From positions 2,844,501 through 2,908,500 of the forward strand of contig NZ_CP048815.1 in the NCBI RefSeq assembly GCF_010977555.1: 64,000 nt of DNA, written 5' to 3'. Source of the stretch: Caulobacter rhizosphaerae. GTDB lineage: Bacteria > Pseudomonadota > Alphaproteobacteria > Caulobacterales > Caulobacteraceae. This document shows, piece by piece, positions 1-64,000 of this stretch. The first letter of the stretch is position 1. Every line of letters starts with the position of its first letter. The notes beneath the pieces were generated by a model that searched no databases, was not told the origin of the DNA, and saw only the letters and a program-made list of their open reading frames with translations. The translations under genes and the position numbers were made by a program.

Positions 1-466
1 TGCGATGGATGCCCGGATCCAGGTCGATGATCACCTGCAGCGCCTTGCCCGCGGCGTCGGCGGCCGCGCCCAGGGCGGCGACATTGGCCGGATGGTCGAC
101 GACCGTCATCAGGTCGGTGGTCCTGCCGTTCAGGGCGACCAGTCGGGCGATGGCCGGCGCCGAGACCACGGGCGAGGTGACCAGCAGACCGGTCGTCACG
201 CCGCCGTCGGCCAGGACCTCAGCCTCGCCGATCTTGGCGCAGCACAGGCCTACGGCCCCCGCGGCGATCTGCAGCTTGGCGATGTCGACGCTCTTGTGGG
301 TCTTGGCGTGAGGCCGCAGCTTGACGTCCTTTTCGGCCGCGAACGCCGCCATCCGGGCGATGTTGCGTTCCAGGGCCGGGCGGTCGATCACCAGCACCGG
401 GGTGTTGAGGTCGCGGCGCGAGCCTTGGGCGCCGATCAGGCCGGCATGCAGGTCTTGGTCGGTCAT
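1..466 (-). CDS. DSD1-family PLP-dependent enzyme (D-threonine aldolase / D-serine dehydratase-like), 3' end cut by window
   Basis: About 155 N-terminal residues are present; the rest lies beyond the left edge. The alanine-racemase-like N-terminal barrel is recognisable: DLNTPVLVIDRPALERN near residue 20, then RPHAKTHKS at 51-59, the motif that carries the PLP-binding lysine in D-threonine aldolases and D-serine dehydratases. The ATG at 466 follows the upstream oxidase stop by 11 bases, so it is the last visible gene of a minus-strand operon (receptor, MFS, TetR, oxidase, this enzyme). It probably acts in the cytoplasm on a beta-hydroxy-D-amino acid. The metal-binding C-terminal half that would separate aldolase from dehydratase is out of view. 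Confidence 0.82.
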   Translation of the reverse strand, partial: MTDQDLHAGLIGAQGSRRDLNTPVLVIDRPALERNIARMAAFAAEKDVKLRPHAKTHKSVDIAKLQIAAGAVGLCCAKIGEAEVLADGGVTTGLLVTSPVVSAPAIARLVALNGRTTDLMTVVDHPANVAALGAAADAAGKALQVIIDLDPGIHR

Positions 467-477
467 GGCGGTTCCCG

Positions 478-1752
478 TCAGAGGCCGAAAAGCTGGGTCA
501 GGTGGGTGTTGGCGAACTTGCCGGCCGGGTCCCAGGTCTTGCAGGCGGCGACGAAATCGCCGGCGCGCGGATAGAGCCGGTGGACGTCGGCCGTGGTCAG
601 GGTGTGGCGCTTGGCCCAGTGCGGACGGCCCGCGCCGTCGCGCAGCACCGCCTCCATCTCGGCGAAGGCCGGTCGCCAGGGCATCCTGGCGTACTGGTGG
701 AACGAGATCGAGGCGCCGGGACCCGCGTTGAACGGGCTCATCCAGATGTCGTCGCCGGCCGCCAGGCGGAACTCGAACGGGAAGGTGATCGGCAGGCGGC
801 GCTTGCGGATATGGGCCATGGCCGCCCTCAGGGTCGGCAAGCCGGCCGCGCGCGGCAGCTCGTACTCCATCTCCTCGAAGCGGATGTTCCGCTCCGACGG
901 GAAGATCGCGTAGGCCGGGCCGACGCGCCGGCTGGCCTTGCCCATCATTCGCATCATCAGCCGCTGCAGCGAGGGCGTCAGGATCGGAACGGCGGCGCAG
1001 ATGTCGCAGATGGTCTTGAACGTCGCCTCGCTGTCCTCGCCGATCTCCTTGGCTGGCGGGGCGGTCGCCTCGACCTCGACGGGGTGCAGGGTCTTGAAGA
1101 TCACCTCGTCCGAATAGGGGAAGACGAAGAACTCCATGTGGCGTGTGGCGGCGGCCAACTCGTCCAGCCGTTCGGCGACCTCGGCCAGGGGGCGGCGCTC
1201 GACCCGTTCCTCCAGGTGATAGGCGGGAACGACGTGGATCCGGATCTCGACGGCGACGCCCAGCAGCCCCAGCGACAGGCGCTGGGCCTGGTAGAGCTCG
1301 GGGTTCTGGTCAGGACCGCATTCGACGATCGCGCCGTCGGCGGTCATCAGCCGAAAGCCGCAGGCCTGGGTCGACAGGCTGCCCAGCTCCGCGCCGGTGC
1401 CGTGGGTGCCGGTCGAGATGGCGCCGGCCAGGGACTGCGGGTTGATGTCGCCCTGGTTTATCAGCGACAGGCCCTGGTCCCACAAAGCCGCCGTCAGCGC
1501 CTTGAGGCTCCAGCCGGCCGGGGCCCAGACGGTCTTGCGGTCGGGCGCGACCTCGATCGCGCCTTCGTAGTCCGACAGGCTCAGCAGCAGGTCGTCAGTC
1601 TGGCACAGCGGCATGAAAGAGTGGCCGGCCCCGACCACGCGCACCTTGCCGGCCTGGCCGATCATCGACGCCAGCTCGCCGGCGTCGCGCGGCCGGGCGA
1701 CCAGGCGAGGGGAGGCCGTGACGCTGCCCGACCAGTTGCTCCACCCCGTCAT
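478..1752 (-). CDS. FAD-dependent sugar-1,4-lactone oxidase (D-arabinono-1,4-lactone oxidase family)
   Basis: A 424-residue VAO-type flavoenzyme. The N-terminal FAD domain has GAGHSF with His44, the position that usually holds FAD covalently in this family, and GAISTGTHGTG near residues 110-120. The C-terminal half is the ALO domain, ending in a HWAKRHTL-like stretch followed by VHRLYPRAGDF. Known members oxidise aldono-lactones or alditols with oxygen; the exact substrate is not visible. The frame is open further upstream to 1842, but that would overlap the TetR gene. GGAGAG lies six bases before the ATG at 1752, so this start is chosen over the ATG at 1758. An operator-like site (1780-1797) lies just upstream, suggesting its own TetR control. 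Confidence 0.85.
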   Translation of the reverse strand: MTGWSNWSGSVTASPRLVARPRDAGELASMIGQAGKVRVVGAGHSFMPLCQTDDLLLSLSDYEGAIEVAPDRKTVWAPAGWSLKALTAALWDQGLSLINQGDINPQSLAGAISTGTHGTGAELGSLSTQACGFRLMTADGAIVECGPDQNPELYQAQRLSLGLLGVAVEIRIHVVPAYHLEERVERRPLAEVAERLDELAAATRHMEFFVFPYSDEVIFKTLHPVEVEATAPPAKEIGEDSEATFKTICDICAAVPILTPSLQRLMMRMMGKASRRVGPAYAIFPSERNIRFEEMEYELPRAAGLPTLRAAMAHIRKRRLPITFPFEFRLAAGDDIWMSPFNAGPGASISFHQYARMPWRPAFAEMEAVLRDGAGRPHWAKRHTLTTADVHRLYPRAGDFVAACKTWDPAGKFANTHLTQLFGL

Positions 1753-1779
1753 CCGCATCTCTCCGTCTGCGACGTCGGT

Positions 1780-1797
1780 ATGATAGTAAAAACTACT
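1780..1797 (-). promoter_or_regulatory. TetR operator-like site before the lactone oxidase
   Basis: On the minus strand it reads AGTAGTTTTTACTATCAT, identical at 16 of 18 positions to the site at 6038-6055 before the TonB receptor of the same cluster. It has imperfect dyad symmetry (AGTAGT/ACTATC) and overlaps the stop codon of the tetR gene. The repeated occurrence before two genes flanking one TetR gene is the main evidence; binding is inferred. Confidence 0.55.
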
Positions 1798-2494
1798 GTT
1801 CTTGCAAGGCGTCGTTCCATGGAACCAGCGACGGGTCGCCAAAGGTGTCGAAATACCGCTCGAACAGCAGGCAGACCTCGCGGCTGAGGGCCAGGGCGTC
1901 CTGGTCCGGCTCCTCCACCGCCATCTCGGTCGCCGAATAGGTCAGCTCGACCATCATCCGCATGGCCAGGCGAACCCGGCCGTCCGGCGCGGCCGGGTAG
2001 CGCATCTTGAGGATCTCGGCGAACTGGCCGGCCACCATGTCGCGCGAGGCGAAGCGCAACTGCTGCAGCATTGGGACGGCGCGCAGGGCCCGGCCGATCG
2101 CCGCCCCGCCGGGGAACCGGCGGGTCATCTCGATCATCTCGGTCAGCATGGCGACGTTCTTGTCGATGCGCTGGGCCGCCGTGTCGCCTTCCAGCCCGCC
2201 GCTCTCGATCCAGGCGAAGACCATCTCGTCCTGGGCCTTCATCAGCCGGTCGCCAAGCTCCTTGAGGATCGCGTACTTGTTGGGGAAATAGCGGTAGAGG
2301 GCCGGCGGGGTCAGGCCGGCGCGCTTGCAGATGGCGTTGGTGGTCAGCTGTTCGAAGCCGATCTCACCCAGCATCTCGCCGGCCGTGGCCAGCACGACCT
2401 CGTAGGTGTCCTGGCCGCGAGCCTGGGTCGGCTGCAGCTTGGCGTCCAGCGCGATGTCGGGGCTGGCGGACTTCCGGGCCGTCGCCTTCGGCAT
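1793..2494 (-). CDS. TetR/AcrR-family transcriptional regulator
   Basis: 233 residues. The N-terminal helix-turn-helix is typical: EVVLATAGEMLGEIGFEQLTTNAICKRAGLTPPALYRYFPNKYAIL, roughly residues 32-78; the remainder is a helical ligand-binding domain. The start at 2494 has a strong AAGGAGAG Shine-Dalgarno five bases upstream. It lies inside the minus-strand cluster between the MFS gene (67-base gap) and the lactone oxidase (40-base gap). Two copies of an 18-bp dyad (1780-1797 and 6038-6055) flank its gene set, so it most likely represses the receptor/transporter and oxidase genes until the substrate or an intermediate is present. Confidence 0.9.
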   Translation of the reverse strand: MPKATARKSASPDIALDAKLQPTQARGQDTYEVVLATAGEMLGEIGFEQLTTNAICKRAGLTPPALYRYFPNKYAILKELGDRLMKAQDEMVFAWIESGGLEGDTAAQRIDKNVAMLTEMIEMTRRFPGGAAIGRALRAVPMLQQLRFASRDMVAGQFAEILKMRYPAAPDGRVRLAMRMMVELTYSATEMAVEEPDQDALALSREVCLLFERYFDTFGDPSLVPWNDALQEQ

Positions 2495-2561
2495 GCGGTC
2501 TCTCCTTCAAGTCCGTTCCGAACTAGAGCGCTTCGAGGGAAAAACCAATCACTTCGACGTC

Positions 2562-3734
2562 TTAGCGCGACCTTGTCAGGTGCAGGAAGGCCGCGATCAT
2601 CAGAGTGACCAGGGCCAGGCCGACGCCCAGCCAGACCGCGGGCCGCACGTCGGCGCCGGTGACGACGAATGAGGCCAGCAGTGGTCCTGCGCCGCAGCCC
2701 AGCAGGCTGGCGCCCGGCCCCAGCAAGGCCGCCCGGCGGCTGGGATCGGCCTCGATCGCCAGCGGCGTCAGATAGGGCGAGGCGAACAGCCAGACGAAGC
2801 CGAACACGCCGGCCGCGACCAGGAACACCGCCGCTGACGGCAGGCTGGCCATTACGAACAGGGCGCCGATCGCCAGGGCCACGGCGACGGCCAGCGACCA
2901 GAACCACGACAGCCGTCCGGCCAGGGCCGTGGCCGCCGCGCCGCCCGCGACCTGGGCGGCCAAAGACACGGCGAAGGCGGCGCTGGCGACCTCGGCCGGG
3001 TGTCCGGCCTGCCGCGACAAGGGTTCGGCATAGATCCAGACGGCCAGGATGAAGGCCTGGAAGCAGAAGACGGCGGCCAGGGCGATCCAGCCCCGCGCGC
3101 TGGGCAGGCCCTTGGGGTTGTCTTCGGTCTCGACCAACAGGGCATAGGCGCCGGGGATGGCCAAGCCGGCCAGGGCGGCCGAGACGGTGAGGGCGGCCAG
3201 CACCACAAAGCCACCGTCCGGACCGAACCGCCCGACGACAAAGGCGCCGATCGCACTGACCACGCCCAGTTGCAACAGGGTCTGGATGGTCAGGTAGAGA
3301 CCGGCCCAACGCTCTGGACGCGGCGAACGGACGATCATGCCGGTGATCAGCCAGATCATCACGCCGGCCGGAAGCCCCGCGGCGGCGCGCACCAGGATCA
3401 ACGGGTCGCCCGAAACGCGGGTGGTGGCCAGATCCAGGGCCGCCAGGGCCAGGCTGCAACTCACGGCCGCCAGTCGCAGCCGGCGCTCGCCGAACAGCGG
3501 ACCGAGAACCGCCGCTCCGATGCCCATGGCCACCAGCTCGGCCATGCCGGCCAAGCCCAGCTGGTTGGCGGTGAGGCGGCCAGCGCCCTCCAGCCCGCCC
3601 AACAGCAGCGGCCCGACCCCGGGAAACAGCACCCCGACCAAGCCGATCCAGAACACCGTCAGGCGCTGGATCAAGTTGGGCGGCGCGCCGATCCAGGCGC
3701 CCGCGACGGGCGGCGGCGAGACCGCGGCCGGCAT
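2562..3734 (-). CDS. MFS-family inner-membrane transporter
   Basis: 390 residues, almost entirely hydrophobic with about a dozen predicted membrane segments, the length and pattern of a major facilitator. Charged cytoplasmic loops such as GERRLRL and RSPRPERW match MFS loop positions. The frame extends upstream to 3872, but that part would overlap the TonB receptor; the ATG at 3734 comes 11 bases after the receptor stop. It is transcribed directly behind the receptor, so the pair probably moves one substrate across the outer and then the inner membrane. The substrate is unknown; the neighbouring lactone oxidase hints at a sugar acid, lactone or polyol. Confidence 0.85.
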   Translation of the reverse strand: MPAAVSPPPVAGAWIGAPPNLIQRLTVFWIGLVGVLFPGVGPLLLGGLEGAGRLTANQLGLAGMAELVAMGIGAAVLGPLFGERRLRLAAVSCSLALAALDLATTRVSGDPLILVRAAAGLPAGVMIWLITGMIVRSPRPERWAGLYLTIQTLLQLGVVSAIGAFVVGRFGPDGGFVVLAALTVSAALAGLAIPGAYALLVETEDNPKGLPSARGWIALAAVFCFQAFILAVWIYAEPLSRQAGHPAEVASAAFAVSLAAQVAGGAAATALAGRLSWFWSLAVAVALAIGALFVMASLPSAAVFLVAAGVFGFVWLFASPYLTPLAIEADPSRRAALLGPGASLLGCGAGPLLASFVVTGADVRPAVWLGVGLALVTLMIAAFLHLTRSR

Positions 3735-3745
3735 CTCGGCCGCGC

Positions 3746-6004
3746 TCAATACCTGGCCCGGAGATAGAGGCCGTAGGTGCGCGGCGGCCCCATGCTGAAC
3801 ACGTCGAATCCGAACGCGGCGATCGGGGTGATGTCGGAGATGTTGGTGGTGTCGGCCAGGTTCTTGCCCCACACGCCCAGTTCGTAGCGCCCGTCGGCGA
3901 AGGCCCAGCCCACTTGTCCGTTGACATAGGCCCGGGCCTTGTCGCTGAGCCGCTCGGTATTGGCGGTGTCGTAATAGACCTTGCCGCGATAGGTGAAGTC
4001 CAGCTGGCTGATCAGCTTGCCGGCGCCCACCGGGTGCTCGTAACGCGCCGCGCCGTTCAGGCTGGTCTTCGGCGCCGAGGGCAGGGTGTTGCCCGAATAG
4101 TCCTCGCCCAGCGACTGGAAGTCCTTGTACTCGGCGCTCAGCAGCGAGGCGCCCAAGGTCAGGGACAGGCCGGCCATCGGCCGCGCCTCGATCTCGGCCT
4201 CGCCGCCATAGACCCGGGCCTTGGAGGCATTGGTGAACAGCTGCACCGGCAGGCCGTTGCGCTGGATCACCGTATAGACCTGCAGGTCCTTGTAATCATA
4301 GTAGAAGGCCGAGACATTGACCCGCAGGCGGCGGTCCAGGAACTCGCTCTTGGCGCCCACCTCGTAGGCATTGACGGTCTCGTCCCGATAAGGGCCCAGG
4401 TCGTCCGGATCCGTCGTCTGGCCGCTGAAGAAGCCGCCGCTCTTGGTCCCGCGATTGTAGGTGGCGTAGACGTTGGCGTCGTCGTTGATCGCGTAGCGCA
4501 GGCCCACCCGGCCCGAGATCGAGCTGAAGGTCTTCTGGTTGTCGTATTCGAACAGGGTCAGCAGGCCGTAATCGACGTCGCTAACATAGTGGAAGGTCTT
4601 CTTGTCCTGTGACCAGCGCAGGCCGCCGGTCAGGGTGAGCTTGGGGGTCAGGTCATAGTCCACCTGGCCGAAGGCGGCGTAGCTGGTGGTTTTCTGGTGC
4701 AGCGGCCAGCCGAACACGCCGACGCTGTTGGCCGGATCCATGCCCGTGGGGTTGTTGACCGGATCGGGGACGCGCAGCGCCTCCAGCACGTTGTAGTGGC
4801 TGTCATTGTCCAGGTTGTCGCGGGCGCCATAGAGGCCGGCGACCCAGCGCAGGGCCGTGGCGCCGTTCGACTGCAGGCGGAACTCCTGGCTGGTGGTGTC
4901 CTGCTGGGCGATGTAGCGGGCGTCGAAGATCGAGATCGGGTTGGCGTCGGTCTCTTCGTAGTCGTCCCTCTTGGCCCGCTGGTAGCCGGTGATCGAGTAC
5001 AGCGTCACCCCGCCGAAGTCGTAGCTGATGGCGCTGGTCGCCCCGAACAGCTTGACGATGTCCTTGCCCTCGAAGCGGTAGTCGCCCTGGTACTTGTTGG
5101 TGCTGGTGTTGGCGTAGCCGGCGACGTTCGTGCACTGGCCCGAGGTGTAGTAGGCCGGCTTGCAGAAGATGTAGCCGAAGGTCGGGTCAGGATCAGCCGT
5201 GCTGGCCGCCTCGGCCGTCTGAGCCACCAGCGAGCGGTTATAGGTCAGGATCGAGCCGCCGCTGGACTTGCTGTAGCTGGCCGAGACGTCGACGGTCAGC
5301 TTGTCGTCGGGTGTCCAGCGCAGGGCCCCGCGCACGGCCTTGCGGTCGGCGTCGTTGCCCTTGTTCCCGGTCAGGCGGTTGAGAGTGTAGCCGTCGCTCT
5401 TGTCGTAGAGGCCGGCGATGCGGAAGGCCAGGGTGTCGGCGATCGGGCCGCCGAAGCCGCCCTGGACGTTGAGCGAATTGAACCGGCCGTAGTCGACGGC
5501 CAGGTCGCCTTCAGGCGTGGCGCTGGGCTTCTTGGTGGTGACGTTGATCGCCCCGCCGGTGGTGTTGCGGCCATAGAGCGTGCCCTGCGGTCCGCGCAGC
5601 ACCTCGACCTGCTGTAGGTCGTAGAAGCCTGACATCTGGGCCAGGGGGGAGGCGACATAGACCCCGTCGACATAGACCCCGACCGCGCTGGCCGTGCTGG
5701 GGTTGAAGTCGTTGACCCCGATGCCGCGGATGAAGATGCGTGGGTTGGCGGCATTGTCGTCGGTTTTGATCTGCAGGCCCGGCGACAGGCCCGACAGGGC
5801 CAGGACGTCGCCCACCCGTTGGTCCTTGAGCTGGTCGGCGGTCAGGGCGGTGACCGAGACTGGCACGTCCTGGAGGTTTTCCGCGCGCTTCTGGGCGGTG
5901 ACGACGATCTCGTCGAGCGCGGTCGCCTCTTGGGCGCCGGCCTGGCCCGCCGCTGTCATCATCGCCGCGCCGGCGACCCCCGCGAGCACCTGGAGCTTTC
6001 GCAT
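3746..6004 (-). CDS. TonB-dependent outer-membrane receptor
   Basis: 752 residues with a signal peptide ending in AGQAGA-QE, a TonB-box/plug opening DEIVVTAQKRAENLQDVPVSV, the plug motifs VLRGPQGTLYGRNTTGGAINV, and a beta-barrel ending in an aromatic-terminated strand (YGLYLRARY). This is the iron-complex-type receptor subfamily that has expanded in Caulobacterales and sphingomonads for sugars and aromatics. The start at 6004 has GGGGG six bases upstream. It is the first gene of the minus-strand catabolic unit; the dyad at 6038-6055 sits 34-51 bases upstream, placing it in the promoter. The substrate cannot be read from sequence. Confidence 0.92.
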   Translation of the reverse strand: MRKLQVLAGVAGAAMMTAAGQAGAQEATALDEIVVTAQKRAENLQDVPVSVTALTADQLKDQRVGDVLALSGLSPGLQIKTDDNAANPRIFIRGIGVNDFNPSTASAVGVYVDGVYVASPLAQMSGFYDLQQVEVLRGPQGTLYGRNTTGGAINVTTKKPSATPEGDLAVDYGRFNSLNVQGGFGGPIADTLAFRIAGLYDKSDGYTLNRLTGNKGNDADRKAVRGALRWTPDDKLTVDVSASYSKSSGGSILTYNRSLVAQTAEAASTADPDPTFGYIFCKPAYYTSGQCTNVAGYANTSTNKYQGDYRFEGKDIVKLFGATSAISYDFGGVTLYSITGYQRAKRDDYEETDANPISIFDARYIAQQDTTSQEFRLQSNGATALRWVAGLYGARDNLDNDSHYNVLEALRVPDPVNNPTGMDPANSVGVFGWPLHQKTTSYAAFGQVDYDLTPKLTLTGGLRWSQDKKTFHYVSDVDYGLLTLFEYDNQKTFSSISGRVGLRYAINDDANVYATYNRGTKSGGFFSGQTTDPDDLGPYRDETVNAYEVGAKSEFLDRRLRVNVSAFYYDYKDLQVYTVIQRNGLPVQLFTNASKARVYGGEAEIEARPMAGLSLTLGASLLSAEYKDFQSLGEDYSGNTLPSAPKTSLNGAARYEHPVGAGKLISQLDFTYRGKVYYDTANTERLSDKARAYVNGQVGWAFADGRYELGVWGKNLADTTNISDITPIAAFGFDVFSMGPPRTYGLYLRARY

Positions 6005-6037
6005 TCCATACCCCCGTCACTGCTTTTGCCAGGAGAT

Positions 6038-6055
6038 AGTAGTTATAACTATCAT
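6038..6055. promoter_or_regulatory. TetR operator-like dyad before the TonB receptor
   Basis: AGTAGTTATAACTATCAT on the plus strand; the core AGTTATAACT is a perfect 10-bp palindrome and GATAGT/ACTATC extends the symmetry. It lies in the promoter region of the receptor starting at 6004 and matches 1780-1797 at 16/18 positions. Likely bound by the TetR encoded at 1793-2494 (inference from context). Confidence 0.6.
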
Positions 6056-6148
6056 TATGGCAAGCAGCGTTCATGGAGCGCTGTTCAGCCAGCCAGGCCA
6101 ACGTGACCCACGCCAAGCCGGCGCGGTCGGCCGCACCTCCAGGGCGTC

Positions 6149-6183
6149 CAAAAAGAAAATCCCCGCCGGAGGGGCCGGCGGGG
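6149..6183 (-). terminator. Rho-independent terminator of the maltose-type receptor
   Basis: On the minus strand a perfect 9-bp GC stem (CCCCGCCGG / CCGGCGGGG, 5-base loop) is followed by ATTTTCTTTTT. It lies 24 bases after the stop at 6207, just where the receptor transcript should end. Confidence 0.9.
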
Positions 6184-6206
6184 AGTTGCAGGGGAGGGGG
6201 ACGTCT

Positions 6207-8981
6207 TTAGAACCGGTACGAAACGCCGACCATGTAGGTGGTGCCGTACTTCTGGTAGTCGATGGTCTGGCGAGGATCGCCGCTCTGGTAGGTCTTGAAC
6301 GGCTCATCGGTGATGTTGTTGGCCTGCAGCAGGATCGACAGGCCGTTGAGCGGACCTTGCCGGAACTCGTAGCCGATCTGGGCGTCAAGCACGGACTCGG
6401 TGTCGACGGTCCGGTAGATCCGCGCGGCGCTGAGGCCGGCGACCTCGCCCAGGAACTTGCTGCGGTAGCGGTTGCTGATCCGGGCGTTGAAGCCGTTGTT
6501 CTCGTAATAGAACGTGGTGTTGATCACCGTCTTCGACAGGCCGGGCATGTCGATGGGCGCGGTGTTGTCGTCCAGCTTGACCGAACTGTCGGTGTACGAG
6601 CCGCTGATGATCAGGCCGAAGTTGCGCAGCGGCTCGAAGAAGATGTCGCCCTGGATCGAGGCCGACAGTTCGATGCCGCGGATATAGCCGCCCTTGCCGT
6701 TCTGCGGCGCCTTGGCCAGGCCCTGGGGGGTGCCTAGCTGCGATTGCTGGGTCGGCGTCAGCAGCGACAGGAACGGCGAGAAGTCCTCGATCGTCGAGGC
6801 GCCGGAGTTCACGAAGTTCGACAGTTTCTTGTAGTAGGCGGCGGCCGAGACATAGGCTGAACGACCGAAGTACTTTTCCAGCGACACGTCGACGCCGTCG
6901 GCGATGTAGGGCCGCAGCTGGGGATTGCCGCCTTCGGTGCTGAAGTACGAGGTGTTCGGATCGGTCGAGGTCAGGTTCGACAGGTTCTGGTTGAACGACT
7001 GGCTGGCGCGCAGTTCGTCCATCCGGGCCCGGGCCAGGGTGCGGGCCGCGCCGAACCGCAGGAAGGTCTCGTTGCTCAGGTCGAACGTCAGGTTCAGGCT
7101 GGGCAGGACATAGGTGTATTTGTCGCCGCCGTCGTTGCTGGTCGGATGGGCGGTGTCGGCCGGATTGACCCGCGTGCCGGTCGAGGACTGGTCGGTATGG
7201 ACCACCTGCAGGCCGGCGTTGCCGGTGACCGGGATGGAACCGACCGTGCTGTCGATGTCGAACTTGGCGTAGGCGACCTGTACGTCTTCCTTGACCGCCC
7301 AGTTGCGGGTCTGGACCGCCGGGCTCTGGTCGGCGACCAGGGTGTAGACGCCGTTGTCGAGCAGGTAGGTCGGGTCATAGGCCAGCATGGCCTTGATGCC
7401 GATCAGGTTAAGGCTGACCGTGCCGACCAGCGCTTCCTTGGGAATCGGGCGGCTCAGCGGCGCGCCCTGGGCGATCGTGCCGCCGAAGGTCAGGAAGCTT
7501 TCGTGGACTTCCTTGGACTTCTCGCGACGGCTGGCGTTGTAGCCGAACTCGACCTTGTTGATCGGACCCCACGCCAAGTCGCGCTTGGCGGTCAGGCGGA
7601 CGGCGTTCAGCTCGTCCTTGATCGCCGGGGTGTTGTAGAAGCCCGCCTGGGTCACGGCCCCGCCCGTGGCGGCCCCGCCGTTGGCGCCGGCGCCCCAGCC
7701 CTGGGGATCGGTCAGCACGAACAGGGTCGAGTTGGTGTAGTCCAGGCTCGAGCCGAAGGTGGTGCCCGCGCCGGGCGTGGTGTTGAAGGTCAGGGTGTCG
7801 GTGGCGCCGACCCCTGACGGCCCCGTCCCCGAATAGGATTCGAAGATCACGTCGCGACGCTTGGCGTCCGAATGGCTGAGGTCGGCGGCGAGGGTCCAGC
7901 CGTTGTCGGTGTCGTAGGCGATGTTCCAGCCGGCCGACTTCAGAGTGGTGTGGCGGGTGTTGAGGTCGTTGCGCATGACCCCCTTCACGCCGGTGTAGGT
8001 TCCGTTGGTGATCAGGCCGTCCTGGGCCGTGTAGCCCGGCTGCAGGCTGGCCGAGCTCCAGAACAGCGGCAGCTCGATGCCGCGCAGGATCTGCTTTTCG
8101 CGGAACTTCGAATAGTAGAGGTCCAGCGAGGTGTGGAACTTGTCGGTGGGGCTGTATTCCAGCACCCCGATCACGCCGGTGCGCTTGAGGTTGTTGGACT
8201 GCACGTACGGCTTGGCGCCGCCGATGACCAGATCGCCGGACGCCGTGGTGGGATAGCCCCACGCGTTGAAGCGGCGGCTCTGGGTCGGGCTCGAGATGTC
8301 CGAGACCGCCACGGCGACGCCCAGGGTGTCGTTCAGGAACTGGTCGACGAAGGTGGCGCTGAGCCGGTGACCGGTGTCCTTGGCGTCCGGGTTCAGCTTG
8401 TCTTCGCTGTTCATCTCGTAGCGGGCGTTGGCCGACAGCACCGTCTTGCCGTACTTCAGCGGGCGGATGGTCTGCAGGTCGGCGGTGCCGGCCAGGCCCT
8501 GGCCGATCAGGGCCGCGTCGGGGGTCTTGTAGACCAGCACGCCGCTGAGGATTTCCGACGGATACTGGTCGAACTCGACGCCGCGGTTGTCGCCGGTCGA
8601 GACCTGCTCGCGGCCGTTCAGCAACACGGTGTTGTAGTCGGGGCCCAGGCCGCGGATCGAGATTGACTGGGCGCGGCCGTCCAGGCGCTGGGCGGTCAGG
8701 CCGGGCAGGCGGGCCAGGGACTCGGCGATCGAGGTGTCGGGCAGCTTGCCGATGTCCTCGGCCGACACGGCCTCGACGATCGAGCTGGAGGACTTCTTCA
8801 GCGCGATGGCGTTCTCGATGCCCGCGCGGATGCCGGTGACGGTGATTTCCTCGACGGCATCGGGGGTCGGCGCGGCGGTGTCCTGAGCGTGGGCGGCGCC
8901 GGCGGTCGCCAGTAGCAGGGCCAGGCCGGTGGCGGCTCCGCTCATCAATCGCGTTCGGCGCGGCATGGAATTGGTCGTCAT
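6207..8981 (-). CDS. TonB-dependent receptor, Xanthomonas/Caulobacter type (MalA-like maltodextrin receptor)
   Basis: 924 residues; signal peptide ending TAGAAHA-QD, TonB box VEEITVTGIRAGIENAIALKK, then SSSIVEAVSAEDIGKLPD, RLDGRAQSISIRGLGPDYN and a barrel ending YMVGVSYRF. This long-plug subfamily (TIGR01782 type) includes the Caulobacter maltose receptor MalA and carbohydrate receptors of Xanthomonas. It is divergent from a GH13 amylase/alpha-glucosidase pair, the arrangement expected for maltodextrin uptake. A TGCAA-type operator lies 58 bases upstream and a clear terminator follows. Assignment to maltodextrins rests on neighbours and subfamily, not on a binding-site signature. Confidence 0.9.
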   Translation of the reverse strand: MTTNSMPRRTRLMSGAATGLALLLATAGAAHAQDTAAPTPDAVEEITVTGIRAGIENAIALKKSSSSIVEAVSAEDIGKLPDTSIAESLARLPGLTAQRLDGRAQSISIRGLGPDYNTVLLNGREQVSTGDNRGVEFDQYPSEILSGVLVYKTPDAALIGQGLAGTADLQTIRPLKYGKTVLSANARYEMNSEDKLNPDAKDTGHRLSATFVDQFLNDTLGVAVAVSDISSPTQSRRFNAWGYPTTASGDLVIGGAKPYVQSNNLKRTGVIGVLEYSPTDKFHTSLDLYYSKFREKQILRGIELPLFWSSASLQPGYTAQDGLITNGTYTGVKGVMRNDLNTRHTTLKSAGWNIAYDTDNGWTLAADLSHSDAKRRDVIFESYSGTGPSGVGATDTLTFNTTPGAGTTFGSSLDYTNSTLFVLTDPQGWGAGANGGAATGGAVTQAGFYNTPAIKDELNAVRLTAKRDLAWGPINKVEFGYNASRREKSKEVHESFLTFGGTIAQGAPLSRPIPKEALVGTVSLNLIGIKAMLAYDPTYLLDNGVYTLVADQSPAVQTRNWAVKEDVQVAYAKFDIDSTVGSIPVTGNAGLQVVHTDQSSTGTRVNPADTAHPTSNDGGDKYTYVLPSLNLTFDLSNETFLRFGAARTLARARMDELRASQSFNQNLSNLTSTDPNTSYFSTEGGNPQLRPYIADGVDVSLEKYFGRSAYVSAAAYYKKLSNFVNSGASTIEDFSPFLSLLTPTQQSQLGTPQGLAKAPQNGKGGYIRGIELSASIQGDIFFEPLRNFGLIISGSYTDSSVKLDDNTAPIDMPGLSKTVINTTFYYENNGFNARISNRYRSKFLGEVAGLSAARIYRTVDTESVLDAQIGYEFRQGPLNGLSILLQANNITDEPFKTYQSGDPRQTIDYQKYGTTYMVGVSYRF

Positions 8982-9038
8982 CAGAGGCTCCCTCCCAATC
9001 GGTTCCCGCGGTTTCGCCGCGGTGATCCAGCTTCGTTG

Positions 9039-9052
9039 TGCAAATTACTGCA
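9039..9052. promoter_or_regulatory. LacI-type operator-like site (receptor side)
   Basis: TGCAAATTACTGCA, an imperfect dyad TGCAA-ATTA-(C/T)TGCA in the divergent region between the receptor (start 8981) and the amylase. It differs by one base from the site at 9205-9218. TGCAA/TTGCA half-sites are typical of LacI-family maltose regulators; no such regulator gene is in the window. Confidence 0.55.
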
Positions 9053-9183
9053 AACAAATGCCTTCATTGCAACCGGAAAAATGAGCCGGACGTCGCGCTC
9101 GGTGCCCGCAAGGGGACGGGTGGCGGAAGATGGTTCGCGGATTTCCTGTTTATTCGGCGCCTTTAGGCGCTTTGCGTGGGTGA

Positions 9184-9218
9184 TTGACAGCTTCGGAAGG
9201 TTTCTGCAAATTATTGCA
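9184..9218 (+). promoter_or_regulatory. Putative amylase promoter with embedded operator
   Basis: TTGACA at 9184-9189 is a consensus -35 box. At the expected -10 distance lies the AT-rich perfect dyad TGCAA-ATTA-TTGCA (9205-9218), so a bound repressor would cover the -10 region. The amylase start is at 9275. The whole 293-base divergent gap (8982-9274) otherwise shows no gene. Confidence 0.5.
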
Positions 9219-9274
9219 AATCAAATGATCGGCGCTGAATCGACCGATCTTGTTAATGTCAGAGGGGCGGGCGC

Positions 9275-11113
9275 TTGGAACTTTGGAGGGCATGGGCGAG
9301 TCGATCGGTGTGGGCCGCGCTTATCGCCGCCACGACGATGACCGCCGGGTTCGCCCAGACCGCGCAGCCGGGTGGGGCCACCTATCTCGACCGCTCGCCA
9401 CAGGACGAGGTGATCTACTTCGTTTTGCCCGACCGCTTCGCCAATGGCGACCCGACCAATGATCGGGGAGGTCTTTCCGGCGATCGCCTGACGACGGGGT
9501 TCGATCCAACCGACAAGGGATTCTACCACGGCGGCGATCTGGCCGGTTTGACCGCGCGGCTGGATTATATCCAAGGCCTGGGCGCGACGACGATCTGGCT
9601 GGGTCCGATCTTCCGCAACAAGGTGGTGCAGGGGCCTTCAGGTCGGGAGTCCGCCGGCTACCACGGCTACTGGATCACCGACTTCACCGACGTCGACCCA
9701 CATTTTGGTACGCGGGCTCAGTTGAAGGCCCTGGTCGACGCCGCCCATGCACGCAGCCTCAAGGTCTATCTGGACATCGTCGTCAACCACACCGCCGACG
9801 TCATCCAATATCGCGCCTGCGCCGCGACCGGCTGCGACTACCGCTCCAAGGCCGACTATCCGTTCGTCCGCCGGGGCGGCGTCGCCGGCGCGGTGATCAA
9901 TGACGGCTTCCTGGGCGACCAGGCCGAGCGGCAGAAGGCGGAGAACTTCGCGCGACTGACGCGGCCTGACTTCGCCTACACCCCTTACGTCCCCGAGAAC
10001 GAGGCGACGATCAAGAAGCCCGCGTGGCTGAATGATCCGATTTGGTACCACAACCGCGGAAACAGCCGGTTCACCGGCGAAAGCTCGACCTATGGCGACT
10101 TCTCAGGCCTGGACGACCTAGCCACCGAGAACCCGCGCGTACTGCAGGGCTTCATCGACATCTACGGCCAGTGGATCGACGACTTCGGGATAGACGGCTA
10201 CCGGATCGACACCGCCCGCCACGTGAACCCCGAGTTCTGGCGCGCCTTCGTGCCGGCCATGCTGGCCCGCGCCAAGGCCAGGGGAATTCCGAACTTCCAC
10301 ATCTTCGGCGAGGTGGCCGAAACCGAGCCGGGCATGCTGGCCAGGTTCACCCGGGTGGACGGCTATCCCGCCGTGCTCGATTTCGCCTTCCAGGGCGCCG
10401 TGACCGACGTCGTCAACGGCAAGACCGGAACCGACGCCCTGGGGCGCCTGTTCGCGCAGGACGCGCTGTACGAGGGCGGGGAGGCGGCCGCGCTGCAGCT
10501 GCCGACCTTCCTGGGCAATCACGACATGGGCCGGATCGGCCACTTCGTGCGCCTGGCCCATCCCGAGGCCTCGGACGAGGAGGTCACCCGGCGCGTGCTC
10601 CTGGCCCACGCCTTGCTGATGTTCACCCGCGGGGTCCCGGTCCTCTATTACGGCGACGAGCAGGGGCTGGCCGGCGAGGGCGGCGACAAGGACTCCCGCC
10701 AGGACCTGTTCGCGACGAAGGTTCCCGCCTACGCCGCCACTCGGCTCTTGGACGGCCGCTCGGCGGCGGGCGACCACTTCGCGACCGATGGCGCGCTCTA
10801 CCAGGCGATCTCGGCCATGGCGCGGTTGCGGACCGCCGAGCCGGCGCTGCGGCGCGCCCGCCAAGTCGTGCGGACCGCGAGCGACAAGCCGGGCCTGTTC
10901 GCGGTCTCGCGGATGACGCAGGACAGAGAGGTGCTGGTGGCGTTCAACACCGGCCTCACGCCGATCACGGCCCAGATCGAGGTCGATGAGACCTCGCGGA
11001 CATGGCGGTCCGCCCACGGATCCTGCGCCGCCGCCGCGACGGCGCCGGGCAGCTATCGGGTCGAGATCGACCCGCTCGACTACATGATTTGCGTTTCGGA
11101 GGTTGGCCAGTGA
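9275..11113 (+). CDS. Secreted GH13 alpha-amylase-family glycoside hydrolase
   Basis: 612 residues. The TTG start has AGAGGGG seven bases upstream and is the first codon giving a complete signal peptide (RSVWAALIAATTMTAGFA-QT). The GH13 catalytic set is intact: DIVVNHTAD (region I), GYRIDTARH with nucleophile Asp312, FGEVAET with acid Glu346, and GNHDMGR with Asp417. A C-terminal beta domain follows. The signal peptide implies periplasmic or outer-surface cleavage of alpha-glucans whose fragments enter through or after the neighbouring receptor. Its stop overlaps the next gene start. Exact product specificity (alpha-amylase versus cyclomaltodextrinase or neopullulanase) is not resolved. Confidence 0.9.
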   Translation: MELWRAWASRSVWAALIAATTMTAGFAQTAQPGGATYLDRSPQDEVIYFVLPDRFANGDPTNDRGGLSGDRLTTGFDPTDKGFYHGGDLAGLTARLDYIQGLGATTIWLGPIFRNKVVQGPSGRESAGYHGYWITDFTDVDPHFGTRAQLKALVDAAHARSLKVYLDIVVNHTADVIQYRACAATGCDYRSKADYPFVRRGGVAGAVINDGFLGDQAERQKAENFARLTRPDFAYTPYVPENEATIKKPAWLNDPIWYHNRGNSRFTGESSTYGDFSGLDDLATENPRVLQGFIDIYGQWIDDFGIDGYRIDTARHVNPEFWRAFVPAMLARAKARGIPNFHIFGEVAETEPGMLARFTRVDGYPAVLDFAFQGAVTDVVNGKTGTDALGRLFAQDALYEGGEAAALQLPTFLGNHDMGRIGHFVRLAHPEASDEEVTRRVLLAHALLMFTRGVPVLYYGDEQGLAGEGGDKDSRQDLFATKVPAYAATRLLDGRSAAGDHFATDGALYQAISAMARLRTAEPALRRARQVVRTASDKPGLFAVSRMTQDREVLVAFNTGLTPITAQIEVDETSRTWRSAHGSCAAAATAPGSYRVEIDPLDYMICVSEVGQ

Positions 11114-12735
11114 CGGTCGAGACCCTTTCAAAGCCGTCCACCGACCGGGCCCACGACCGCGACTGGTGGCGCGGCGCGGTGATCTACCAGATCTATCCGC
11201 GCAGCTTCGCGGACTCCAACGGCGACGGTGTGGGCGACCTGCCGGGCGTCACCGCCCATCTGGAGCACGTGGCCTCGCTGGGCGTGGACGCCATCTGGCT
11301 GTCGCCGTTCTTCACCTCGCCGATGAAGGACTTCGGCTACGACGTTTCAAACTATGAGGATGTGGATCCCATCTTCGGAACCCTGGCCGACTTCGATCGC
11401 CTGATCGAGCGGGCTCACGCCCTGGGCCTGAAGGTGATCATCGACCAGGTGTTCTCGCATACTTCCGACGAGCATCCGTGGTTCAAGGCCAGCCGTCAGG
11501 ACCGCACCAACCCCAAGGCCGACTGGTACGTCTGGGCCGACGCCAAGCCCGACGGCTCGCCGCCCAGCAACTGGCAATCGGTGTTCGGCGGCCCATCCTG
11601 GACCTGGGACGCACGCCGCCGCCAGTACTACCTGCACAACTTCCTCTCGGCCCAGCCCGACCTCAACGTCCACAACCCACAGGTGCAGGATGCCCTGGTC
11701 GCCACCTCGCGGTTCTGGCTGGACCGCGGGGTCGACGGCTTCCGCTTCGATGCGATCAATTTCGCCATGCACGACCAGGCCTTGACCGACAATCCGCCGA
11801 ACCTCGACGGCGGCGGCAAGCGCACCCGGCCGTTCGATTTCCAGCACCACTTCCACAACCAGTCGCATGATGACATTCCGGCCTTCCTGACCCGGCTGCG
11901 CCAGCTGGGCGAGTCGTACGGCGGGCGGTTCATGGTCGCCGAGGTCGGGGGCGAGCGGGCCGACAGCGAGATGAAGCTGTACACGCAGGGGCCGGACCGC
12001 CTGCATAGCGCCTACGGCTTCCTCTACCTTTACGCCGACACCCTGGCGCCGGCCCTGATCCGGCAGGGCGCGGCCATGTGGCCGGGCGGGGAGGGGCAGG
12101 GCTGGCCGTCCTGGACGTTCTCGAACCACGACGCGCCGCGGGCGGTGTCGCGCTGGGCCCGCGGCCGCGATCCCAAGGCCTTCGCCGAGATGTCGCTACT
12201 GCTGCTGGTCAGCCTGCGCGGCAATGTCTTCCTCTACCAGGGCGAGGAACTGGGCCTGCCCCAGGCGCAGGTGCCCTACGACCGGTTGCGCGATCCCGAG
12301 GCGATCGCCAATTGGCCCGAGACCCTGGGTCGCGACGGCGCCCGCACGCCCATGCCCTGGGTCGCCGTCGCCGCCCACGCGGGCTTTTCCAAGGTCGAGC
12401 CCTGGTTGCCGATCGATCCGTCGCACATCGACCTGGCCGTCGACCGCCAGGAGCGCGACGTCGACTCCACGCTGAACGTCACCCGGCGGCTCGTGGCCCT
12501 GCGCCGCCAGTTGCCCGGTTTAAGGACCGGGGCCATGAGTCTGGTCGAAGCGCCGGAGCCGCTGCTGGTCTTCCTGCGCGGCGAAGGCGCCGACCAGGTG
12601 CTGTGCGCCTTCAACCTGGGTTTCGAGCCCGTGACCTGGCGCCTGCCCGCCGGCTGGCGGATTATCGAGAGCGTCAATCTGGGCGGGCGGGGCGCGCTGC
12701 CGCCGATGGCCGGACTGGTGGCGCGAAAGGACTGA
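11110..12735 (+). CDS. GH13 alpha-glucosidase
   Basis: 541 residues, no signal peptide, so cytoplasmic. It opens WWRGAVIYQIYPRSFADSNGDGVGDLPG, the hallmark of the alpha-glucosidase/oligo-1,6-glucosidase group of GH13. Catalytic residues: Asp214 in DGFRFDAIN, Glu278 in VAEVGGE and Asp341 in SNHDAPR. The GTG start at 11110 overlaps the amylase TGA (GTGA) and has GGAGG seven bases upstream, so the two are translationally coupled. It should split imported maltodextrins to glucose. An upstream extension of the frame to 11002 exists but lies inside the amylase gene and is not needed. Confidence 0.92.
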   Translation: MTVETLSKPSTDRAHDRDWWRGAVIYQIYPRSFADSNGDGVGDLPGVTAHLEHVASLGVDAIWLSPFFTSPMKDFGYDVSNYEDVDPIFGTLADFDRLIERAHALGLKVIIDQVFSHTSDEHPWFKASRQDRTNPKADWYVWADAKPDGSPPSNWQSVFGGPSWTWDARRRQYYLHNFLSAQPDLNVHNPQVQDALVATSRFWLDRGVDGFRFDAINFAMHDQALTDNPPNLDGGGKRTRPFDFQHHFHNQSHDDIPAFLTRLRQLGESYGGRFMVAEVGGERADSEMKLYTQGPDRLHSAYGFLYLYADTLAPALIRQGAAMWPGGEGQGWPSWTFSNHDAPRAVSRWARGRDPKAFAEMSLLLLVSLRGNVFLYQGEELGLPQAQVPYDRLRDPEAIANWPETLGRDGARTPMPWVAVAAHAGFSKVEPWLPIDPSHIDLAVDRQERDVDSTLNVTRRLVALRRQLPGLRTGAMSLVEAPEPLLVFLRGEGADQVLCAFNLGFEPVTWRLPAGWRIIESVNLGGRGALPPMAGLVARKD

Positions 12736-13221
12736 AGCCTCCGCCCGTAATCGCGATCGCCGCGAAAACTCGTCAAATACGTCGACCAAAGGGACGTGGG
12801 GCTAATAGCCTGCACCGGCGGTGGCGGTCTTTCCTTGGTCGGCCGCAACCTGGCAAACCTGCGTTGCAAATCAGCCAGGCGACAGCGCATTGCTTCGCTG
12901 TCGATCTCAGCAAAACCCAGAAACTCGAAACGTACTTAATCGTTTGATATTTCTGATAATATATCTTAGACGATGAACAACTGTGACGATCGATGTCGGT
13001 TTTCGCATGTCGGTCGTCGCGGTTTTTGTCACTGTCCCCGCGTCGCCTTGAACTCGTCGAAATAGATGGCGGCGGGCAATCTTATTTTCTGGCGCGACCG
13101 ACCTATCGTGCTGACCGCCAGTTCGGCAGCTATGACCAGTCGCTCACGCTCCATTCGTTGCGACCATCCAGCGCCGAAAATCGAGCCTGTAACGCCCAGT
13201 CGTTTGTGAGATGCTCCTGTC
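12736..13221. other. Intergenic stretch, no supported gene
   Basis: 486 bases with a locally AT-rich patch around 12930-12980 that could hold a promoter. Short frames on both strands have poor codon use and no recognisable product. No terminator with a T-run was found after the alpha-glucosidase. Confidence 0.5.
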
Positions 13222-13473
13222 ATGGCCAACCGCTTCCACACCCTTAGCCCGTTTAGAAAATCGCCGGCACACGTCACGCGGCTACGGATCCGGATGTTCG
13301 CTCAGATGATCCGGAACGTCGGCGTCGTCATGTTCGGGCTCTGCGCCGGCTGGATGGCGATGACGCTGGCTTTCAGCTGGAACCTGGCGCTAGGCGCCGT
13401 CATCGGCCTCGCACTGTTTCTCCTGGGCTACGGGCTGATCCCGTTTTACGTGGATCCGGAGGACGATTTCTAA
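13222..13473 (+). CDS. Small hypothetical membrane protein
   Basis: 83 residues. A basic N-terminus (about 30 residues, Arg/His-rich) is followed by two hydrophobic segments, roughly 33-50 and 55-73, and an acidic tail VDPEDDF, predicting a two-pass inner-membrane protein with cytoplasmic N-terminus. I do not recognise the family. The Shine-Dalgarno is weak (GAGA). It ends 34 bases before the convergent hydrolase-recombinase fusion. Confidence 0.5.
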   Translation: MANRFHTLSPFRKSPAHVTRLRIRMFAQMIRNVGVVMFGLCAGWMAMTLAFSWNLALGAVIGLALFLLGYGLIPFYVDPEDDF

Positions 13474-13507
13474 CTGGCAAGCTTGCCAACCGCCCTCCTC
13501 CGCCGAT

Positions 13508-15331
13508 CTAGCGACCTGCTGGCGTTCGCTGGAGCCCGAGCCCTCTATTTCCGGGCAACCCGGATGACTTTTCGAGATCGGCCTGCCGGATCCGCGCCTC
13601 TCTGCTCCAAGCTTTTGGACAGCTCTTCGAGAGGCCCGCCTGTCGGTAGGCCTCTGTCAAAGAGCCGAACCGGTGAATGAAGAGCGCTGGCGGCGGGGAT
13701 TCAGTGGCGCGGATAAGTCGCGCGGTGACATATCCGTGGCGGGTGTGCAGCCGGCGCAGATGGTCGAGAAGTTTGTCGTCGGAGTACTGGCCGTCGACGG
13801 TCGGCCACCTGGGCACGGTCACTTTCCGAGGCGGCAAGCCAGCCCGCCGGGCCGACGTCCGGGCCATGCCGCATCGCTTAAACTCGTTGTAGTCGTACGG
13901 GACGCCGGCCAACCGATAGGCGTTTGAGAGGTTCCCAAAGTGATACCGGTAGAGGAACGCAGACGGCAAAGACGGATCGGCGTTGAGCATGGCTTCGCTT
14001 ACGTGCCCCTCTCGCTCGTACACGGTACGGAGAACCGCCAGCATTTCTTCTTCGGCGACGAGCGGCTCCACCCTCGGACGGCGCCGCCAGCGCTCATTCT
14101 GGTATCCGAGGGCGTCGTAGGCCGCCTGTAGCGATCCAAACAGCCTGCACAGAGTTTGCTGACTGGGCGTGTAGGAGCAGTGATCGATCAGATCGCCGGT
14201 CAAATACCCCTTGGCCTTGAGCAGCCGGGCCACTGCAGCGGCAGCTTCGGCTCTCGGTAGCCGGCGGCGGGAAATACGCATCCGCTGTGCTGCACGATCG
14301 AACAGCGCCCGGCTGATGACGGGCTCCAACACCTTGGTCCGGATCCAGGCCTCAGGAGGATTTAGCCGCCGACGTCCTTTAAGCGGCTGACTGGTGCGGT
14401 TGAACACGTAGATGCCGATCAACAACTCGTTCGTCAGGATGTTCCGCACCCGCAGCGCGGTCCAAGTGCTGCCGCCGGCCGTCGGCACGCCGGTTTCGTC
14501 CAGCCGCCGGGCTATGGCGACCAGGCTCATGCAGTCGGTGCTGTACCAGCGGAAGATATCCCGGATGACGGCTATTTCCTCGCTGGCGCCAACGGCCCAA
14601 ACGACGCGCTGGTTGTTGAGAGCCTTGGTTTGACCCGGCTCCAGCTTCTGTACAGGACGGCCGTTCTCGTCGACGAGGACGCGCTCGAAGCTTTCCATGA
14701 CCGCGGCGTAGTTCGGCGCCGCCAAGCCATAGAGCTTGGCCAGTTCCGCGACCTCCGGACGCGCCCATGTGCGATGCATCTCGCTGAGGAGCGCATTGGT
14801 CGAGGTCGGCTTGACGCCGCCCTGCACGAAGCGGGCAAGGCTCGTGCGGGAGGCCATTTCGCTGGGATCGCCGGAGGCGTCGACCACCGCGTAGACCTCG
14901 TAGCCGGCCGCGCGCGCATCCAGCGCCGGGAACATCACGCAGACGCTGGTCCAGACACCGGCCATGATCAGAGTCGTGCGGCCGGTGGCCTGGACCTGGG
15001 CGACGAAGTCGCCGTTGTCCCAGGCGTTCACCTCGCCCTTGCGCGGCACATAGACCGCGTGCGGGGCCATCTCATGGATTTCCGGCATCAGCGGGCCGTT
15101 CGAGCCGGAAGGCTCGGACGCGGTCGTGATCACCGGAATGTTCAGAAGCGTCGCCAGCCTGGCGACCATTTCGACATTGCGCCGAAGGTCCGCCACGGCG
15201 ATGTCCTTGACGGTCTGGAAGAGGCCCGCCTGATGATCCAGCAGCAGGATCACCGCGTCGGCGGGATCCAGGAGGGCCGCGCCGCCACCGGTGGGCAGGA
15301 CGCTCGATTTCGGGTTCGGCGATATCGTCAT
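13508..15331 (-). CDS. Isochorismatase-family cysteine hydrolase fused in frame to the C-terminal part of a large serine recombinase
   Basis: 607 residues. Residues 1 to about 217 are a nearly complete YcaC-type isochorismatase-like hydrolase with its triad: Asp32 (LLLDHQAGLF), Lys98 (VPRKGEVNAW) and Cys131 (VWTSVCVMF). From about residue 218 the sequence becomes a serine-recombinase Recombinase domain (LVDENGRPVQKLEPGQ, then SLVAIARRLDETGVPT, VRNILTNELLIGIYVFNRTS), followed by three HNH-associated-type repeats (GYLTGDLI..FGSLQAAYDALGY; GHVSEAML..FGNLSNAYRLAGV; GYVTARLI..FGSLTEAYRQAGL). The recombinase N-terminal catalytic serine domain is absent. The ATG at 15331 has GAGGAA upstream. The hydrolase half may still work; the recombinase half can at most bind DNA. 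Probably a deletion or insertion fusion. Confidence 0.8.
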   Translation of the reverse strand: MTISPNPKSSVLPTGGGAALLDPADAVILLLDHQAGLFQTVKDIAVADLRRNVEMVARLATLLNIPVITTASEPSGSNGPLMPEIHEMAPHAVYVPRKGEVNAWDNGDFVAQVQATGRTTLIMAGVWTSVCVMFPALDARAAGYEVYAVVDASGDPSEMASRTSLARFVQGGVKPTSTNALLSEMHRTWARPEVAELAKLYGLAAPNYAAVMESFERVLVDENGRPVQKLEPGQTKALNNQRVVWAVGASEEIAVIRDIFRWYSTDCMSLVAIARRLDETGVPTAGGSTWTALRVRNILTNELLIGIYVFNRTSQPLKGRRRLNPPEAWIRTKVLEPVISRALFDRAAQRMRISRRRLPRAEAAAAVARLLKAKGYLTGDLIDHCSYTPSQQTLCRLFGSLQAAYDALGYQNERWRRRPRVEPLVAEEEMLAVLRTVYEREGHVSEAMLNADPSLPSAFLYRYHFGNLSNAYRLAGVPYDYNEFKRCGMARTSARRAGLPPRKVTVPRWPTVDGQYSDDKLLDHLRRLHTRHGYVTARLIRATESPPPALFIHRFGSLTEAYRQAGLSKSCPKAWSREARIRQADLEKSSGLPGNRGLGLQRTPAGR

Positions 15332-15641
15332 TGGATTCCTCGGAATTTCCACGCTCGGATCGGCGCCGCCTGGGCGCTCCGTGCAAACGGATAATCCGTT
15401 GATCAAACCGAGTTAGATAGTAAAGTGCTGTAAACTTTAGGCCAAATATCGGCACAACATCAATCTCGTGCCGATCTTTTCCTCATAGTTTCAACGTAAC
15501 TCGGCATTTCATTCTATTACACCAACACCGATTGCAATTGTTGACCGGGCTTTACCACACATAACCCCTGCGATGACCTTCGATGGACTATCCATTTGGC
15601 CAACGTCCCAGCCTGGGCCCGTTTGCACAATGGAGAACACA
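15332..15641. promoter_or_regulatory. Divergent promoter region with two inverted repeats
   Basis: 310 AT-rich bases between the hydrolase fusion and a secreted hydrolase. TAAAGT-N7-ACTTTA (15421-15439) and ATCGGCAC-N12-GTGCCGAT (15448-15475) are perfect dyads; the second is followed by CTTTT and could be a hairpin or an operator. No short gene is apparent. Confidence 0.4.
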
Positions 15642-16400
15642 ATGAAGCGCGCCCTAGCTGGAATGATCGCGGCCCTGGCCGCCTCCGCGGCTGCCAGCGC
15701 GGCCCTCGCCGCCGAGAAACCGGTATCGATCGTGCTCGTGCACGGCGCCTTCGTCGACGCCTCGGGCTGGCGTCCGGTCTACGAACTCCTGTCGAAGAAG
15801 GGCTTTGAAGTCCTCATCGTCCAGAACCCGACCATCACCCTGGAAGGTGACGCGACGGCGGCCCGCGAGGCCATCGCCCAGGCCAGGCATCCGGTCATCC
15901 TGGTCGGCCACTCCTACGGCGGGGCGGTGATCACCGAGGCCGGGGCCGATCCCAAGGTCAAGGGCCTGGTCTATCTGGCGGCCTTCGCGCCCGACGCGGG
16001 CGAGTCCGTCCTGCAACTGGCCAGCACGCCGGTTCCGGGCGCGCCGCCCGCGCCCCTGCTGCCGCCCAAGGACGGGTTCATCCAGATCGATCCGGCCAAG
16101 TTCGCCTCGGCCTTCGCCGCCGACGTCGATCCGGCGACCACCCATTTCATGGCCGCCTCCCAGGTCCCGTGGGGCCTCGGCGCGGTGGGGGCCAAGATCA
16201 CCGCGCCGGCCTGGAAGGCCAAGCCCAGCTACTACCTGCTGGCGACACAGGACCTGATGATCCCGCCGGCGGCCCAGCGGGCGATGGCGGTGCGGGCCAA
16301 GGCCACGCTCGTCGAAACGCCGAGCAGCCACGCGGTGATGCTCTCCAAGCCCGGCTACGTCGCCGACTTCATCGAGATGGCGGCCGACGAAACCCAGTAG
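15642..16400 (+). CDS. Secreted alpha/beta-fold hydrolase (esterase-like)
   Basis: 252 residues with signal peptide MKRALAGMIAALAASAAASAALA-AE. The fold is compact: VLVHGAFVDASGW (oxyanion-hole region), nucleophile elbow GHSYGG with Ser91, Asp204 in ATQDLMI and His230 in PSSHAVM, so the catalytic triad is complete. It belongs to the short EstC-like group of small-ester hydrolases. GGAG six bases before the ATG at 15642 favours this start over ATG 15630. It is followed after 92 bases by a second secreted hydrolase on the same strand; both may act on a periplasmic ester, epoxide or similar compound. The substrate is unknown. Confidence 0.82.
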   Translation: MKRALAGMIAALAASAAASAALAAEKPVSIVLVHGAFVDASGWRPVYELLSKKGFEVLIVQNPTITLEGDATAAREAIAQARHPVILVGHSYGGAVITEAGADPKVKGLVYLAAFAPDAGESVLQLASTPVPGAPPAPLLPPKDGFIQIDPAKFASAFAADVDPATTHFMAASQVPWGLGAVGAKITAPAWKAKPSYYLLATQDLMIPPAAQRAMAVRAKATLVETPSSHAVMLSKPGYVADFIEMAADETQ

Positions 16401-16492
16401 TCGCGCCGCCCGCCGATCTCGCCACGCGCCCTGGCGTGGCGAGGCCTCTCAAAACGCTGAAAACCCCAACCTGAAATTCAAGGAGATATCCC

Positions 16493-17482
16493 ATGACCCG
16501 ACTGTTCACGTCCCTGGCCCTCGCCGCCGCCACCTTGGCCGCCACCACTCTGGCGACCGCGCCCCACGCCCTGGCCGCTCCGGCCCCGAAGGCTGCGGTC
16601 ACGCGCCTCGCGCCGCCGGTGATCCACTACCGGACCGCCATGGTCGACGGCGTGAAGGTCTTCTATCGCGAGGCCGGTCCGGCCGATGGTCCGGTGGTGC
16701 TGCTGCTGCATGGCTTTCCGACCTCGTCGCACATGTTCCGCAACCTGATCCCGCTGCTGGCCGACAAGTACCGGGTCATCGCGCCGGACTATCCGGGCTA
16801 TGGCCAGAGCGACGCGCCGGACCACACCAAGTTCGCCTACACCTTCGCCAACCAGGCCGACGTCGTCGACAAGCTGGCGACCCAGCTTGGGGCCAAGCGC
16901 TACGCCCTGTACGTCATGGATTACGGCGCGCCGATCGGCTACCGGCTGGCGCTGAAGCACCCCGAACGGGTCAGCGGCCTGATCGTCCAGAACGGCAACG
17001 CCTACAATGAGGGCCTGCAGTCGCCGTTCTGGGATCCGATCAAGGTCTACTGGAAGGACCGCTCGCAGAAGAACCGCGACGCCCTCAACAGTCTGGTCAC
17101 GCTGGACATCACCAAGTTCCAGTACACCGACGGCATGGGCGATGTGGCGCGCATCAGTCCTGACAACTGGGTCCACGACCAAGCGCTGCTCGACCGTCCG
17201 GGTAACCGCGACGTCCAGCTGGACATGCTCGGAGACTATGGCTCCAACGTGCCGTTCTATCCGGACTTCCAGAAGTTCTTTCGCGATCGCCACCCGCCGA
17301 CGCTGATTGTCTGGGGCAAGAACGACAAGATCTTCCCCGAGGAAGGCGCCCATCCCTATCTGCGCGACCTGCCGAAAGCCGAGATCCACATCCTCGACTC
17401 GGGCCACTTTGCCCTGGAGGACCGTCTCGACGTCATAGCGCCGTTGATCCACGACTTCCTGGACCGCAAGGTCGCCAACTAG
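16493..17482 (+). CDS. Secreted alpha/beta hydrolase with Asp nucleophile (epoxide hydrolase/haloalkane dehalogenase-like)
   Basis: 329 residues; a signal peptide ends near [12 protein letters not shown] (73-76) supplies the oxyanion motif. The nucleophile elbow reads VMDYGAPIG, putting Asp143 where esterases have serine; Asp278 (GKNDKIF) and His305 (DSGHFALED) complete the triad. Aspartate nucleophiles are the mark of epoxide hydrolases and haloalkane dehalogenases, which attack carbon rather than an ester carbonyl. A canonical AGGAG lies before the ATG. It is probably cotranscribed with the preceding hydrolase and convergent with a winged-helix regulator. Which leaving group it takes is not visible. 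Confidence 0.83.
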
Positions 17483-17501
17483 ACCTGACGCCCACGCATC
17501 C

Positions 17502-17536
17502 GATGTCCGCGACGCGCTCAGCGCGCCGCGGACATC
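17502..17536. terminator. Hairpin between convergent genes
   Basis: GATGTCCGCG (17502-17511) pairs perfectly with CGCGGACATC (17527-17536) across a 15-base loop. It follows the hydrolase stop at 17482 and overlaps the last codons of the convergent regulator. There is no long T-run, so terminator function is only likely. Confidence 0.5.
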
Positions 17537-18120
17537 ATACGTTGAGGTTGGGCGAAAACGCCCTCGATCCAGGCCTCATCGCGGGCGGTCAGCTCGATGC
17601 ACAGGACCCGGCGCGACGTCCCCGACGCCCCGCCCGCCCCGGACTCGCCGGGTAGGTCGACGACCACCGAGCGCATCGCCTGTGTCAGCAAGGCGACCAT
17701 GTTGTGAAACCGCTCCTCCAACGGGCCCGCGGGCGAGGAATGGGCTTCGCCGACGAGGGGCTGCGGCGACGCCATGGCTGTCAGGGTCGTGGAGGCCTCG
17801 CTACGTTCGACGGGCGCGATGAACCGGTAGCCTCGACCGTTCACGGTGGCGATGTACTGGGCGAGGTCCGCATCGTCGTCGAGCGCGCGGCGCAGGGCGG
17901 CGATGTGGACCTTGAGATTTCCCTCGACGACCGTGGTGCTGGGCCAGGCCTCTTCCAGCAGCTCGCGCTTGCTGAGCACTTCGCCGGGACGTTGGACGAA
18001 GGCGGTCAGCAGATCCAGGGCCCGGCACCCGATGCGGACGGCCTGGCCGTTCTTCAGCAGGAGCTGGCGCCGCGGGATGAACAGATACTCGCCAAAGGCG
18101 AAGGTGGGAGCGTGGGTCAT
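17518..18120 (-). CDS. OmpR-type winged-helix transcriptional regulator without receiver domain
   Basis: 200 residues. The N-terminal domain (about 10-100) is a Trans_reg_C winged helix: FGEYLFIPRRQLLLKNGQAVRI, LSKRELLEEAWP, VEGNLKVHIAALRRALDDD, YIATVNGRGYRFI. The C-terminal 100 residues are low-complexity and helical with no recognisable sensor, and no membrane span is evident, unlike CadC/ToxR. The ATG at 18120 is chosen; the frame upstream starts only with TTG. It converges on the two secreted hydrolase genes and may regulate them. The signal it senses is unknown. Confidence 0.75.
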   Translation of the reverse strand: MTHAPTFAFGEYLFIPRRQLLLKNGQAVRIGCRALDLLTAFVQRPGEVLSKRELLEEAWPSTTVVEGNLKVHIAALRRALDDDADLAQYIATVNGRGYRFIAPVERSEASTTLTAMASPQPLVGEAHSSPAGPLEERFHNMVALLTQAMRSVVVDLPGESGAGGASGTSRRVLCIELTARDEAWIEGVFAQPQRMMSAAR

Positions 18121-18650
18121 GAGCGTGTCGCTCCGTTCCGCAGGTCCACACCACTCGCATCGCGGCGGCGGATTGATTTCCAAAGGTTCGACAAGCCACC
18201 CTCCTCTGATTGAGCTTCGAGGCTAGGGCGCTGCGTCGGAAGGGTTCAATTCGTCCATGGTCGCACTCCTATCCCCACCGGGCGTGTCGCGTTCGACCTT
18301 GGTCTAGCTGGGCTTGGCGCCTCGCGCTGCGCGGCCCCTCGGCGCTCCCTCGGATCGCACCGACAGTCGACGCGCCCGGTCTCGGGGCCGCCTCGCGCCC
18401 AATGATCACGTTCGCGCTAGCAGAAGGTCGAACGCGCCTAGACCTTGGTCAGGTGGAAGCGGGGTCTGGATCACGCTAGTTTGAGCTAACGCCGGACAGG
18501 CGGGACAAAGGCCCCTCGTGGCGCCGCCGCACGTCACGCCCCAGACAGCCGAAAGATCAGATTCTGGAACAGCTCTATCGCGACATCGAGCGCCTGAGCC
18601 TCCTGCCCGAAGCGTGGAAGGGCCTTGACCCGACCTCGATCGCAGAGGGC
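18121..18650. other. Intergenic region containing the probable 5' end of the kinase gene
   Basis: 530 bases between divergent regulator and kinase. From 18480 onward the kinase frame is open and, from about 18555, codes for DQILEQLYRDIERLSLLP, which looks like genuine kinase N-terminal sequence, yet no ATG/GTG/TTG occurs before 18651. The rest shows no feature I can support. Confidence 0.5.
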
Positions 18651-21368
18651 GTGCTCGACACCCTGCTCGACATGCTCGCGCTGGATTTCGTGGGCCTGCG
18701 CTTCAACGACACCACACACATCTTCCTGCGCGTGGCCCCGGCTTTCGGCGATACGTGTCCGGCGGAGGCGATCCGCGCCGCCCTGGAAACCTGGTCCGCC
18801 ACCGGCGCGCCCGAGGTCATGCAGACCGTGGGCGGGGGGGCGATGTCGGTGGTCCAATGCCCCCTGGGCGAGAACGCCAGCATCGGCGTGATCCTGGCTG
18901 GCGCGCGCCGCGTCGCCTTTCCGGATCGGATGGAGCTGTCGAAGCTCAGGCTTGCCGCGTCACAGGCCGGCCTGGCGTGCCGCGAGATGCGCGACCTCAG
19001 CGACCGCCAGCCGCCCGCGGATTTCCGCGACAAACCCCTCTCCGAGGCGGCCTTGGCGGAAAGCGAATGGCGGCTGCATCTTACCATCAACACCATCCCG
19101 ACCATGGCTTGGTCGACCACGTCCGATGGACTGATCGACTTCTGCAACCAGAACTTCGTCGACTATGTCGGGTGGACGGCCGAGGAGATCAGCGGCCAGG
19201 GCTTCTGGCCGATCTTCCACCCGGACGACACCGCGCACCTGCTGGCCTCCTGGCAGGAGATCCTGGCCACCAAGCGCCCCCGCGACGTCGAGGGCCGCAT
19301 CCGGCGCGCCGATGGCCAGTACCGCTGGTTCGTGCTGCGGCAGAACCCGCTGTTCGACGCGGATGGCGTCGTCATCAAGTGGTATGGCGCCGGCGCCGAC
19401 ATCGAGGATCGCAAACGCGCCGAGACCGCGCTCGAAGTGGCTCAGGCCGCCCTGCTGGCCAGCGAGCAGAACCTCAACCTGATCATCAATTCGCTGCCGG
19501 TCCTGGTCTGGTCGGCGCGGCCCGACGGCAGCGCCGATTTCATCAATCACAGCTGGCGCGAGTACGCCGGGGAACCGGCCGACAAGATCCTGGAATGGGG
19601 CTTCCTTGATCTCTACCACCCCGACGACGTGGCGGGCATGGTCGAGATCTGGAAGCGGGACCTGGCCCACAGCGATCAGACCTCGCTGAAGGGGCGTATC
19701 CGCGGCGCCGATGGCCAATACCGCTGGTTCTATTTCGCGGGCCGCAAGCTCACTGACGCCAATGGCGTGGTGCGATGGTTCGGATGCAACGTCGATATCG
19801 AGGACCTGCAGCGGAGCGAGGACGCTCTACGGACGAGCGAGACCGCCCTTCGGGAAAATGAGCGCCGGCTGCGGCACATCATCAATGCGGTGCCCGGTCT
19901 TGTCTGGTCGGCGGACGCGGGCGGCGCGATCACGTTCCTGAGCCAGCAATACCTGGACTATATCGGTCAAGGCGCGGCTTCGGCCTTGGCGGGCGGCTGG
20001 ATGGACGCGATCCACCCGGAAGACGCCGATGGGCTTCTCGGCGCGTGGGCGCTGGCCTTGGCGCAAGGCCGCGCCAGCGAACACGAAGCGCGGCTTCGGC
20101 GCGCGGACGGCTGCTATCGCTGGATGCTCTTCCGCGCGAGCCCGTCCCACGACGAGACCGGACGGGTGATGGAATGGTTCGGCGTCAATATCGACGTCGA
20201 GGACCGCAAGGATGCGCGAGATGCGCTTCGGGCCAGTGAAGCCGCGCTGCGTGAAAGCGAGCGGCAGCTCCAGCAGATCGTCTCGTCGATCCCCGGCCTG
20301 ACCTGGAAGGCCGACGCCGAAGGCAACATCACCTTCTGGAGCCAGAGCTTCCTGGAGTATGGCGGCGCCACGAACGAGGAGATCCTCGGCTATGGCTTCA
20401 TGAACTACCTCCACCCGGAAGATCATGAGCGGGTCCTGGAAGTCTGGAACGGCATTCTGCAATCCGGAACCCAGGGGGAGTCGGAGGTGCGCATACGCCG
20501 GGCCGACGGCCAGTACAGGTGGTTCCTGTGGCGAGCCAGTCCGTTCTTCGACGGCGCTGGCAACGTCACCCAGTGGTTCGGCATCAATGTCGACATCGAA
20601 AACCGCAAGCGCGCTGAGGAGAACCTGCGTCAAAGCCAGAACGAACTGGCCCACGCGACGCGGATGACGACCATGGGCGAACTCGCGGTTTCGATCGCAC
20701 ACGAGGTCAATCAGCCGCTGATGGCGGTCGTCACCAACGCCGGGGCGTGCCTGCGCTGGCTGAATGGCGACCCGCCGGATCTGGCCATGGCGCGTCAGGC
20801 CGCCGAGCGCATCGTGCGAGACGGGCACCGAGCAGGCGACATCATCACTAGCCTGCGCAATCTAGCGCGCAAGTCCGCGCCGCGCTTGGATCGGGTATGC
20901 CTAGATCAGGTCATCCCGGTGGTGCTTGACCTGCTGCAGGGCGAATTCAGGCGCCACGGCGTTGTCGCCAAAGCGGAGCTCGGCGATTTCAACATCACCA
21001 TCCGCGGCGACAGCACCCAGTTGCAGCAGGTCGTGCTGAACCTGGTCATGAACGCCGTCGAGGCAATGGCCAGCGCAGCGGCGAGCGCACGCCGCCTGAC
21101 CGTCAGCGCCGAAATCCACGACGGCGATGCGCTGGTTACGGTCGCGGACACCGGACCGGGGTTGGGGACCGATGACCCCGATCGCCTGTTCGAGGCCTTC
21201 TTCAGCACCAAGACCGAGGGAATCGGCATGGGCCTTTCAATCTGCCGCTCGATCATCGAAGCCCACGGAGGCAGGATCTGGGCTTCCAGCAACGGGGCGC
21301 GTGGCGGCGTCTTCAGTTTCACCCTACCCTTGGCGGAAGGATACGGCGTTGATGTCTCCAACGGCTAA
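18651..21368 (+). CDS. Multi-PAS sensor histidine kinase
   Basis: 905 residues from the GTG at 18651. An N-terminal GAF-like segment (to about 125) is followed by four PAS/PAC units starting near 141 (HLTINTIPTMAW), 274 (LNLIINSLPVLVW), 406 (LRHIINAVPGLVW) and 539 (LQQIVSSIPGLTW), each ending in a WFG.N/GADIED-type PAC. HisKA carries phospho-acceptor His684 in SIAHEVNQPL; HATPase_c follows with an N-box near 790 (VVLNLVMNAVEAM) and GLGLSICRSI-like G boxes. No membrane span, so a soluble FixL/NodV-like sensor, perhaps of redox, light or aromatic ligands. Coding sequence upstream suggests the real start is non-canonical or earlier. Overlaps the response regulator by 17 bases. Confidence 0.85.
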   Translation: MLDTLLDMLALDFVGLRFNDTTHIFLRVAPAFGDTCPAEAIRAALETWSATGAPEVMQTVGGGAMSVVQCPLGENASIGVILAGARRVAFPDRMELSKLRLAASQAGLACREMRDLSDRQPPADFRDKPLSEAALAESEWRLHLTINTIPTMAWSTTSDGLIDFCNQNFVDYVGWTAEEISGQGFWPIFHPDDTAHLLASWQEILATKRPRDVEGRIRRADGQYRWFVLRQNPLFDADGVVIKWYGAGADIEDRKRAETALEVAQAALLASEQNLNLIINSLPVLVWSARPDGSADFINHSWREYAGEPADKILEWGFLDLYHPDDVAGMVEIWKRDLAHSDQTSLKGRIRGADGQYRWFYFAGRKLTDANGVVRWFGCNVDIEDLQRSEDALRTSETALRENERRLRHIINAVPGLVWSADAGGAITFLSQQYLDYIGQGAASALAGGWMDAIHPEDADGLLGAWALALAQGRASEHEARLRRADGCYRWMLFRASPSHDETGRVMEWFGVNIDVEDRKDARDALRASEAALRESERQLQQIVSSIPGLTWKADAEGNITFWSQSFLEYGGATNEEILGYGFMNYLHPEDHERVLEVWNGILQSGTQGESEVRIRRADGQYRWFLWRASPFFDGAGNVTQWFGINVDIENRKRAEENLRQSQNELAHATRMTTMGELAVSIAHEVNQPLMAVVTNAGACLRWLNGDPPDLAMARQAAERIVRDGHRAGDIITSLRNLARKSAPRLDRVCLDQVIPVVLDLLQGEFRRHGVVAKAELGDFNITIRGDSTQLQQVVLNLVMNAVEAMASAAASARRLTVSAEIHDGDALVTVADTGPGLGTDDPDRLFEAFFSTKTEGIGMGLSICRSIIEAHGGRIWASSNGARGGVFSFTLPLAEGYGVDVSNG

Positions 21369-22002
21369 GGACGGCGAGGGCGAGCGCGTCGTCGCCGTTA
21401 TCGACGACGACGAAAGCGTTCGCGAAGCGCTGCGCGGTCTGTTCCAATCGGTGGGCCTGGTGGCGGAGCTCTACGGCTCGGTGCAGGCGTTCATCGACGC
21501 CGGCCAAATGGAGCGTGTTGGATGCATCGTGCTGGATATCCGCCTGCCGGGTCGCAGCGGCCTTGAGTTCCAGGAGGCCCTGGCCAGGAGCGGCGCGGCC
21601 CAGTCGGTCGTGCTCATCAGCGGCCACGTCGATGTCCAGATGGCGGTCCGGGCCATGAAGGCCGGCGCCATCGACGTGTTGACCAAACCCGTGCGCGAGC
21701 AAGATCTCCTGGAGGCCGTGAACAGGGCCTTGGCCGCCGACCGGCAACGCCGGGAAGAGGCCAAGGGCGGGCAGGCGCTGCGCGCGCGACACAGGACTCT
21801 CTCCGAACGCGAGCGGCAGGTTTTCGCCTTGGTGGCGGCCGGCTTGCTGAACAAGCAAATCGCCGATCGCGTCGCCATCACCGAAGCGACCGTCAAGCTT
21901 CACCGCAGCCAGGTCATGAAGAAGATGGAGGCTGGGTCCTTGGCCGATCTGGTGCGGATGGCCGACCTGCTGGCCAAGGCCGAGGCGAGCCCGGAACTCT
22001 GA
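21352..22002 (+). CDS. FixJ/NarL-type response regulator with LuxR helix-turn-helix
   Basis: 216 residues. The receiver domain (about 13-125) has acidic pocket DDD at 18-20, phospho-acceptor Asp62 (VLDIRLPGRSG) and Lys112 (LTKPV). The C-terminal LuxR HTH (LSERERQVFALVAAGLLNKQIADRV...VKLHRSQVMKK) lies at about 147-190. The ATG at 21352 overlaps the kinase stop, so both are translationally coupled and certainly a pair. It presumably activates target promoters on phosphorylation; no target is adjacent except possibly the hydrolase and peptidase genes. Confidence 0.93.
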   Translation: MSPTAKDGEGERVVAVIDDDESVREALRGLFQSVGLVAELYGSVQAFIDAGQMERVGCIVLDIRLPGRSGLEFQEALARSGAAQSVVLISGHVDVQMAVRAMKAGAIDVLTKPVREQDLLEAVNRALAADRQRREEAKGGQALRARHRTLSERERQVFALVAAGLLNKQIADRVAITEATVKLHRSQVMKKMEAGSLADLVRMADLLAKAEASPEL

Positions 22003-22013
22003 GCCGGGCGTCT

Positions 22014-22042
22014 CGCCGGGGACGGGTCGCCCGTCCCCGGCG
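22014..22042. terminator. Strong bidirectional hairpin
   Basis: A 13-bp perfect stem, CGCCGGGGACGGG with CCCGTCCCCGGCG, and a 3-base loop, between the response regulator (stop 22002) and the convergent peptidase (stop 22051). No T-tract, so termination efficiency is uncertain. Confidence 0.7.
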
Positions 22043-22050
22043 GCGAGGGC

Positions 22051-23019
22051 TCAGGCCTCGTTCATGAAGCCGCGCAGCAGGGCGTTATATTGCTCCGGTT
22101 TCTCGTTCATCGTGAGGTGCGAGCACCCGGTCATCACGGCCAGGCGCGCCTTGCCCGCGATGCCATCGCGAAGGGTCTCGTGGCAGTCGAGGGTGATCTC
22201 GTCGAACTCGCCGGTGGTGATCAGGGTCCTCTGGCTGATCGCCGTGAGGTCCTTGCGACGATCCCAGTCCTTGATCTTGCCGACGATGGTGAACTCGTTA
22301 GGCCCGTTGAGCACGCGATAGGCCGGCGATTTGGAGAGCGCCTCCAGTGTCGCCAGCACCTCGGGGCTCGGCGAGACCCGCAGAACAAAGGTGTCGTAGA
22401 ACTTCTGAACCAGCTCCGCGTACTCGGGCGTAGCCGTCTTACCCGCCTTCTCCAGGGCATGAATCTTGGCGCTCCAGCCTTCAGGCATGGTGGCGAACAG
22501 GCGATCGAAGCCAGCCATGACCTGGGGGATGCTGGCCATGGCGCCGCTCAGGATCAGGCGCTCGACGCCCCTGCCCCGCCCTTGGCATAGATACTCCACG
22601 GCCAGCAAGGCGCCCCACGAGTGGCCAAGCAGGAGAACCCGGTCCAGACCCAGAGCGGCGCGCACGGCGTCCACCTCATCGACCGAGCGCTGGATCGAGT
22701 AGACGCTCTCGTTTTCGGGCGCGTCCGCTCTGCCGCAGCCCAGCTGATCGTAGAAGATCACCGGGCGTTCGTCAGCCAGGGCCTGCAGCGGGAGGAGATA
22801 GTTGTGCGACGAACCGGGGCCGCCGTGCAGCGTCAGCAACGGCGTCTTGCCGCCCGATCCGAACTTTCGCCAAAAGATCCTGCCGCCAGGCACGGCGGCG
22901 TAACCCTCGGTCTGGGGCGCGGCGGCGAAGGCGGCCGCCGCCGAGGTCGCCATGGCGGCGCCCAACAGTTTAGCGCCCGATCGCAAGGCGCGCCGACGGG
23001 TCCAGTTGCTGGTGGTCAT
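22051..23019 (-). CDS. Tat-exported proline iminopeptidase-like alpha/beta hydrolase (peptidase S33)
   Basis: 322 residues. The N-terminus TRRRALRSGAKLLGAAMATSAAAAFA is a twin-arginine signal peptide, implying folded export to the periplasm. S33 motifs: LHGGPGSSHNYLLPL (65-78), FYDQLGCGRAD (89-99), nucleophile Ser134 in LGHSWGALLAVEY, Asp273 in GEFDEIT and His301 in GCSHLTM. The ATG at 23019 has GGAG nine bases upstream; the longer frame to 23115 lacks support. Family members release N-terminal proline from peptides or hydrolyse small amides and esters. It lies downstream of an AraC-type gene on the same strand, which is a likely regulator. Confidence 0.87.
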   Translation of the reverse strand: MTTSNWTRRRALRSGAKLLGAAMATSAAAAFAAAPQTEGYAAVPGGRIFWRKFGSGGKTPLLTLHGGPGSSHNYLLPLQALADERPVIFYDQLGCGRADAPENESVYSIQRSVDEVDAVRAALGLDRVLLLGHSWGALLAVEYLCQGRGRGVERLILSGAMASIPQVMAGFDRLFATMPEGWSAKIHALEKAGKTATPEYAELVQKFYDTFVLRVSPSPEVLATLEALSKSPAYRVLNGPNEFTIVGKIKDWDRRKDLTAISQRTLITTGEFDEITLDCHETLRDGIAGKARLAVMTGCSHLTMNEKPEQYNALLRGFMNEA

Positions 23020-23157
23020 GGTCGATACTCCGGAAGATGACTGAAGGGCTCCCCGCACCTGAACAGCGTCTAGCGCTTGCGCGCAGGCGCCACGAGAAAG
23101 CGAAATGAAACTCAAGATTTCCAGGAAGGGGCTTGCCGCTCTCGCGGCCGTGCCGCG

Positions 23158-23688
23158 CTAGGCCGACAACCGACTCGTGGCGGCTTGGCGCCGCCACCGT
23201 CCCGGTGTGCACCCCATGAGATTGCCGAACGTCCGCGTAAAGTGCGCTTGGTCGGCAAAGCCGCACGCCAAGGCGATCTCACAAAGCTTGCCCGCGCCGC
23301 CGACCAATAGCCCTCGCGCGCGTTCGACGCGCCGCGCGGCCACGAATCTTGAGAAGGTGACGCCAAAGGACTGGCGAAACCGTCTGGAGAAATAGCCCGG
23401 GCTAAGACGGGCATGAGCCGCCGCCGCGCTCAGCGACATCGCACCGTGCAGGTCTGCGTCGACATAGTCGCGGACCCGCTTGACCTGCCACGGAAGTAGG
23501 CCTGTCCAGCGCTCCCCTTGCGCGCGCGCCGACGGATCTTGCCCGGCCTGCCGCTCACGGCCGTCGCCGAAGACATCCAGGCGCAAATCGAGCCGCGCGC
23601 GGGCGGTCGGAACAAGGGTCATCAGACCAGGCGCATTCGCGGGCATGACCGCTGGGCGCATCGTCGAAAGGCTTTGGGCACACTGCAT
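23158..23688 (-). CDS. AraC-family transcriptional regulator (short form)
   Basis: 176 residues. The C-terminal 100 residues hold two helix-turn-helices: SLSAAAAHARLSPGYFSRRFRQSFGVTFSRFVAARRVERARGLL and KLCEIALACGFADQAHFTRTFGNLMGCTPGRWRR. The N-terminal part is only about 75 residues with no cupin or other sensor domain. The ATG at 23688 has GGAG seven bases before it. It is transcribed toward the Tat-exported S33 peptidase (138-base gap). Short AraC proteins of this type are common beside hydrolase or oxidoreductase genes. Confidence 0.87.
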   Translation of the reverse strand: MQCAQSLSTMRPAVMPANAPGLMTLVPTARARLDLRLDVFGDGRERQAGQDPSARAQGERWTGLLPWQVKRVRDYVDADLHGAMSLSAAAAHARLSPGYFSRRFRQSFGVTFSRFVAARRVERARGLLVGGAGKLCEIALACGFADQAHFTRTFGNLMGCTPGRWRRQAATSRLSA

Positions 23689-24395
23689 GGGTCGTCTCCG
23701 CCATGGGGATTTCACCCGGCAGCCTAGGAGAGACGCGCACCGTCATGGCGTTAAGTGCAGTAAACCTCAGTCAAGTTTGATCTTCAGCGATCTTGGCGCC
23801 CAGCGAGTGCGAAACACGAGAGACTGGGTCGCGCCAGGCGCGGCCCTTGGCGTGGCGCCGGAAGACGACCGTCAGGCCGGTGCTCACTCGGCGCTAATCG
23901 CCGCCAACGAATACCGCCAGCGACGGGCGCGAAGACCTTATTGTCCTCAATCACATCCTCCAAGGCACCCGCGCCGTAGATCATGGCGCGTCGGCCGAGG
24001 CGCGCCCCCACCAAACGAAACACTGTTTCCTAATGCGCGCCGCCGAAGAAATCCGTCTCATCGGCCCTAGCTCCACTCCGCGGCTCTTCGCCTCGCCCAA
24101 ACCGCATATACTCCTACAAATCACGTGCGAATTGCTATCAGGGCGTTCCCGATTTTCCGTCGTCGGTTCGCATGCGCAGCGGTGAAAGGCGCATGATTGT
24201 TGCCTTTTTGGCCTTTACACCGCGAGCAGAGCCGCGGAGATTGCCAACTCGGCACCCCACAATACTCTGACTATTTAGACCTTGTCCGCCACCTAAGCGG
24301 CTGAAGAGGCCGCCCGCAGAAACATCGACGACCTACCTCCTCTCGCGGACCGCAGCCACCTGACCGCGCCGCCCTGACCCCACCCACCGGATTAC
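23689..24395. other. 707-base intergenic region, no supported gene
   Basis: Lies between the divergent AraC gene and the GH43 gene. Short frames exist on both strands (for example minus 23784-24023) but show no family I recognise and no convincing Shine-Dalgarno. It may contain remnants of a lost gene and the promoters of both neighbours. Confidence 0.4.
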
Positions 24396-25790
24396 ATGAT
24401 GTCACTGAAGCGCTTGCTCATCTTTTCTCTCGCGCTCGTCGCGATCGCGACACCGATGGCCCCGGCGCGCGCCGAAAACCCGATCATCCAGACCCGCTTC
24501 ACCGCCGATCCGGCGCCCCTGGTGCATGATGGTGTCGTCTATCTCTACACCGGCCATGACGAGGATGACGCCGATGGTTTCAAGATGCTCGATTGGCGGC
24601 TCTACAGCTCGACGGACATGGCCAACTGGACCGACCGAGGTGTCGTGGCCTCGGTCAAGACCTTTCCGTGGGCGACTCAGACCAACGACGCCTGGGCGCC
24701 GCAGGTGGTGGTCCGCGACGGCAAGTTCTATCTCTACGCACCGATCACCGTCGCCGGCTCGCCCAGGAACGTGATCGCCGTCGCCGTGGCCGACAATCCC
24801 GCCGGGCCGTTCCGCGACGCCCTGGGTAAGCCGCTGATCGGGCCGAGCGATGGCAATATCGATCCGACCGTGTGGGTCGACGACGATGGCCAAGCCTATC
24901 TCTATTGGGGCAATCCCAACCTTTGGTACGTCAAGCTCAACCGGGACATGGTTTCCTATTCAGGCCCGATCACCAAGGTGGACTCCACGCCGGCGGATTA
25001 TCAGGAAGGGCCTTGGTTCTATAAGCGCGGCGGCCGCTACTACATGGCCTATGCCTCGGCGTGCTGCCCGGAAGGGATGGGCTATGCGATGAGCGACAAG
25101 CCTACCGGGCCCTGGACCTACAAGGGTCCGATCATGGAGCACGACCAGCGCTCGACCGGCAATCATCCCGGCATCATCGACTACAAGGGCGGCTCGTACG
25201 TTTTCGGCTTCCACTACGAACTCAATTTCGCGCTCACGCCGGTCCATCACGAGCGGCGATCGGTGAGCGTGGCGAAGTTCGACTACAATGCCGACGGAAC
25301 CATTCCGAACCTCGGCTGGTGGGACAAGACCAGCGCGCCGCAGATCGGCACGCTGAACCCCTACGAGCGGGTCGAAGCCGAGACGATCGCCTGGACCTCC
25401 CGTCTCAAGCGCGATCGCGACCGGCCCTACGCCTGGGCTCCGGGCGTGACGACGGCGCAGGACGACCGCACGGGCGTGTACGTTACGCGGGTTACCGACC
25501 GCAGCTACGTCAAGGTGGCTGGCGTCGCGTTCGGTCAAGCCGGCGCGAAGGCCTTTGTCGCCAGGATCGCCAACGCCGCGCCCGATGCGCGCATGGAGCT
25601 GCGGCTCGACGGCGTTGACGGGCCGATGATCGGCGCCTTGGCGGTCGGAGCCGCTGGCGCCCAGGGATCATGGCGCGAATGGACGGTTCCTGTGTCCGGC
25701 GCGACGGGAACGCGTGATCTCTACATGGTTTTCAAGGGCGGCCAGGATCGTCCGCTTCTTGACTTCGACTCCTGGCGTTTCACCCGCTGA
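24396..25790 (+). CDS. Secreted GH43 glycoside hydrolase with C-terminal CBM6-like module
   Basis: 464 residues with signal peptide ending APARA-EN. The five-bladed propeller residues of GH43 are present: general base Asp38 (TADPAPLV), Asp156 (GNIDPTVWVDDDG) and general acid Glu204 (YQEGPWFYKR). Residues about 330-464 form a CBM6-like beta-sandwich (YERVEAETIAW ... WREWTVPVSGATG ... DFDSWRFTR). GH43 enzymes remove arabinofuranosyl or xylosyl units from plant hemicellulose or pectin; the exact linkage is not readable. The two adjacent ATGs at 24396 and 24399 cannot be separated. A LacI-type palindrome and an IS element follow, so a downstream partner gene may have been displaced. Confidence 0.9.
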   Translation: MMSLKRLLIFSLALVAIATPMAPARAENPIIQTRFTADPAPLVHDGVVYLYTGHDEDDADGFKMLDWRLYSSTDMANWTDRGVVASVKTFPWATQTNDAWAPQVVVRDGKFYLYAPITVAGSPRNVIAVAVADNPAGPFRDALGKPLIGPSDGNIDPTVWVDDDGQAYLYWGNPNLWYVKLNRDMVSYSGPITKVDSTPADYQEGPWFYKRGGRYYMAYASACCPEGMGYAMSDKPTGPWTYKGPIMEHDQRSTGNHPGIIDYKGGSYVFGFHYELNFALTPVHHERRSVSVAKFDYNADGTIPNLGWWDKTSAPQIGTLNPYERVEAETIAWTSRLKRDRDRPYAWAPGVTTAQDDRTGVYVTRVTDRSYVKVAGVAFGQAGAKAFVARIANAAPDARMELRLDGVDGPMIGALAVGAAGAQGSWREWTVPVSGATGTRDLYMVFKGGQDRPLLDFDSWRFTR

Positions 25791-25828
25791 CATGCGGCGT
25801 CGGCGTAGATCGACATGCGGTGGTGGGA

Positions 25829-25840
25829 CGAAACGTTTCG
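25829..25840. promoter_or_regulatory. LacI-family operator-like palindrome
   Basis: CGAAACGTTTCG, a perfect 12-bp palindrome of the CpG-centred type bound by LacI/GalR regulators. It lies after the GH43 stop and about 60 bases outside the left inverted repeat of the IS110 element, in front of no intact sugar gene. Confidence 0.45.
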
Positions 25841-25973
25841 CCTGCGTGAACCACGATGAGGCGGTAAGGCCGATGGCGACTGCGCGCCAATAGCATGCGT
25901 AATCGGGCGGACCTGTGAAGGATCAAGCTCCCCAGTAAGGTCTCGGTTTTAGCCGAGACGAAGGGAGACGACG

Positions 25974-27002
25974 ATGTTCTACGCTGCATTGGATGTGTCG
26001 CTGCGGTCAGTGGCGATCTGCATCATCGACCAGGACGGCAAGGTGCGGCTGGAGCGATCCGTGCCGTCGGAGGTTCCTGACCTGGTCCGCTGCCTGCGCG
26101 AGTTCGGCGAACCGATCCACCAGGTTGGATTGGAGGCCGGTACGCTGACCCAGCACCTGACCTACGGCCTCACCGAAGCCGGCTTCGACGTCGTGTGCAT
26201 GGAGGCGCGCCAGGTGAACGCGGCGCTGTCGGCCATGCGCAACAAGACCGACAAGCACGACGCCCGCGGCATCGCCCAGATCCTGCGGTCAGGCTGGTAC
26301 AGCCGGGTGCATGTGAAAAGCATCGAGAGCCACCATCTGCGCGCCCTGATCTCCTGCCGGAAGGTCATGCAGCGCAAGTGCATCGACCTGGAGAACGAGA
26401 TCCGTGGCCTTCTGAAGATCTTCGGCGTGAAGCTGCCGCTGCGGCTCTCACGCGGCGCCTTCGACATCGCCGTGCGCGACACCATCCAGAGCGACCCGGC
26501 GCTGAGCCACGCCCTACTGCCGATGCTGCAGGCCAGGCTGGCGCTGTTCGACACCTTCACTGAGCTGGATCGCCGCGTCCGCAAGGCTGCCCACGCCGAT
26601 CCGGTCTGCCAGCGCTTCATGGGCGTGCCGGGCGTGGGCGAGATCACTGCGCTTAGCTTCAAGGCCGCCGTCGACGACCCTGCCCGCTTCAAGAGCTCGC
26701 GCACCGTCGGCGCCCACTTTGGCCTGACGCCCAGACGTTTCCAGTCCGGCGAGAAGGACAACCCCGGCCGCATCTCCCACGCCGGCGACGCCGACGTGCG
26801 CGCCACGCTCTACGCGGCCGCCAACGCCATGCTGATGCGCTCGATCAGATGGACCAGCCTGAAGGCCTGGGGCGTCAAGCTGATGAAGACCAAGGGCCGC
26901 CGGCGCGCCATCGTCGCCGTGGCCCGCAAGATCGCCGTCATCCTGCACCGCATGTGGGTCGACGGCTCGGACTTCCGCCTGGGATCGGAGGCTGCGGCAT
27001 GA
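25974..27002 (+). CDS. IS110-family transposase (DEDD recombinase)
   Basis: 342 residues. The RuvC-like N-terminal domain shows the DEDD set: Asp7 (ALDVSLR), Glu54 (GLEAGTLTQ), Asp93 and Asp96 (NKTDKHDARGIAQILR). The C-terminal Transposase_20 domain has GVPGVGEITAL and FGLTPRRFQSGEKDNPGRISHAGD, where the serine after GRI is the catalytic serine of the family. Full length and without frameshift, so probably active. GGGAG precedes the ATG. IS110 recombinases are guided by an element-encoded bridge RNA that pairs with target and donor sites. Confidence 0.95.
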   Translation: MFYAALDVSLRSVAICIIDQDGKVRLERSVPSEVPDLVRCLREFGEPIHQVGLEAGTLTQHLTYGLTEAGFDVVCMEARQVNAALSAMRNKTDKHDARGIAQILRSGWYSRVHVKSIESHHLRALISCRKVMQRKCIDLENEIRGLLKIFGVKLPLRLSRGAFDIAVRDTIQSDPALSHALLPMLQARLALFDTFTELDRRVRKAAHADPVCQRFMGVPGVGEITALSFKAAVDDPARFKSSRTVGAHFGLTPRRFQSGEKDNPGRISHAGDADVRATLYAAANAMLMRSIRWTSLKAWGVKLMKTKGRRRAIVAVARKIAVILHRMWVDGSDFRLGSEAAA

Positions 27003-27239
27003 CCTGACCCTCACTGCCCACCCTCAAGATCCTGGCCGGATCGTCCCATGCGGACGACGGGATGGATGAAGCCGAAAATGTCTGCTGCACCTTCAGTGCG
27101 TCCAATAGCGCGGCTCTCCAGACCCTGATCCCATGCATGCGTGCAGCGGCTCCGCTCGCAAGGAGCCATCAGACTGCGAAGAGAAGCGTGACCCGCGTGA
27201 ACGACCCCGGCCGCCAGATCAAACGAGCTTGACCCCGAT
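27003..27239 (+). ncRNA. Candidate bridge-RNA region of the IS110-family element
   Basis: Non-coding 237 bases between the transposase stop and the right inverted repeat, where IS1111-group elements encode their guide RNA. It can form at least two stem-loops: CGTCC-catgc-GGACG (27042-27056) and GGCTCC-N8-GGAGCC (27148-27167). No T-tract terminator is evident and guide loops cannot be assigned without the target sequence; placement is from family knowledge. Confidence 0.35.
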
Positions 27240-27248
27240 GCCCGATTA

Positions 27249-27566
27249 GAGAAGCTGTCGTTGGCTTGCCTCCAGAAAGGCGAAGTTCGGCGCGGCGGTT
27301 GGCTGCAACCGCCGTCGGAGGCGAGCAGCAGATTGGCAGGAGTTCCAGCCTTAGCTCGGCGTCACCCGCCTTGACGGCGAAATTCGATAGCCTTCCGGTG
27401 CGGGCTTATATCTGTCATGCGGCCGAGGCCACCGATGCGCTCGACTCTGCTGCGCTCGTAGATGGGCTGGATCGACGCGGACCACCACTAGGTGCTCGTT
27501 CAAGCCACCCCGTATGCGGCAAACATCCCGACCGAAATTATCCTTTGAAGGAGCCCTAACTCTACT
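27249..27566. other. Short stretch between IS and resolvase remnant
   Basis: 318 bases. Open frames on both strands are present but none resembles a known protein; this may be the degraded 5' end of the resolvase gene or unrelated flank. No serine-recombinase N-terminal motif (YxRVSTxxQ) was found here. Confidence 0.35.
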
Positions 27567-28101
27567 GTCATCTTCACGGACCATGCGAGCAGTGGCCGCG
27601 GTGATCGGGTCGGCGTGGCCGAGGCGCTATCGCATCTGCGCGCCGGCGACACGCTCATGGTGTGGAAGCTGGATCGGCTGGGCGCTCGGTGCATCAACTC
27701 GTGGAATTCACCGCGCAGTTGGAAAAGCGCGGCATTCAGTTCGCAAGCCTGACGGACGCACAGGCTCGTCAGCGGGGCGGTTCTTCTTCCACGTCATGGT
27801 GGCAATGGCCGAGATGGAGCGGGACCTGGTTCGCGAGCGCACGGTCGCGGGCCTCGCCGCCGCTAAGGCGCGGGGGCGCTTGGGCGGTCGCCCGGCCAAG
27901 TTGACCTCTCAGCAGCTCGGCCATGCCAAGCGGCTGCTGGCGGATCCTGAAACAACGGGAGCGGAGGTAGCAAACACCTTGGGCGTCGCGCGATCGACGC
28001 TCTACCGATCGCTCGGCAAGACGCCAACCGATCTGCGAAAACGCTACAGGCGACCCGCTAAGGATGGAGTGGGTTCTGTTCGAGGCGCTGTGAGCGGATG
28101 A
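27567..28101 (+). pseudogene. Frameshifted DNA invertase/resolvase (Tn3-type serine recombinase) remnant
   Basis: Resolvase sequence runs through three reading frames: VIFTDHASSG..LSHLRAGDTLMVWKLDRLG (to about 27682), RSVHQLVEFTAQLEKRGIQFASLTD (to about 27765), then GRFFFHVMVAMAEMERDLVRERTVAGLAAAKARGRLGGRPAKL and a helix-turn-helix GAEVANTLGVARSTLYRSLG. At least two frameshifts and loss of the N-terminal catalytic-serine part make it non-functional. It lies beside the IS110 element and a large palindrome, so it is probably the relic of a transposon or integrated element. Confidence 0.85.
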
Positions 28102-28142
28102 GCCGACGGCAGCCCGAAAACGCGTAAATAGTTAGTCGCGGA

Positions 28143-28205
28143 TTTTGGAGCCAGCTCTCGTGAGTTTGGAGTCAGTCGCGAGGCTTGAGGTCAATTTTGG
28201 AGAGG
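28143..28205 (+). repeat. Three direct TTTTGGAG-type repeats
   Basis: TTTTGGAGCCAG (28143), GTTTGGAGTCAG (28164) and TTTTGGAGAGG (28195) recur at 21- and 31-base spacing. Repeated TTTTGGAGCCA-like words remind me of the multiple terminal repeats of IS21-family elements, but no IS21 genes are here; a decayed end is possible. Confidence 0.35.
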
Positions 28206-28283
28206 CTCCGGAAGGCCTCAAAAACGGCTTCTTGGACGCCCGGATTTTGAAAGAGGGTTATGAAAGCCGCCAACCCTTTTGCT

Positions 28284-28340
28284 CATAAGTCACTGAATCC
28301 TTTCGCAAACGGAATTTGTGAAAGGATGCAGTGACGTATG
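28284..28340. repeat. 57-bp near-perfect palindrome
   Basis: Two 26-base arms (28284-28309 and 28315-28340) match at 23 of 26 paired positions around the spacer CGGAA. Each arm contains GTCACTG and ATCCTTTC blocks. No T-run follows. It lies 180 bases beyond the resolvase remnant; it may be a recombination site, two abutting element ends or a very stable hairpin. Confidence 0.7.
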
Positions 28341-28496
28341 GCCCATAGGGGAGAGCTCTTTCAGGATCTGTGCGTCAAACCGCGCGCTTACGATTTAAGT
28401 CTCGGGAATAGGAATATATTCCCACCCACCCTTGGAGTTCCGATTGCGGCTAGCTACAGCCGATCCTTGGTTGCTGCGCCATCGAGAGCCTGAGCG

Positions 28497-28502
28497 TATA
28501 AT
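28497..28502 (+). promoter_or_regulatory. Putative -10 box of the LysR gene
   Basis: Consensus TATAAT, 69 bases before the ATG at 28571. No good -35 at 16-18 bases; TTGCTG lies 20 bases upstream. Moderate support only. Confidence 0.35.
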
Positions 28503-28570
28503 ATACCTGCAGCCACCGTCCGGATCGTTAGCCCTGAATGGCTTTTCAAGACTTTTGGCTAAGGGACCGC

Positions 28571-29500
28571 ATGCACCTCGACCAGCTCCGACGGCTCGAC
28601 GCCGACCTGCTGCTCGCGCTCGACGCGCTGCTGACCGAGTCGAACGTCACGCGCGCCGCACAGCGCCTCGGCGTAGGCCAGTCCGCCATGTCCGCGCGGC
28701 TCGCCCGCCTGCGCGAGGTGTTCGAGGACCGGCTGTTCGTGCCTTCGCCGGACGGGCGGGGCGTACTCGCCACGCCGCGAGCGCTGGCCCTTCGGCCCGT
28801 TCTCGCCAAGGTGCTCGAGTTGATCGACGAAATGCTAGGGCCTGTGGTGGATTTCGAGCCGGCGACCACTCGCCGGACCTTCACGGTGGCGCTACACGAG
28901 ATCCCAGCCGTGATGCTTGCGCCCGATCTCGTTCCGCGGGTGGCGACGGCGGCGCCGTCCGCACGGCTTGTGTTTGTCTCGCCGCCCGATGCGGAGCTGC
29001 TGGCCGAGCGGCTCGAATCCGGCGCGATCGACATCTGCATCGGTAACCGAGGGCTGGCGCAGACCGCCTGGCGGATGCGAACATTGTTCGAAGACCGGTT
29101 TCTGACCGCACAGCGCAAGGGGCATCCACGCGGTTGCGCCCCGCTCGACCTCGACGTGTTTTGCGCCGCCGAGCATCTGCTGGTCTCGGCGGATGGCGGA
29201 GGATTCTTCGGCCAGGTCGATGCGGCGCTCGCCGCCCTCGCCCGCGAACGCCGCGTGGCCTTGTCGATCCAGAACTACGCGCTGGCGGCGGCGCTTGTCG
29301 GCTCCAGCGACTATCTGTGCACTTTGCCGAGCCGCTTCCTGCATCGGTTTGCCGACGCGCTGGATTTGTTCGAGCCGCCGATCGAGCTGGGCGCCGTGGA
29401 ATTGGCCGCCTATTGGCACCCACGCAATCAGGACGACCCCGCGCATCGCTGGCTGCGCGACCAGATCTTCGCCGCGGCCACGGCTACCGGCCGCCGCTGA
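28571..29500 (+). CDS. LysR-family transcriptional regulator
   Basis: 309 residues. N-terminal winged HTH: LRRLDADLLLALDALLTESNVTRAAQRLGVGQSAMSARLARLREVFEDRLFV, about 5-60, followed by the substrate-binding domain (FTVALHEIPAVMLAPDL ... AIDICIGNRGL). This resembles the NodD/LinR-like branch with the GQSAMSARLARLR recognition helix. The ATG at 28571 (MHLDQL) has AAGGGA five bases before it. Its 3' end overlaps by 17 bases that of the convergent M28 peptidase gene. Likely controls the adjacent MBL/M28 pair or a gene lost at the rearranged upstream border. Confidence 0.9.
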   Translation: MHLDQLRRLDADLLLALDALLTESNVTRAAQRLGVGQSAMSARLARLREVFEDRLFVPSPDGRGVLATPRALALRPVLAKVLELIDEMLGPVVDFEPATTRRTFTVALHEIPAVMLAPDLVPRVATAAPSARLVFVSPPDAELLAERLESGAIDICIGNRGLAQTAWRMRTLFEDRFLTAQRKGHPRGCAPLDLDVFCAAEHLLVSADGGGFFGQVDAALAALARERRVALSIQNYALAAALVGSSDYLCTLPSRFLHRFADALDLFEPPIELGAVELAAYWHPRNQDDPAHRWLRDQIFAAATATGRR

Positions 29501-30866
29501 CTGGCCGGTTTGCGAGCAGCCACACGGACACGGCCCAGGCTGAGATGTTCTGCTCGAGCGCGCCGCGGTCGACCTTGGCCAGCGTGTCGTTCGGCGTGTG
29601 ATGGGTATCGAACAAGGCGCTCGCGTCCTGGTCAAGGCGAAACAGAGGGACGCCGCTGTCGGCGAGCACGTTCGCGTCGGGCGTGCCGCTCTCAGGCGGT
29701 TCAGGGACGACATTCACCCCGATCGGAGCCAGCGCCGCGCGCAAATCCCGTTGGAGATCGCCATCTCCTGCGGGATACCGCAGGCGCAGCACCCGGCCCC
29801 CTCCCCAATCGCTTTCGCTCGCCAGGTCGAGGCGCGGCGCGTTTCGGTGCAGGCGAAGATAGGCCCGCGCCCCGGCGAAGTTCTTGACCGGATCGGCTTG
29901 CGACACCTCCTCGGCGCCGAAGAGGACCACCTTGATGGAACGCCGCGGCCGCTCGGGCAGGTCGCCGATACGCTTGGCCGCGGCGATCACCGCGGCCAAG
30001 CCGAAGCCATTGTCGACGGCGCCCGTCCCCTGCTCCCAGCTGTCGAGGTGCGCCGCGATCAACAGCGGGGGCGCCGCCGGATCGCGCCCTGGAACGGAGG
30101 CGACGATGTTTTGCGAGGTTCCCGGCCCGATCCAGCTCGCCGACGAGTCCAGCCGCAAGGTGACAGTCCCCCGGGCGGCGAGCCGGCCGAGTTGCTCGGC
30201 GTCCGGCGGGGACAGGCTGAAGGCGGGAAACGGCCGCGGCAGAGGCGTCGTGGCGCCGCTGCTCGCAACCCGGTTCTCGTGGGTCGCAAGCGAGCGCATC
30301 ACGAATCCGGCCGCGCCGCGCCGCATCGCCTCGCCCGGCCCCTCGCCACGGATCACGGCCATCCGCAGATAGCCACTCCCGTCCTGCGTGCGCGGCAGCG
30401 GCTCCAGCACCGCCACGATGCGGCCCTGGACCGAGGCGGCGGGCGCGGCCAGGAAGTCGGCGTAGGACGCGAAGGACGCGACGGGCGCTTCGACCGGCGG
30501 CCCCGCTACCAGACCACCAAGCGGCGTGGCGACCAGCATCTGGGCGTGAGCGCCCGTGACGGAGACACTGGAGACGCCCGGCGACCAGCGCTCGATCGGG
30601 AAGGATTCCAGGCCGACGCCCTCGAACCCGAGCGCCTTCAGCTGGCCCGCGAGCCAAGCGGCGGCGGCGTGATCCGCGTCCGAACCCGCCGGCCGCGCGC
30701 CGAACCGGGTCACCAGCTCGCTTAGGATTCGATAGCCCAGCTCCTTGTCGCTAGGCGCCTCGGCAAGCGCCGCCGGCGCAGGCGTTGCGTCACGTGCGGC
30801 CGCGCTCGTCGCGACGGAGACCAGGGCCATGGCCGTCAGCGAGGCCGCTAAGAGCACCCGTCGCAT
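29484..30866 (-). CDS. Secreted M28-family zinc peptidase with PA-like insert
   Basis: 460 residues; signal peptide ends TSAAA-RD. The di-zinc ligands of M28 are all visible: His273 (AAHLDSWEQ), Asp285 (GAVDNG), Glu319/Glu320 (FGAEEVS), Asp353 (ASESDWG) and His422/423 (FDTHHTPNDT). Residues about 110-245 form a PA-type insert, as in carboxypeptidase Q/plasma glutamate carboxypeptidase-like enzymes. Acts in the periplasm or outside as an amino- or carboxypeptidase. Its ATG comes one base after the stop of the MBL-fold gene (TGA-C-ATG), so both are one operon. Confidence 0.9.
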   Translation of the reverse strand: MRRVLLAASLTAMALVSVATSAAARDATPAPAALAEAPSDKELGYRILSELVTRFGARPAGSDADHAAAAWLAGQLKALGFEGVGLESFPIERWSPGVSSVSVTGAHAQMLVATPLGGLVAGPPVEAPVASFASYADFLAAPAASVQGRIVAVLEPLPRTQDGSGYLRMAVIRGEGPGEAMRRGAAGFVMRSLATHENRVASSGATTPLPRPFPAFSLSPPDAEQLGRLAARGTVTLRLDSSASWIGPGTSQNIVASVPGRDPAAPPLLIAAHLDSWEQGTGAVDNGFGLAAVIAAAKRIGDLPERPRRSIKVVLFGAEEVSQADPVKNFAGARAYLRLHRNAPRLDLASESDWGGGRVLRLRYPAGDGDLQRDLRAALAPIGVNVVPEPPESGTPDANVLADSGVPLFRLDQDASALFDTHHTPNDTLAKVDRGALEQNISAWAVSVWLLANRPVSGGR

Positions 30867-30867
30867 G

Positions 30868-31839
30868 TCACTCGCCCTCCCGGTTGCCGTACTCGACCGG
30901 CGCCCATTGGTAGCCCTTGCCCGCCCGGCGGACGTGGCCGACGCCGGGGAACGGCAAGTGCGGCGCGGCGATGAGCTCGCGATCGCTTGCGAATTCGGCG
31001 AAGGCCTGCTCGCGCGTGGTCTCCGCAGCCTTCGGATTCACGTCGTAGACGATGGTGACGCTCGGATCCGGGAACTGTACCGAGGCGACGTGGATGATGT
31101 CACCGATGAAGGTGACCCGCTCGCCCTGGCTGGTGAGGGTGTAGAAGGCGCTGCCGGGCGTGTGGCCAGGGTGAAGGGTCGCCGTAACGCCCGGGACGAC
31201 GTCGGCCGTGCTCGAAAACGCCGCGATCTTGCCGGCGTCGACATAGGGCTTCAGCGTCTTGATCGCCTCGTCGAAATACTTGCGGTCATAGCCGGACCTG
31301 GCGGCGTTCGCGGGGTTGAGGAAAAAGTCGACGTCGGGCTTGCCGACATGGACCGTCGCATTCGGGAAGACGATCTTCCCTGCATGGACGAGGCCGCCGC
31401 TGTGATCGGTGTGGACGTGGGTGATCAGAATGTCGGTGACTTGCTCTGGCCGGTGGCCTGCGGCCGCTAGGCTAGAAAGAAGTTTTCCGCCGTTTCCAGG
31501 GCCAAAGAGGTCGCCCGAGCCGGTGTCGACCAGTACGAGCCGGTTCGGCAAGGCGATCAGGAAGGCGTTGATCGACGCCTCGATCGGGTTGCGGAGGAAG
31601 CTCGCATTCAGAAGCGAATCCGTCTTCGCCGGCGTGGTGCCGGTCAGCAGGGCGTGCAGGTCCTGCGGCACAGTCCCGTCAGACAGGGCTGTCACGGTGA
31701 CCTCTCCCACGCGGAAGCGATAGAAATTTGCGCCCTGCGCGACGACATGCGGCGTCGAGCCGCCCGGCGCGGCGAAGGTGGGCGAAGTTCCGTAGAGAGA
31801 AAGAAGGGCGGCGGCGATCGCCAGGTGCCTCGTGCGCAT
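30868..31839 (-). CDS. Secreted metallo-beta-lactamase-fold hydrolase
   Basis: 323 residues with signal peptide ending SPTFA-AP. Zinc ligands: H141-V-H143-T-D145-H146, His226 (HPGHTPGS), Asp247 (GDIIH) and His294 (APHLPFPG). This is the lactonase/AidC-AttM-like branch of the MBL superfamily, many of which open lactone rings; others are sulfatases or esterases, so the reaction is unproven. Coupled to the M28 peptidase downstream, suggesting combined processing of an extracellular peptide-like or lactone compound. No Shine-Dalgarno problem: the start at 31839 directly yields the signal peptide. Confidence 0.88.
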   Translation of the reverse strand: MRTRHLAIAAALLSLYGTSPTFAAPGGSTPHVVAQGANFYRFRVGEVTVTALSDGTVPQDLHALLTGTTPAKTDSLLNASFLRNPIEASINAFLIALPNRLVLVDTGSGDLFGPGNGGKLLSSLAAAGHRPEQVTDILITHVHTDHSGGLVHAGKIVFPNATVHVGKPDVDFFLNPANAARSGYDRKYFDEAIKTLKPYVDAGKIAAFSSTADVVPGVTATLHPGHTPGSAFYTLTSQGERVTFIGDIIHVASVQFPDPSVTIVYDVNPKAAETTREQAFAEFASDRELIAAPHLPFPGVGHVRRAGKGYQWAPVEYGNREGE

Positions 31840-32090
31840 TGGTGTCTCCCGAAGTTTTGTTCGGGCAAGACCTAGGCGGACACGATCGCCGCGAGGAGGC
31901 TGGCGGCCTGGATTGGAGGTATCAACGCCGTTGATGGCCTCCGCGGTTGGCGTGCCTATATCCCGAGGGCGCTGATGTTCTTGAGAGTTCCAGCGGCCTC
32001 AGGCTGCTTCGACTGGCGCTTTCCGGAAGGTGGCCGGCGCCTTCACATGATGCGGCGGTTCGCGCCCGCCCGAACCCGAGGAGAACGGTC

Positions 32091-32387
32091 ATGAAATACT
32101 ATCTTTGCAAGTACATCCCGCCGCGCGCCGACTTCCTGGCGACGATGAGCGCTGATGAAGCCGGTTGGATGAAACAGCACGGCGCCTACATGAACGAACT
32201 GCTCGACCAAGGCGTGATCGTGGCCCACGGGCCGGTGATGGATCCAGCCGGTGGCTACGGCGTGTCGCTCTACCAGATCGGCGACAAGCAGGACATTACC
32301 GCGTTCACCGCCCAGGACCCCATCATCAAGAACGGTGTGGGCCATTACGAGCACCACCCCATGCTCAGCCTTCGCTCGCGCGGCTGA
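32091..32387 (+). CDS. YciI-family (YCII-domain) protein
   Basis: 98 residues from ATG 32091, with GAGGAG six bases upstream. The YCII/ferredoxin-like barrel is clear: MKYYLCKYIPPRADFL, WMKQHGAYMNELLDQGVIVAHGPVMDPAGGYGVSLYQI and a C-terminal YEHHPMLSL. These small dimeric cytosolic proteins bear a His/Asp pair and have ill-defined roles (dechlorination-like chemistry in some). It stands alone between the MBL gene and a 400-base gap. Confidence 0.85.
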   Translation: MKYYLCKYIPPRADFLATMSADEAGWMKQHGAYMNELLDQGVIVAHGPVMDPAGGYGVSLYQIGDKQDITAFTAQDPIIKNGVGHYEHHPMLSLRSRG

Positions 32388-32789
32388 CGCCGTCGGCGGG
32401 CCGTGCGCCCTCCCCTGGCTTTGATCCGCCTCCAGGCAACTCGAACAGACGGACCAGCAATGAGGCGGTCGCGGACCTGGCCGCACGAGATGCGCCGGCA
32501 AATCGACCGGCGCGATGGCGCCGAGCACGGGCGGTCTCCAAACCAGCGCTGCTCTCCCATAAGGTCCATAAAGAGCCGCGCTTGGCTGATGCCTTCGTCA
32601 ATCGAAAGCCCGAACGCGCGCATGCGCGGACATTTTCTAAACACGGCAAGAGATAAGCGCGGGCAGGACGGCAAAAAAGCCCGCTGCGCCCACTGGTCCG
32701 ACAGCGCCAATACTATCGATCAGAAGAGCTCATTATTCATGCGTGGCCGCGTGGCGCTAAGCGTCGATGACCGTTTTGAGGGCTCGACC
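32388..32789. other. Intergenic region before the flavin monooxygenase
   Basis: 402 bases; a self-complementary CGCGCATGCGCG at 32617-32628 is the only notable word. The monooxygenase frame is open through this region but its codon use is poor and lacks family similarity upstream of 32790. No gene supported. Confidence 0.45.
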
Positions 32790-34133
32790 ATGACGCAGCA
32801 ACCTACCCGGCAACTGAAACTCGGCGCGATCCTGGCGGGCGTCGGCACAGATCACACGCGCTGGCGCGACCCAGCCCTGCCCGGCGACGCCAGCATCGAC
32901 ATCAACTGGTACATCGAAAACGCCAGACTGGCCGAAGCCGCCAAGTTCGATCTGGTGTTCATCGTCGACAGCCCGTTCATCACACCTGACACCGCGCCGC
33001 ACTTCCTCAACCGCCTGGAGCCGCTGACCCTGCTGTCGGCCCTGGCCGTCACCACTTCGAAGATCGGCTTGGTCGGCACCCTGACCACCTCCTATTGGGA
33101 ACCCTACAACGTCGCCCGGCAGTTCGGATCGCTGGACCACATCAGCAAGGGCCGCGCCGGCTGGAACGTGGTGACCACCGGCCTGGAAGGCGCCTCGAGG
33201 AACTATGGTCGCGACGAGCATTTCGAGCACGGCGAACGCTACGAGCGGGCCGGCGAGTTCGTCGAGGTGGTCCAAGGCCTATGGGACAGCTATGAGGACG
33301 ACGCCTTCCCGCGCGACAAGGCCGCCGGCGTCTTCCTCGACAAGGCCAAGCAGCATGCGCTGAACCACAAGGGCAAGCATTTCTCGGTGGTCGGGCCCCT
33401 GGCCCTGTCCCGCTCGCCGCAAGGCCAGCCGGTGATCTTCCAGGCCGGGGTCAGCGGCGCGGGCCGTGACCTGGGCGCCAAGATCGCCGAAGGCGTGTTC
33501 GCTGGCGTCGATACTTTTGAGGACGCGGTGGAATACTACGCCGACGTGAAAGCGCGCGCCGCGGCTCTGAGCCGAGCCCCTGACCACATCAGCGTCCTGC
33601 CGGGCATCGCGCCGATCATCGCCGACACCGACGAAGAGGCCCAGGCCATCGCCGCCGTCCAGGCCAGCGGTCGCGAGATCGACAAGCTGCTGGTCGAGCT
33701 GGGCCGGGCCTTCGGCTACCACGACTTCAAGCAGTATCCGCTGGATGGTCCCTTCCCGGACGTCAGCAAGCTCAGCCTCAACAGCTACAAGGGCCACGCC
33801 GAGCGCATCGTCCGGGTCGCCAAGGCCGAGAACCTGACCGTGCGCCAGACGGCCGAGCGCTTTGGGCGCTGGAAAGCCAATTTCGTCGGCTCGCCCCAGA
33901 CCGTCGCCGACGAGATCGAGCGCTGGTTCGTAGGCCGCGCCGTGGACGGCTTCATCCTGCACGTCACCGGTCCGCGCGAGTTCGCGCTGTTCCGGGAAAA
34001 GGTTGTGCCGATCCTGCAGGCCAAGGGTCTGTTCCGCACCGAGTACGAGCACGACACCCTGCGCGGCCACCTGGGCCTGCCGGTTCCCGAGCATCGCTGG
34101 GCCAAAAGCCCCGACCAGATCGCGGCGGAATAG
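32790..34133 (+). CDS. LLM-class flavin-dependent monooxygenase (NtaA/SnaA/DszA family)
   Basis: 447 residues from ATG 32790 (GAGGG seven bases upstream). Family motifs: DSPFITPDTAPHFLNRLEPLTLLSALAVTTSKIGLVGTLTTSYWEPYNVARQFGSLDHISKGRAGWNVVTT near 50-125, SGAGRDLGAKIAEGVF, and FVGSPQTVADEIERWF near the C-terminus. The family uses reduced FMN from a separate reductase to oxidise sulfonates, sulfones, nitrilotriacetate and other small compounds. Followed by a broken M19/RidA chimera and a TonB receptor on the same strand, so it was probably part of an uptake-and-oxidation unit. No flavin reductase gene is nearby. Confidence 0.9.
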   Translation: MTQQPTRQLKLGAILAGVGTDHTRWRDPALPGDASIDINWYIENARLAEAAKFDLVFIVDSPFITPDTAPHFLNRLEPLTLLSALAVTTSKIGLVGTLTTSYWEPYNVARQFGSLDHISKGRAGWNVVTTGLEGASRNYGRDEHFEHGERYERAGEFVEVVQGLWDSYEDDAFPRDKAAGVFLDKAKQHALNHKGKHFSVVGPLALSRSPQGQPVIFQAGVSGAGRDLGAKIAEGVFAGVDTFEDAVEYYADVKARAAALSRAPDHISVLPGIAPIIADTDEEAQAIAAVQASGREIDKLLVELGRAFGYHDFKQYPLDGPFPDVSKLSLNSYKGHAERIVRVAKAENLTVRQTAERFGRWKANFVGSPQTVADEIERWFVGRAVDGFILHVTGPREFALFREKVVPILQAKGLFRTEYEHDTLRGHLGLPVPEHRWAKSPDQIAAE

Positions 34134-34266
34134 CCGCGTAGCGTCGAGGACGGCTTGCTGCCGGCCAACGGACCATCGTCGTCAGCGATCGGCCCAACGC
34201 CGGTGGCGCTGCGCTGCCAGATCCTGGTTTCGCTCGGCCACGACCATGATCTCTAGGAAAACGAAA

Positions 34267-34694
34267 ATGCCCACGCTTCGTCATGCTGCGGCCGCGGCCA
34301 GGTCGCCAGCCCCCTGCACGACCGCGTCCTGGTCCTCGACAGTCACGTCGATGCGCCGCTTGATCTGGGCATTGGCCCACACGAGGCCGCCGTCGATGGC
34401 GGCGGTCAGGTCGACCTGCCCAAGCTGGAGCGAGGCCAGGTCGATGCGGTGGCGCCGGCGATGTTCGTCCCGCAAGGGCCGCGCACGCCGGAAGGCAAGG
34501 CCACGGTCTTCCTGGTCGGCCATCCAGCCAAGGGCGGCGAGATCAATTTTACGGGCCTCAACGCGGCCTGGTCGCAGCGCTTCGGTACAGCCGACCAACC
34601 CAACAAGCCCGCCCGCAGCACCGTCAAGGTCGCCGGCCGGGTCGCCCCCGGCGCTCTGGTCGAAATCGAAGTCGTCGCCGCGCGCGCCCACTGA
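34267..34694 (+). pseudogene. Chimeric remnant: M19 membrane-dipeptidase N-terminus joined to RidA C-terminus
   Basis: After a frameshifted beginning (ATG 34267, MPTLRHAAAA), the +frame from about 34300 reads HDRVLVLDSHVDAPLDLG ... QVDLPKLERGQVDA ... MFVPQGPRTPEG, the N-terminal section of a renal-dipeptidase (M19) enzyme including the HVD metal motif. At about 34495 it turns without a stop into KATVFLVGHPAKGG ... NAAW.QRFGTADQPNKPARSTVKV ... GALVEIEVVAAR, the C-terminal two-thirds of a RidA/YjgF protein. Both genes are incomplete, and the start is out of frame with the body. The join looks like a deletion between neighbouring dipeptidase and ridA genes. Confidence 0.75.
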
Positions 34695-34763
34695 TCCGCC
34701 GCGCGGCGGGGGCTCCCATGAGCCGACCGCGCATCAAGCAACCAGAACAATCGGGGATAGACG

Positions 34764-37211
34764 ATGACTCACAAGTTTTGGGGCGCCTCGGCGCTCGCCC
34801 TTTCGGCCGCGCTCCTGGCGGCCCGCGCCGAGGCCGCCGAAAGGCCGACCGAGGCGCCCGCCGCCGACGCCAGCGCCGTCGACGCGGTGATCGTTACCGG
34901 CACCCGCCAGGCCGGCGTGCGGGCCGTCGACAGCGCCGCGCCCGTCCAGGTGGTCGACAGCGGCGCCCTGACCCGCACCGGCCAGTCGGACCTGCGCCTG
35001 GCGCTGAGCAACCTGACGCCCTCGTTCACCGCTCAGGCCTTTGGCGGCGACGCAGCCAATCTGACCCTCTCGGCCCGTCTGCGCGGAACGAGCGCCAACC
35101 AGACCCTGGTGCTGGTCAACGGCAAGCGCCGCCACACCACCGCCAACCTAGCGGTGCTGGCCGGGGCGTATCAGGGCTCGGCCGCGGCCGACCTCAACTT
35201 CATCCCGGTGGCGGGAATCTCGCGGATCGAGGTGCTGACCGACGGCGCGGCGGCCCAGTACGGCACCGACGCCATAGCCGGGGTGATCAACATCATCCTC
35301 AAGAGCGACGACCACGGCGGCGAGCTGTCCGCATCCGGCGGCGCCTATTACAAGCGCGACGGCGAGACCTCCAGCCTGTCGGCCAATATCGGCTTCGCGC
35401 CCAGCGCCAACAGCTACGTCAACCTGACCTTCGAGAACCGCTTCCACGACTTCAGCTTCCGGGGCGGGCCCGACGCGCGGATCATCGCCAGCGCCGTCGT
35501 CGCCGCCAACCCCGCCTGGCCGACGATCATCCAGGACTATCCGTATGTGAACCGTATCGCCGGCGACGCCCGCGTCCAGCTGAACGTCGGCTCCTTTTCG
35601 GCGGGCCTCAAGCCGAGCGAAAATATCGAGATCTACAGCTTCGGCGCCTACGGCCAGAAGAAGGCCACGGCGTACGAGAACTATCGCCTGCCCAACCGCT
35701 TGCCGTCGATCTATCCGGCCGGCTTCAGCCCCCGCCTGGAGACCCTTGAGAAGGACCTGGCCCTGACCGGCGGGATCAAGGGCCAAGGTTTTGGCGGCTG
35801 GAGCTTCGACCTGTCGTCCACCTACGGCAAGGATGACCACGAGATCCGGGTGCGCAACTCGGCCAACCTGCCGCTGTTCGCCGACACCGGCTCCACCCCG
35901 ACCCAGTTCCACGCCGGCGACTTCATCTCCACCCAGTGGACCAACAACCTGGATGTCAGCCGCGAGTTCGCGGTCGGCTGGGCCTCGCCACTGAACGTCG
36001 CCTTCGGCCTGGAGCAGCGCAACGAAAGCTACGAAATCAAGGCCGGAGACCCGGCTTCGCGCTACAAGTCCGGCTCGCAGTCCTATCCGGGCTTCGCCCT
36101 GACTGACGCGGGCAAGCACAAGCGCGACAGCTGGGCGGCCTATGTGGATCTCGCCGCCTCGCCGATCGAGAACCTGCAGCTGGATCTGGCCGCCCGCCAC
36201 GAGCACTTCAGCGACTTCGGCTCCACCGACATCGTCAAGCTGACCGCCCGCTACGACTTCACGCCGGCCTTCGCCCTGCGCGGCACCGCCAGCACGGGGT
36301 TCCGCGCCCCTACCCTGGCCGAGCTGAACTATTCAGCCACCAATGTCTCGCCGACCACCGCCTTCGTGCAACTGCCGCCCAACTCGGCCGGCGCGCGGCT
36401 CCTGGGCCTGGACGGGCTTGATCCGGAGAAGTCCAGGAACCTCAGCATCGGGATCGTCGCCAAGCCGATCGAGCGGGTGACGCTGACGATCGACGCCTAC
36501 CAAATCAAGATCGAAGACCGCATCGTGGGCAGCGGCGCGCTCTACGGCAAGATCGGCGGGGCGGTGGTCAATGCGGCGATCACCAACGCCATCACCGCCA
36601 ACGGCAACGTCCTGGATCCCAGCGTCGGGACCACCGGCATCAACCTGTTCACCAACGGCCTGGACACCCGCACCCGCGGGATCGAGATCCTGGCCTCCAC
36701 GTGGACCGACCTGGGCGAGCACGGCAAGATCGACTGGACCCTGGGCGCGAATCTCAACCAGACCAAGGTCACCCGCATCGCCGCGCCGCCGGCCGGCCTG
36801 GGCCGCTCGGTGCTGTTCGACCAGACCGCCATCGCCAACCTCGAGCACGCCTCACCGCGCTACAAGGTCAACCTGACCAGTCTCTATTCCAGCGGCAAGT
36901 GGACGGTGAACCTGGTCAACACCGTCTATGGCCCGGCCTGGAGCTACACCAACGTCAACGGGGCCTTCTTCAAGGACAGGATCAAGACCGGCCTGATCAC
37001 CGACCTTGAGCTGGCCTATAAGATCACCCCGTCGCTACGAGGGGCCTTGGGCGCCAACAACCTGTTCGACATCTATCCCGACAAGCTGAACCCGGCCGGA
37101 ACCGCCGCCTCGATCGCGGCCGGCAACCCGGCCGTGGCGCTCTATCCCAGCTTCGCGCCGTTCGGGATCAACGGCGGCTACTACTACGGCCGGCTGACCT
37201 ACAGCTTCTAG
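34764..37211 (+). CDS. TonB-dependent outer-membrane receptor
   Basis: 815 residues; signal peptide ends ARAEA-AE, TonB box VDAVIVTGTRQAGVRAVDSAAPVQVVDS, plug with LVLVNGKRRHTTANLAV and DGAAAQYGTDAIAGVINIILK, and a barrel ending YYGRLTYSF. This short-loop subfamily is common in Caulobacter and Xanthomonas. GGGGAT precedes the ATG. Position behind the LLM monooxygenase and the dipeptidase/RidA chimera suggests that it imported the substrate of that unit, perhaps a peptide-like or sulfur compound; this is inference. A long hairpin follows the stop. Confidence 0.92.
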   Translation: MTHKFWGASALALSAALLAARAEAAERPTEAPAADASAVDAVIVTGTRQAGVRAVDSAAPVQVVDSGALTRTGQSDLRLALSNLTPSFTAQAFGGDAANLTLSARLRGTSANQTLVLVNGKRRHTTANLAVLAGAYQGSAAADLNFIPVAGISRIEVLTDGAAAQYGTDAIAGVINIILKSDDHGGELSASGGAYYKRDGETSSLSANIGFAPSANSYVNLTFENRFHDFSFRGGPDARIIASAVVAANPAWPTIIQDYPYVNRIAGDARVQLNVGSFSAGLKPSENIEIYSFGAYGQKKATAYENYRLPNRLPSIYPAGFSPRLETLEKDLALTGGIKGQGFGGWSFDLSSTYGKDDHEIRVRNSANLPLFADTGSTPTQFHAGDFISTQWTNNLDVSREFAVGWASPLNVAFGLEQRNESYEIKAGDPASRYKSGSQSYPGFALTDAGKHKRDSWAAYVDLAASPIENLQLDLAARHEHFSDFGSTDIVKLTARYDFTPAFALRGTASTGFRAPTLAELNYSATNVSPTTAFVQLPPNSAGARLLGLDGLDPEKSRNLSIGIVAKPIERVTLTIDAYQIKIEDRIVGSGALYGKIGGAVVNAAITNAITANGNVLDPSVGTTGINLFTNGLDTRTRGIEILASTWTDLGEHGKIDWTLGANLNQTKVTRIAAPPAGLGRSVLFDQTAIANLEHASPRYKVNLTSLYSSGKWTVNLVNTVYGPAWSYTNVNGAFFKDRIKTGLITDLELAYKITPSLRGALGANNLFDIYPDKLNPAGTAASIAAGNPAVALYPSFAPFGINGGYYYGRLTYSF

Positions 37212-37226
37212 CCGCGCCTTCCGAAG

Positions 37227-37267
37227 GCGCCGGCTTGGAATGCTTCCCTTTTCCAAAGCCGGCGCCG
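37227..37267 (+). terminator. Long hairpin after TonB receptor
   Basis: GGCGCCGGCTTGGAA (37227-37241) pairs with TTCCAA-A-GCCGGCGCC (37252-37267), 15 pairs with one bulged A and a 10-base loop. It starts 16 bases after the receptor stop; no T-run, but stem strength suggests termination or 3'-end protection. Confidence 0.65.
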
Positions 37268-37341
37268 AGGCGGCCCCTTGCTGTAGGGCCGCCGCATCGT
37301 TTTCCCAGCGATCGGCCGATCGCCCTGCCTGGAGACAACCC

Positions 37342-37738
37342 CTGGATCTGCAATTGGACGGCAAGCGCGCCCTGATCACCGGCGCCAGCCGCGGCATCGG
37401 CAAGGCGATCGCCCGGGCCTTGGCCCAGGACGGCGTGGACGTTGTGATCGCGGCCCGAAACCTGGAGCCCCTGACCGCCACGGCCTTGGAGCTGGCCACC
37501 GCCACCGGTCGCCGCATCATGCCGCTGGTGGTCGACACTGGTGACGACGGCTCGGTCCAGGCCCTGATCAAACAGGCGATCTACGAACTCGGCGGCATAG
37601 ACATCCTGGTCAACAACGCCGCCACGGGGCACGACCCGGTTCGACGATTTCCAGAAAGAGCTGGAGATCTCGCGGAACCGGCTAGGCGGGCGACTGAAGA
37701 AACTCGTCGGCTGCGGCGTTCTCGACCGCCGACCGATC
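37342..37738 (+). pseudogene. Chimeric remnant: SDR N-terminus joined to HxlR-family DNA-binding fragment
   Basis: From about 37342 the sequence encodes an SDR: LQLDGKRALITGASRGIGKAIARALA with the TGASRGIG NAD(P) motif, up to DILVNNAA at about 37620, where the family's NNA(G/A) motif is normally followed by 150 more residues. Instead, at about 37628 and in another frame, sequence becomes GTTRFDDFQKELEISRN..LKKLV..GVLDRRP, the winged helix of an HxlR-family regulator lacking both ends. The first SDR codon is CTG with GGAG seven bases upstream, so the original ATG may also be lost. Not functional. Confidence 0.75.
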
Positions 37739-38438
37739 ACGTCCCCGTCTCGCCCCGTTCGAGGTCGGCAGCCAAACTGGCGATGATCCGATCCAGGGCG
37801 GCCGGCAGCAGACCGTCATAGGTCAGGGTGACGGGGTCCCCGCCCCGCGCTGTTTGCTTCAGCGTGGCCGCGAAGGTGGGGTAGCGGGTCGGGGACTGTA
37901 GAACCGCTCGCCGCACCGACCTTGGATCGTGCAGAAGCTTGCGCGCGGCCATCGGCTTTTCTTCCATCAACGTCATCGGGTTGACGAAGAAGACGAGCAT
38001 GGCCAGCGCCTGCCAGATGTTGTGATCCTTGAAGCCGGCCCGCCGCAGGATGCTCAGCATCGTCTCGGTCCAGATCAGGGCCGCGGGCGACTCGCGGTTC
38101 GCGAGCAGGATGCGCGCCAGGCCGGGATATTCCAGCAGCCGCGCCTGATAGGCCAGGACATAGGCCCGCAGTTGTTCAGCCCAGGGCTGATCCAGATTCT
38201 CGACCTTGAGATCCTCGAAGATCGATTCGGCGACCCGTTCGAACAGCGCGTCCTTGTCGCTGAAATGATAGTATAGCGCGGTCGCGGTCACGTTCAGTTT
38301 GAGCGCGATCTGCCGCATCGTGACCTTGGCGAACCCGGTTTCCCGCGCCAGCGCCCGGGTCACCGACACGATGCTCTCAGCTAGAAAACCGGCGCTCTCC
38401 CGGTTAGCGACGCCGCGCTGGAGTTTCAAAGTCTTCAT
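37737..38438 (-). CDS. TetR-family transcriptional regulator
   Basis: 233 residues from ATG 38438. HTH: ESIVSVTRALARETGFAKVTMRQIALKLNVTATALYYHFSDKDALFERV, about 18-66; the helical C-terminal domain follows. The longer open frame to 38642 is not supported by similarity. Divergent from a TonB receptor; an ACTTAAC-AAC-GTTAA dyad lies in the shared promoter region (38641-38657) and again before the SDR/CMD pair at 42039-42055. It is therefore the probable repressor of the receptor, SDR and carboxymuconolactone-decarboxylase-like genes. Its 3' end abuts the broken HxlR fragment. Confidence 0.9.
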   Translation of the reverse strand: MKTLKLQRGVANRESAGFLAESIVSVTRALARETGFAKVTMRQIALKLNVTATALYYHFSDKDALFERVAESIFEDLKVENLDQPWAEQLRAYVLAYQARLLEYPGLARILLANRESPAALIWTETMLSILRRAGFKDHNIWQALAMLVFFVNPMTLMEEKPMAARKLLHDPRSVRRAVLQSPTRYPTFAATLKQTARGGDPVTLTYDGLLPAALDRIIASLAADLERGETGT

Positions 38439-38640
38439 TCCACGCTTCTGACCTCGCCCGCTAGACGCGTCATCGTAAAGAGCGCCGCAAGGGGCGCCCA
38501 GACGTGCGACCGGCCGCTTGGCCGGATTTGGCGTCATTTCGACCCACAAGCCTGAGGTTGAACCCAGCGTGGCGCTGATTTCGCATACGCGATCCCAAGC
38601 TCCCAGCGATTGACGACGAGCGGCAAGACGCCCGTCCTTC

Positions 38641-38657
38641 ACTTAACAACGTTAAAA
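38641..38657. promoter_or_regulatory. TetR operator-like dyad before TonB receptor
   Basis: ACTTAACAACGTTAAAA: arms ACTTAAC and GTTAA around AAC. It lies 18 bases before the receptor ATG at 38676 and shares 14 of 17 positions with 42039-42055. Probably bound by the TetR at 37737-38438. Confidence 0.6.
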
Positions 38658-38675
38658 AATCTAGGGAAGAAAACA

Positions 38676-41009
38676 ATGACCAGGTCCACGGGGCTGCTCT
38701 GCGCCGTCAGTTTGCTTGCCCTCGCCGTCGCCGCCCGACCGGACGCTGGTTTCGCCCAGGCGGCTCCATCCCCGACTCCGCCAGCGCCAGCACCGGATAC
38801 GGGCGTGTCGACCTTGGAAGACGTGGTCGTCACCGCCCGCCGGATCTCCGAACGGCTTCAGGAAGTGCCGGTGGCCGTCACCGCCCTCAGCGCCAAGGCC
38901 CTTGCGGAACGGCCGATCTTCAACGCCGTCGACCTCAACAGCTATGTCCCCGCCCTGAAGATCGAAGGGTTCAACTCGCCCGACAAGCTGGTCGTCGGCA
39001 TCCGCGGGCAGCGTAACGCCCAGGTGGTTCCGGGGCAGGACCCCTCGGTCGGGATCTATTTCTCCGAAGTGGCCCTGAGCTATCCGGTCGGCGTCAACCA
39101 GCAGTTCTATGATCTGGACTCGCTGCAGGTCCTCAAAGGGCCGCAAGGCACGCTGTTCGGCCAGAGCACGACGGGCGGCGCCATCCTGATCGCGCCCAAG
39201 CGTCCCACCGACACGTTCGAAGGCTCGGTCACCGCCGGCGCCCGGGCGTTCGACGGCGGCCAGGGTCTGTACGGCACGGCCGTCCTCAACGCGCCGCTCA
39301 GCAAGTCGCTCTCGGTGCGCGCCGCCGTGAACTGGATCGACCGCGACGGCTATGTCGACAATGAAGCGCCGCTGCCGGCGACCCAGTACGCCCTGAATAC
39401 GCCGCCGAACAAGGGCGGCCGCCTCGACGACGATCGCGAGTTCAGCGCCCGGCTTTCGGCGCTATGGCGGCCAACCGACACCTTCGAGAACTACCTGCTC
39501 TACAGCTACACGCGGTTCAAATCCAACGGGGCGGCCTTCCACGCCACGAGCTTCAATCCCGCGGGCTTCGGCGCCTTCCTGCTCCCAAGTTCGACGGCCG
39601 CCTTCGCGCAATTGCAAAGCCAGTACAGCGACAACTTTTGGTCTACCCGCTCGGACGTGCAATCCAATGTAGACCTGAAGATGTACCAAGTGGCCGACAC
39701 GGCGACCTGGAACATCAACGACAATCTGCTGCTCAAGAACATCGTCAGCTACCGCGACTTCGATCGCAAATATTTCCAGGATTTCAGCGGCTTCGCCCTG
39801 CCCCTGCTGACCGCCTCTGTGCCGGACGACGGCACGGAGCTCTCCGAGGAAATGCAGCTCCAGGGCAAGGCCTGGGACGGAAACCTGAAATGGGTGGCCG
39901 GGCTCTATTTCTTCGACCAGAAGATCGAGCACGGCTCGGGCGCCAGCTTCCTCGGCTTTCCGCTGACCGACGTGGTCTCCCACACCCGCAGCCGCAGCTA
40001 TGCGGCCTTCGTCCAGGGCACGGCGCAGCTGCCAGCCATCGACGACCGCCTCTCCCTGACCCTGGGCGCGCGCTACACCCAGGACCGCCGCGACGTGTTC
40101 ATCGACGGCATCGACCACAACAGCGGCGCCTGCACCCTGACGGACAACGGCGTCCCCCTGTCCGTGGGCGCCTGCAGCTTCGACGACCACGCCAAGTTCA
40201 ACGAGCCAACCTATACCGCCAGCCTGAACTTCCAGCTCGACACGGACACGCTGCTCTACGCGGCGACCCGTCGAGGCTATCGGGCCGGCGGCTACGCGCC
40301 CGACATCCAGACCGTGCAGTCCAACCGGCGCTTCGATCCGGAAATCGTCCAGGATTTCGAGCTCGGCTTCAAGAAGGACTGGCAGCTTGGCGGCGCCAGC
40401 CTGCGGACCAATGCGGCGGCCTACTACCAGGACTACAGCAAGATCCAGCGCTTCGTGGCGGTGGACAATCCGTCCAACATCGCCGTCGTCAACGCCGCCG
40501 GCGCCAAGATTCCGGGTGGCGAGATCGAGGTGATCCTGGTCCCGGTCTCCGGCCTCAGCCTGTCGGCCTCGCTGTCAGTGATCAAGCCGAAGTACAAGAG
40601 CTTCGTGACCGCCAGCGGCGACTTCACGTCCAACCGCCTGGCCCAGGTGCCCGAAAAGCAGTTCACGATCGGCGCCCACTACACCCTGCCCGTCCCCGCG
40701 TCCGTTGGCGAGATCCGCCTGGGCGCCGACTACTATCACCAGAGCGAGGTCTATTTCACCGACACGACCCAGGGCCCCGCTTTCGGTCCGGACGCCTCGC
40801 AGAAGCAGGCCGGCTATGGCCTGCTCAACATCAAGGCCGACTGGGACCACATCGGCGGGTCCAATATCGGGGCCTCGCTCTACGTCCAGAACGCCTTGGC
40901 GGAGAAATATCTGACCTATGGCGTGATCCTGTACCCGTCGCTGGGCTTCAACTCCGCCACCGTCGGCGATCCCCGGGTGTTCGGCTTCGAGCTGCGCTAC
41001 AGCTGGTAA
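38676..41009 (+). CDS. TonB-dependent outer-membrane receptor
   Basis: 777 residues from ATG 38676 (AGGGAAG six bases upstream). Signal peptide ends DAGFA-QA; TonB box TLEDVVVTARRISERLQEVPVAV; plug motifs VLKGPQGTLFGQSTTGGAI; barrel ends FGFELRYSW. This receptor class is frequent in sphingomonad and Caulobacter clusters for aromatic, terpenoid or steroid-like compounds. It is flanked by a TetR dyad upstream and an excellent terminator downstream, and shares the operator with the SDR/CMD genes that follow. Substrate not readable. Confidence 0.93.
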   Translation: MTRSTGLLCAVSLLALAVAARPDAGFAQAAPSPTPPAPAPDTGVSTLEDVVVTARRISERLQEVPVAVTALSAKALAERPIFNAVDLNSYVPALKIEGFNSPDKLVVGIRGQRNAQVVPGQDPSVGIYFSEVALSYPVGVNQQFYDLDSLQVLKGPQGTLFGQSTTGGAILIAPKRPTDTFEGSVTAGARAFDGGQGLYGTAVLNAPLSKSLSVRAAVNWIDRDGYVDNEAPLPATQYALNTPPNKGGRLDDDREFSARLSALWRPTDTFENYLLYSYTRFKSNGAAFHATSFNPAGFGAFLLPSSTAAFAQLQSQYSDNFWSTRSDVQSNVDLKMYQVADTATWNINDNLLLKNIVSYRDFDRKYFQDFSGFALPLLTASVPDDGTELSEEMQLQGKAWDGNLKWVAGLYFFDQKIEHGSGASFLGFPLTDVVSHTRSRSYAAFVQGTAQLPAIDDRLSLTLGARYTQDRRDVFIDGIDHNSGACTLTDNGVPLSVGACSFDDHAKFNEPTYTASLNFQLDTDTLLYAATRRGYRAGGYAPDIQTVQSNRRFDPEIVQDFELGFKKDWQLGGASLRTNAAAYYQDYSKIQRFVAVDNPSNIAVVNAAGAKIPGGEIEVILVPVSGLSLSASLSVIKPKYKSFVTASGDFTSNRLAQVPEKQFTIGAHYTLPVPASVGEIRLGADYYHQSEVYFTDTTQGPAFGPDASQKQAGYGLLNIKADWDHIGGSNIGASLYVQNALAEKYLTYGVILYPSLGFNSATVGDPRVFGFELRYSW

Positions 41010-41030
41010 GCCTTGGCGCTTATACGACGA

Positions 41031-41061
41031 CGCCTCCGACCCTGCGGTCGGAGGCGTTTTT
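41031..41061 (+). terminator. Rho-independent terminator
   Basis: Perfect 11-bp stem CGCCTCCGACC / GGTCGGAGGCG, loop CTGC, followed by TTTTTC. Lies 22 bases after the TonB receptor stop. Confidence 0.93.
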
Positions 41062-41108
41062 CGTATCGCCTTTTCGAACCGGTCCGCCTGGAACGGTCCG
41101 CTCCTGCG

Positions 41109-41915
41109 TCAGCTGTCCCAGGCGATGTCGCCGCTCATGATGTCGCTGTAATAGGGCATGTGCATCAGCATTCCGCCGTCGACCTCGATATTCTGGCCGG
41201 TGATGAAGGCGGCGTCGTCGGAACTCAGGAACACCGCCATGGCGGCGATGTCCTCGGGGAGGCCGAGGCGGGGAGTCAGGGTGTTGCGCTCCATGACCCC
41301 GACCATGGCGCCATGCACGTTCTTCTTGCCGCCCTCGGTCCGGATCAGGCCCGGGCAGATGGCGTTGCAGCGGATGCCCTGCTTTCCGTAGATCGTCGCG
41401 ACGTAGCGCATCAGGCTCGCCACCGCGGCCTTGGACGCGCCGTAGGCGATGTTGGAGATGTCGCCCAGCAGGCCTGACCCCGACGTGGTCATCAGGATCG
41501 ACCCGCCGCCGGCCTTCAGCATGTGCGGGATGGCGTATTTGCAGCCCGCCAGATAGCCGCGCGCATTGACCGCCATCGTACGGTCCCAGACCGCGAAGTC
41601 GATGCCGACCGGGTCGGTGTCCAGCTTGATGACGTCCGGCGACATCAGGGCGGCGTTGTTGAACAACACGTCGAGCCGGCCGAACCGGTCGACGGCCGCC
41701 GCGACAAGCGCCTCGACCGAGGCCACATCGCCGGCGTCGAACCTGACGGCCAGGGCGGCGTCGCCGAGTTCCTTCGCCAGGGCCTCGGCGCGGCCGCCGT
41801 CGATGTCGCCGATCACCACCTTGGCGCCTTCCTGAGCGAAGCGCCGACAGGTCGCCTCGCCGATCCCCGACGCGCCGCCGGTGACGATCGCCACCTTGCC
41901 TTCGAGACCTCGCAT
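41109..41915 (-). CDS. Short-chain dehydrogenase/reductase
   Basis: 268 residues from ATG 41915, with GGAGG five bases upstream. Classical SDR: TGGASGIG (NAD(P) loop, about 12-19), acidic DIDGG after strand 2 favouring NAD, NNAA, catalytic Ser in TTSGSG, YGASK (Tyr and Lys) and a C-terminal GQNIEVDGGM. Cytosolic; oxidises or reduces a secondary alcohol or ketone. It is divergent from two CMD-family genes, with a TetR dyad (42039-42055) in the gap, so it belongs to the regulon of the upstream TetR and TonB receptor. Confidence 0.92.
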   Translation of the reverse strand: MRGLEGKVAIVTGGASGIGEATCRRFAQEGAKVVIGDIDGGRAEALAKELGDAALAVRFDAGDVASVEALVAAAVDRFGRLDVLFNNAALMSPDVIKLDTDPVGIDFAVWDRTMAVNARGYLAGCKYAIPHMLKAGGGSILMTTSGSGLLGDISNIAYGASKAAVASLMRYVATIYGKQGIRCNAICPGLIRTEGGKKNVHGAMVGVMERNTLTPRLGLPEDIAAMAVFLSSDDAAFITGQNIEVDGGMLMHMPYYSDIMSGDIAWDS

Positions 41916-42038
41916 GCGTTCCTCCATTTTTTGCCATTTCAGGCGCGCTTTCCGCGCTGGAAAGAATTCGTATGGGCTTTGTCGATCCTGGGAAGTGGAT
42001 TTCGCGCACATATCTCATTCGCGATGGCGGTTCGGCCT

Positions 42039-42055
42039 ACTTGACAACGTTAAGT
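42039..42055. promoter_or_regulatory. TetR operator-like dyad between SDR and CMD genes
   Basis: ACTTGACAACGTTAAGT: arms ACTT(G)AC and GTTAAGT, one mismatch from perfect, around AAC. It sits in the divergent gap (41916-42149) and matches the site at 38641-38657. The embedded TTGACA may also be a -35 box for the rightward genes. Confidence 0.62.
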
Positions 42056-42149
42056 CCTTTTCGTCTTCTTCATCAGAACCACGGCTCTGAAATAGAAAAC
42101 GCGACAAGGCCGGCGCGACGACGGCGGCCAACGCCTGGGTGAGGAAACC

Positions 42150-42662
42150 ATGTCAAGAGTTGAGCGCCCCGCCGCGGGCAAGACCGAGCTGGACCAAGTC
42201 TGGGGCCTGCGGCCTCATTTCTACAAGGAATTCATGGCCGATCACGCCCGGTCGATCGCCCGGGTCGACCCCGTGATCCTTGAGCTTTGCCGATTGCATA
42301 TGGCCACGGTCTTCACCAGCGCCTTCTCCCTGGCCCTGCGTTACCGGCCGGCCCTCGATGCGGGCCTGACCGAGGAGAAGATCGCGGCCATCCCACGCGC
42401 CTACAACTCGCCGCTGTTTTCACCGGCCGAGCGGCAATGCCTTCAATTCGCCGAGCAGTTCGCCATCCAGGCCAGCAGCATCGACGACGGCGACGTCAAG
42501 AAGCTGGAGGAGGCGATCGGCGTCGAACCGATGATCTACCTGATCAAGGCGCTAAGCGTCATGGACCAGCTGCAGCGCAGCACGGTCGCCTTCCGGCTGG
42601 CCCCGCCGGCCGAGGTTCCCGACACCCTGCCCGACTTCGAAATCGTCAAGCTGGCCGCCTGA
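42150..42662 (+). CDS. Carboxymuconolactone decarboxylase/AhpD-like protein lacking the CxxC motif
   Basis: 170 residues, all-helical AhpD-like fold: VDPVILELCRLHMATVFTSAFSLALRYRPALDAGLTEEKIAAIPRAYNSPLFSPAERQCLQFAEQFA. Where redox-active members have CxxC, this one has VFTSAF, so peroxidase or disulfide chemistry is not expected. GAGGAAAC precedes the ATG. The next gene (40 bases later) is a second family member with intact CxxC; the two may form a mixed oligomer. Regulated with the divergent SDR by the TetR dyad. Confidence 0.8.
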   Translation: MSRVERPAAGKTELDQVWGLRPHFYKEFMADHARSIARVDPVILELCRLHMATVFTSAFSLALRYRPALDAGLTEEKIAAIPRAYNSPLFSPAERQCLQFAEQFAIQASSIDDGDVKKLEEAIGVEPMIYLIKALSVMDQLQRSTVAFRLAPPAEVPDTLPDFEIVKLAA

Positions 42663-42702
42663 GGCCCCCGCCCCTCTCCATCAGCACGCAGGAGCCAGAC
42701 CG

Positions 42703-43338
42703 ATGGCGACTACACCCCGCATCCCCGAAGAGTACGCCCAGGGCTTCACCATGCTGGCCGGCGACCAGAACAGCCCGGCGGCGCGGATCGCCATTCCGCA
42801 GGAGCTGAACCGCCTGGCCGGCATACCGATCGCCAGCGCCCGGTCGCTGCAGCTGGATCCCGTGCTCCATGAGTGCGTGCGCCTGTTCAACGCCAACTAC
42901 CAGGGCTGCGAATACTGCAAGAACGCGCGTCAGGCCGTCGCCGTCCAGGCCGGCCTGGACGAGGACATGGTCAGCAAGCTGACGCGGTTCGAGACCAGCG
43001 ACCTGCCCGAACGCACCAAGGCGGCGCTGCGGATCACCGACGCCCTGGCCTCGGCGCCGCAGATGCTGACGGACGAGATCTGGAACGGCGCCCGCCAGCA
43101 CTTCTCCGAATTGGAGGTCGTCGATCTGGTGCTGCTGTCCTGCTACACGACCGGCAGCCGAGTGGCGATCATCCTGGGGGTCGAGCCGGGCAAGGAGGCC
43201 TCGTCGCGGCTCTTCTATCCGACTGACCCGGTCTACGGGGACTCGCCGGACCTCAACGCCGCGATCGAGGCGCTCAAGGAAGGCGGCGTCGCGGTCAAGG
43301 AACGAGGCGAGGGCTACGATCGGATCCCGATGGGCTGA
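42703..43338 (+). CDS. Carboxymuconolactone decarboxylase-family protein with CxxC
   Basis: 211 residues. AhpD-like core with GCEYC (Cys69 and Cys72), NARQAVAVQAGLDEDMV, and downstream helices SELEVVDLVLLSCYTTGSR. The CxxC-plus-His pattern is that of alkylhydroperoxidase D-type disulfide reductases; many genome-annotated CMD proteins beside SDRs have no proven reaction. About 50 extra C-terminal residues follow the conserved core. Cotranscribed with the cysteine-less paralogue. Confidence 0.83.
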   Translation: MATTPRIPEEYAQGFTMLAGDQNSPAARIAIPQELNRLAGIPIASARSLQLDPVLHECVRLFNANYQGCEYCKNARQAVAVQAGLDEDMVSKLTRFETSDLPERTKAALRITDALASAPQMLTDEIWNGARQHFSELEVVDLVLLSCYTTGSRVAIILGVEPGKEASSRLFYPTDPVYGDSPDLNAAIEALKEGGVAVKERGEGYDRIPMG

Positions 43339-43489
43339 CGGGGCCGCACCCCTTGAGTCGCTCGCCTGATGATAGTCGGCCCGGCCAAAACGGCGCCGGC
43401 TCCTGGGAGGTCGCTTTCAACGTCGAGACCGGCTGAACCACGGACTATAGGCCTCCGCCAGCGCTCACCTCAGCGGGCGCCGGCGGGCG

Positions 43490-44386
43490 TCACGCACGCG
43501 CGACGGACCGTCCCTCAAGAAGCGGCGCATAGGCGGCGAGCCTCTCGGAGACGAACTCCGTGAACAGCCGCACCCGCTTGGTCTTGCGAGTCTCTCCCTG
43601 GGTCAGGAGCCAGAGCGTGCCGTACATGTGCAGGTCGGCGCCAGGAACCCGCACCAGCAGGGGGTCGGCGTCTCCAACAAAGCACGGCAGCGTGGTGATC
43701 CCCAGTCCTTGCCGAACCGCAACGATCTGGGCCTCCGCGTCCGTGACCCTGAACGGAACGTTGGCGACACGAACCTCACCCTGGCTGGCCCAATCGGGAA
43801 CGCCATGGGCGCTTATGACGATCCATCGCGTGGGCTCGGAGGCTCCCGAAAGCCAGGCGGCGAGCCGATCATGGGCGATATACACGCCGCCGAATACCTC
43901 CGGCCCCTTCAAGCCATGGAGGTTGAGCGGCAGGGTCTTGCGATCGTAGACGACGCGAATCGCGACATCGGCCTCACGATTGGTCAGATTCGCCAGCTCG
44001 CCGGACGAGGCGATGTCCATCTCGACGTCGGGATGCAGACGCGCGAAATCGGCGAAGTCGGGCATCAGCAGATGTGTCGCCAGGGGTGGCGGCAACGTCA
44101 CCCGCAGGAGCCCGCGCACACTCTGGTCGCGCCCAAAGACACGCGTCTCCAACTGGTGCGACGAGGCTTCCATCTGGCTGGCGAGTTCAAGGACCTCATC
44201 GCCCGCGGCCGTCAGGCGGTAGCCCGAAGGCAACCTTTCGAACATCTGCGCGCCGAGGCTCTCCTCGAGTTGGCCGATGCGCCGCAACACGGTGGCGTGG
44301 TTGACCCCAAGGCTCTTGGCGGCGGCCCGCACGGAGCCGCCACGCGCGGCGGCCAGAAAGTAGCGGACGTCATCCCAGTCGATCAT
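43490..44386 (-). CDS. LysR-family transcriptional regulator
   Basis: 298 residues from ATG 44386. HTH: DWDDVRYFLAAARGGSVRAAAKSLGVNHATVLRRIGQLEESLGAQMFERL, about 3-52, then the effector domain (GLLRVTLPPPLATHLLMPDFADFARLHPDVEMDI). The frame remains open far upstream to 45331, but that lies antisense to the next SDR gene. It is divergent from that SDR (216-base gap) and is its probable regulator, the usual LysR arrangement. Confidence 0.92.
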   Translation of the reverse strand: MIDWDDVRYFLAAARGGSVRAAAKSLGVNHATVLRRIGQLEESLGAQMFERLPSGYRLTAAGDEVLELASQMEASSHQLETRVFGRDQSVRGLLRVTLPPPLATHLLMPDFADFARLHPDVEMDIASSGELANLTNREADVAIRVVYDRKTLPLNLHGLKGPEVFGGVYIAHDRLAAWLSGASEPTRWIVISAHGVPDWASQGEVRVANVPFRVTDAEAQIVAVRQGLGITTLPCFVGDADPLLVRVPGADLHMYGTLWLLTQGETRKTKRVRLFTEFVSERLAAYAPLLEGRSVARA

Positions 44387-44602
44387 CGTCCATTCCCGCG
44401 CCGCGTGGTGCGGCTTTCGCAATCCTCTGCTGGAGTGCACGCGATCATCGCGGTGTTCAACCGTCCAGCCGGATCGTTTGCGCACCACCGATGTGCGCGC
44501 CTGCGCACTCACCGCCCGGCTCCGGCGAACCCATTTCGAGCGTCCCCGGGGGGGCTCCCCGGACAGCCAAAGACTTAGACAGCGAGACCAAGGACGCACG
44601 AC

Positions 44603-45337
44603 ATGACCAGACTGAATGGCAAGACCGCCGTAATTACCGGCGGCGCGACCGGCATCGGCCTCGCCGCGGCCAAGCGCTTCATCGACGAGGGCGCCGTCGT
44701 CTTCATTTTCGGCCGTCGGCAGGACGCGCTCGACGCGGCCATGGCCGACTTGGGGCCCAACGCCCGCGTGGTGAAGGGCTCGGTCTCCGCTGAGGCCGAC
44801 CTTGATCGACTCTACGCGGCTGTGAAGGCCGAGCGCGGAACCCTCGACATCGTCTTCGCCAATGCCGGGACGGGAGGTCCGCTTCCGCTCGGCCAGATCA
44901 CCGCCCAGCACATCAACGAGACCTTCGACACCAATGTGAAGGGTACGATCTTCACGGTCCAGAAGGCGCTGCCGCTGATGGGTCAGGGCGGTTCGATCAT
45001 CCTGACCGGGTCGAGCGCCGGCACGACGGGCGCTCCGGCGTTCAGCGCCTACAGCGCCAGCAAGGCGGCGGTGCGTAATCTGGCGCGAACCTGGGCCGAG
45101 GACCTGAAGGGCACAGGCATCCGGGTCAACGTACTGTCGCCCGGGGCGACGGCGACCGAACTGGCCAAGGAAGCACTTGGCGTCGAGGGCCAGAAGGTCT
45201 TCGCCGCGATGACGCCGCTCCAGCGCATGGCCGATCCGGCGGAGATCGCAGCTGTGGCCGCCTTCCTCGCCTCCGACGACAGCAGCTTCATGACCGCCAG
45301 CGAGGTCGCCGTCGACGGCGGCCTGGCGCAACTCTGA
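44603..45337 (+). CDS. Short-chain dehydrogenase/reductase
   Basis: 244 residues. SDR motifs: TGGATGIG, FGRRQDALDAA after strand 2 (Arg-Arg favours NADPH), NAGTGG, catalytic Ser in GSSAG, YSASK, and C-terminal VAVDGGLAQL. Divergent from a LysR regulator and followed 70 bases later by an F420-type NAD(P) oxidoreductase, which suggests one small LysR-controlled reductase operon. Confidence 0.93.
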   Translation: MTRLNGKTAVITGGATGIGLAAAKRFIDEGAVVFIFGRRQDALDAAMADLGPNARVVKGSVSAEADLDRLYAAVKAERGTLDIVFANAGTGGPLPLGQITAQHINETFDTNVKGTIFTVQKALPLMGQGGSIILTGSSAGTTGAPAFSAYSASKAAVRNLARTWAEDLKGTGIRVNVLSPGATATELAKEALGVEGQKVFAAMTPLQRMADPAEIAAVAAFLASDDSSFMTASEVAVDGGLAQL

Positions 45338-45407
45338 CGCGCTAGCCTGGCCGGGCGCTGTCGATGTTCGGAGCCCGACCAGGCGTCCAAACTGAAGGAG
45401 ACTACAT

Positions 45408-46010
45408 ATGAGCTACGCAATTATCGGCTTCGGCAAGATCGGCCACGCTCTGGCCAGAGCGTTCGCCCGCAAGGGCCTCGAAGTGTCCGTCGCGACCACG
45501 CGGGACCCGGAAAGCTTCGCGGCCGATGCGGCCGAGATCGGCCCTACAGTCATGCCCAAAATACTGACGGACGCCGTCAAGGCGGATATCATCTTCTTGG
45601 CCGTCCGTTTCGAAGCGCACCCGGATGTCGCCAAGGCGCTGCCCAGTTGGAAGGGGAAGACCATCGTCGATGTGACCAACGCCTATGGCGTGCCCCCCGA
45701 GCACCTGGGAGGGCAGCCTTCTTCCAAGTTCATCGCGCAGGCCTTCACGGACGCCAGGCTGGTCAAGGGCTTCAACCATCTGATCGCCGCCATTCTTGAC
45801 CAGGGTCCGGCCGTGCAGGGCGGCAGGCGCGTCGTGTTCCTGGCGAGCGATGACGACGACGCCGCGGCTGAAATCGGCGGGCTTGCGGAAGATCTCGGCT
45901 TCGCGCCGATCAAGCTCGGCCGCCTTTCGGAAGGCGGGCTGCTGGTCCAGGCGCGCGGAAACAGCTGGGGTCAGTTGGTCTTCAAGGATCTGGTCAAGTT
46001 CGACGGATGA
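45408..46010 (+). CDS. NADPH-dependent F420-reductase-like (NAD-binding) protein
   Basis: 200 residues. N-terminal Rossmann fold: MSYAIIGFGKIGHALARAFARKG with VATTRDPES following, DIIFLAVRFEAHPDVAKAL, IVDVTNAYG; the rest resembles F420-dependent NADP oxidoreductase/YedP-type families (PF03807). AAGGAGA precedes the ATG. No F420 biosynthesis genes are visible, and alphaproteobacterial members probably use flavin or another acceptor. Follows the SDR gene on the same strand. Confidence 0.85.
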   Translation: MSYAIIGFGKIGHALARAFARKGLEVSVATTRDPESFAADAAEIGPTVMPKILTDAVKADIIFLAVRFEAHPDVAKALPSWKGKTIVDVTNAYGVPPEHLGGQPSSKFIAQAFTDARLVKGFNHLIAAILDQGPAVQGGRRVVFLASDDDDAAAEIGGLAEDLGFAPIKLGRLSEGGLLVQARGNSWGQLVFKDLVKFDG

Positions 46011-46038
46011 ATACGATCTCACCGACAGGGACACGCCG

Positions 46039-46063
46039 CCCGGATCTCGCGATCCGATCCGGG
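46039..46063 (+). terminator. Possible hairpin after the reductase gene
   Basis: CCCGGATC (46039-46046) pairs with GATCCGGG (46056-46063) over a 9-base loop, 29 bases after the stop. No T-run; weak support. Confidence 0.4.
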
Positions 46064-46161
46064 TGGCGATCCCTCACGGACCCACCGCCGTTCGGCGGCG
46101 CTACACGCGTGGGCGCGCCTGATGTAAATTGGCGCCCTGCCGAGCGCAGGAGCCATCGTCG

Positions 46162-46851
46162 ATGCGCGGTCTCGCGACCCTTTTGATCGGACTTGTCTTG
46201 CTGCCGGGCGCGGCGGCCGCGCGTCCCGCACCCAGAGTCCTGATCGACTACACGCCCGTCTTTGATCGCGTCTGCAGCCAGGCCGTGGGCTCGCCAACGC
46301 CGCCAGGCGCCTCCGAAGAGATCGTCGCCAGGCTGGAGGAGTTTCGACGTCTGTGGGCCCAAGGCGGGCCGCGCTTGCTGGAGACCGCCCAGGCGATCAC
46401 CGGCCGTCCCTATGGCTTTCGGGAGACCGTCGCGGCCGTGCACGTCTGCCCAGGCTTCGCCAGCATGAGCCTGCCCCTGCTGATCAATGTGCGACTGTTC
46501 CTGCGCGCCACGAACGGGCGCTTTGTCGATCGGCCGGAGATGTTTGTCGACACGCTGTTTCACGAAACCCTGCACACCTACATCCGAGGCATTCTGGGCG
46601 CAGGCGATAAGGCCGCCCTACGTTCGGCATTACTTCGCAAATACGCGCAGGAATCGCTCGTGACGCGAAATCACCTGCATCTGATCGCGCTGCAAAGCGA
46701 AGTCTATCGACGCCTCGGCCGGCCGGAGATGGCGGATGCGGCGCGGGCCGCAGACGCCCCCATCGGCCCCGACTATGTGCGCGCCTGGGCGATCGTCGAT
46801 ACGGAAGGCGCCCAGCCTTTCATTGGCGAGCTACAATCTGCTGCTCGATGA
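46162..46851 (+). CDS. Secreted zincin-like protein of unknown function
   Basis: 229 residues from ATG 46162 (AGGAG ten bases upstream). Signal peptide MRGLATLLIGLVLLPGAAAA. A clear HExxH motif, HETLH at 134-138, sits in the helix DTLFHETLHTYIRGIL, the zinc-binding signature of metallopeptidases; a third ligand could not be assigned. Two cysteines (38 and 96) may form a disulfide in the periplasm. I do not recognise the family. It stands between the reductase gene and a convergent broken cupin gene. Confidence 0.65.
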   Translation: MRGLATLLIGLVLLPGAAAARPAPRVLIDYTPVFDRVCSQAVGSPTPPGASEEIVARLEEFRRLWAQGGPRLLETAQAITGRPYGFRETVAAVHVCPGFASMSLPLLINVRLFLRATNGRFVDRPEMFVDTLFHETLHTYIRGILGAGDKAALRSALLRKYAQESLVTRNHLHLIALQSEVYRRLGRPEMADAARAADAPIGPDYVRAWAIVDTEGAQPFIGELQSAAR

Positions 46852-46904
46852 CCTTCAGCCGAAGGCGTCGAACGCGATGTCAGACCCACGGCGGAGGTCG
46901 GCCA

Positions 46905-47582
46905 TCATGACGCTTTCAGACACAGGCCCTTGGGCGTCCAAGCCGAGGTGAGCGTCGTTGGGGGGCTGCCGTCTCCGTGCAGGATCAGGGCGAACCCCTG
47001 TCGGGTCTCCTGGCCGATCGCCATCAACAACATGGGCGGCCCCTGCCGCACCATCAACGAATGTCCCGCGCCCCGGGCGACCTGAACGCCATCAGGCGTT
47101 TCCAAACAGCTTCCGCCGCTGATCGCATAGAAGGCCTCGAGGCCGGAATGCACATGAACCGGCGCGGTCATGCCAGGCGCGAACGTCGATTTCAGGTACT
47201 CGGCGCTGAAGTCGCCCTATGGGGTTTCGATCGGAAGCGGACCGACGTCGGCAAGATGACGTCCACCTTCGAACTGCCGGCCCTTCGCGCCCAGGTCGAA
47301 CATCCAAATCTCGCCGAAGGCCTGTACAACCACCCCATGTTGCGGCTTGGCGCGTTCAGCGGCCTGGACGTCAGCGAAGGTATAGATGTTCCAGTAGAGC
47401 GGCGTCCGGGGCAGCGCCCCAAGGTCCTGGTGAGCAACGAGGCAGGCCGGGCCTGGCGTCTCTCCGGCTTGTCCAGAACAGGTTCGCGACGTCGCCTGCG
47501 CGTGAGCCGTCAACGGAATCGCGACGGACAAGGCGAGCGCACCGAGAATTCCCGCCAACGGCTTCGATGAAACCCAGATCAT
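46905..47582 (-). pseudogene. Secreted cupin-domain protein gene interrupted by an in-frame TAG
   Basis: The ATG at 47582 opens a secreted protein (signal ending TAHA-QA; ...TPLYWNIYTFADVQAAERAK ... EIWMFDLG). At 47217-47219 an amber stop interrupts ...PLPIETP, and the same frame then continues GDFSAEYLKSTFAPGMTAPVHVHSGLEAFYAISG ... VARGAGHSLMVRQGPPMLLMAIG to 46905, a cupin with its HVH metal ligands. Both parts are one frame, 225 codons in total, so a single substitution (CAG or AAG to TAG) explains it. Either a young pseudogene or a read-through case; the internal ATG at 47171 lacks a Shine-Dalgarno. Confidence 0.75.
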
Positions 47583-47685
47583 GGCCTGCCTTGTCGATGA
47601 AGAGCCTTCACGAAGATGCCTCAGGCGAGGTCAGCCATCCAGCCCACCCAGGGCGAGACCATTGACCGGCGGCGTTGCAATGATC

Positions 47686-48582
47686 TCACGCCTCGGCGAT
47701 CGGCAATTCGTCAAGCACTTCGATCTCGAAGCTGCTCAAGCGCTCGGGATCGGCCATCGCCTCGATGGCGGTGATCCGGCCGTTCCTCAGGGACAGACGC
47801 AGCACTACGAAAACCGGGCCATCGTCAATCGCCACCGCCAGGCCCAGTACGCCATCGACGAGGGCCGGCCTGGCCGCCTGCGCCCGTCCATGGAAGTTGG
47901 CCGCCACGGCCTCAGCGCCGCGCAGTTCGGGCCGCGAACCGCTTTTCTGCGCCGCCGCATCGGCGTGAAAGACGACATCCGGCGCCAGGACGGCCAACAA
48001 GCCCTGCATGTCGCCGCCGCGCGCGGCCCGCAGGAAGGCCTGCACGACGACGCGCTGGCGCTCAATGTCGGGCCGGACTGCGGCTGCCCCACCACCGACG
48101 CGGCGTCGGGCGCGACTGGCCAGCTGGCGCGCCGCCTCCGGGCTCCTGTCGACGATTGTGGCGATGTCGTCGAACGGCAAGTCGAACATGTCGTGCAGCA
48201 CGAAAGCCACCCGTTCCGCCGGCGGCAGCGTCTGCAGCACCACCATCAGCGCCATGCCGACCTGATCGGCCAACAGGGTCTCGCGCTCGGGGTAGGCGCT
48301 ATCGTCCTCGCCGATCGCCGGCTCCAGGACGGCCGGCCCCAGCGCGTCCTCGCGCCGCGCCCGCCTGGAACGCAGCATGTCCAGGCATACGCGCGAAACC
48401 ACGGTGGTCAGCCAGCCGCCGAGGTTGTCGACGTCGGCCGTGTCGGCGCGGCTAACCTTGAACCAGGCTTCCTGCACCGCGTCCTCTGCCGCTTCGCGAG
48501 AGCCCAGCATGCGAAACGCCACCCGCTGCAAGTGGGCCCGGCTGGCCTCGAACTGCACCGCCAGAAAATTTTTCTCGTCCAT
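47686..48582 (-). CDS. ECF41-type RNA polymerase sigma factor with SnoaL-like C-terminal domain
   Basis: 298 residues from ATG 48582 (AAGGGGG eight bases upstream). Region 2 is FLAVQFEASRAHLQRVAFRMLGSREAAEDAVQEAWFK; region 4 is LQTLPPAERVAFVLHDMFDLPFDDIATIVDRSPEAARQLASRARRRV. The roughly 120-residue C-terminal extension is SnoaL/NTF2-like (VVVQAFLRAARGGDMQGLLAVLAPDVVFHADAAA) and ends with MADPERL, comparable to the NPDKL-like tail motif that regulates ECF41 factors. No anti-sigma gene is present, as is usual for this group. Divergent from its typical CMD-type partner with matching promoters in both directions. Confidence 0.9.
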   Translation of the reverse strand: MDEKNFLAVQFEASRAHLQRVAFRMLGSREAAEDAVQEAWFKVSRADTADVDNLGGWLTTVVSRVCLDMLRSRRARREDALGPAVLEPAIGEDDSAYPERETLLADQVGMALMVVLQTLPPAERVAFVLHDMFDLPFDDIATIVDRSPEAARQLASRARRRVGGGAAAVRPDIERQRVVVQAFLRAARGGDMQGLLAVLAPDVVFHADAAAQKSGSRPELRGAEAVAANFHGRAQAARPALVDGVLGLAVAIDDGPVFVVLRLSLRNGRITAIEAMADPERLSSFEIEVLDELPIAEA

Positions 48583-48609
48583 CGTCACATCCCCCTTCTG
48601 GGCTCCGTC
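48583..48609 (+). promoter_or_regulatory. ECF41-type promoter for the CMD gene
   Basis: CGTCACA (48583-48589), 16-base spacer, CGTC (48606-48609); one mismatch from the TGTCACA/CGTC pattern reported for ECF41 sigma factors. A transcript would start near 48615, about 50 bases before the ATG at 48664. Confidence 0.72.
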
Positions 48610-48617
48610 AGGGAGAT

Positions 48618-48644
48618 GACGGTCGAGACACGGCCGATGTGACG
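48618..48644 (-). promoter_or_regulatory. ECF41-type promoter for the sigma-factor gene (autoregulation)
   Basis: On the minus strand CGTCACA (48644-48638), 16-base spacer, CGTC (48621-48618): the same elements and spacing as the opposite promoter. It would start transcription near 48612, 30 bases before the sigma ATG. Confidence 0.72.
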
Positions 48645-48663
48645 AACCAAACGGAGAAAGACG

Positions 48664-49125
48664 ATGCAAGCCCGCATGAACAACCCCGCCTTCATCAACC
48701 AAGACGCCATGAAGGCGCTGATGGCCCTGGGCGAAGCCAGCCATAAAGGCGGCGTGCCGCACGCGGTGCATGAGTTGCTGCACCTGCGGGTCAGCCAGAT
48801 CAACGGCTGCGGCGTCTGCGTCGACATGCACGGCAAGATGGCCCGCAAGGCCGGCGAAACCGACGAGCGGCTGTTCTCGGTCGCCGCTTGGCGTGACACC
48901 CCCTACTTCACCGAAGCCGAGCGCGCCGCGCTGGCTTTGGCCGAAAGCGTCACCCGGATCGCCGACCGGGGCGACGCCGTATCCGACGAGGTCTGGAACG
49001 AGGCCGCTCGCCACTACGACGAGGACCAACTGGCCTCGTTGCTGCTGTCGATCTCGACGATCAACGTGTGGAACCGCCTGAACGCGTCGGTTCGCATGGT
49101 GGCCGGCTCGGTCAAATGGGGCTGA
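48664..49125 (+). CDS. Carboxymuconolactone decarboxylase-family protein with CxxC (ECF41 partner)
   Basis: 153 residues. AhpD-like: HELLHLRVSQINGCGVCVDMHGKMARKAGETDERLF with Cys49 and Cys52 and the downstream histidine of the redox centre. CMD proteins are one of the three usual target types of ECF41 factors (the COE group: CMD, oxidoreductase, epimerase). The divergent sigma gene and the ECF41-type promoter make regulation by it very likely. Convergent downstream with an SDR, which could be a second target type, though it lacks the motif. Confidence 0.9.
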   Translation: MQARMNNPAFINQDAMKALMALGEASHKGGVPHAVHELLHLRVSQINGCGVCVDMHGKMARKAGETDERLFSVAAWRDTPYFTEAERAALALAESVTRIADRGDAVSDEVWNEAARHYDEDQLASLLLSISTINVWNRLNASVRMVAGSVKWG

Positions 49126-49175
49126 CCGCGCCTGAGCGGCGCCGGAACTGACGTTGCGCCGAGGCTCGAGACAAA

Positions 49176-49201
49176 GGATCGGAAGGTGATCCTTCCGATC
49201 C
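49176..49201. terminator. Bidirectional hairpin terminator
   Basis: GGATCGGAAGG and CCTTCCGATCC form a perfect 11-bp stem with loop TGAT between convergent CMD and SDR genes; TTTG follows on the minus strand. Confidence 0.75.
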
Positions 49202-49233
49202 AACGTCGGCTAGCTGCGGGCGAATTCTCCAAG

Positions 49234-49980
49234 TCAGATGGAGGACCATCCGCCGTCCGAGGCCAGGACCGCGCCACTGACGTTCTTGGCCTCGTCGCTG
49301 AGAAGCCAGGTGATCGCCGCGGCGATGTCGCCGGCGTCAGCCAGGCCGGGCGCGGCGGCCATCAGCACGGTCATCACCGACTGGAACCCTTTTTCCGAGC
49401 GCGGCGTGGCGTCGATACCGGTGATCACGCCGCCGGGCGCGACCACATTGACCCGCACGCCGGTCCCCTTGCAGGCGAAGGCGGCGCTGCGGCCAAGGCC
49501 GATCACCGCGTGCTTGGCCGCCGTGTAGGACACCCCGCCCGCCGAACCGCGAAGGCCCGCCTCCGAGGCGACCTGGACGATCGCCCCCGCTCCGGCCGGC
49601 TCCATCAGCCGCACCGCCGCCCGGGTGCATCGCATCACCGCCGTAAGGTTGACCGCGAGCACCCGATCCCAGGTCTCGTCGTCGACCTCGGCGATCGGCA
49701 GGAAGCCGTCCATGACGCCCGCGACATTGGCCAGCCCGTCCAGCCGCCCCTCGCAGGCGTCGAACACCGACGCGACCACGGCGGCCTGAGTGATGTCGCC
49801 GGCGACTTTCACGCCGGCGGCGCCCAGTTCGACGGCGTCGAGGCGAGCCGGGTCGATGTCGCTGGCGACGACCCGCGCGCCCTCGGCGGCCAGGCGTTCG
49901 GCGGTTGCCCGGCCGATGCCCGATCCCGCCCCCGTGACCACCACGGTCTTGCCGGCGAACCTTGAACTGAAATGCGGCAT
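49234..49980 (-). CDS. Short-chain dehydrogenase/reductase
   Basis: 248 residues. TGAGSGIG nucleotide loop, [11 protein letters not shown] after strand 2 (Asp favours NAD), NVAGVMDG, catalytic Ser in [13 protein letters not shown], and C-terminal [13 protein letters not shown]. The GGAGG region is present upstream of the ATG at 49980. Stands alone on the minus strand between two hairpins, so apparently monocistronic. Confidence 0.93.
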
Positions 49981-50043
49981 GTGAAGCGCCCTTTGGCAGG
50001 AGGAGGCGCCCTGCCCTTCGCGAGTTAGGGCGCTCGAAACAGG

Positions 50044-50079
50044 AAAAGGTACGGGGCGCTCGATCGGCGAGCGCCCCGT
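50044..50079 (-). terminator. Rho-independent terminator of the small secreted protein gene
   Basis: On the minus strand ACGGGGCGCTCG / CGAGCGCCCCGT form a 12-bp perfect stem with a 5-base loop, then ACCTTTTCC. Lies about 105 bases after the stop at 50184 and before the SDR start region. Confidence 0.75.
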
Positions 50080-50183
50080 CCGGACCCCGTCAGGGCTCCG
50101 GCTCAGTGCAGGAGGAAAACGTCTCCGCGCGCGGGAGCGACGGAGGCGGGACGCCCTGGCGACGGCGCGAAGCCGCGCCCGAA

Positions 50184-50477
50184 CTACTTCTTCGCCGGCA
50201 AGGCGGCGAAATCCTTGTCGATGGCCGCCAGGTCGCTATCGCTGACGGTGTTCTTGGCGAAGCGCTGCAAGCCCTTGAGCGTCAGTGGGCGCGCCATCCG
50301 GATCTGAGGGTTGGCGAAGACCGACGGCAGATGCCGGTCGACCACGGCCTTGGCGGCCGGGGTGTCGAGGATCTCGCCGATCGTGGTGGTCGCCGTGCTC
50401 AGCGGCGGCGCGGCGACGGCCACGCCCGCGACGCCCATCAGCAACGCGACGGCCAGAGCGGTTCGGATGGGACGCAT
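50184..50477 (-). CDS. Small secreted protein, GH-associated family of unknown function
   Basis: 97 residues from ATG 50477; signal peptide MRPIRTALAVALLMGVAGVAVA-AP. The mature part reads TTIGEILDTPAAKAVVDRHLPSVFANPQI, then MARPLTLKGLQRFAKNTVSDSDLAAIDKDFAALP. The same pattern (LL..D.A..VV...P..........MTL..(L/M)..F.......L..ID..F.ALP) recurs in the protein at 62583-62894; both lie next to a GH2 gene. I know this pattern as a small domain common in proteobacterial glycosidase loci, without a defined function. Divergent from the GH2 gene starting at 50934. Confidence 0.72.
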   Translation of the reverse strand: MRPIRTALAVALLMGVAGVAVAAPPLSTATTTIGEILDTPAAKAVVDRHLPSVFANPQIRMARPLTLKGLQRFAKNTVSDSDLAAIDKDFAALPAKK

Positions 50478-50933
50478 GGTCGGCCTCTTCTCAAGGGTCG
50501 TTGGCCTCAGGATGTCCAATTCACGACCAAAGGCAATCCTAAATCGAACGCATACGATCAATTATAGCCAATGCCCGCCCGTCTCCCGCGATCGACGCGG
50601 CGTAACGCCCCTTCTCGCCCCTCGGGAGTCGGTGAAACGCCCGTCTATATTTCGTTTGTTTTCTGCGCATTATAACAACATCTGAATTTTCAAACCGACA
50701 CTCCCGTCGACGGGCGGTCGGACATGCGCGGCGCGCATAGTCATGACGCGGCGATCAGATCGGTGATCTTTGAGGCCCTTTCCGAGGTTATAACACCGAG
50801 ATCATCGCATGGAAGCGACCTCCGGCATCGCGGAGCTGTGCAAAATAGAACATCATCGTTCGATTATTGACTTCGCGACGGCGCAGCTGATACTTGGCCG
50901 CGAAGAGCCATAAGAGCCGGGGTGGAACACGTC
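50478..50933. other. Divergent promoter region before GH2
   Basis: 456 AT-richer bases. TTATAACA words recur near 50668 and 50789, and a GAAC-N6-GTTC dyad lies at 50848-50861 just upstream of the putative GH2 promoter. No gene seen. Confidence 0.45.
50867..50894 (+). promoter_or_regulatory. Putative sigma-70 promoter of GH2
   Basis: TTGACT (50867-50872), 16-base spacer, GATACT (50889-50894); predicted start near 50901, 33 bases before the GH2 ATG. Confidence 0.55.
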
Positions 50934-53570
50934 ATGACGATCAAGCTGGCCGCAAGCGCCTTCGCCCTGACCCTGGCCGCCACGAGCAGCCTCGCCTCCG
51001 CAGCGGAACGGCTGACCGTCCCGCTGACGGATGGCTGGCGGTTCACCCAGGACGACACCCTGACCGGGGCCGAGGCGCCCAGCTTCGACGACAAGGCCTG
51101 GGCCGCCGTCAGCGTGCCCCACACCTGGAACCGGGCTGGCTACTACCTGTCCGACGGCCCTCATCTGCACACACCGGCCACGATCAACGCCAAGCAGGGC
51201 GTAGGCTGGTATCGGCTGGCCTTCACCGCGCCGGCTGCGATCAAGGACAAGGCGACCTGGCTGCAGTTCGACGCCGCCAGCCGCAAGGCGTCGGTCTGGC
51301 TCAACGGCGTCCACCTGGGCGACCACGCCGGCGGCTTCTCGCGCTTCCGCCTGGACGCCAGCCAGGCGATCCGGCCGGGGCAGCCGAACCTGCTGGTCGT
51401 CAGGGTGGACGCGAGCCGGCCGGTCGCCGGCGGCGCCACCGCCGACATCCTGCCCTTGGGCGGCGACTTCTTCGTCCACGGCGGCCTCTATCGCGGGGTC
51501 AGCCTGGTCGCTACCGACAAGGCCCACTTCGACATGCTCGATTTCGGCGGCTCCGGTGTCTACGCCCGGACCACCGCGATCGGCGACGGCAAGGCCACGG
51601 TCGCCGTGCGCTCCAAGCTCCGCAACGACGCCAAGCGTGGCGTCAAGCTGGTTCTGACCACCCAGCTGGTCGACGCGTCCGGCGCCGTCGCCGCCCAGGT
51701 CGTCACGCCCGTCTCCCTGTCCGCCGGCCAGTCGACCGAGGTCGCGCAGGACCTGGCCCTGGCCGCCGCCCACCTGTGGCAGGGCGTGAAGGACCCCTAC
51801 CTCTACCGGCTGAAGTCGGTGATTAAGGACGCGCGCGGCCAGGTCGGCGACAGCTTGGACCAGGGCTTCGGCGTACGGCAGATCCGCATCGATCCGGAGA
51901 AGGGCCTGATCCTGAACGGCCAGCCGTTGCGCCTGCACGGCGTGGGTTACCACCAGGACCGCGAGGGCAAGGGCTGGGCGGTCAGCGCGGCCGACACCGC
52001 TCAGGACATGGCCATCATCCGAGAGATGGGCGCCAACACGATCCGGCTGACCCATTACCAGCACGGGACGGCTATCCATGAGTTGGCCGACCAGTACGGC
52101 CTGATCCTGTGGGACGAGATCCCGTTCGTCAGCGTCATGACCCTGGCGGCCGACCAGATCGAGCCGACGCCGGGCCTGGTCGCCGACGCGCGGCAGCAGC
52201 TGCAGGAGCTGATCCGCCAGAACTACAACCACGCCTCCGTTGGCGTCTGGGGCATCGCCAACGAGGTCGACCTGCGCGGCACGCCGCCATCATTCATGGG
52301 CGCGGCCAAGATCGTCCAGCGCGACCCTGTCCCCCTGCTCAAGGACCTGCAGGCCCTGGCCAAGGCCGAGGATCCCGACCGAGCCACCACCCAGGCCACC
52401 TGCTGCGAGGGTCTGCAGCCCAACGCACCCGAGGTGGCCGCCATCACCGACACCAGCGGCGCCAACCGTTATTTCGGCTGGTACTACACCCCCTCGGAAC
52501 TGCTGGGACCCGCGCTGGACGCCCTGCGCAAGAAGCGTCCGGACAAGTCGCTGTCGGTCAGCGAATACGGCGCCGGCGGCGCGATCAGCCAGCATACCGA
52601 CGATCCGCTGGGCGGCCCGTTCGACTCGTTCGGTCGCATCCAGCCCGAGGAATACCAGGCCTTCGTTCACGAGAAGAACTGGGCGATCCTGGATTCCAAG
52701 CCCTATCTCTGGGCGTCCTGGCTGTGGAACAGCTTCGATTTCGCCACCGGCGACCGTCACGAGGGCGATGGCGAGAGCATCAACACCAAGGGCCTGGTGA
52801 CCTACGATCGCCAGGTCAAGAAAGACGCCTTCTACTTCTACAAGGCCAACTGGAGCGCCGAGCCGTCGGTGCATATCACCGGCCGCCGCTATGTCGACCG
52901 CGCCTATCCGGTGACCGACGTGCGCGTCTACAGCAACGCCCCGTCCACCGACCTGGTGCTCAACGGCAGGTCCCTGGGCGCGCTGGCCGACTGCCCGCAG
53001 AAGATCTGCGTCTGGAAGAGCGTTCGTCTCGCTTCGGGCGACAACACGCTGGTCGCCCAAGGGCATTTCGAGATGGGCCCAACCGAGGACCGCCTGACCT
53101 GGCGCCTGGCGCCCGAGGGCAAGGACCGCTTCACGATCGACAGCGGCGCCCTTCTGGTCCCGGCCGGCCTCGGGGTCCGCATGGGCTCGGACGCGTTCTT
53201 CGCCGGCGGAGCGGCCAAGGCCATGACCGGCCAGGGCGGCGGCGAACCCGGCGCAGCGCCGTGGCCGGTGGCGCGCACCTATCGCGAAGGCGACTTCCGC
53301 TACCAGATCCCGGCCGCGCCAGGCCGCTACACCGTCACCCTGACCTTCGTCGAGCCAACCTACTCCAAGGGCGAGCGCGTCTTCGACGTGCTGATCAACG
53401 ACAAGGTCGCGCTAAGCGATTTTGACGTCGCCGGCGCGGCGAAGGGCGAGCGCGCCACCGTCGTGCGCAGCGTCCCCGTCGAGGCGACCGACGCGGGTCT
53501 GACGATCACCTTTAAGGGCAAGACCGGCAAGGCCATCGTCTCGTCCATCGACGTCGCGCCTCGCCCCTGA
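50934..53570 (+). CDS. Secreted GH2 beta-galactosidase/beta-glycosidase with C-terminal malectin-like domain
   Basis: 878 residues. Signal peptide ends LASA-AE. GH2 sugar-binding and Ig-like domains (PHTWNRAGYY, VGWYRLAF, VWLNGVHLGDHAGGF) precede the TIM barrel with acid/base Glu444 (GIANEVD) and nucleophile Glu544 (SVSEYGAGG). The C-terminal about 110 residues (YREGDFRYQIPAAPGRYTVTLTFVEP...) form a malectin-like carbohydrate-binding domain. The ATG at 50934 is chosen; GTG 50922 is an alternative. Likely removes beta-galactosyl units from plant polysaccharide outside the cytoplasm. Divergent from a small GH-associated secreted protein. Confidence 0.92.
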   Translation: MTIKLAASAFALTLAATSSLASAAERLTVPLTDGWRFTQDDTLTGAEAPSFDDKAWAAVSVPHTWNRAGYYLSDGPHLHTPATINAKQGVGWYRLAFTAPAAIKDKATWLQFDAASRKASVWLNGVHLGDHAGGFSRFRLDASQAIRPGQPNLLVVRVDASRPVAGGATADILPLGGDFFVHGGLYRGVSLVATDKAHFDMLDFGGSGVYARTTAIGDGKATVAVRSKLRNDAKRGVKLVLTTQLVDASGAVAAQVVTPVSLSAGQSTEVAQDLALAAAHLWQGVKDPYLYRLKSVIKDARGQVGDSLDQGFGVRQIRIDPEKGLILNGQPLRLHGVGYHQDREGKGWAVSAADTAQDMAIIREMGANTIRLTHYQHGTAIHELADQYGLILWDEIPFVSVMTLAADQIEPTPGLVADARQQLQELIRQNYNHASVGVWGIANEVDLRGTPPSFMGAAKIVQRDPVPLLKDLQALAKAEDPDRATTQATCCEGLQPNAPEVAAITDTSGANRYFGWYYTPSELLGPALDALRKKRPDKSLSVSEYGAGGAISQHTDDPLGGPFDSFGRIQPEEYQAFVHEKNWAILDSKPYLWASWLWNSFDFATGDRHEGDGESINTKGLVTYDRQVKKDAFYFYKANWSAEPSVHITGRRYVDRAYPVTDVRVYSNAPSTDLVLNGRSLGALADCPQKICVWKSVRLASGDNTLVAQGHFEMGPTEDRLTWRLAPEGKDRFTIDSGALLVPAGLGVRMGSDAFFAGGAAKAMTGQGGGEPGAAPWPVARTYREGDFRYQIPAAPGRYTVTLTFVEPTYSKGERVFDVLINDKVALSDFDVAGAAKGERATVVRSVPVEATDAGLTITFKGKTGKAIVSSIDVAPRP

Positions 53571-53603
53571 ACGGGCGCGGGGCGATGGTCTCCAGCGCAC
53601 CGA

Positions 53604-54197
53604 CTAGGCGAACAGGCGTCGGAGCGTCATCTGCACAAGGCGCGTCAAGATCGCTCGATCAGCCTGTGGATGGTTGATCGAGCGTACCGCCAGTCCGTCG
53701 AACAGCACGTGGACGAACTCGCAGCGGGCTCGAAAATCGCCGACGGTCTCGCCGGACCGCCTCAAGGCGCTCATCAGCTCCTCGAACGCCGCGCGTCCTT
53801 GCCGGTCCACGACCTGCAGGATCCCGGCGACGCGAGGATTGCGCGCGGCTTCGGCGGCAAGTTCGGTCCTGAGCGCCACCCGTCGGGTATCGAAGCACCG
53901 GTCGATCGACTGGGGAACCAGGGCGCAGATTTCATCGAGCAAACCGGCGGCGCCGCCGTCCAGGGCGTCGAGCATCGCGCGCATCTCCGCCAGATCTTCA
54001 TTGGCGATCTGAGCGATCAGCGCCTCCTTGCTTTCGAAGATGCGATAGACTTGGCCCACCCCAAGTTCGGCGCGCTCGGCGATCTCGGCCATGGCCGCGC
54101 CGTGAATGCCTGACAGGGCGATGCAGTCGCGGGCCGCCTCGACGATCCGCTCGCGCCGCTCATCCTGCCCCATCGATCGCCGCGGTTGACGGATCAC
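53604..54197 (-). CDS. TetR-family repressor of the RND efflux operon
   Basis: 197 residues from GTG 54197 (GGAG nine bases upstream); ATG 54173 is possible but has no Shine-Dalgarno. HTH: ERIVEAARDCIALSGIHGAAMAEIAERAELGVGQVYRIFESKEALIAQI. It is the last gene of the outer membrane factor/adaptor/pump/regulator run, 91 bases after the pump stop. The perfect palindrome TGAACGGTACCGTTCA at 60002-60017 before the first gene is the natural operator, giving feedback control. Confidence 0.9.
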   Translation of the reverse strand: MIRQPRRSMGQDERRERIVEAARDCIALSGIHGAAMAEIAERAELGVGQVYRIFESKEALIAQIANEDLAEMRAMLDALDGGAAGLLDEICALVPQSIDRCFDTRRVALRTELAAEAARNPRVAGILQVVDRQGRAAFEELMSALRRSGETVGDFRARCEFVHVLFDGLAVRSINHPQADRAILTRLVQMTLRRLFA

Positions 54198-54288
54198 GAG
54201 CGTCGTCTCCAACCGCCCTGCCCGCGCTCCGCGAACGGCGCCGGGCGCCCGATGATCATCGCCATGGTCATAACCCCGCCATCGACGG

Positions 54289-57200
54289 CTACGCCTTGGC
54301 CTCGACATCCTCAAGCGGAACCCCAGGCGTCACGGCGCGTGGGGTGACCAGCTTCGCCAGGCGCGGCCGCAGCCATTGTTCGAAGTCGTCAACGAACTCG
54401 TAGACCACCGGCACCAGAACGAGCGACAGCAGCGTCGAAGTAATCAGCCCGCCGATCACCGCCACGGCCATCGGCTGGCGGAACTCCGCGCCATGCTCAA
54501 GCGCCAGGGCGGTCGGCAGCATACCCGCCGCCATGGCCACGGTGGTCATGACGATCGGCCGGGCCCGCTCGCGGCAGGCTTCGATCAGGGCGTCGCGCTG
54601 CCGCATGCCGCCGCGCTCCAGCTCGATCGCGTACTCGACCAGCAGGATCGAGTTCTTGGCCGCCAGGCCCAGCAGCATCAGGAAGCCGATCAGCGACGGG
54701 ATCGACAGCGCCTGGTGAAAGGCCAGCAGGCCCAGGAACGCCCCACCCACCGCCAGCGGCAGGGCCGACAGGATGACGATCGGCTTGAAAAACGAGCCGA
54801 ACAGCAGGACCAGGACGCCGTAGATCATCGTCACCCCGGCGAAGATCGCCAGGCCGAAACCGCCGAACAACTCGGCCATCGCCTTGGCGTCGCCGATCGA
54901 ACTGGCCCGCACGCTGGCCGGCATGGCCTTGAAGATCGGCAGACCGTGCACGGCCTTGGTCGCCGAGCCCAGGGTCGCGCCTTCGGTCAGTTCAGCCTCG
55001 ATGGTCATCTGGCGCTGGCGATCCAGACGGTCGATGCGGGCCGGACCCGCCTGGAAGCTGACATCGGCGACCGCCTCCAGCCGGGTCGTCTCGCCGCTGG
55101 CGGTCTTCAGGCGCAGCCCACGGACGCGGTCGAGGTCGGCGCGGGCGTCGGCGGGTAGGCGCACGCGGATCGGGATCCGCCGCTCCTTGTCGTTAAGCTT
55201 GGCGACGTTGGCGTCGATGTCGCCGCTGGTGGCGACGCGGGCGGCCTGGGCGATGGCGTCGACCGAGACGCCCAGGCGAGCAGCCTCGTCGGCGCGCGGG
55301 CGGATGACAATCTCCGGACCGACCGGCGGGGTCGATGGATGCGGGTCGGCCAGTTCGGGCAGGTCGCGCATCTGGCGTTGAAGGTCGAGCGCGGCGTTGG
55401 ACAGCGCGTCGGGGTCGTCGCCCGTCAGGATCTGCTGGAACCCCGCTTGGCCGTCGGCCTTCAAGAAGCCGATCCGCACGTCCGGAATGGCCATGATGGC
55501 GGCGCGATAGCGTTCGCGCAGGGCTTGCCCCCTCACCTTGCGGTCGGCCTTCAGCAGCACCGTGACCGAGCCGCTGCGCAGGTCCGCGCCGCCGCCGCCC
55601 CGGAACGGGTCGCCCGAGGTCGAGCCGACCGTGGCGAAGACTCCGTCCACGGCGGGCTCCTTGGCGAAGACCGCGTCGATGCGCGAGATCGCCTGGTCCA
55701 TCTGCTCGAGGGTCGCTCCCGGCGCGCCCTGCAGCTTCAGGTTCAGATAGTCGGGGTCGCCTTCGGGCGTGAACGCGGTCGGCAGCAGCGGCAGCAGGGC
55801 CAGCGAGCCGATGAACAGCATCCCGCCGATGGCGCAGGCCAGCATCCGGTGGTCGAGGCTCCAATTCAGGACCTTCAGATAGGTCTTGGGCAACGGGGCC
55901 GGCTCATGGGCCTTGGTCCGCGGCTTGAGCAGGTAGGCGGCCATCAGCGGCGTCAGCAGGCGGGCCACGACCAGCGAGAACAGAACCGCCACGGAGATAG
56001 TCAGGCCGAACTCCTTGAAGAACTGACCGGCGATGCCCGGCATGAAGCTGACCGGGGCGAACACCACGACGATGGCGAAGGTGGTGGCGACCACGGCCAG
56101 GCCAATGGCGTCGGCGCCTTCCATGGCCGCGTCATAGGGCTGGTAGCCGGCGACGACCCGTTTTTCGATGTTCTCGATCTCGACGATGGCGTCGTCGACC
56201 AGGATGCCGATGACCAGGGTCAGGGCCAGCAGGGTCACGACGTTCAGCGAGAAGCCCAGGAAGGCCATGGCCGCGAAGGTCGGGATCAGCGAGATCGGCA
56301 TGGCCGCCGCCGTGATCAGGGTGGCGCGCCAGTCCTTCAGGAAGAAGAATACCACGACCGCCGCCAGCGCCATGCCTTCCAGCAGCACGCCGCGCGTGGC
56401 CTCGAAGCTGGTGCGCGTCTCGTCGACTGTCGCCGAGATCCGCGTGCAATGGACCTCGGGCCGAGCCTTCTCCAGCGCCGCCAGGGCCTTGATCACCCGG
56501 TCGTCGACGGCCACGTCGCTGGCCTCGCGGGTCTTCATGACCTGGAAGCCGACCACGGGGCGACCGTTCAGCCGGGCGAAGCCGCGCGCCTCGGCCGAGC
56601 CGTCGCCGACCTCGGCGATGTCGGCCAGGCGGACGTAGCCGCCGCCGCTGGTGGGGATGGTCAGGTCGCGAAGTTTGTCCGTCGTCTCGACCTGGCCCAG
56701 GATGCGGATGGTCTGCTCGCGGCCGCCGATCTCGACGCGGCCGCCGCCGGCGTTCAGCTGAAAGCCGGCCAGGGCGCTGTTGACGTCGGCGGCCGTCAGC
56801 CCCCGCGCGGTCAGCTTGTCCGGATCGACCAGGACATTGATCTCGCGGTTGACCCCGCCGACCCGCGTGACCTGAGCCACGCCCTTCTCGGCCTGCAGGG
56901 CGCGGGCGATGGTGTCGTCGACGAACCACGACAGCTGAGCGTCCGACAGCCCGTCGACCGAGACCGCGTAGGTCATGATCGGGGCGCTGTCGATCTCCAC
57001 CCGCTGGACCGTGGGGGCGTCGATATCGCGCGGCAGCTGGGCGCGGACCTGCTCGATCTTGGTGCGGACCTCGTCGGTCTTCTTCTGCAGGTCCTCGCCC
57101 ATCTGGAAGGTGATGTTGGTGGTCGAGGCGCCCTGGGTCACCACCGACTGGACGTTCTCGACGTTCGAGACGCCGGCGACGGCGTCCTCTACCTGGCGGG

Positions 57201-57417
57201 TGATCTGGGTCTCGATCTCGCCGGGCGAGGCGCCGTTCTGGGTGACGGTGACCGACACCATCGGCAGCTGGACATTGGGATATTGCTTGATCGGCAGCTG
57301 CAGATAGCTCAGCACGCCGGCCAGCAGCAGGGCCAGGAACAGCACCGTCACCGGGATCGGGTTACGGATGGCCCAGGCGGAGATCTTCAGGCCGTCGCCC
57401 GTGGTCGGCGCGATCAT
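54289..57417 (-). CDS. RND-family (HAE1/AcrB-like) multidrug efflux pump, inner-membrane subunit
   Basis: 1042 residues, the usual length. NPIPVTVLFLALLLAGVLSYLQLPIKQYP is TM1 and the start of the porter domain; the proton-relay pair Asp408-Asp409 in VDDAIVEIEN of TM4 is intact; two 6-TM halves with large periplasmic loops are visible. Its ATG overlaps the adaptor stop by four bases. Together with the adaptor and outer membrane factor it should form a tripartite proton-driven exporter of hydrophobic compounds. Specificity is unknown. Confidence 0.96.
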   Translation of the reverse strand: MIAPTTGDGLKISAWAIRNPIPVTVLFLALLLAGVLSYLQLPIKQYPNVQLPMVSVTVTQNGASPGEIETQITRQVEDAVAGVSNVENVQSVVTQGASTTNITFQMGEDLQKKTDEVRTKIEQVRAQLPRDIDAPTVQRVEIDSAPIMTYAVSVDGLSDAQLSWFVDDTIARALQAEKGVAQVTRVGGVNREINVLVDPDKLTARGLTAADVNSALAGFQLNAGGGRVEIGGREQTIRILGQVETTDKLRDLTIPTSGGGYVRLADIAEVGDGSAEARGFARLNGRPVVGFQVMKTREASDVAVDDRVIKALAALEKARPEVHCTRISATVDETRTSFEATRGVLLEGMALAAVVVFFFLKDWRATLITAAAMPISLIPTFAAMAFLGFSLNVVTLLALTLVIGILVDDAIVEIENIEKRVVAGYQPYDAAMEGADAIGLAVVATTFAIVVVFAPVSFMPGIAGQFFKEFGLTISVAVLFSLVVARLLTPLMAAYLLKPRTKAHEPAPLPKTYLKVLNWSLDHRMLACAIGGMLFIGSLALLPLLPTAFTPEGDPDYLNLKLQGAPGATLEQMDQAISRIDAVFAKEPAVDGVFATVGSTSGDPFRGGGGADLRSGSVTVLLKADRKVRGQALRERYRAAIMAIPDVRIGFLKADGQAGFQQILTGDDPDALSNAALDLQRQMRDLPELADPHPSTPPVGPEIVIRPRADEAARLGVSVDAIAQAARVATSGDIDANVAKLNDKERRIPIRVRLPADARADLDRVRGLRLKTASGETTRLEAVADVSFQAGPARIDRLDRQRQMTIEAELTEGATLGSATKAVHGLPIFKAMPASVRASSIGDAKAMAELFGGFGLAIFAGVTMIYGVLVLLFGSFFKPIVILSALPLAVGGAFLGLLAFHQALSIPSLIGFLMLLGLAAKNSILLVEYAIELERGGMRQRDALIEACRERARPIVMTTVAMAAGMLPTALALEHGAEFRQPMAVAVIGGLITSTLLSLVLVPVVYEFVDDFEQWLRPRLAKLVTPRAVTPGVPLEDVEAKA

Positions 57418-58520
57418 CGGCCCGCCCCCGTCACGCTCATGACCGGACGAACCTTGTCGCCGTCGACCAGCAGGGCCGCGGCGTTCTCGACGATCCGCGC
57501 GCCGGCCGAAGGCCCGGCGGTCAGGCGAACCCAGCCCGCGCCGCGATCCCCGGTCTTGACGGGAACACGCCGCACGCGGTCACCGGCCTCGACGACCATG
57601 ACGCTGGCTCCGCCGGCGTCATAGCGCACCGCGCTCTCGGGAACCGAAAGGCCCTGGTCCGCCGCGTCGCCGAAGACCGCGCGCCCAAAACCGCCCGACC
57701 GGATGTCGGGACGGACCGGCAAGGTCAGGCGCACATAGCCCAGCTTGGACTTCGGATCGATCTGCGGGCTGATCAGGCGCACGCGGCCGGTCGCCGTCGC
57801 GCCGCTGGGAAGGGTGACGGTGGCCGACTGTCCGACGCGGATCCGCGCCAGCTCGCCTTCGGCCAACTGGGCCTGAAGCTCGATCTGGCCGTCGCGCGCC
57901 AGGCGGAACCAGGCAGTCTGGCCTGCCGAGGCCGCATCGCCTGGGCGCACGCCGCGCTCCAGCACCACCCCGCCGACCGGCGCGGTCACGGCCAGCTTGT
58001 TGCGCCGGACCTGCAGGTCGCGCAGCGCGGCCTTCTGCGCCTGGACCGTGGCCTGAGCGGCCTTGGCCTGGAAGCGCCGCTGGTTGATCTGCTCCTGGGC
58101 GAGATCCCCCGAGCCGTCGAGGCCGTTGGTGCGATTGGCCTGGTCCGCTGCCTGGGCGGCCTGGGCCTCGGCCTGGGCGACCAGGGCGGCCTGCTGGGCG
58201 ATCTGGGCCTCGATCAGGGCCGGATCCAGGCGCGCCAGCACCTGCCCCGCCCGGACCGTGTCGCCGACATCGGCCAGGACGGCGATGACGCGATAGCCGC
58301 TGACCTCCGGCGTGACGGCGGCCTCCTCGCGCGGCGTCAGGTCGCCCGTCGCGGTCAGGCTGCCGGCCACGGCGCGCGGCGCCAGGGTGATCACCGACAC
58401 CGACCGCAGCTCGGCGGCGTGCGGCGCGGCCGGCGGCCCGCCTCGATGACACCCGGCCAGGATCGGCGCGGCGGCGACGACGAGCAGCGTCGTCGCCAGG
58501 AGCTTCTTGCAAGAGGTCAT
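57414..58520 (-). CDS. RND efflux periplasmic adaptor (membrane fusion protein), lipoprotein
   Basis: 368 residues. Lipobox ILAGC with Cys23 lipid attachment. Barrel-sandwich halves (VSGYRVIAVLADVGDTVRAGQVLARLDP and VTAPVGGVVLERGVRPGDAAS) flank an alpha-helical hairpin (IAQQAALVAQAEAQAAQAADQANR), then beta-barrel and membrane-proximal domains. Overlaps neighbours by four bases on both sides, so it is tightly coupled with pump and outer membrane factor. Confidence 0.95.
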   Translation of the reverse strand: MTSCKKLLATTLLVVAAAPILAGCHRGGPPAAPHAAELRSVSVITLAPRAVAGSLTATGDLTPREEAAVTPEVSGYRVIAVLADVGDTVRAGQVLARLDPALIEAQIAQQAALVAQAEAQAAQAADQANRTNGLDGSGDLAQEQINQRRFQAKAAQATVQAQKAALRDLQVRRNKLAVTAPVGGVVLERGVRPGDAASAGQTAWFRLARDGQIELQAQLAEGELARIRVGQSATVTLPSGATATGRVRLISPQIDPKSKLGYVRLTLPVRPDIRSGGFGRAVFGDAADQGLSVPESAVRYDAGGASVMVVEAGDRVRRVPVKTGDRGAGWVRLTAGPSAGARIVENAAALLVDGDKVRPVMSVTGAGR

Positions 58521-59968
58521 TTCGAGCTCGCGACAGACGAATAGCGATCGACGGGCCAGCCGCCGCCAAGGGCCTGGTAGGCCTGCACCGCCCGCCGGAC
58601 GGCCTGCACCTGAGCCGAGGTCAGCTGGGTGCGCGTCGTCCGCCAGGCCTGCTCGGCCGACAGGGTGGATTGAAGGTCGGTCAGGCCGCGACCGTAGTTG
58701 GCGCGGGCGGCGCGATAGGCCCGCGCGGCGCGGGTCTCGCCGTCGGCCAGCAGGGCGACCTGGCGGCGGTCGGCGTCGAGCCCCACCAGCGCGGCCTCGG
58801 AGTCCTTGAAGGCCTGGCGCAGCGTCCGCTCGTAGGCGATGGCCGCCTGGGCGGCCTGGGCCTTCTGAACACCCGCCTGCGACAGCAGGCTGGGCAGGTC
58901 GAACAGCGGCTGGCTCAGGGCCAGGCCGAGGCTGGTGGTGGTGGTCGCGCCGCCGATCGAGGGGCGCGAATAGCCGAGGCCGGGAATGAAGCTGACCGTC
59001 GGCAACAGCGCCAGGCGGGCCAGGTTGGCGCGTCCGGACGCCGCGGCCAGCCGCGCCTGCGCCTCGCGCACGTCGGGGCGGCGGGTCAGCAGGTCGCCCG
59101 GCACCAAGGCGGGCGGGGCCGGCGCGACCCCGACGTCGGCGGAGATGGCGATCGAGGCGGTGGGGTCGACCACCCGGCCGACCAGGATCAACAGCGCCCG
59201 CTTCTGGGCTTGCAGCTGCGCCTCCAGCGACGCGACCCTGGCGTTCGATTGCGAGAGGTCGCCGGCCACTCGGTCGGCGTCCGCGACGGCCGACAGGCCC
59301 GCCCGCGCCCGCCGTTCGGTCATGTCGTAGAGCTCTTTCTGGACCCGGGCGCTCTCGTGCGCGTCCTCCAGCTGGATGGCCAGGCCTCGGGCCTGGAAGT
59401 AGCTGTCGGCGACCTCGGCCGCCACCGAAGCGCGGGTCCCTTCATAGGCGAACCGGGCGGCGGCGAAGTCGGCCTTGGCGATCCGGTTGGCGGTGGGCAG
59501 CCGCCCGAACAGGTCGACCTGCCAGCTGACGTCGAAATCGCCCGTGGTGATGCGCAGGTCCGTGGCGGCGCCCCCGGTCTTGGTGCGCTGCTTCAGGTAC
59601 GAGGCGCTGGGATCGCCTTGCGGCAGGAAGCTGGTCAGGGCGCCGGCCTTGGTGGCCCGCGCTTCTGCCAGTCGTGCGGCGGCGTCCCGGACGTCCAGGC
59701 CGGTGGCCAGCGCCTCATCGACCAGTTGGTCCAGCAGCGGATCGCCGAACCGGGTCCACCAACGATCCAGCGACGCGGCGTCCGACGCCGAGTTCGCCGA
59801 CGTCGCCGAGGGGCCTTCGTAGGCGACGGGCAGTCTCAGATCGGTCTTGGGCGGCGCGACGCATCCGGTCAGCGCCAAGCCCGCCATCAGCGCCGCGGCG
59901 AGGCAGGCGTCGGGACGCCGCGACGAAGCGCGCCGCCTCGTGCCGCCGATCAATGGCGCGCTGTCCAT
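58517..59968 (-). CDS. RND efflux outer-membrane factor (NodT/OprM-type lipoprotein)
   Basis: 483 residues. Lipobox ALTGC, then two TolC-type repeats with long helices (LDQLVDEALATGLDVRDAAARLAEARA; RRPDVREAQARLAAASGRANLARLALLPTVSF). First gene of the efflux operon: GGGAGG lies five bases before the ATG at 59968, and a perfect operator palindrome lies 34-49 bases upstream. Gene order outer factor, adaptor, pump, regulator is less usual than adaptor first. Confidence 0.95.
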   Translation of the reverse strand: MDSAPLIGGTRRRASSRRPDACLAAALMAGLALTGCVAPPKTDLRLPVAYEGPSATSANSASDAASLDRWWTRFGDPLLDQLVDEALATGLDVRDAAARLAEARATKAGALTSFLPQGDPSASYLKQRTKTGGAATDLRITTGDFDVSWQVDLFGRLPTANRIAKADFAAARFAYEGTRASVAAEVADSYFQARGLAIQLEDAHESARVQKELYDMTERRARAGLSAVADADRVAGDLSQSNARVASLEAQLQAQKRALLILVGRVVDPTASIAISADVGVAPAPPALVPGDLLTRRPDVREAQARLAAASGRANLARLALLPTVSFIPGLGYSRPSIGGATTTTSLGLALSQPLFDLPSLLSQAGVQKAQAAQAAIAYERTLRQAFKDSEAALVGLDADRRQVALLADGETRAARAYRAARANYGRGLTDLQSTLSAEQAWRTTRTQLTSAQVQAVRRAVQAYQALGGGWPVDRYSSVASSK

Positions 59969-60001
59969 GGTTGCCTCCCGACCGTTCCGCGTGACCGTAA
60001 T

Positions 60002-60017
60002 TGAACGGTACCGTTCA
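60002..60017. promoter_or_regulatory. TetR operator of the efflux operon
   Basis: TGAACGGTACCGTTCA, a perfect 16-bp palindrome in front of the first efflux gene. GAACGG/CCGTTC palindromes are typical of AcrR/TetR-type repressors that control RND pumps. Confidence 0.75.
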
Positions 60018-60105
60018 TTTATCTGATCGTCGAGTGGGCCGGTATTGTCAAGCCTCGGTTTGACGGGCGGCGGCGCTGTCGGCGGGCTAAAAGCGAACCG
60101 CCTCG

Positions 60106-62586
60106 TCAGGTCAACCGAAGCCTCGTCGTCCCGGCTTCGACGCCGTCGCCGCGCGCCTCGACACGCACCTCGCCACGACTGCCCTGGGCCCGCAGGATGG
60201 CCAGCGCCCGGCCGCGATAGGTCAGGGCCTGGTTCGATTGCAGCGAACCGACGGCCAGGGGATTGGCGCTGCCGAAGGCGAGCAGGTCCGCGGGGCCGGC
60301 GACCTCCAGCGAAACCTTGATCGAGGCGTCCGGCGTGAGGCGGCCAGTCGCGTCCAGCACATCGACCATGAGGTAGCTGAGGCTGTGGCGTCCGCTGCCC
60401 GCCTGCTCGCGTTCGGCGCGGATCCGCAGTTTGGCCGGAGCCGCGACGGTCTCGAGGCGCTTGCGGCCGATCTCGACGCCTTGGCGCCAGGCGATCGCCT
60501 CCAGAACGCCCGGCGCGTAGGGAACCGCGAACTCCGCACGCATCTTGTCACCCGCGCTCAACGCCCTTGTCCCCACTAGGTCGCCGTTCAACCGCAGCTC
60601 GATTTGGTCGCCGAACGTGTAGACGCGCACGGCCAGCGGCCGACGCTCAGCGCCGGGCCAGGTCCAGCTTTGCAACTCGTCCGACCAGCCCCACTGACTG
60701 ACGGCTTCGACCTGGCCGACCGGCACGGGGCGTTGCACGGCCAGCTCAAGCCCGCTCACGCCCCAGACCACGTCGCGATAGTAGGATTGCGGCTTCTGGT
60801 CGCCGATCAGATCGATGTCGCCGCAATTGGCGACTACCCACGGATAGGGCTGCATGAACGGCAGCTGAGGTGGTTTCGCGCCGTTCGCCGGCGCCGCGCG
60901 CCGCACGGCCGCGCCGATCCCCGCCTCGCCCAGATAGTCCATGGCCGTCCAGACGAACTCGCCGATCATATACGGCGCGCTTTCCCCCAGCGCCCAATAG
61001 TCGAAGGCGTTGGCCGGATAGGTCTCCGACGCGTAGAGCACCCGGTCCGGATATCGCGCGTGATCGGGCTCGATGTCCTCGAGCTTGTAGTTGTAGCCCG
61101 GCACGTCGAGGAAGATCATCGACGCTTCTCGCGGTTTCGTGCTGTCGCCGACGGTGACTGGGCGGCCGCTGAAGGAATGGATCGCCGCCGTGACGGGACG
61201 CGTCGGGTCCAGGCGATGCACCTCGTCGGCCAGGTTCCAGGCGTCGCGGAGCCCTTCCCGCGACGCGCGATCGGGTATCTCGTTGCCGATGCTCCACATG
61301 ATGACGCTGGGACTGTTGCGCGCGCTGAGCACCGTGGCGGCGAGGTCCTGGCGCCAGTGCTCCGCGAAGAACTGGGCGTAGTCGTCCTTAGTCTTGGGCA
61401 TGCGCCAGACGTCGAAGGCCTCCTCGATCAGCAGCATGCCGTGCCGTTCGCAGGCCTCGCGGAAGGTTCGCGCGCAGGGATAGTGGGTGCTGCGGATAGC
61501 GTTATAACCCCGCGCCTTGAGCCGGAGGATGCGGCGCTCGTCCGCGTCGACGAACGCCGCCGCGCCCAACAGGCCGTTGTCGTGATGCAGGCAGCCGCCG
61601 CGAACCTTCACCGCCTCGCCGTTGATGGTCATGCCGCGATCGGCGCTGAACGCCACGATCCGGACGCCGAAAGGCTGGCTCAGCCGGTCGACGAGGCGAC
61701 CGCCGCGCAGCAGTTCGGTTTGCAGGGTGTAGAGGTCGGGATCGGCCGGCGCCCACAGCGTGGGCTTGGGCAGGCGCAACACCTGCTTGACCTCGCCACC
61801 GGCGGTGGCGAGCGCCTTGGCCTCCACCACGCCGGAAGCCGAGCGCAGGGTGGTGCGCAGCGTCAGGCCCGGCTCCGGATTTTCAATCGTGGTCGTCACG
61901 TCGATCACCGCGCCGGCGGCGGTGATCCGCCGCGTCCAGGCCGCGACGCCCCAAAGGGCGATCCGCGCGGGGGCGGCGAAGACGTTCAGGGTGACGGACC
62001 GGTATATGCCGGACCCCGCATAGAAGCGGGCGTTCTCTCCGAGGTTCCGGACGCGGACCGCGATGACATTGTCGCCGATCGGGTCAAGGTGCGGCGTCAG
62101 GTCGTAGGCGAACGGCGCGTAGCCATGCACTCGCGACCCCAGGAGATGGCCGTTCAGCCAGACGTCGCTGACGGCGTACACCCCGTCGAAAACGATCTCG
62201 GCGCGGGCAGCGTCGGGCGTCAGGCGGAAGCGTTTGCGATACCAGCCCTCGCCGCCCAGGGTGAACCCGGTGTTGGCTCCGCCCTCGTTCTTGGCGTCGA
62301 AGGGGCCGACCCGGTTTGGCGGCGACGGGTTCGGCAGGTCCTCGATGCTCCAGTCGTGCGGGAGATCGACGCTGCGCCATCCGGAGTCGTCCAGTCCCGC
62401 CGCCTCCCAGGCCAGGCCCGAACCGCGCGAGAACCGCCATCCGAGATCGAAATCCTGGTCCCGTCCGGGACCGAAGCCAGACCCGATCGCCAGCGCGTCG
62501 GCCGCCGGCAGCAGCGCCGAAAGCGCCGCGCCCGACATCAACAGCAGCGCCTCGCGCCTGTGGAGGTGTGCACGCAACGAGGTCAT
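60106..62586 (-). CDS. GH2 beta-galactosidase-family glycosidase, exported
   Basis: 826 residues from ATG 62586. The N-terminus LHRREALLLMSGAALSALLPAADALA resembles a twin-arginine-like or Sec signal peptide with only one clear HRRE pair. GH2 motifs: DLPHDWSIEDL, GWYRKRFRL, VWLNGHLLGSRVHGYAPF, then RGGCLHHDNGLLGAAAF, acid/base Glu436 (SIGNEIPD) and nucleophile Glu543 (MIGEFVWTAMDYLGEAGIG). C-terminal Ig-like DUF4982-type and big-domain sequences follow. The start overlaps the stop of the small upstream gene (ATGA), showing translational coupling. Belongs to an operon behind a TonB receptor. Confidence 0.92.
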   Translation of the reverse strand: MTSLRAHLHRREALLLMSGAALSALLPAADALAIGSGFGPGRDQDFDLGWRFSRGSGLAWEAAGLDDSGWRSVDLPHDWSIEDLPNPSPPNRVGPFDAKNEGGANTGFTLGGEGWYRKRFRLTPDAARAEIVFDGVYAVSDVWLNGHLLGSRVHGYAPFAYDLTPHLDPIGDNVIAVRVRNLGENARFYAGSGIYRSVTLNVFAAPARIALWGVAAWTRRITAAGAVIDVTTTIENPEPGLTLRTTLRSASGVVEAKALATAGGEVKQVLRLPKPTLWAPADPDLYTLQTELLRGGRLVDRLSQPFGVRIVAFSADRGMTINGEAVKVRGGCLHHDNGLLGAAAFVDADERRILRLKARGYNAIRSTHYPCARTFREACERHGMLLIEEAFDVWRMPKTKDDYAQFFAEHWRQDLAATVLSARNSPSVIMWSIGNEIPDRASREGLRDAWNLADEVHRLDPTRPVTAAIHSFSGRPVTVGDSTKPREASMIFLDVPGYNYKLEDIEPDHARYPDRVLYASETYPANAFDYWALGESAPYMIGEFVWTAMDYLGEAGIGAAVRRAAPANGAKPPQLPFMQPYPWVVANCGDIDLIGDQKPQSYYRDVVWGVSGLELAVQRPVPVGQVEAVSQWGWSDELQSWTWPGAERRPLAVRVYTFGDQIELRLNGDLVGTRALSAGDKMRAEFAVPYAPGVLEAIAWRQGVEIGRKRLETVAAPAKLRIRAEREQAGSGRHSLSYLMVDVLDATGRLTPDASIKVSLEVAGPADLLAFGSANPLAVGSLQSNQALTYRGRALAILRAQGSRGEVRVEARGDGVEAGTTRLRLT

Positions 62587-62894
62587 AGGCCGGGCCACGC
62601 GTCTGTCGGGAGCGCCCGAAACCCGGCGTCGATGCGTTCGAGCGCTCCAGGCTTCACGACGCCCGCAAAGAACGAGAACGACGCCATTTCTCGCAACGTC
62701 ACATTGGTCAAGGTCGGGTAGAGGCGCGGCGTACGCGCCATCTTGCCAAAGCCGGGAACCTCCCGCTCGACGACGGCGAGCAGGGCGTCGGAGCGCAGCA
62801 GGTCCGCGACGCTGATGGCGTCGACGCCGAATTCGGCCTGGGCCAGGCGAGGCTCGACATAGCCACCCGTGCGAGAATAGAGCGGCGCGTCCAC
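62583..62894 (-). CDS. Small GH-associated protein of unknown function (paralogue of 50184-50477)
   Basis: 103 residues from GTG 62894, which has AGGAGG four bases upstream; ATG 62915 is less well placed. No signal peptide. ISVADLLRSDALLAVVEREVPGFGKMARTPRLYPTLTNVTLREMASFSFF..VKPGALERIDAGFRALP shows the same conserved positions as the small secreted protein at 50184-50477, with a longer middle loop. Coupled by ATGA overlap to the GH2 gene and preceded by a TonB receptor gene 84 bases away, so it belongs to this polysaccharide-use operon. Function unknown. Confidence 0.72.
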   Translation of the reverse strand: MDAPLYSRTGGYVEPRLAQAEFGVDAISVADLLRSDALLAVVEREVPGFGKMARTPRLYPTLTNVTLREMASFSFFAGVVKPGALERIDAGFRALPTDAWPGL

Positions 62895-62946
62895 GCTCCC
62901 TCCTAGGAATTCCACGACCGGCGCTGAAGGGCTGGATCCGGTTGAC

Positions 62947-62972
62947 GCGGGACCGGCGTGAACCGGTCCCGC
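62947..62972 (-). terminator. Hairpin between TonB receptor and downstream GH genes
   Basis: GCGGGACCGG and CCGGTCCCGC form a perfect 10-bp stem with a 6-base loop, right after the receptor stop at 62979. No T-run follows on the minus strand, so it may act as a partial terminator or an mRNA processing/stability element that lowers expression of the GH genes relative to the receptor. Confidence 0.6.
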
Positions 62973-62978
62973 TCGCGT

Positions 62979-64000
62979 CTAGCGCGCGCCGAAGGCGTAG
63001 CGCAGCGACACGCCGATTTCCCGCGGCGGCGCATAGCTGGTCCAGCGATAGCCGCTGTCGCCGAAGAACGAGGTCACCGCGCCGGCCGGCGTCGTGTAGT
63101 CCACATCCCGGCTGGTCTCGACGCCCGTCTTGGTCAGGTTGCGGGCGAAGATATTGATGTCCCAGGCGCCGTCCGGCGAGCGGACGCCGGCGAAGACGTT
63201 CAGCAGGCCGTAGTCCGGAACCGTGTAGCCGGCGTTCCGGCGCTTGTTCTCCGGATAGTAGCTGAGCAGGCCCCGGACATAGGCCTCGACCCCGCCGACC
63301 GGGCGCCAGTACTCGCTTTGCAGCGTCCCGCTCCACAGTGGGTCACGGGACACCGACACGTTGGACTTGCAGGTCGCCACGTGAATGTTGCGCGAGCGGA
63401 AGTCGCTGAGGGTGGGCGTTCCCTTGTCCGGAACGCCGTCGAAGTTGCTATCGCGGCAGGGCACGATGTCGTTGTCGACCTTGCCGTCGGCGTAACTGAT
63501 CCCGCCGCTGATGCTCCAGTTCGGCGTGACCTGGAAGGCGCCGTCGAAGTCGAAGCCCTTGACGATCGAGTCGGCGCCGACGTTGAAGGTCGAGTTCTGC
63601 ACCACGGTGGTCGCGCCGTTGGCGGCGACATAGGGAATGGAGCCCAGCTGGAACAGCAGGCCGTCATACTTCTGATAGAAGACGGCCAGGTTCAGGCGCA
63701 GGCGACGGTCCAGCCAGTTGGTCTTGATCCCCGTCTCGAACGACTTGGACTTCTCGTCGGGCAGGAAGATCAGGCTGGCCAGGACCGGGTCGTTCTCGGC
63801 GTTGCCAAGGGCGAAGTTGTTGGCGCCGCGCCGCCATGAAGTGGCGAAGGTGCCGTAGGACAGCACCTGGTCCGAGAAGCGGTGCGAGATCGACAGGTTG
63901 TAGACCGTCGGCTTCTCGGTGTTCTTCTGCGAACTGTTCTGGACCGGCGTCTTGCCGGCCGCGATCGGGATGTCGCAGAAGCCGCCGCCATAGGTGCTGG
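62979..64000 (-). CDS. TonB-dependent receptor, C-terminal part (5' end beyond window)
   Basis: About 340 C-terminal residues of a beta-barrel: NTEKPTVYNLSISHRFSDQVLSYGTFATSWRRG, KSFETGIKTNWLDRRLRLNLAVFYQKYDG, WDINIFARNLTKTGVETSRDVDYTT, ending REIGVSLRYAFGAR. The frame is open to the right edge, so the plug and signal peptide are outside. It is the receptor of the GH2 operon and presumably imports the oligosaccharides that GH2 acts on. Confidence 0.9.
   Translation of the reverse strand, partial: STYGGGFCDIPIAAGKTPVQNSSQKNTEKPTVYNLSISHRFSDQVLSYGTFATSWRRGANNFALGNAENDPVLASLIFLPDEKSKSFETGIKTNWLDRRLRLNLAVFYQKYDGLLFQLGSIPYVAANGATTVVQNSTFNVGADSIVKGFDFDGAFQVTPNWSISGGISYADGKVDNDIVPCRDSNFDGVPDKGTPTLSDFRSRNIHVATCKSNVSVSRDPLWSGTLQSEYWRPVGGVEAYVRGLLSYYPENKRRNAGYTVPDYGLLNVFAGVRSPDGAWDINIFARNLTKTGVETSRDVDYTTPAGAVTSFFGDSGYRWTSYAPPREIGVSLRYAFGAR

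Follow-up and report, generated by a model that had tools for sequence, protein, structure and literature searches.

An in-frame chimera of a YcaC-like hydrolase and a serine recombinase remnant beside a candidate dif site in Caulobacter rhizosphaerae, most likely a recent one-off accident

Chimeric open reading frames arise at rearrangement breakpoints joined by microhomology. The gene described here unites parts of two unrelated protein types, the YcaC-type cysteine hydrolases (1YAC, 4WGF/4WH0) and the large serine recombinases with HNH-associated repeats (PF00239, PF07508 and PF18780). According to an excerpt of PMC4519933, YcaC of Pseudomonas aeruginosa is an octamer in which three C-terminal helices reach the active site of the neighbouring subunit. 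Literature searches joining 'isochorismatase' with 'serine recombinase' returned no records, and among the records listed for large serine recombinases and gene fusion none concerned such a protein, as judged by title and the start of the abstract. The fused gene lies in a 64,000-nucleotide stretch of the Caulobacter rhizosphaerae contig NZ_CP048815.1 (positions 2,844,501 to 2,908,500), hereafter the window, whose relevant features are collected in Table 1.

Table 1. Features around the fused gene, in window coordinates.
Feature	Position	Strand	Basis or remark
Left collinear block, TonB receptor and two GH13 genes	6148..12741		collinearity with 10 of 10 relatives' loci
dif-like (XerC/XerD-type) 28-mer	12949..12976		single copy by 21-base pattern, 49.8% of contig C1
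83-aa ORF with hydrophobic stretches	13222..13473	+	no Pfam match above cut-off
Fused ORF, YcaC-like hydrolase and recombinase C-terminal part	13508..15331	-	607 aa plus stop
Recombinase 3' part, PF07508 and HNH_repeat region to stop	13508..14689	-	93% to P0001 171-562
Junction TTC	14687..14689	-	in most hydrolase relatives and three recombinase relatives
Hydrolase part, codons 1-214	14690..15331	-	comparison with relatives
Right block, hydrolase, alpha/beta hydrolases, regulator, PAS kinase and on	14690..23100		collinearity

The fused gene is a single open frame without an internal stop, and three Pfam domains fall within that one frame: Isochorismatase (E 1.6e-21), Recombinase (E 3.9e-22) and HNH_repeat (E 1.8e-10). 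The 607-residue form starts at ATG 15331, just 5' of which stands a GAGG that could serve as a ribosome-binding site; an alternative TTG start at 15406 would yield 632 residues, and this longer form was used for the Pfam and NCBIfam profile searches. Promoter and terminator scans returned 0 and 2 sites, respectively, which is not above shuffled sequence. Since relatives of the hydrolase half are up to 93% identical and an intact recombinase shares 93% of 392 residues with the recombinase half, the likeness of both halves to their relatives is beyond chance, and the fusion of a hydrolase with part of a recombinase is real.

Residues 1-214 form a YcaC-like hydrolase of the isochorismatase family. 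They match PF00857 with 77.6 bits against a gathering score of 27, over profile positions 2-174 of 175, and Asp32, Lys98 and Cys131 are all present. The score against the YcaC equivalog NF041461 is 193.9 bits, under the curated cut-off of 310, and the hydrolase half is thus a relative of that equivalog rather than a member. Database searches returned 5716 relatives at E up to 1e-60; the best 120 of these are 222-236 residues long, mostly about 226, and several carry names from Caulobacter segnis. As a separate gene, an orthologue with 80-92% identity occurs in 14 of the 74 other genomes of the genus, and 13 of these loci were taken with their 20-kb surroundings (G063 was left out). The alignment of residues 21-217 to 1yac covers positions 8-203 of 208 and that to 4wgf reaches residue 215, and therefore the YcaC-type C-terminal helices are kept. 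These alignments bear on the idea that the chimera contains a poorly working hydrolase whose tail disturbs the YcaC-type oligomer. Given the helices described in the excerpt of PMC4519933, a 393-residue C-terminal tail could interfere with assembly, but the helices are retained and the hydrolase half is under normal constraint relative to its relatives, even if that constraint may predate the fusion; we regard a disturbed enzyme as rather unlikely, and the hydrolase of the chimera is likely to be functional, with the DNA-binding half likely a passenger.

Residues 215-607 derive from a large serine recombinase, of which they represent the C-terminal part. The closest intact relative is P0001, a 563-residue metagenomic protein with a catalytic resolvase domain, whose residues 171-562 align with the recombinase half. 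The Recombinase domain PF07508 scores 78.9 bits against 21.1 over profile positions 2-100 of 102, and no Pfam match to the resolvase domain PF00239, which carries the nucleophilic Ser, was obtained up to E 1; as the catalytic resolvase domain is absent, the established mechanism implies that the fused protein cannot cut or rejoin DNA. Relocation of the catalytic half elsewhere in the genome was considered and rejected: no close copy of P0001 residues 1-170 was found there, the other genomic matches to P0001 being two paralogues at 43-44% and one at 27%. An origin of the recombinase from a known phage or plasmid was likewise rejected, as no close relative was found. Among plasmids, 61 records matched, all below 60% identity and with no single place covering 80% of the query; phages gave one record at 39% identity, viral contigs gave no match to the recombinase, and no plasmid matched the DNA of 12742-14760. 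The original prediction, which left the strand unstated, had described an in-frame fusion of a complete Asp32/Lys98/Cys131 hydrolase to a recombinase whose catalytic N-terminus is missing, and each part of that description is borne out by these results.

No protein with both halves was present among the 65 matches listed in a whole-protein search of 5.8 billion proteins, in which scoring covered the 8000 candidates with the most words in common, or among the 42 matches listed when residues 170-265 were searched against 5.8 billion proteins, with the presence of both halves judged by precomputed domains and coverage. Nor did any match span both halves when the genus (74 other genomes, E up to 1e-30) and an order sample (397 other genomes, E up to 1e-100) were searched; the order sample includes same-genus genomes, and at most 3 candidates were scored in each of its genomes. 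Both searches recovered the halves as separate genes only, and one genome, G074, has both kinds on different contigs. An architecture shared by more than one lineage would mark a conserved two-domain protein; within the databases and genomes searched, this one was found in a single lineage. The original prediction had proposed that presence in this genome only would indicate a fusion accident, and by that reasoning the restriction of the fusion to this genome, among the proteins and the genus and order genomes searched, points to an accident.

Gene order on the two sides of the break gives the fusion its genomic context. The left block is collinear with all ten relatives' loci up to 12706-12748 and no further; its gene names come partly from reading the sequence, and the second GH13 gene alone was family-searched. 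On the other side, collinearity continues past the hydrolase gene in 9 of the 13 relatives' hydrolase loci, in several of them to about 23000, and in the other four the match is limited to the hydrolase gene. An alpha/beta hydrolase gene of about 290 residues lies directly 3' of the hydrolase in 6 of the 13 relatives, and related sequence lies about 6 kb on from the hydrolase in two more; when the alpha/beta hydrolase region of G031 was compared with the present genome, only a 66% paralogue was found. Where the loci matching the left and right blocks share a contig, they are by coordinate 2.72 Mb (G010), 1.37 Mb (G011), 1.30 Mb (G012) and 2.54 Mb (G024) apart. In a probe for the reciprocal junction, the counterpart in this genome of the region that follows the GH13 genes in G031 (L115) proved collinear to position 9662 of L065, about 860 bp before the GH13 block is reached, and neither the L115 counterpart nor L116 matched window positions 12700-14800. 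As a separate observation, the right block encodes a sensor kinase with tandem PAS-like repeats (18651-21368), the number of which ranges from 2 to 7 by motif count in the window and eight relatives' loci.

That the junction sits at a break of collinearity is also what a false join at a repeat would produce. Yet the assembly consists of two contigs and is rated at completeness 100 and contamination 0.43, and it holds no second close copy of the recombinase half that could have caused such a join, so an assembly artefact is extremely unlikely.

Comparison with both kinds of relative places the joint at 14689-14687, where TTC is common to both kinds of gene. The hydrolase relatives read AGCTTCC at this point in 9 of 13 loci, the other four being AGTTTCC, AGTTTTC, AGCTTCG and AGCTTTG; the corresponding letters in three intact recombinase relatives are GGATTCGAG, GGATTCGAA and GGGTTCGAA. 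P0001 was compared as a protein, and the joint was read from these three other intact recombinases; it is possible that it is a few bases longer than TTC. The cut falls near a domain boundary. The original prediction had located the junction correctly, near 14680, and had attributed it to an R-V-L-V-D-like stretch shared by the two families; that homology was rejected, because TTC alone is what the hydrolase and recombinase relatives have in common there.

The dif-like site lies between the two blocks, 1.7 kb from the junction. Set against known dif sequences from a table in PMC2731167, the 28-mer at 12949-12976 matches Agrobacterium tumefaciens dif at 20 of 28 positions and Bartonella dif at 19, and it is the best match to A. 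tumefaciens dif in the roughly 500 kb of this genome that were examined (the runner-up has 17 of 28). Averaged over eight known dif sites, it matches at 17.4 of 28 positions, a value equalled by 1 of 20000 shuffles; the Caulobacter crescentus dif listed in the same table averages 14.4 against the same eight and is equalled by 99 of 20000. A 21-base pattern over the left half of the site occurs once in the genome, allowing up to 3 mismatches. The site stands at 0.498 of C1; in G010, G011, G012 and G026 the corresponding fraction of the contig is 0.46-0.50, and in G058, on a single contig, it is 0.02, counted from the contig start rather than from the origin. At least 23 of the 74 other genus genomes contain a match to the dif-like stretch, with 6 candidates scored per genome. 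Of the stretches sampled for GC skew, 9 of 13 before the site are positive and 8 of 11 beyond it negative, and the cumulative skew within 84 kb reaches its maximum at 9649, 3.3 kb from the site. The 28-mer thus combines similarity to known sites, single copy and a position near the terminus and skew switch, and by sequence comparison it is a strong candidate for the dif of this chromosome.

It differs, at 11 of 28 matches at best, from the C. crescentus dif listed in the PMC2731167 table, and the loci examined, including 84 kb here, contained no 28-mer with 9 or fewer mismatches to that sequence; the excerpts of PMC7901474 and PMC3025954 gave no Caulobacter dif sequence. A candidate Caulobacter pattern can be written as ATTTC[CT]GATAA-N6-TTAGACG..., and were 12949-12976 shown to work, it would correct or add to the C. 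crescentus dif of that table. The 83-residue reading frame, or DNA related to it, adjoins dif-like sites in three genomes, namely the window, G019 (L122) and G039 (L123), and G019 has an inverted copy of part of it about 0.6 kb away. There, genes that we named TniA/TniB/TniQ-like from reading their sequences, rather than from a family search, occupy positions 5867-9427 of L122, directly beside the relative of this frame and a dif-like site (9886-9913), and transposon targeting of the terminus is possible in that genome. We had considered 13149-13466 to be mobile debris on account of the related DNA beside the tniABQ-like genes of G019, and dropped this idea because in G039 the related DNA stands beside a dif-like site.

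A second remnant of the same recombinase occurs in G017, at a locus that had been taken for its recombinase and not for dif. It is a 474-bp internal piece whose 158 residues are identical to P0001 355-512, and the GNAT-like gene upstream reads into it in another frame. The piece is followed by DNA resembling window positions 13155-13214 (82%) and then, about 290 bp on, by a dif-like site, and the order of host gene, recombinase piece, shared sequence and dif-like site, as well as their orientation, is as in the window. In the locus concerned (L035, Caulobacter sp. Root343), the remnant spans 10001-10474 and the site 10761-10788, with the central hexamer TCTTAG, which differs from that of the window's site. 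The GNAT-like gene of G017/L035 was matched in no other of 75 genus genomes (E up to 1e-40). No dif-like site was found in the 20-kb loci of the more distant intact recombinases of G003, G026 and G074 (60-75%), even with relaxed arms. These data suggest that the recombinase gene stood beside dif before the breaks and that rearrangements set different host genes next to what remained of it.

We next consider constraint on the two halves. The dN/dS of the hydrolase half is 0.08-0.12 against five relatives' loci (5 of 13, the other 8 having been missed by the motif search), and a comparison of 158 codons of the recombinase half with G017 gives 0.12. Polarised with G003, nonsynonymous and synonymous changes on the recombinase half number 6:12 on the window branch and 7:14 on the G017 branch, with 11 of 50 changes unpolarised. 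The window branch is not accelerated, and no stop or frameshift has entered the recombinase half over 393 codons. Since the window branch as a whole is not neutral, either the fusion happened recently or constraint on the tail persists; put otherwise, a recombinase half without decay means that the event is recent, or that the tail is tolerated or used. Amino-acid changes over this half are few, and five outgroups lie at nearly the same distance from it as from P0001 (39/37 to 111/112).

A selected two-domain protein, in which an oligomeric hydrolase is anchored to DNA, or gains multivalent binding to it, through the recombinase domain and the HNH-associated repeats, would account for the low dN/dS in each half, for the fused branch without decay, for the retention of domains in both halves together with the hydrolase catalytic residues, and for the scarcity of unique departures at otherwise invariant columns of the recombinase half (2 against the 15 closest intact relatives, 0 against 47). 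Divergence before the fusion, however, explains the low dN/dS equally well; the 14 amino-acid changes on the fused branch against 7 on the P0001 branch, with 7 unassigned, indicate if anything relaxation; and a second example is lacking from the databases and the genus and order genomes searched. In an AlphaFold2 model that is itself weak (mean pLDDT 64, pTM 0.37, mixed alignment of 40 sequences), pLDDT falls below 50 at the junction (204-248) and at 301-356 in the recombinase domain. We consider selection for the combined protein distinctly unlikely, and its fullest form, an octameric cysteine hydrolase bearing eight serine-recombinase DNA-binding modules and tethered to recombinase half-sites near the terminus, less likely still. 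Were such a working protein real, it would be a natural case of a metabolic enzyme captured by the DNA-binding half of a mobile element, and if the tail is used, the architecture would be new for an enzyme.

Rather than representing a novel type of enzyme, the chimera most likely goes back to a recent, one-off accident, and we think it highly probable that a rearrangement at the terminus created a single chimeric gene that is in frame by chance and carries a passenger tail. A fresh fusion by rearrangement is indicated because no other example was found, because the flanks are collinear with two loci that lie far apart, and because only TTC is common at the joint. A serine recombinase gene of the P0001 type would originally have stood next to dif, and a deletion, inversion or translocation would have cut it just past the catalytic domain. 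Its remaining 3' part would then have been joined, through about 3 bp of matching sequence, to the 3' end of the hydrolase gene; in the three relatives measured, the hydrolase gene and the dif-like site are 0.4-1.7 Mb apart. The reading frame would have been kept by chance (1 in 3), and the product, which we infer is made, would be a hydrolase with intact catalytic residues and YcaC-type C-terminal helices and a tail presumably without selected function. Counting against this account are the undecayed tail, since a selected tail would give the same, the cut close to a domain boundary, the different sequence of the listed C. crescentus dif and the position of the site in G058. Of the interpretation offered by the original prediction, a fresh fusion through rearrangement or mobile DNA is upheld, the R-V-L-V-D joint is not, and its alternative of a selected DNA-binding hydrolase gained no positive support.

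The locus offers a clean case of a domain combination born by accident and caught before decay, with both parents identified. It also points to a site for such events, beside a probable dif, where the same recombinase has been broken next to different host genes in two Caulobacter species. Compared with YcaC-type hydrolases, the fused protein matches the domain over nearly its whole length with the D/K/C residues in place, but it differs in its C-terminal extension, in the replacement of about 11 native C-terminal residues and in its score below the YcaC equivalog cut-off. With the P0001-type recombinases it shares the Recombinase domain, and unlike them it has no catalytic resolvase domain. 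Like chimeras formed by microhomology at breakpoints, it brings together two unrelated genes at a joint of about 3 bp, in one genome and at a break in collinearity; unlike them, its frame stays open through the whole of the second gene part, and its break lies close to a dif-like site.
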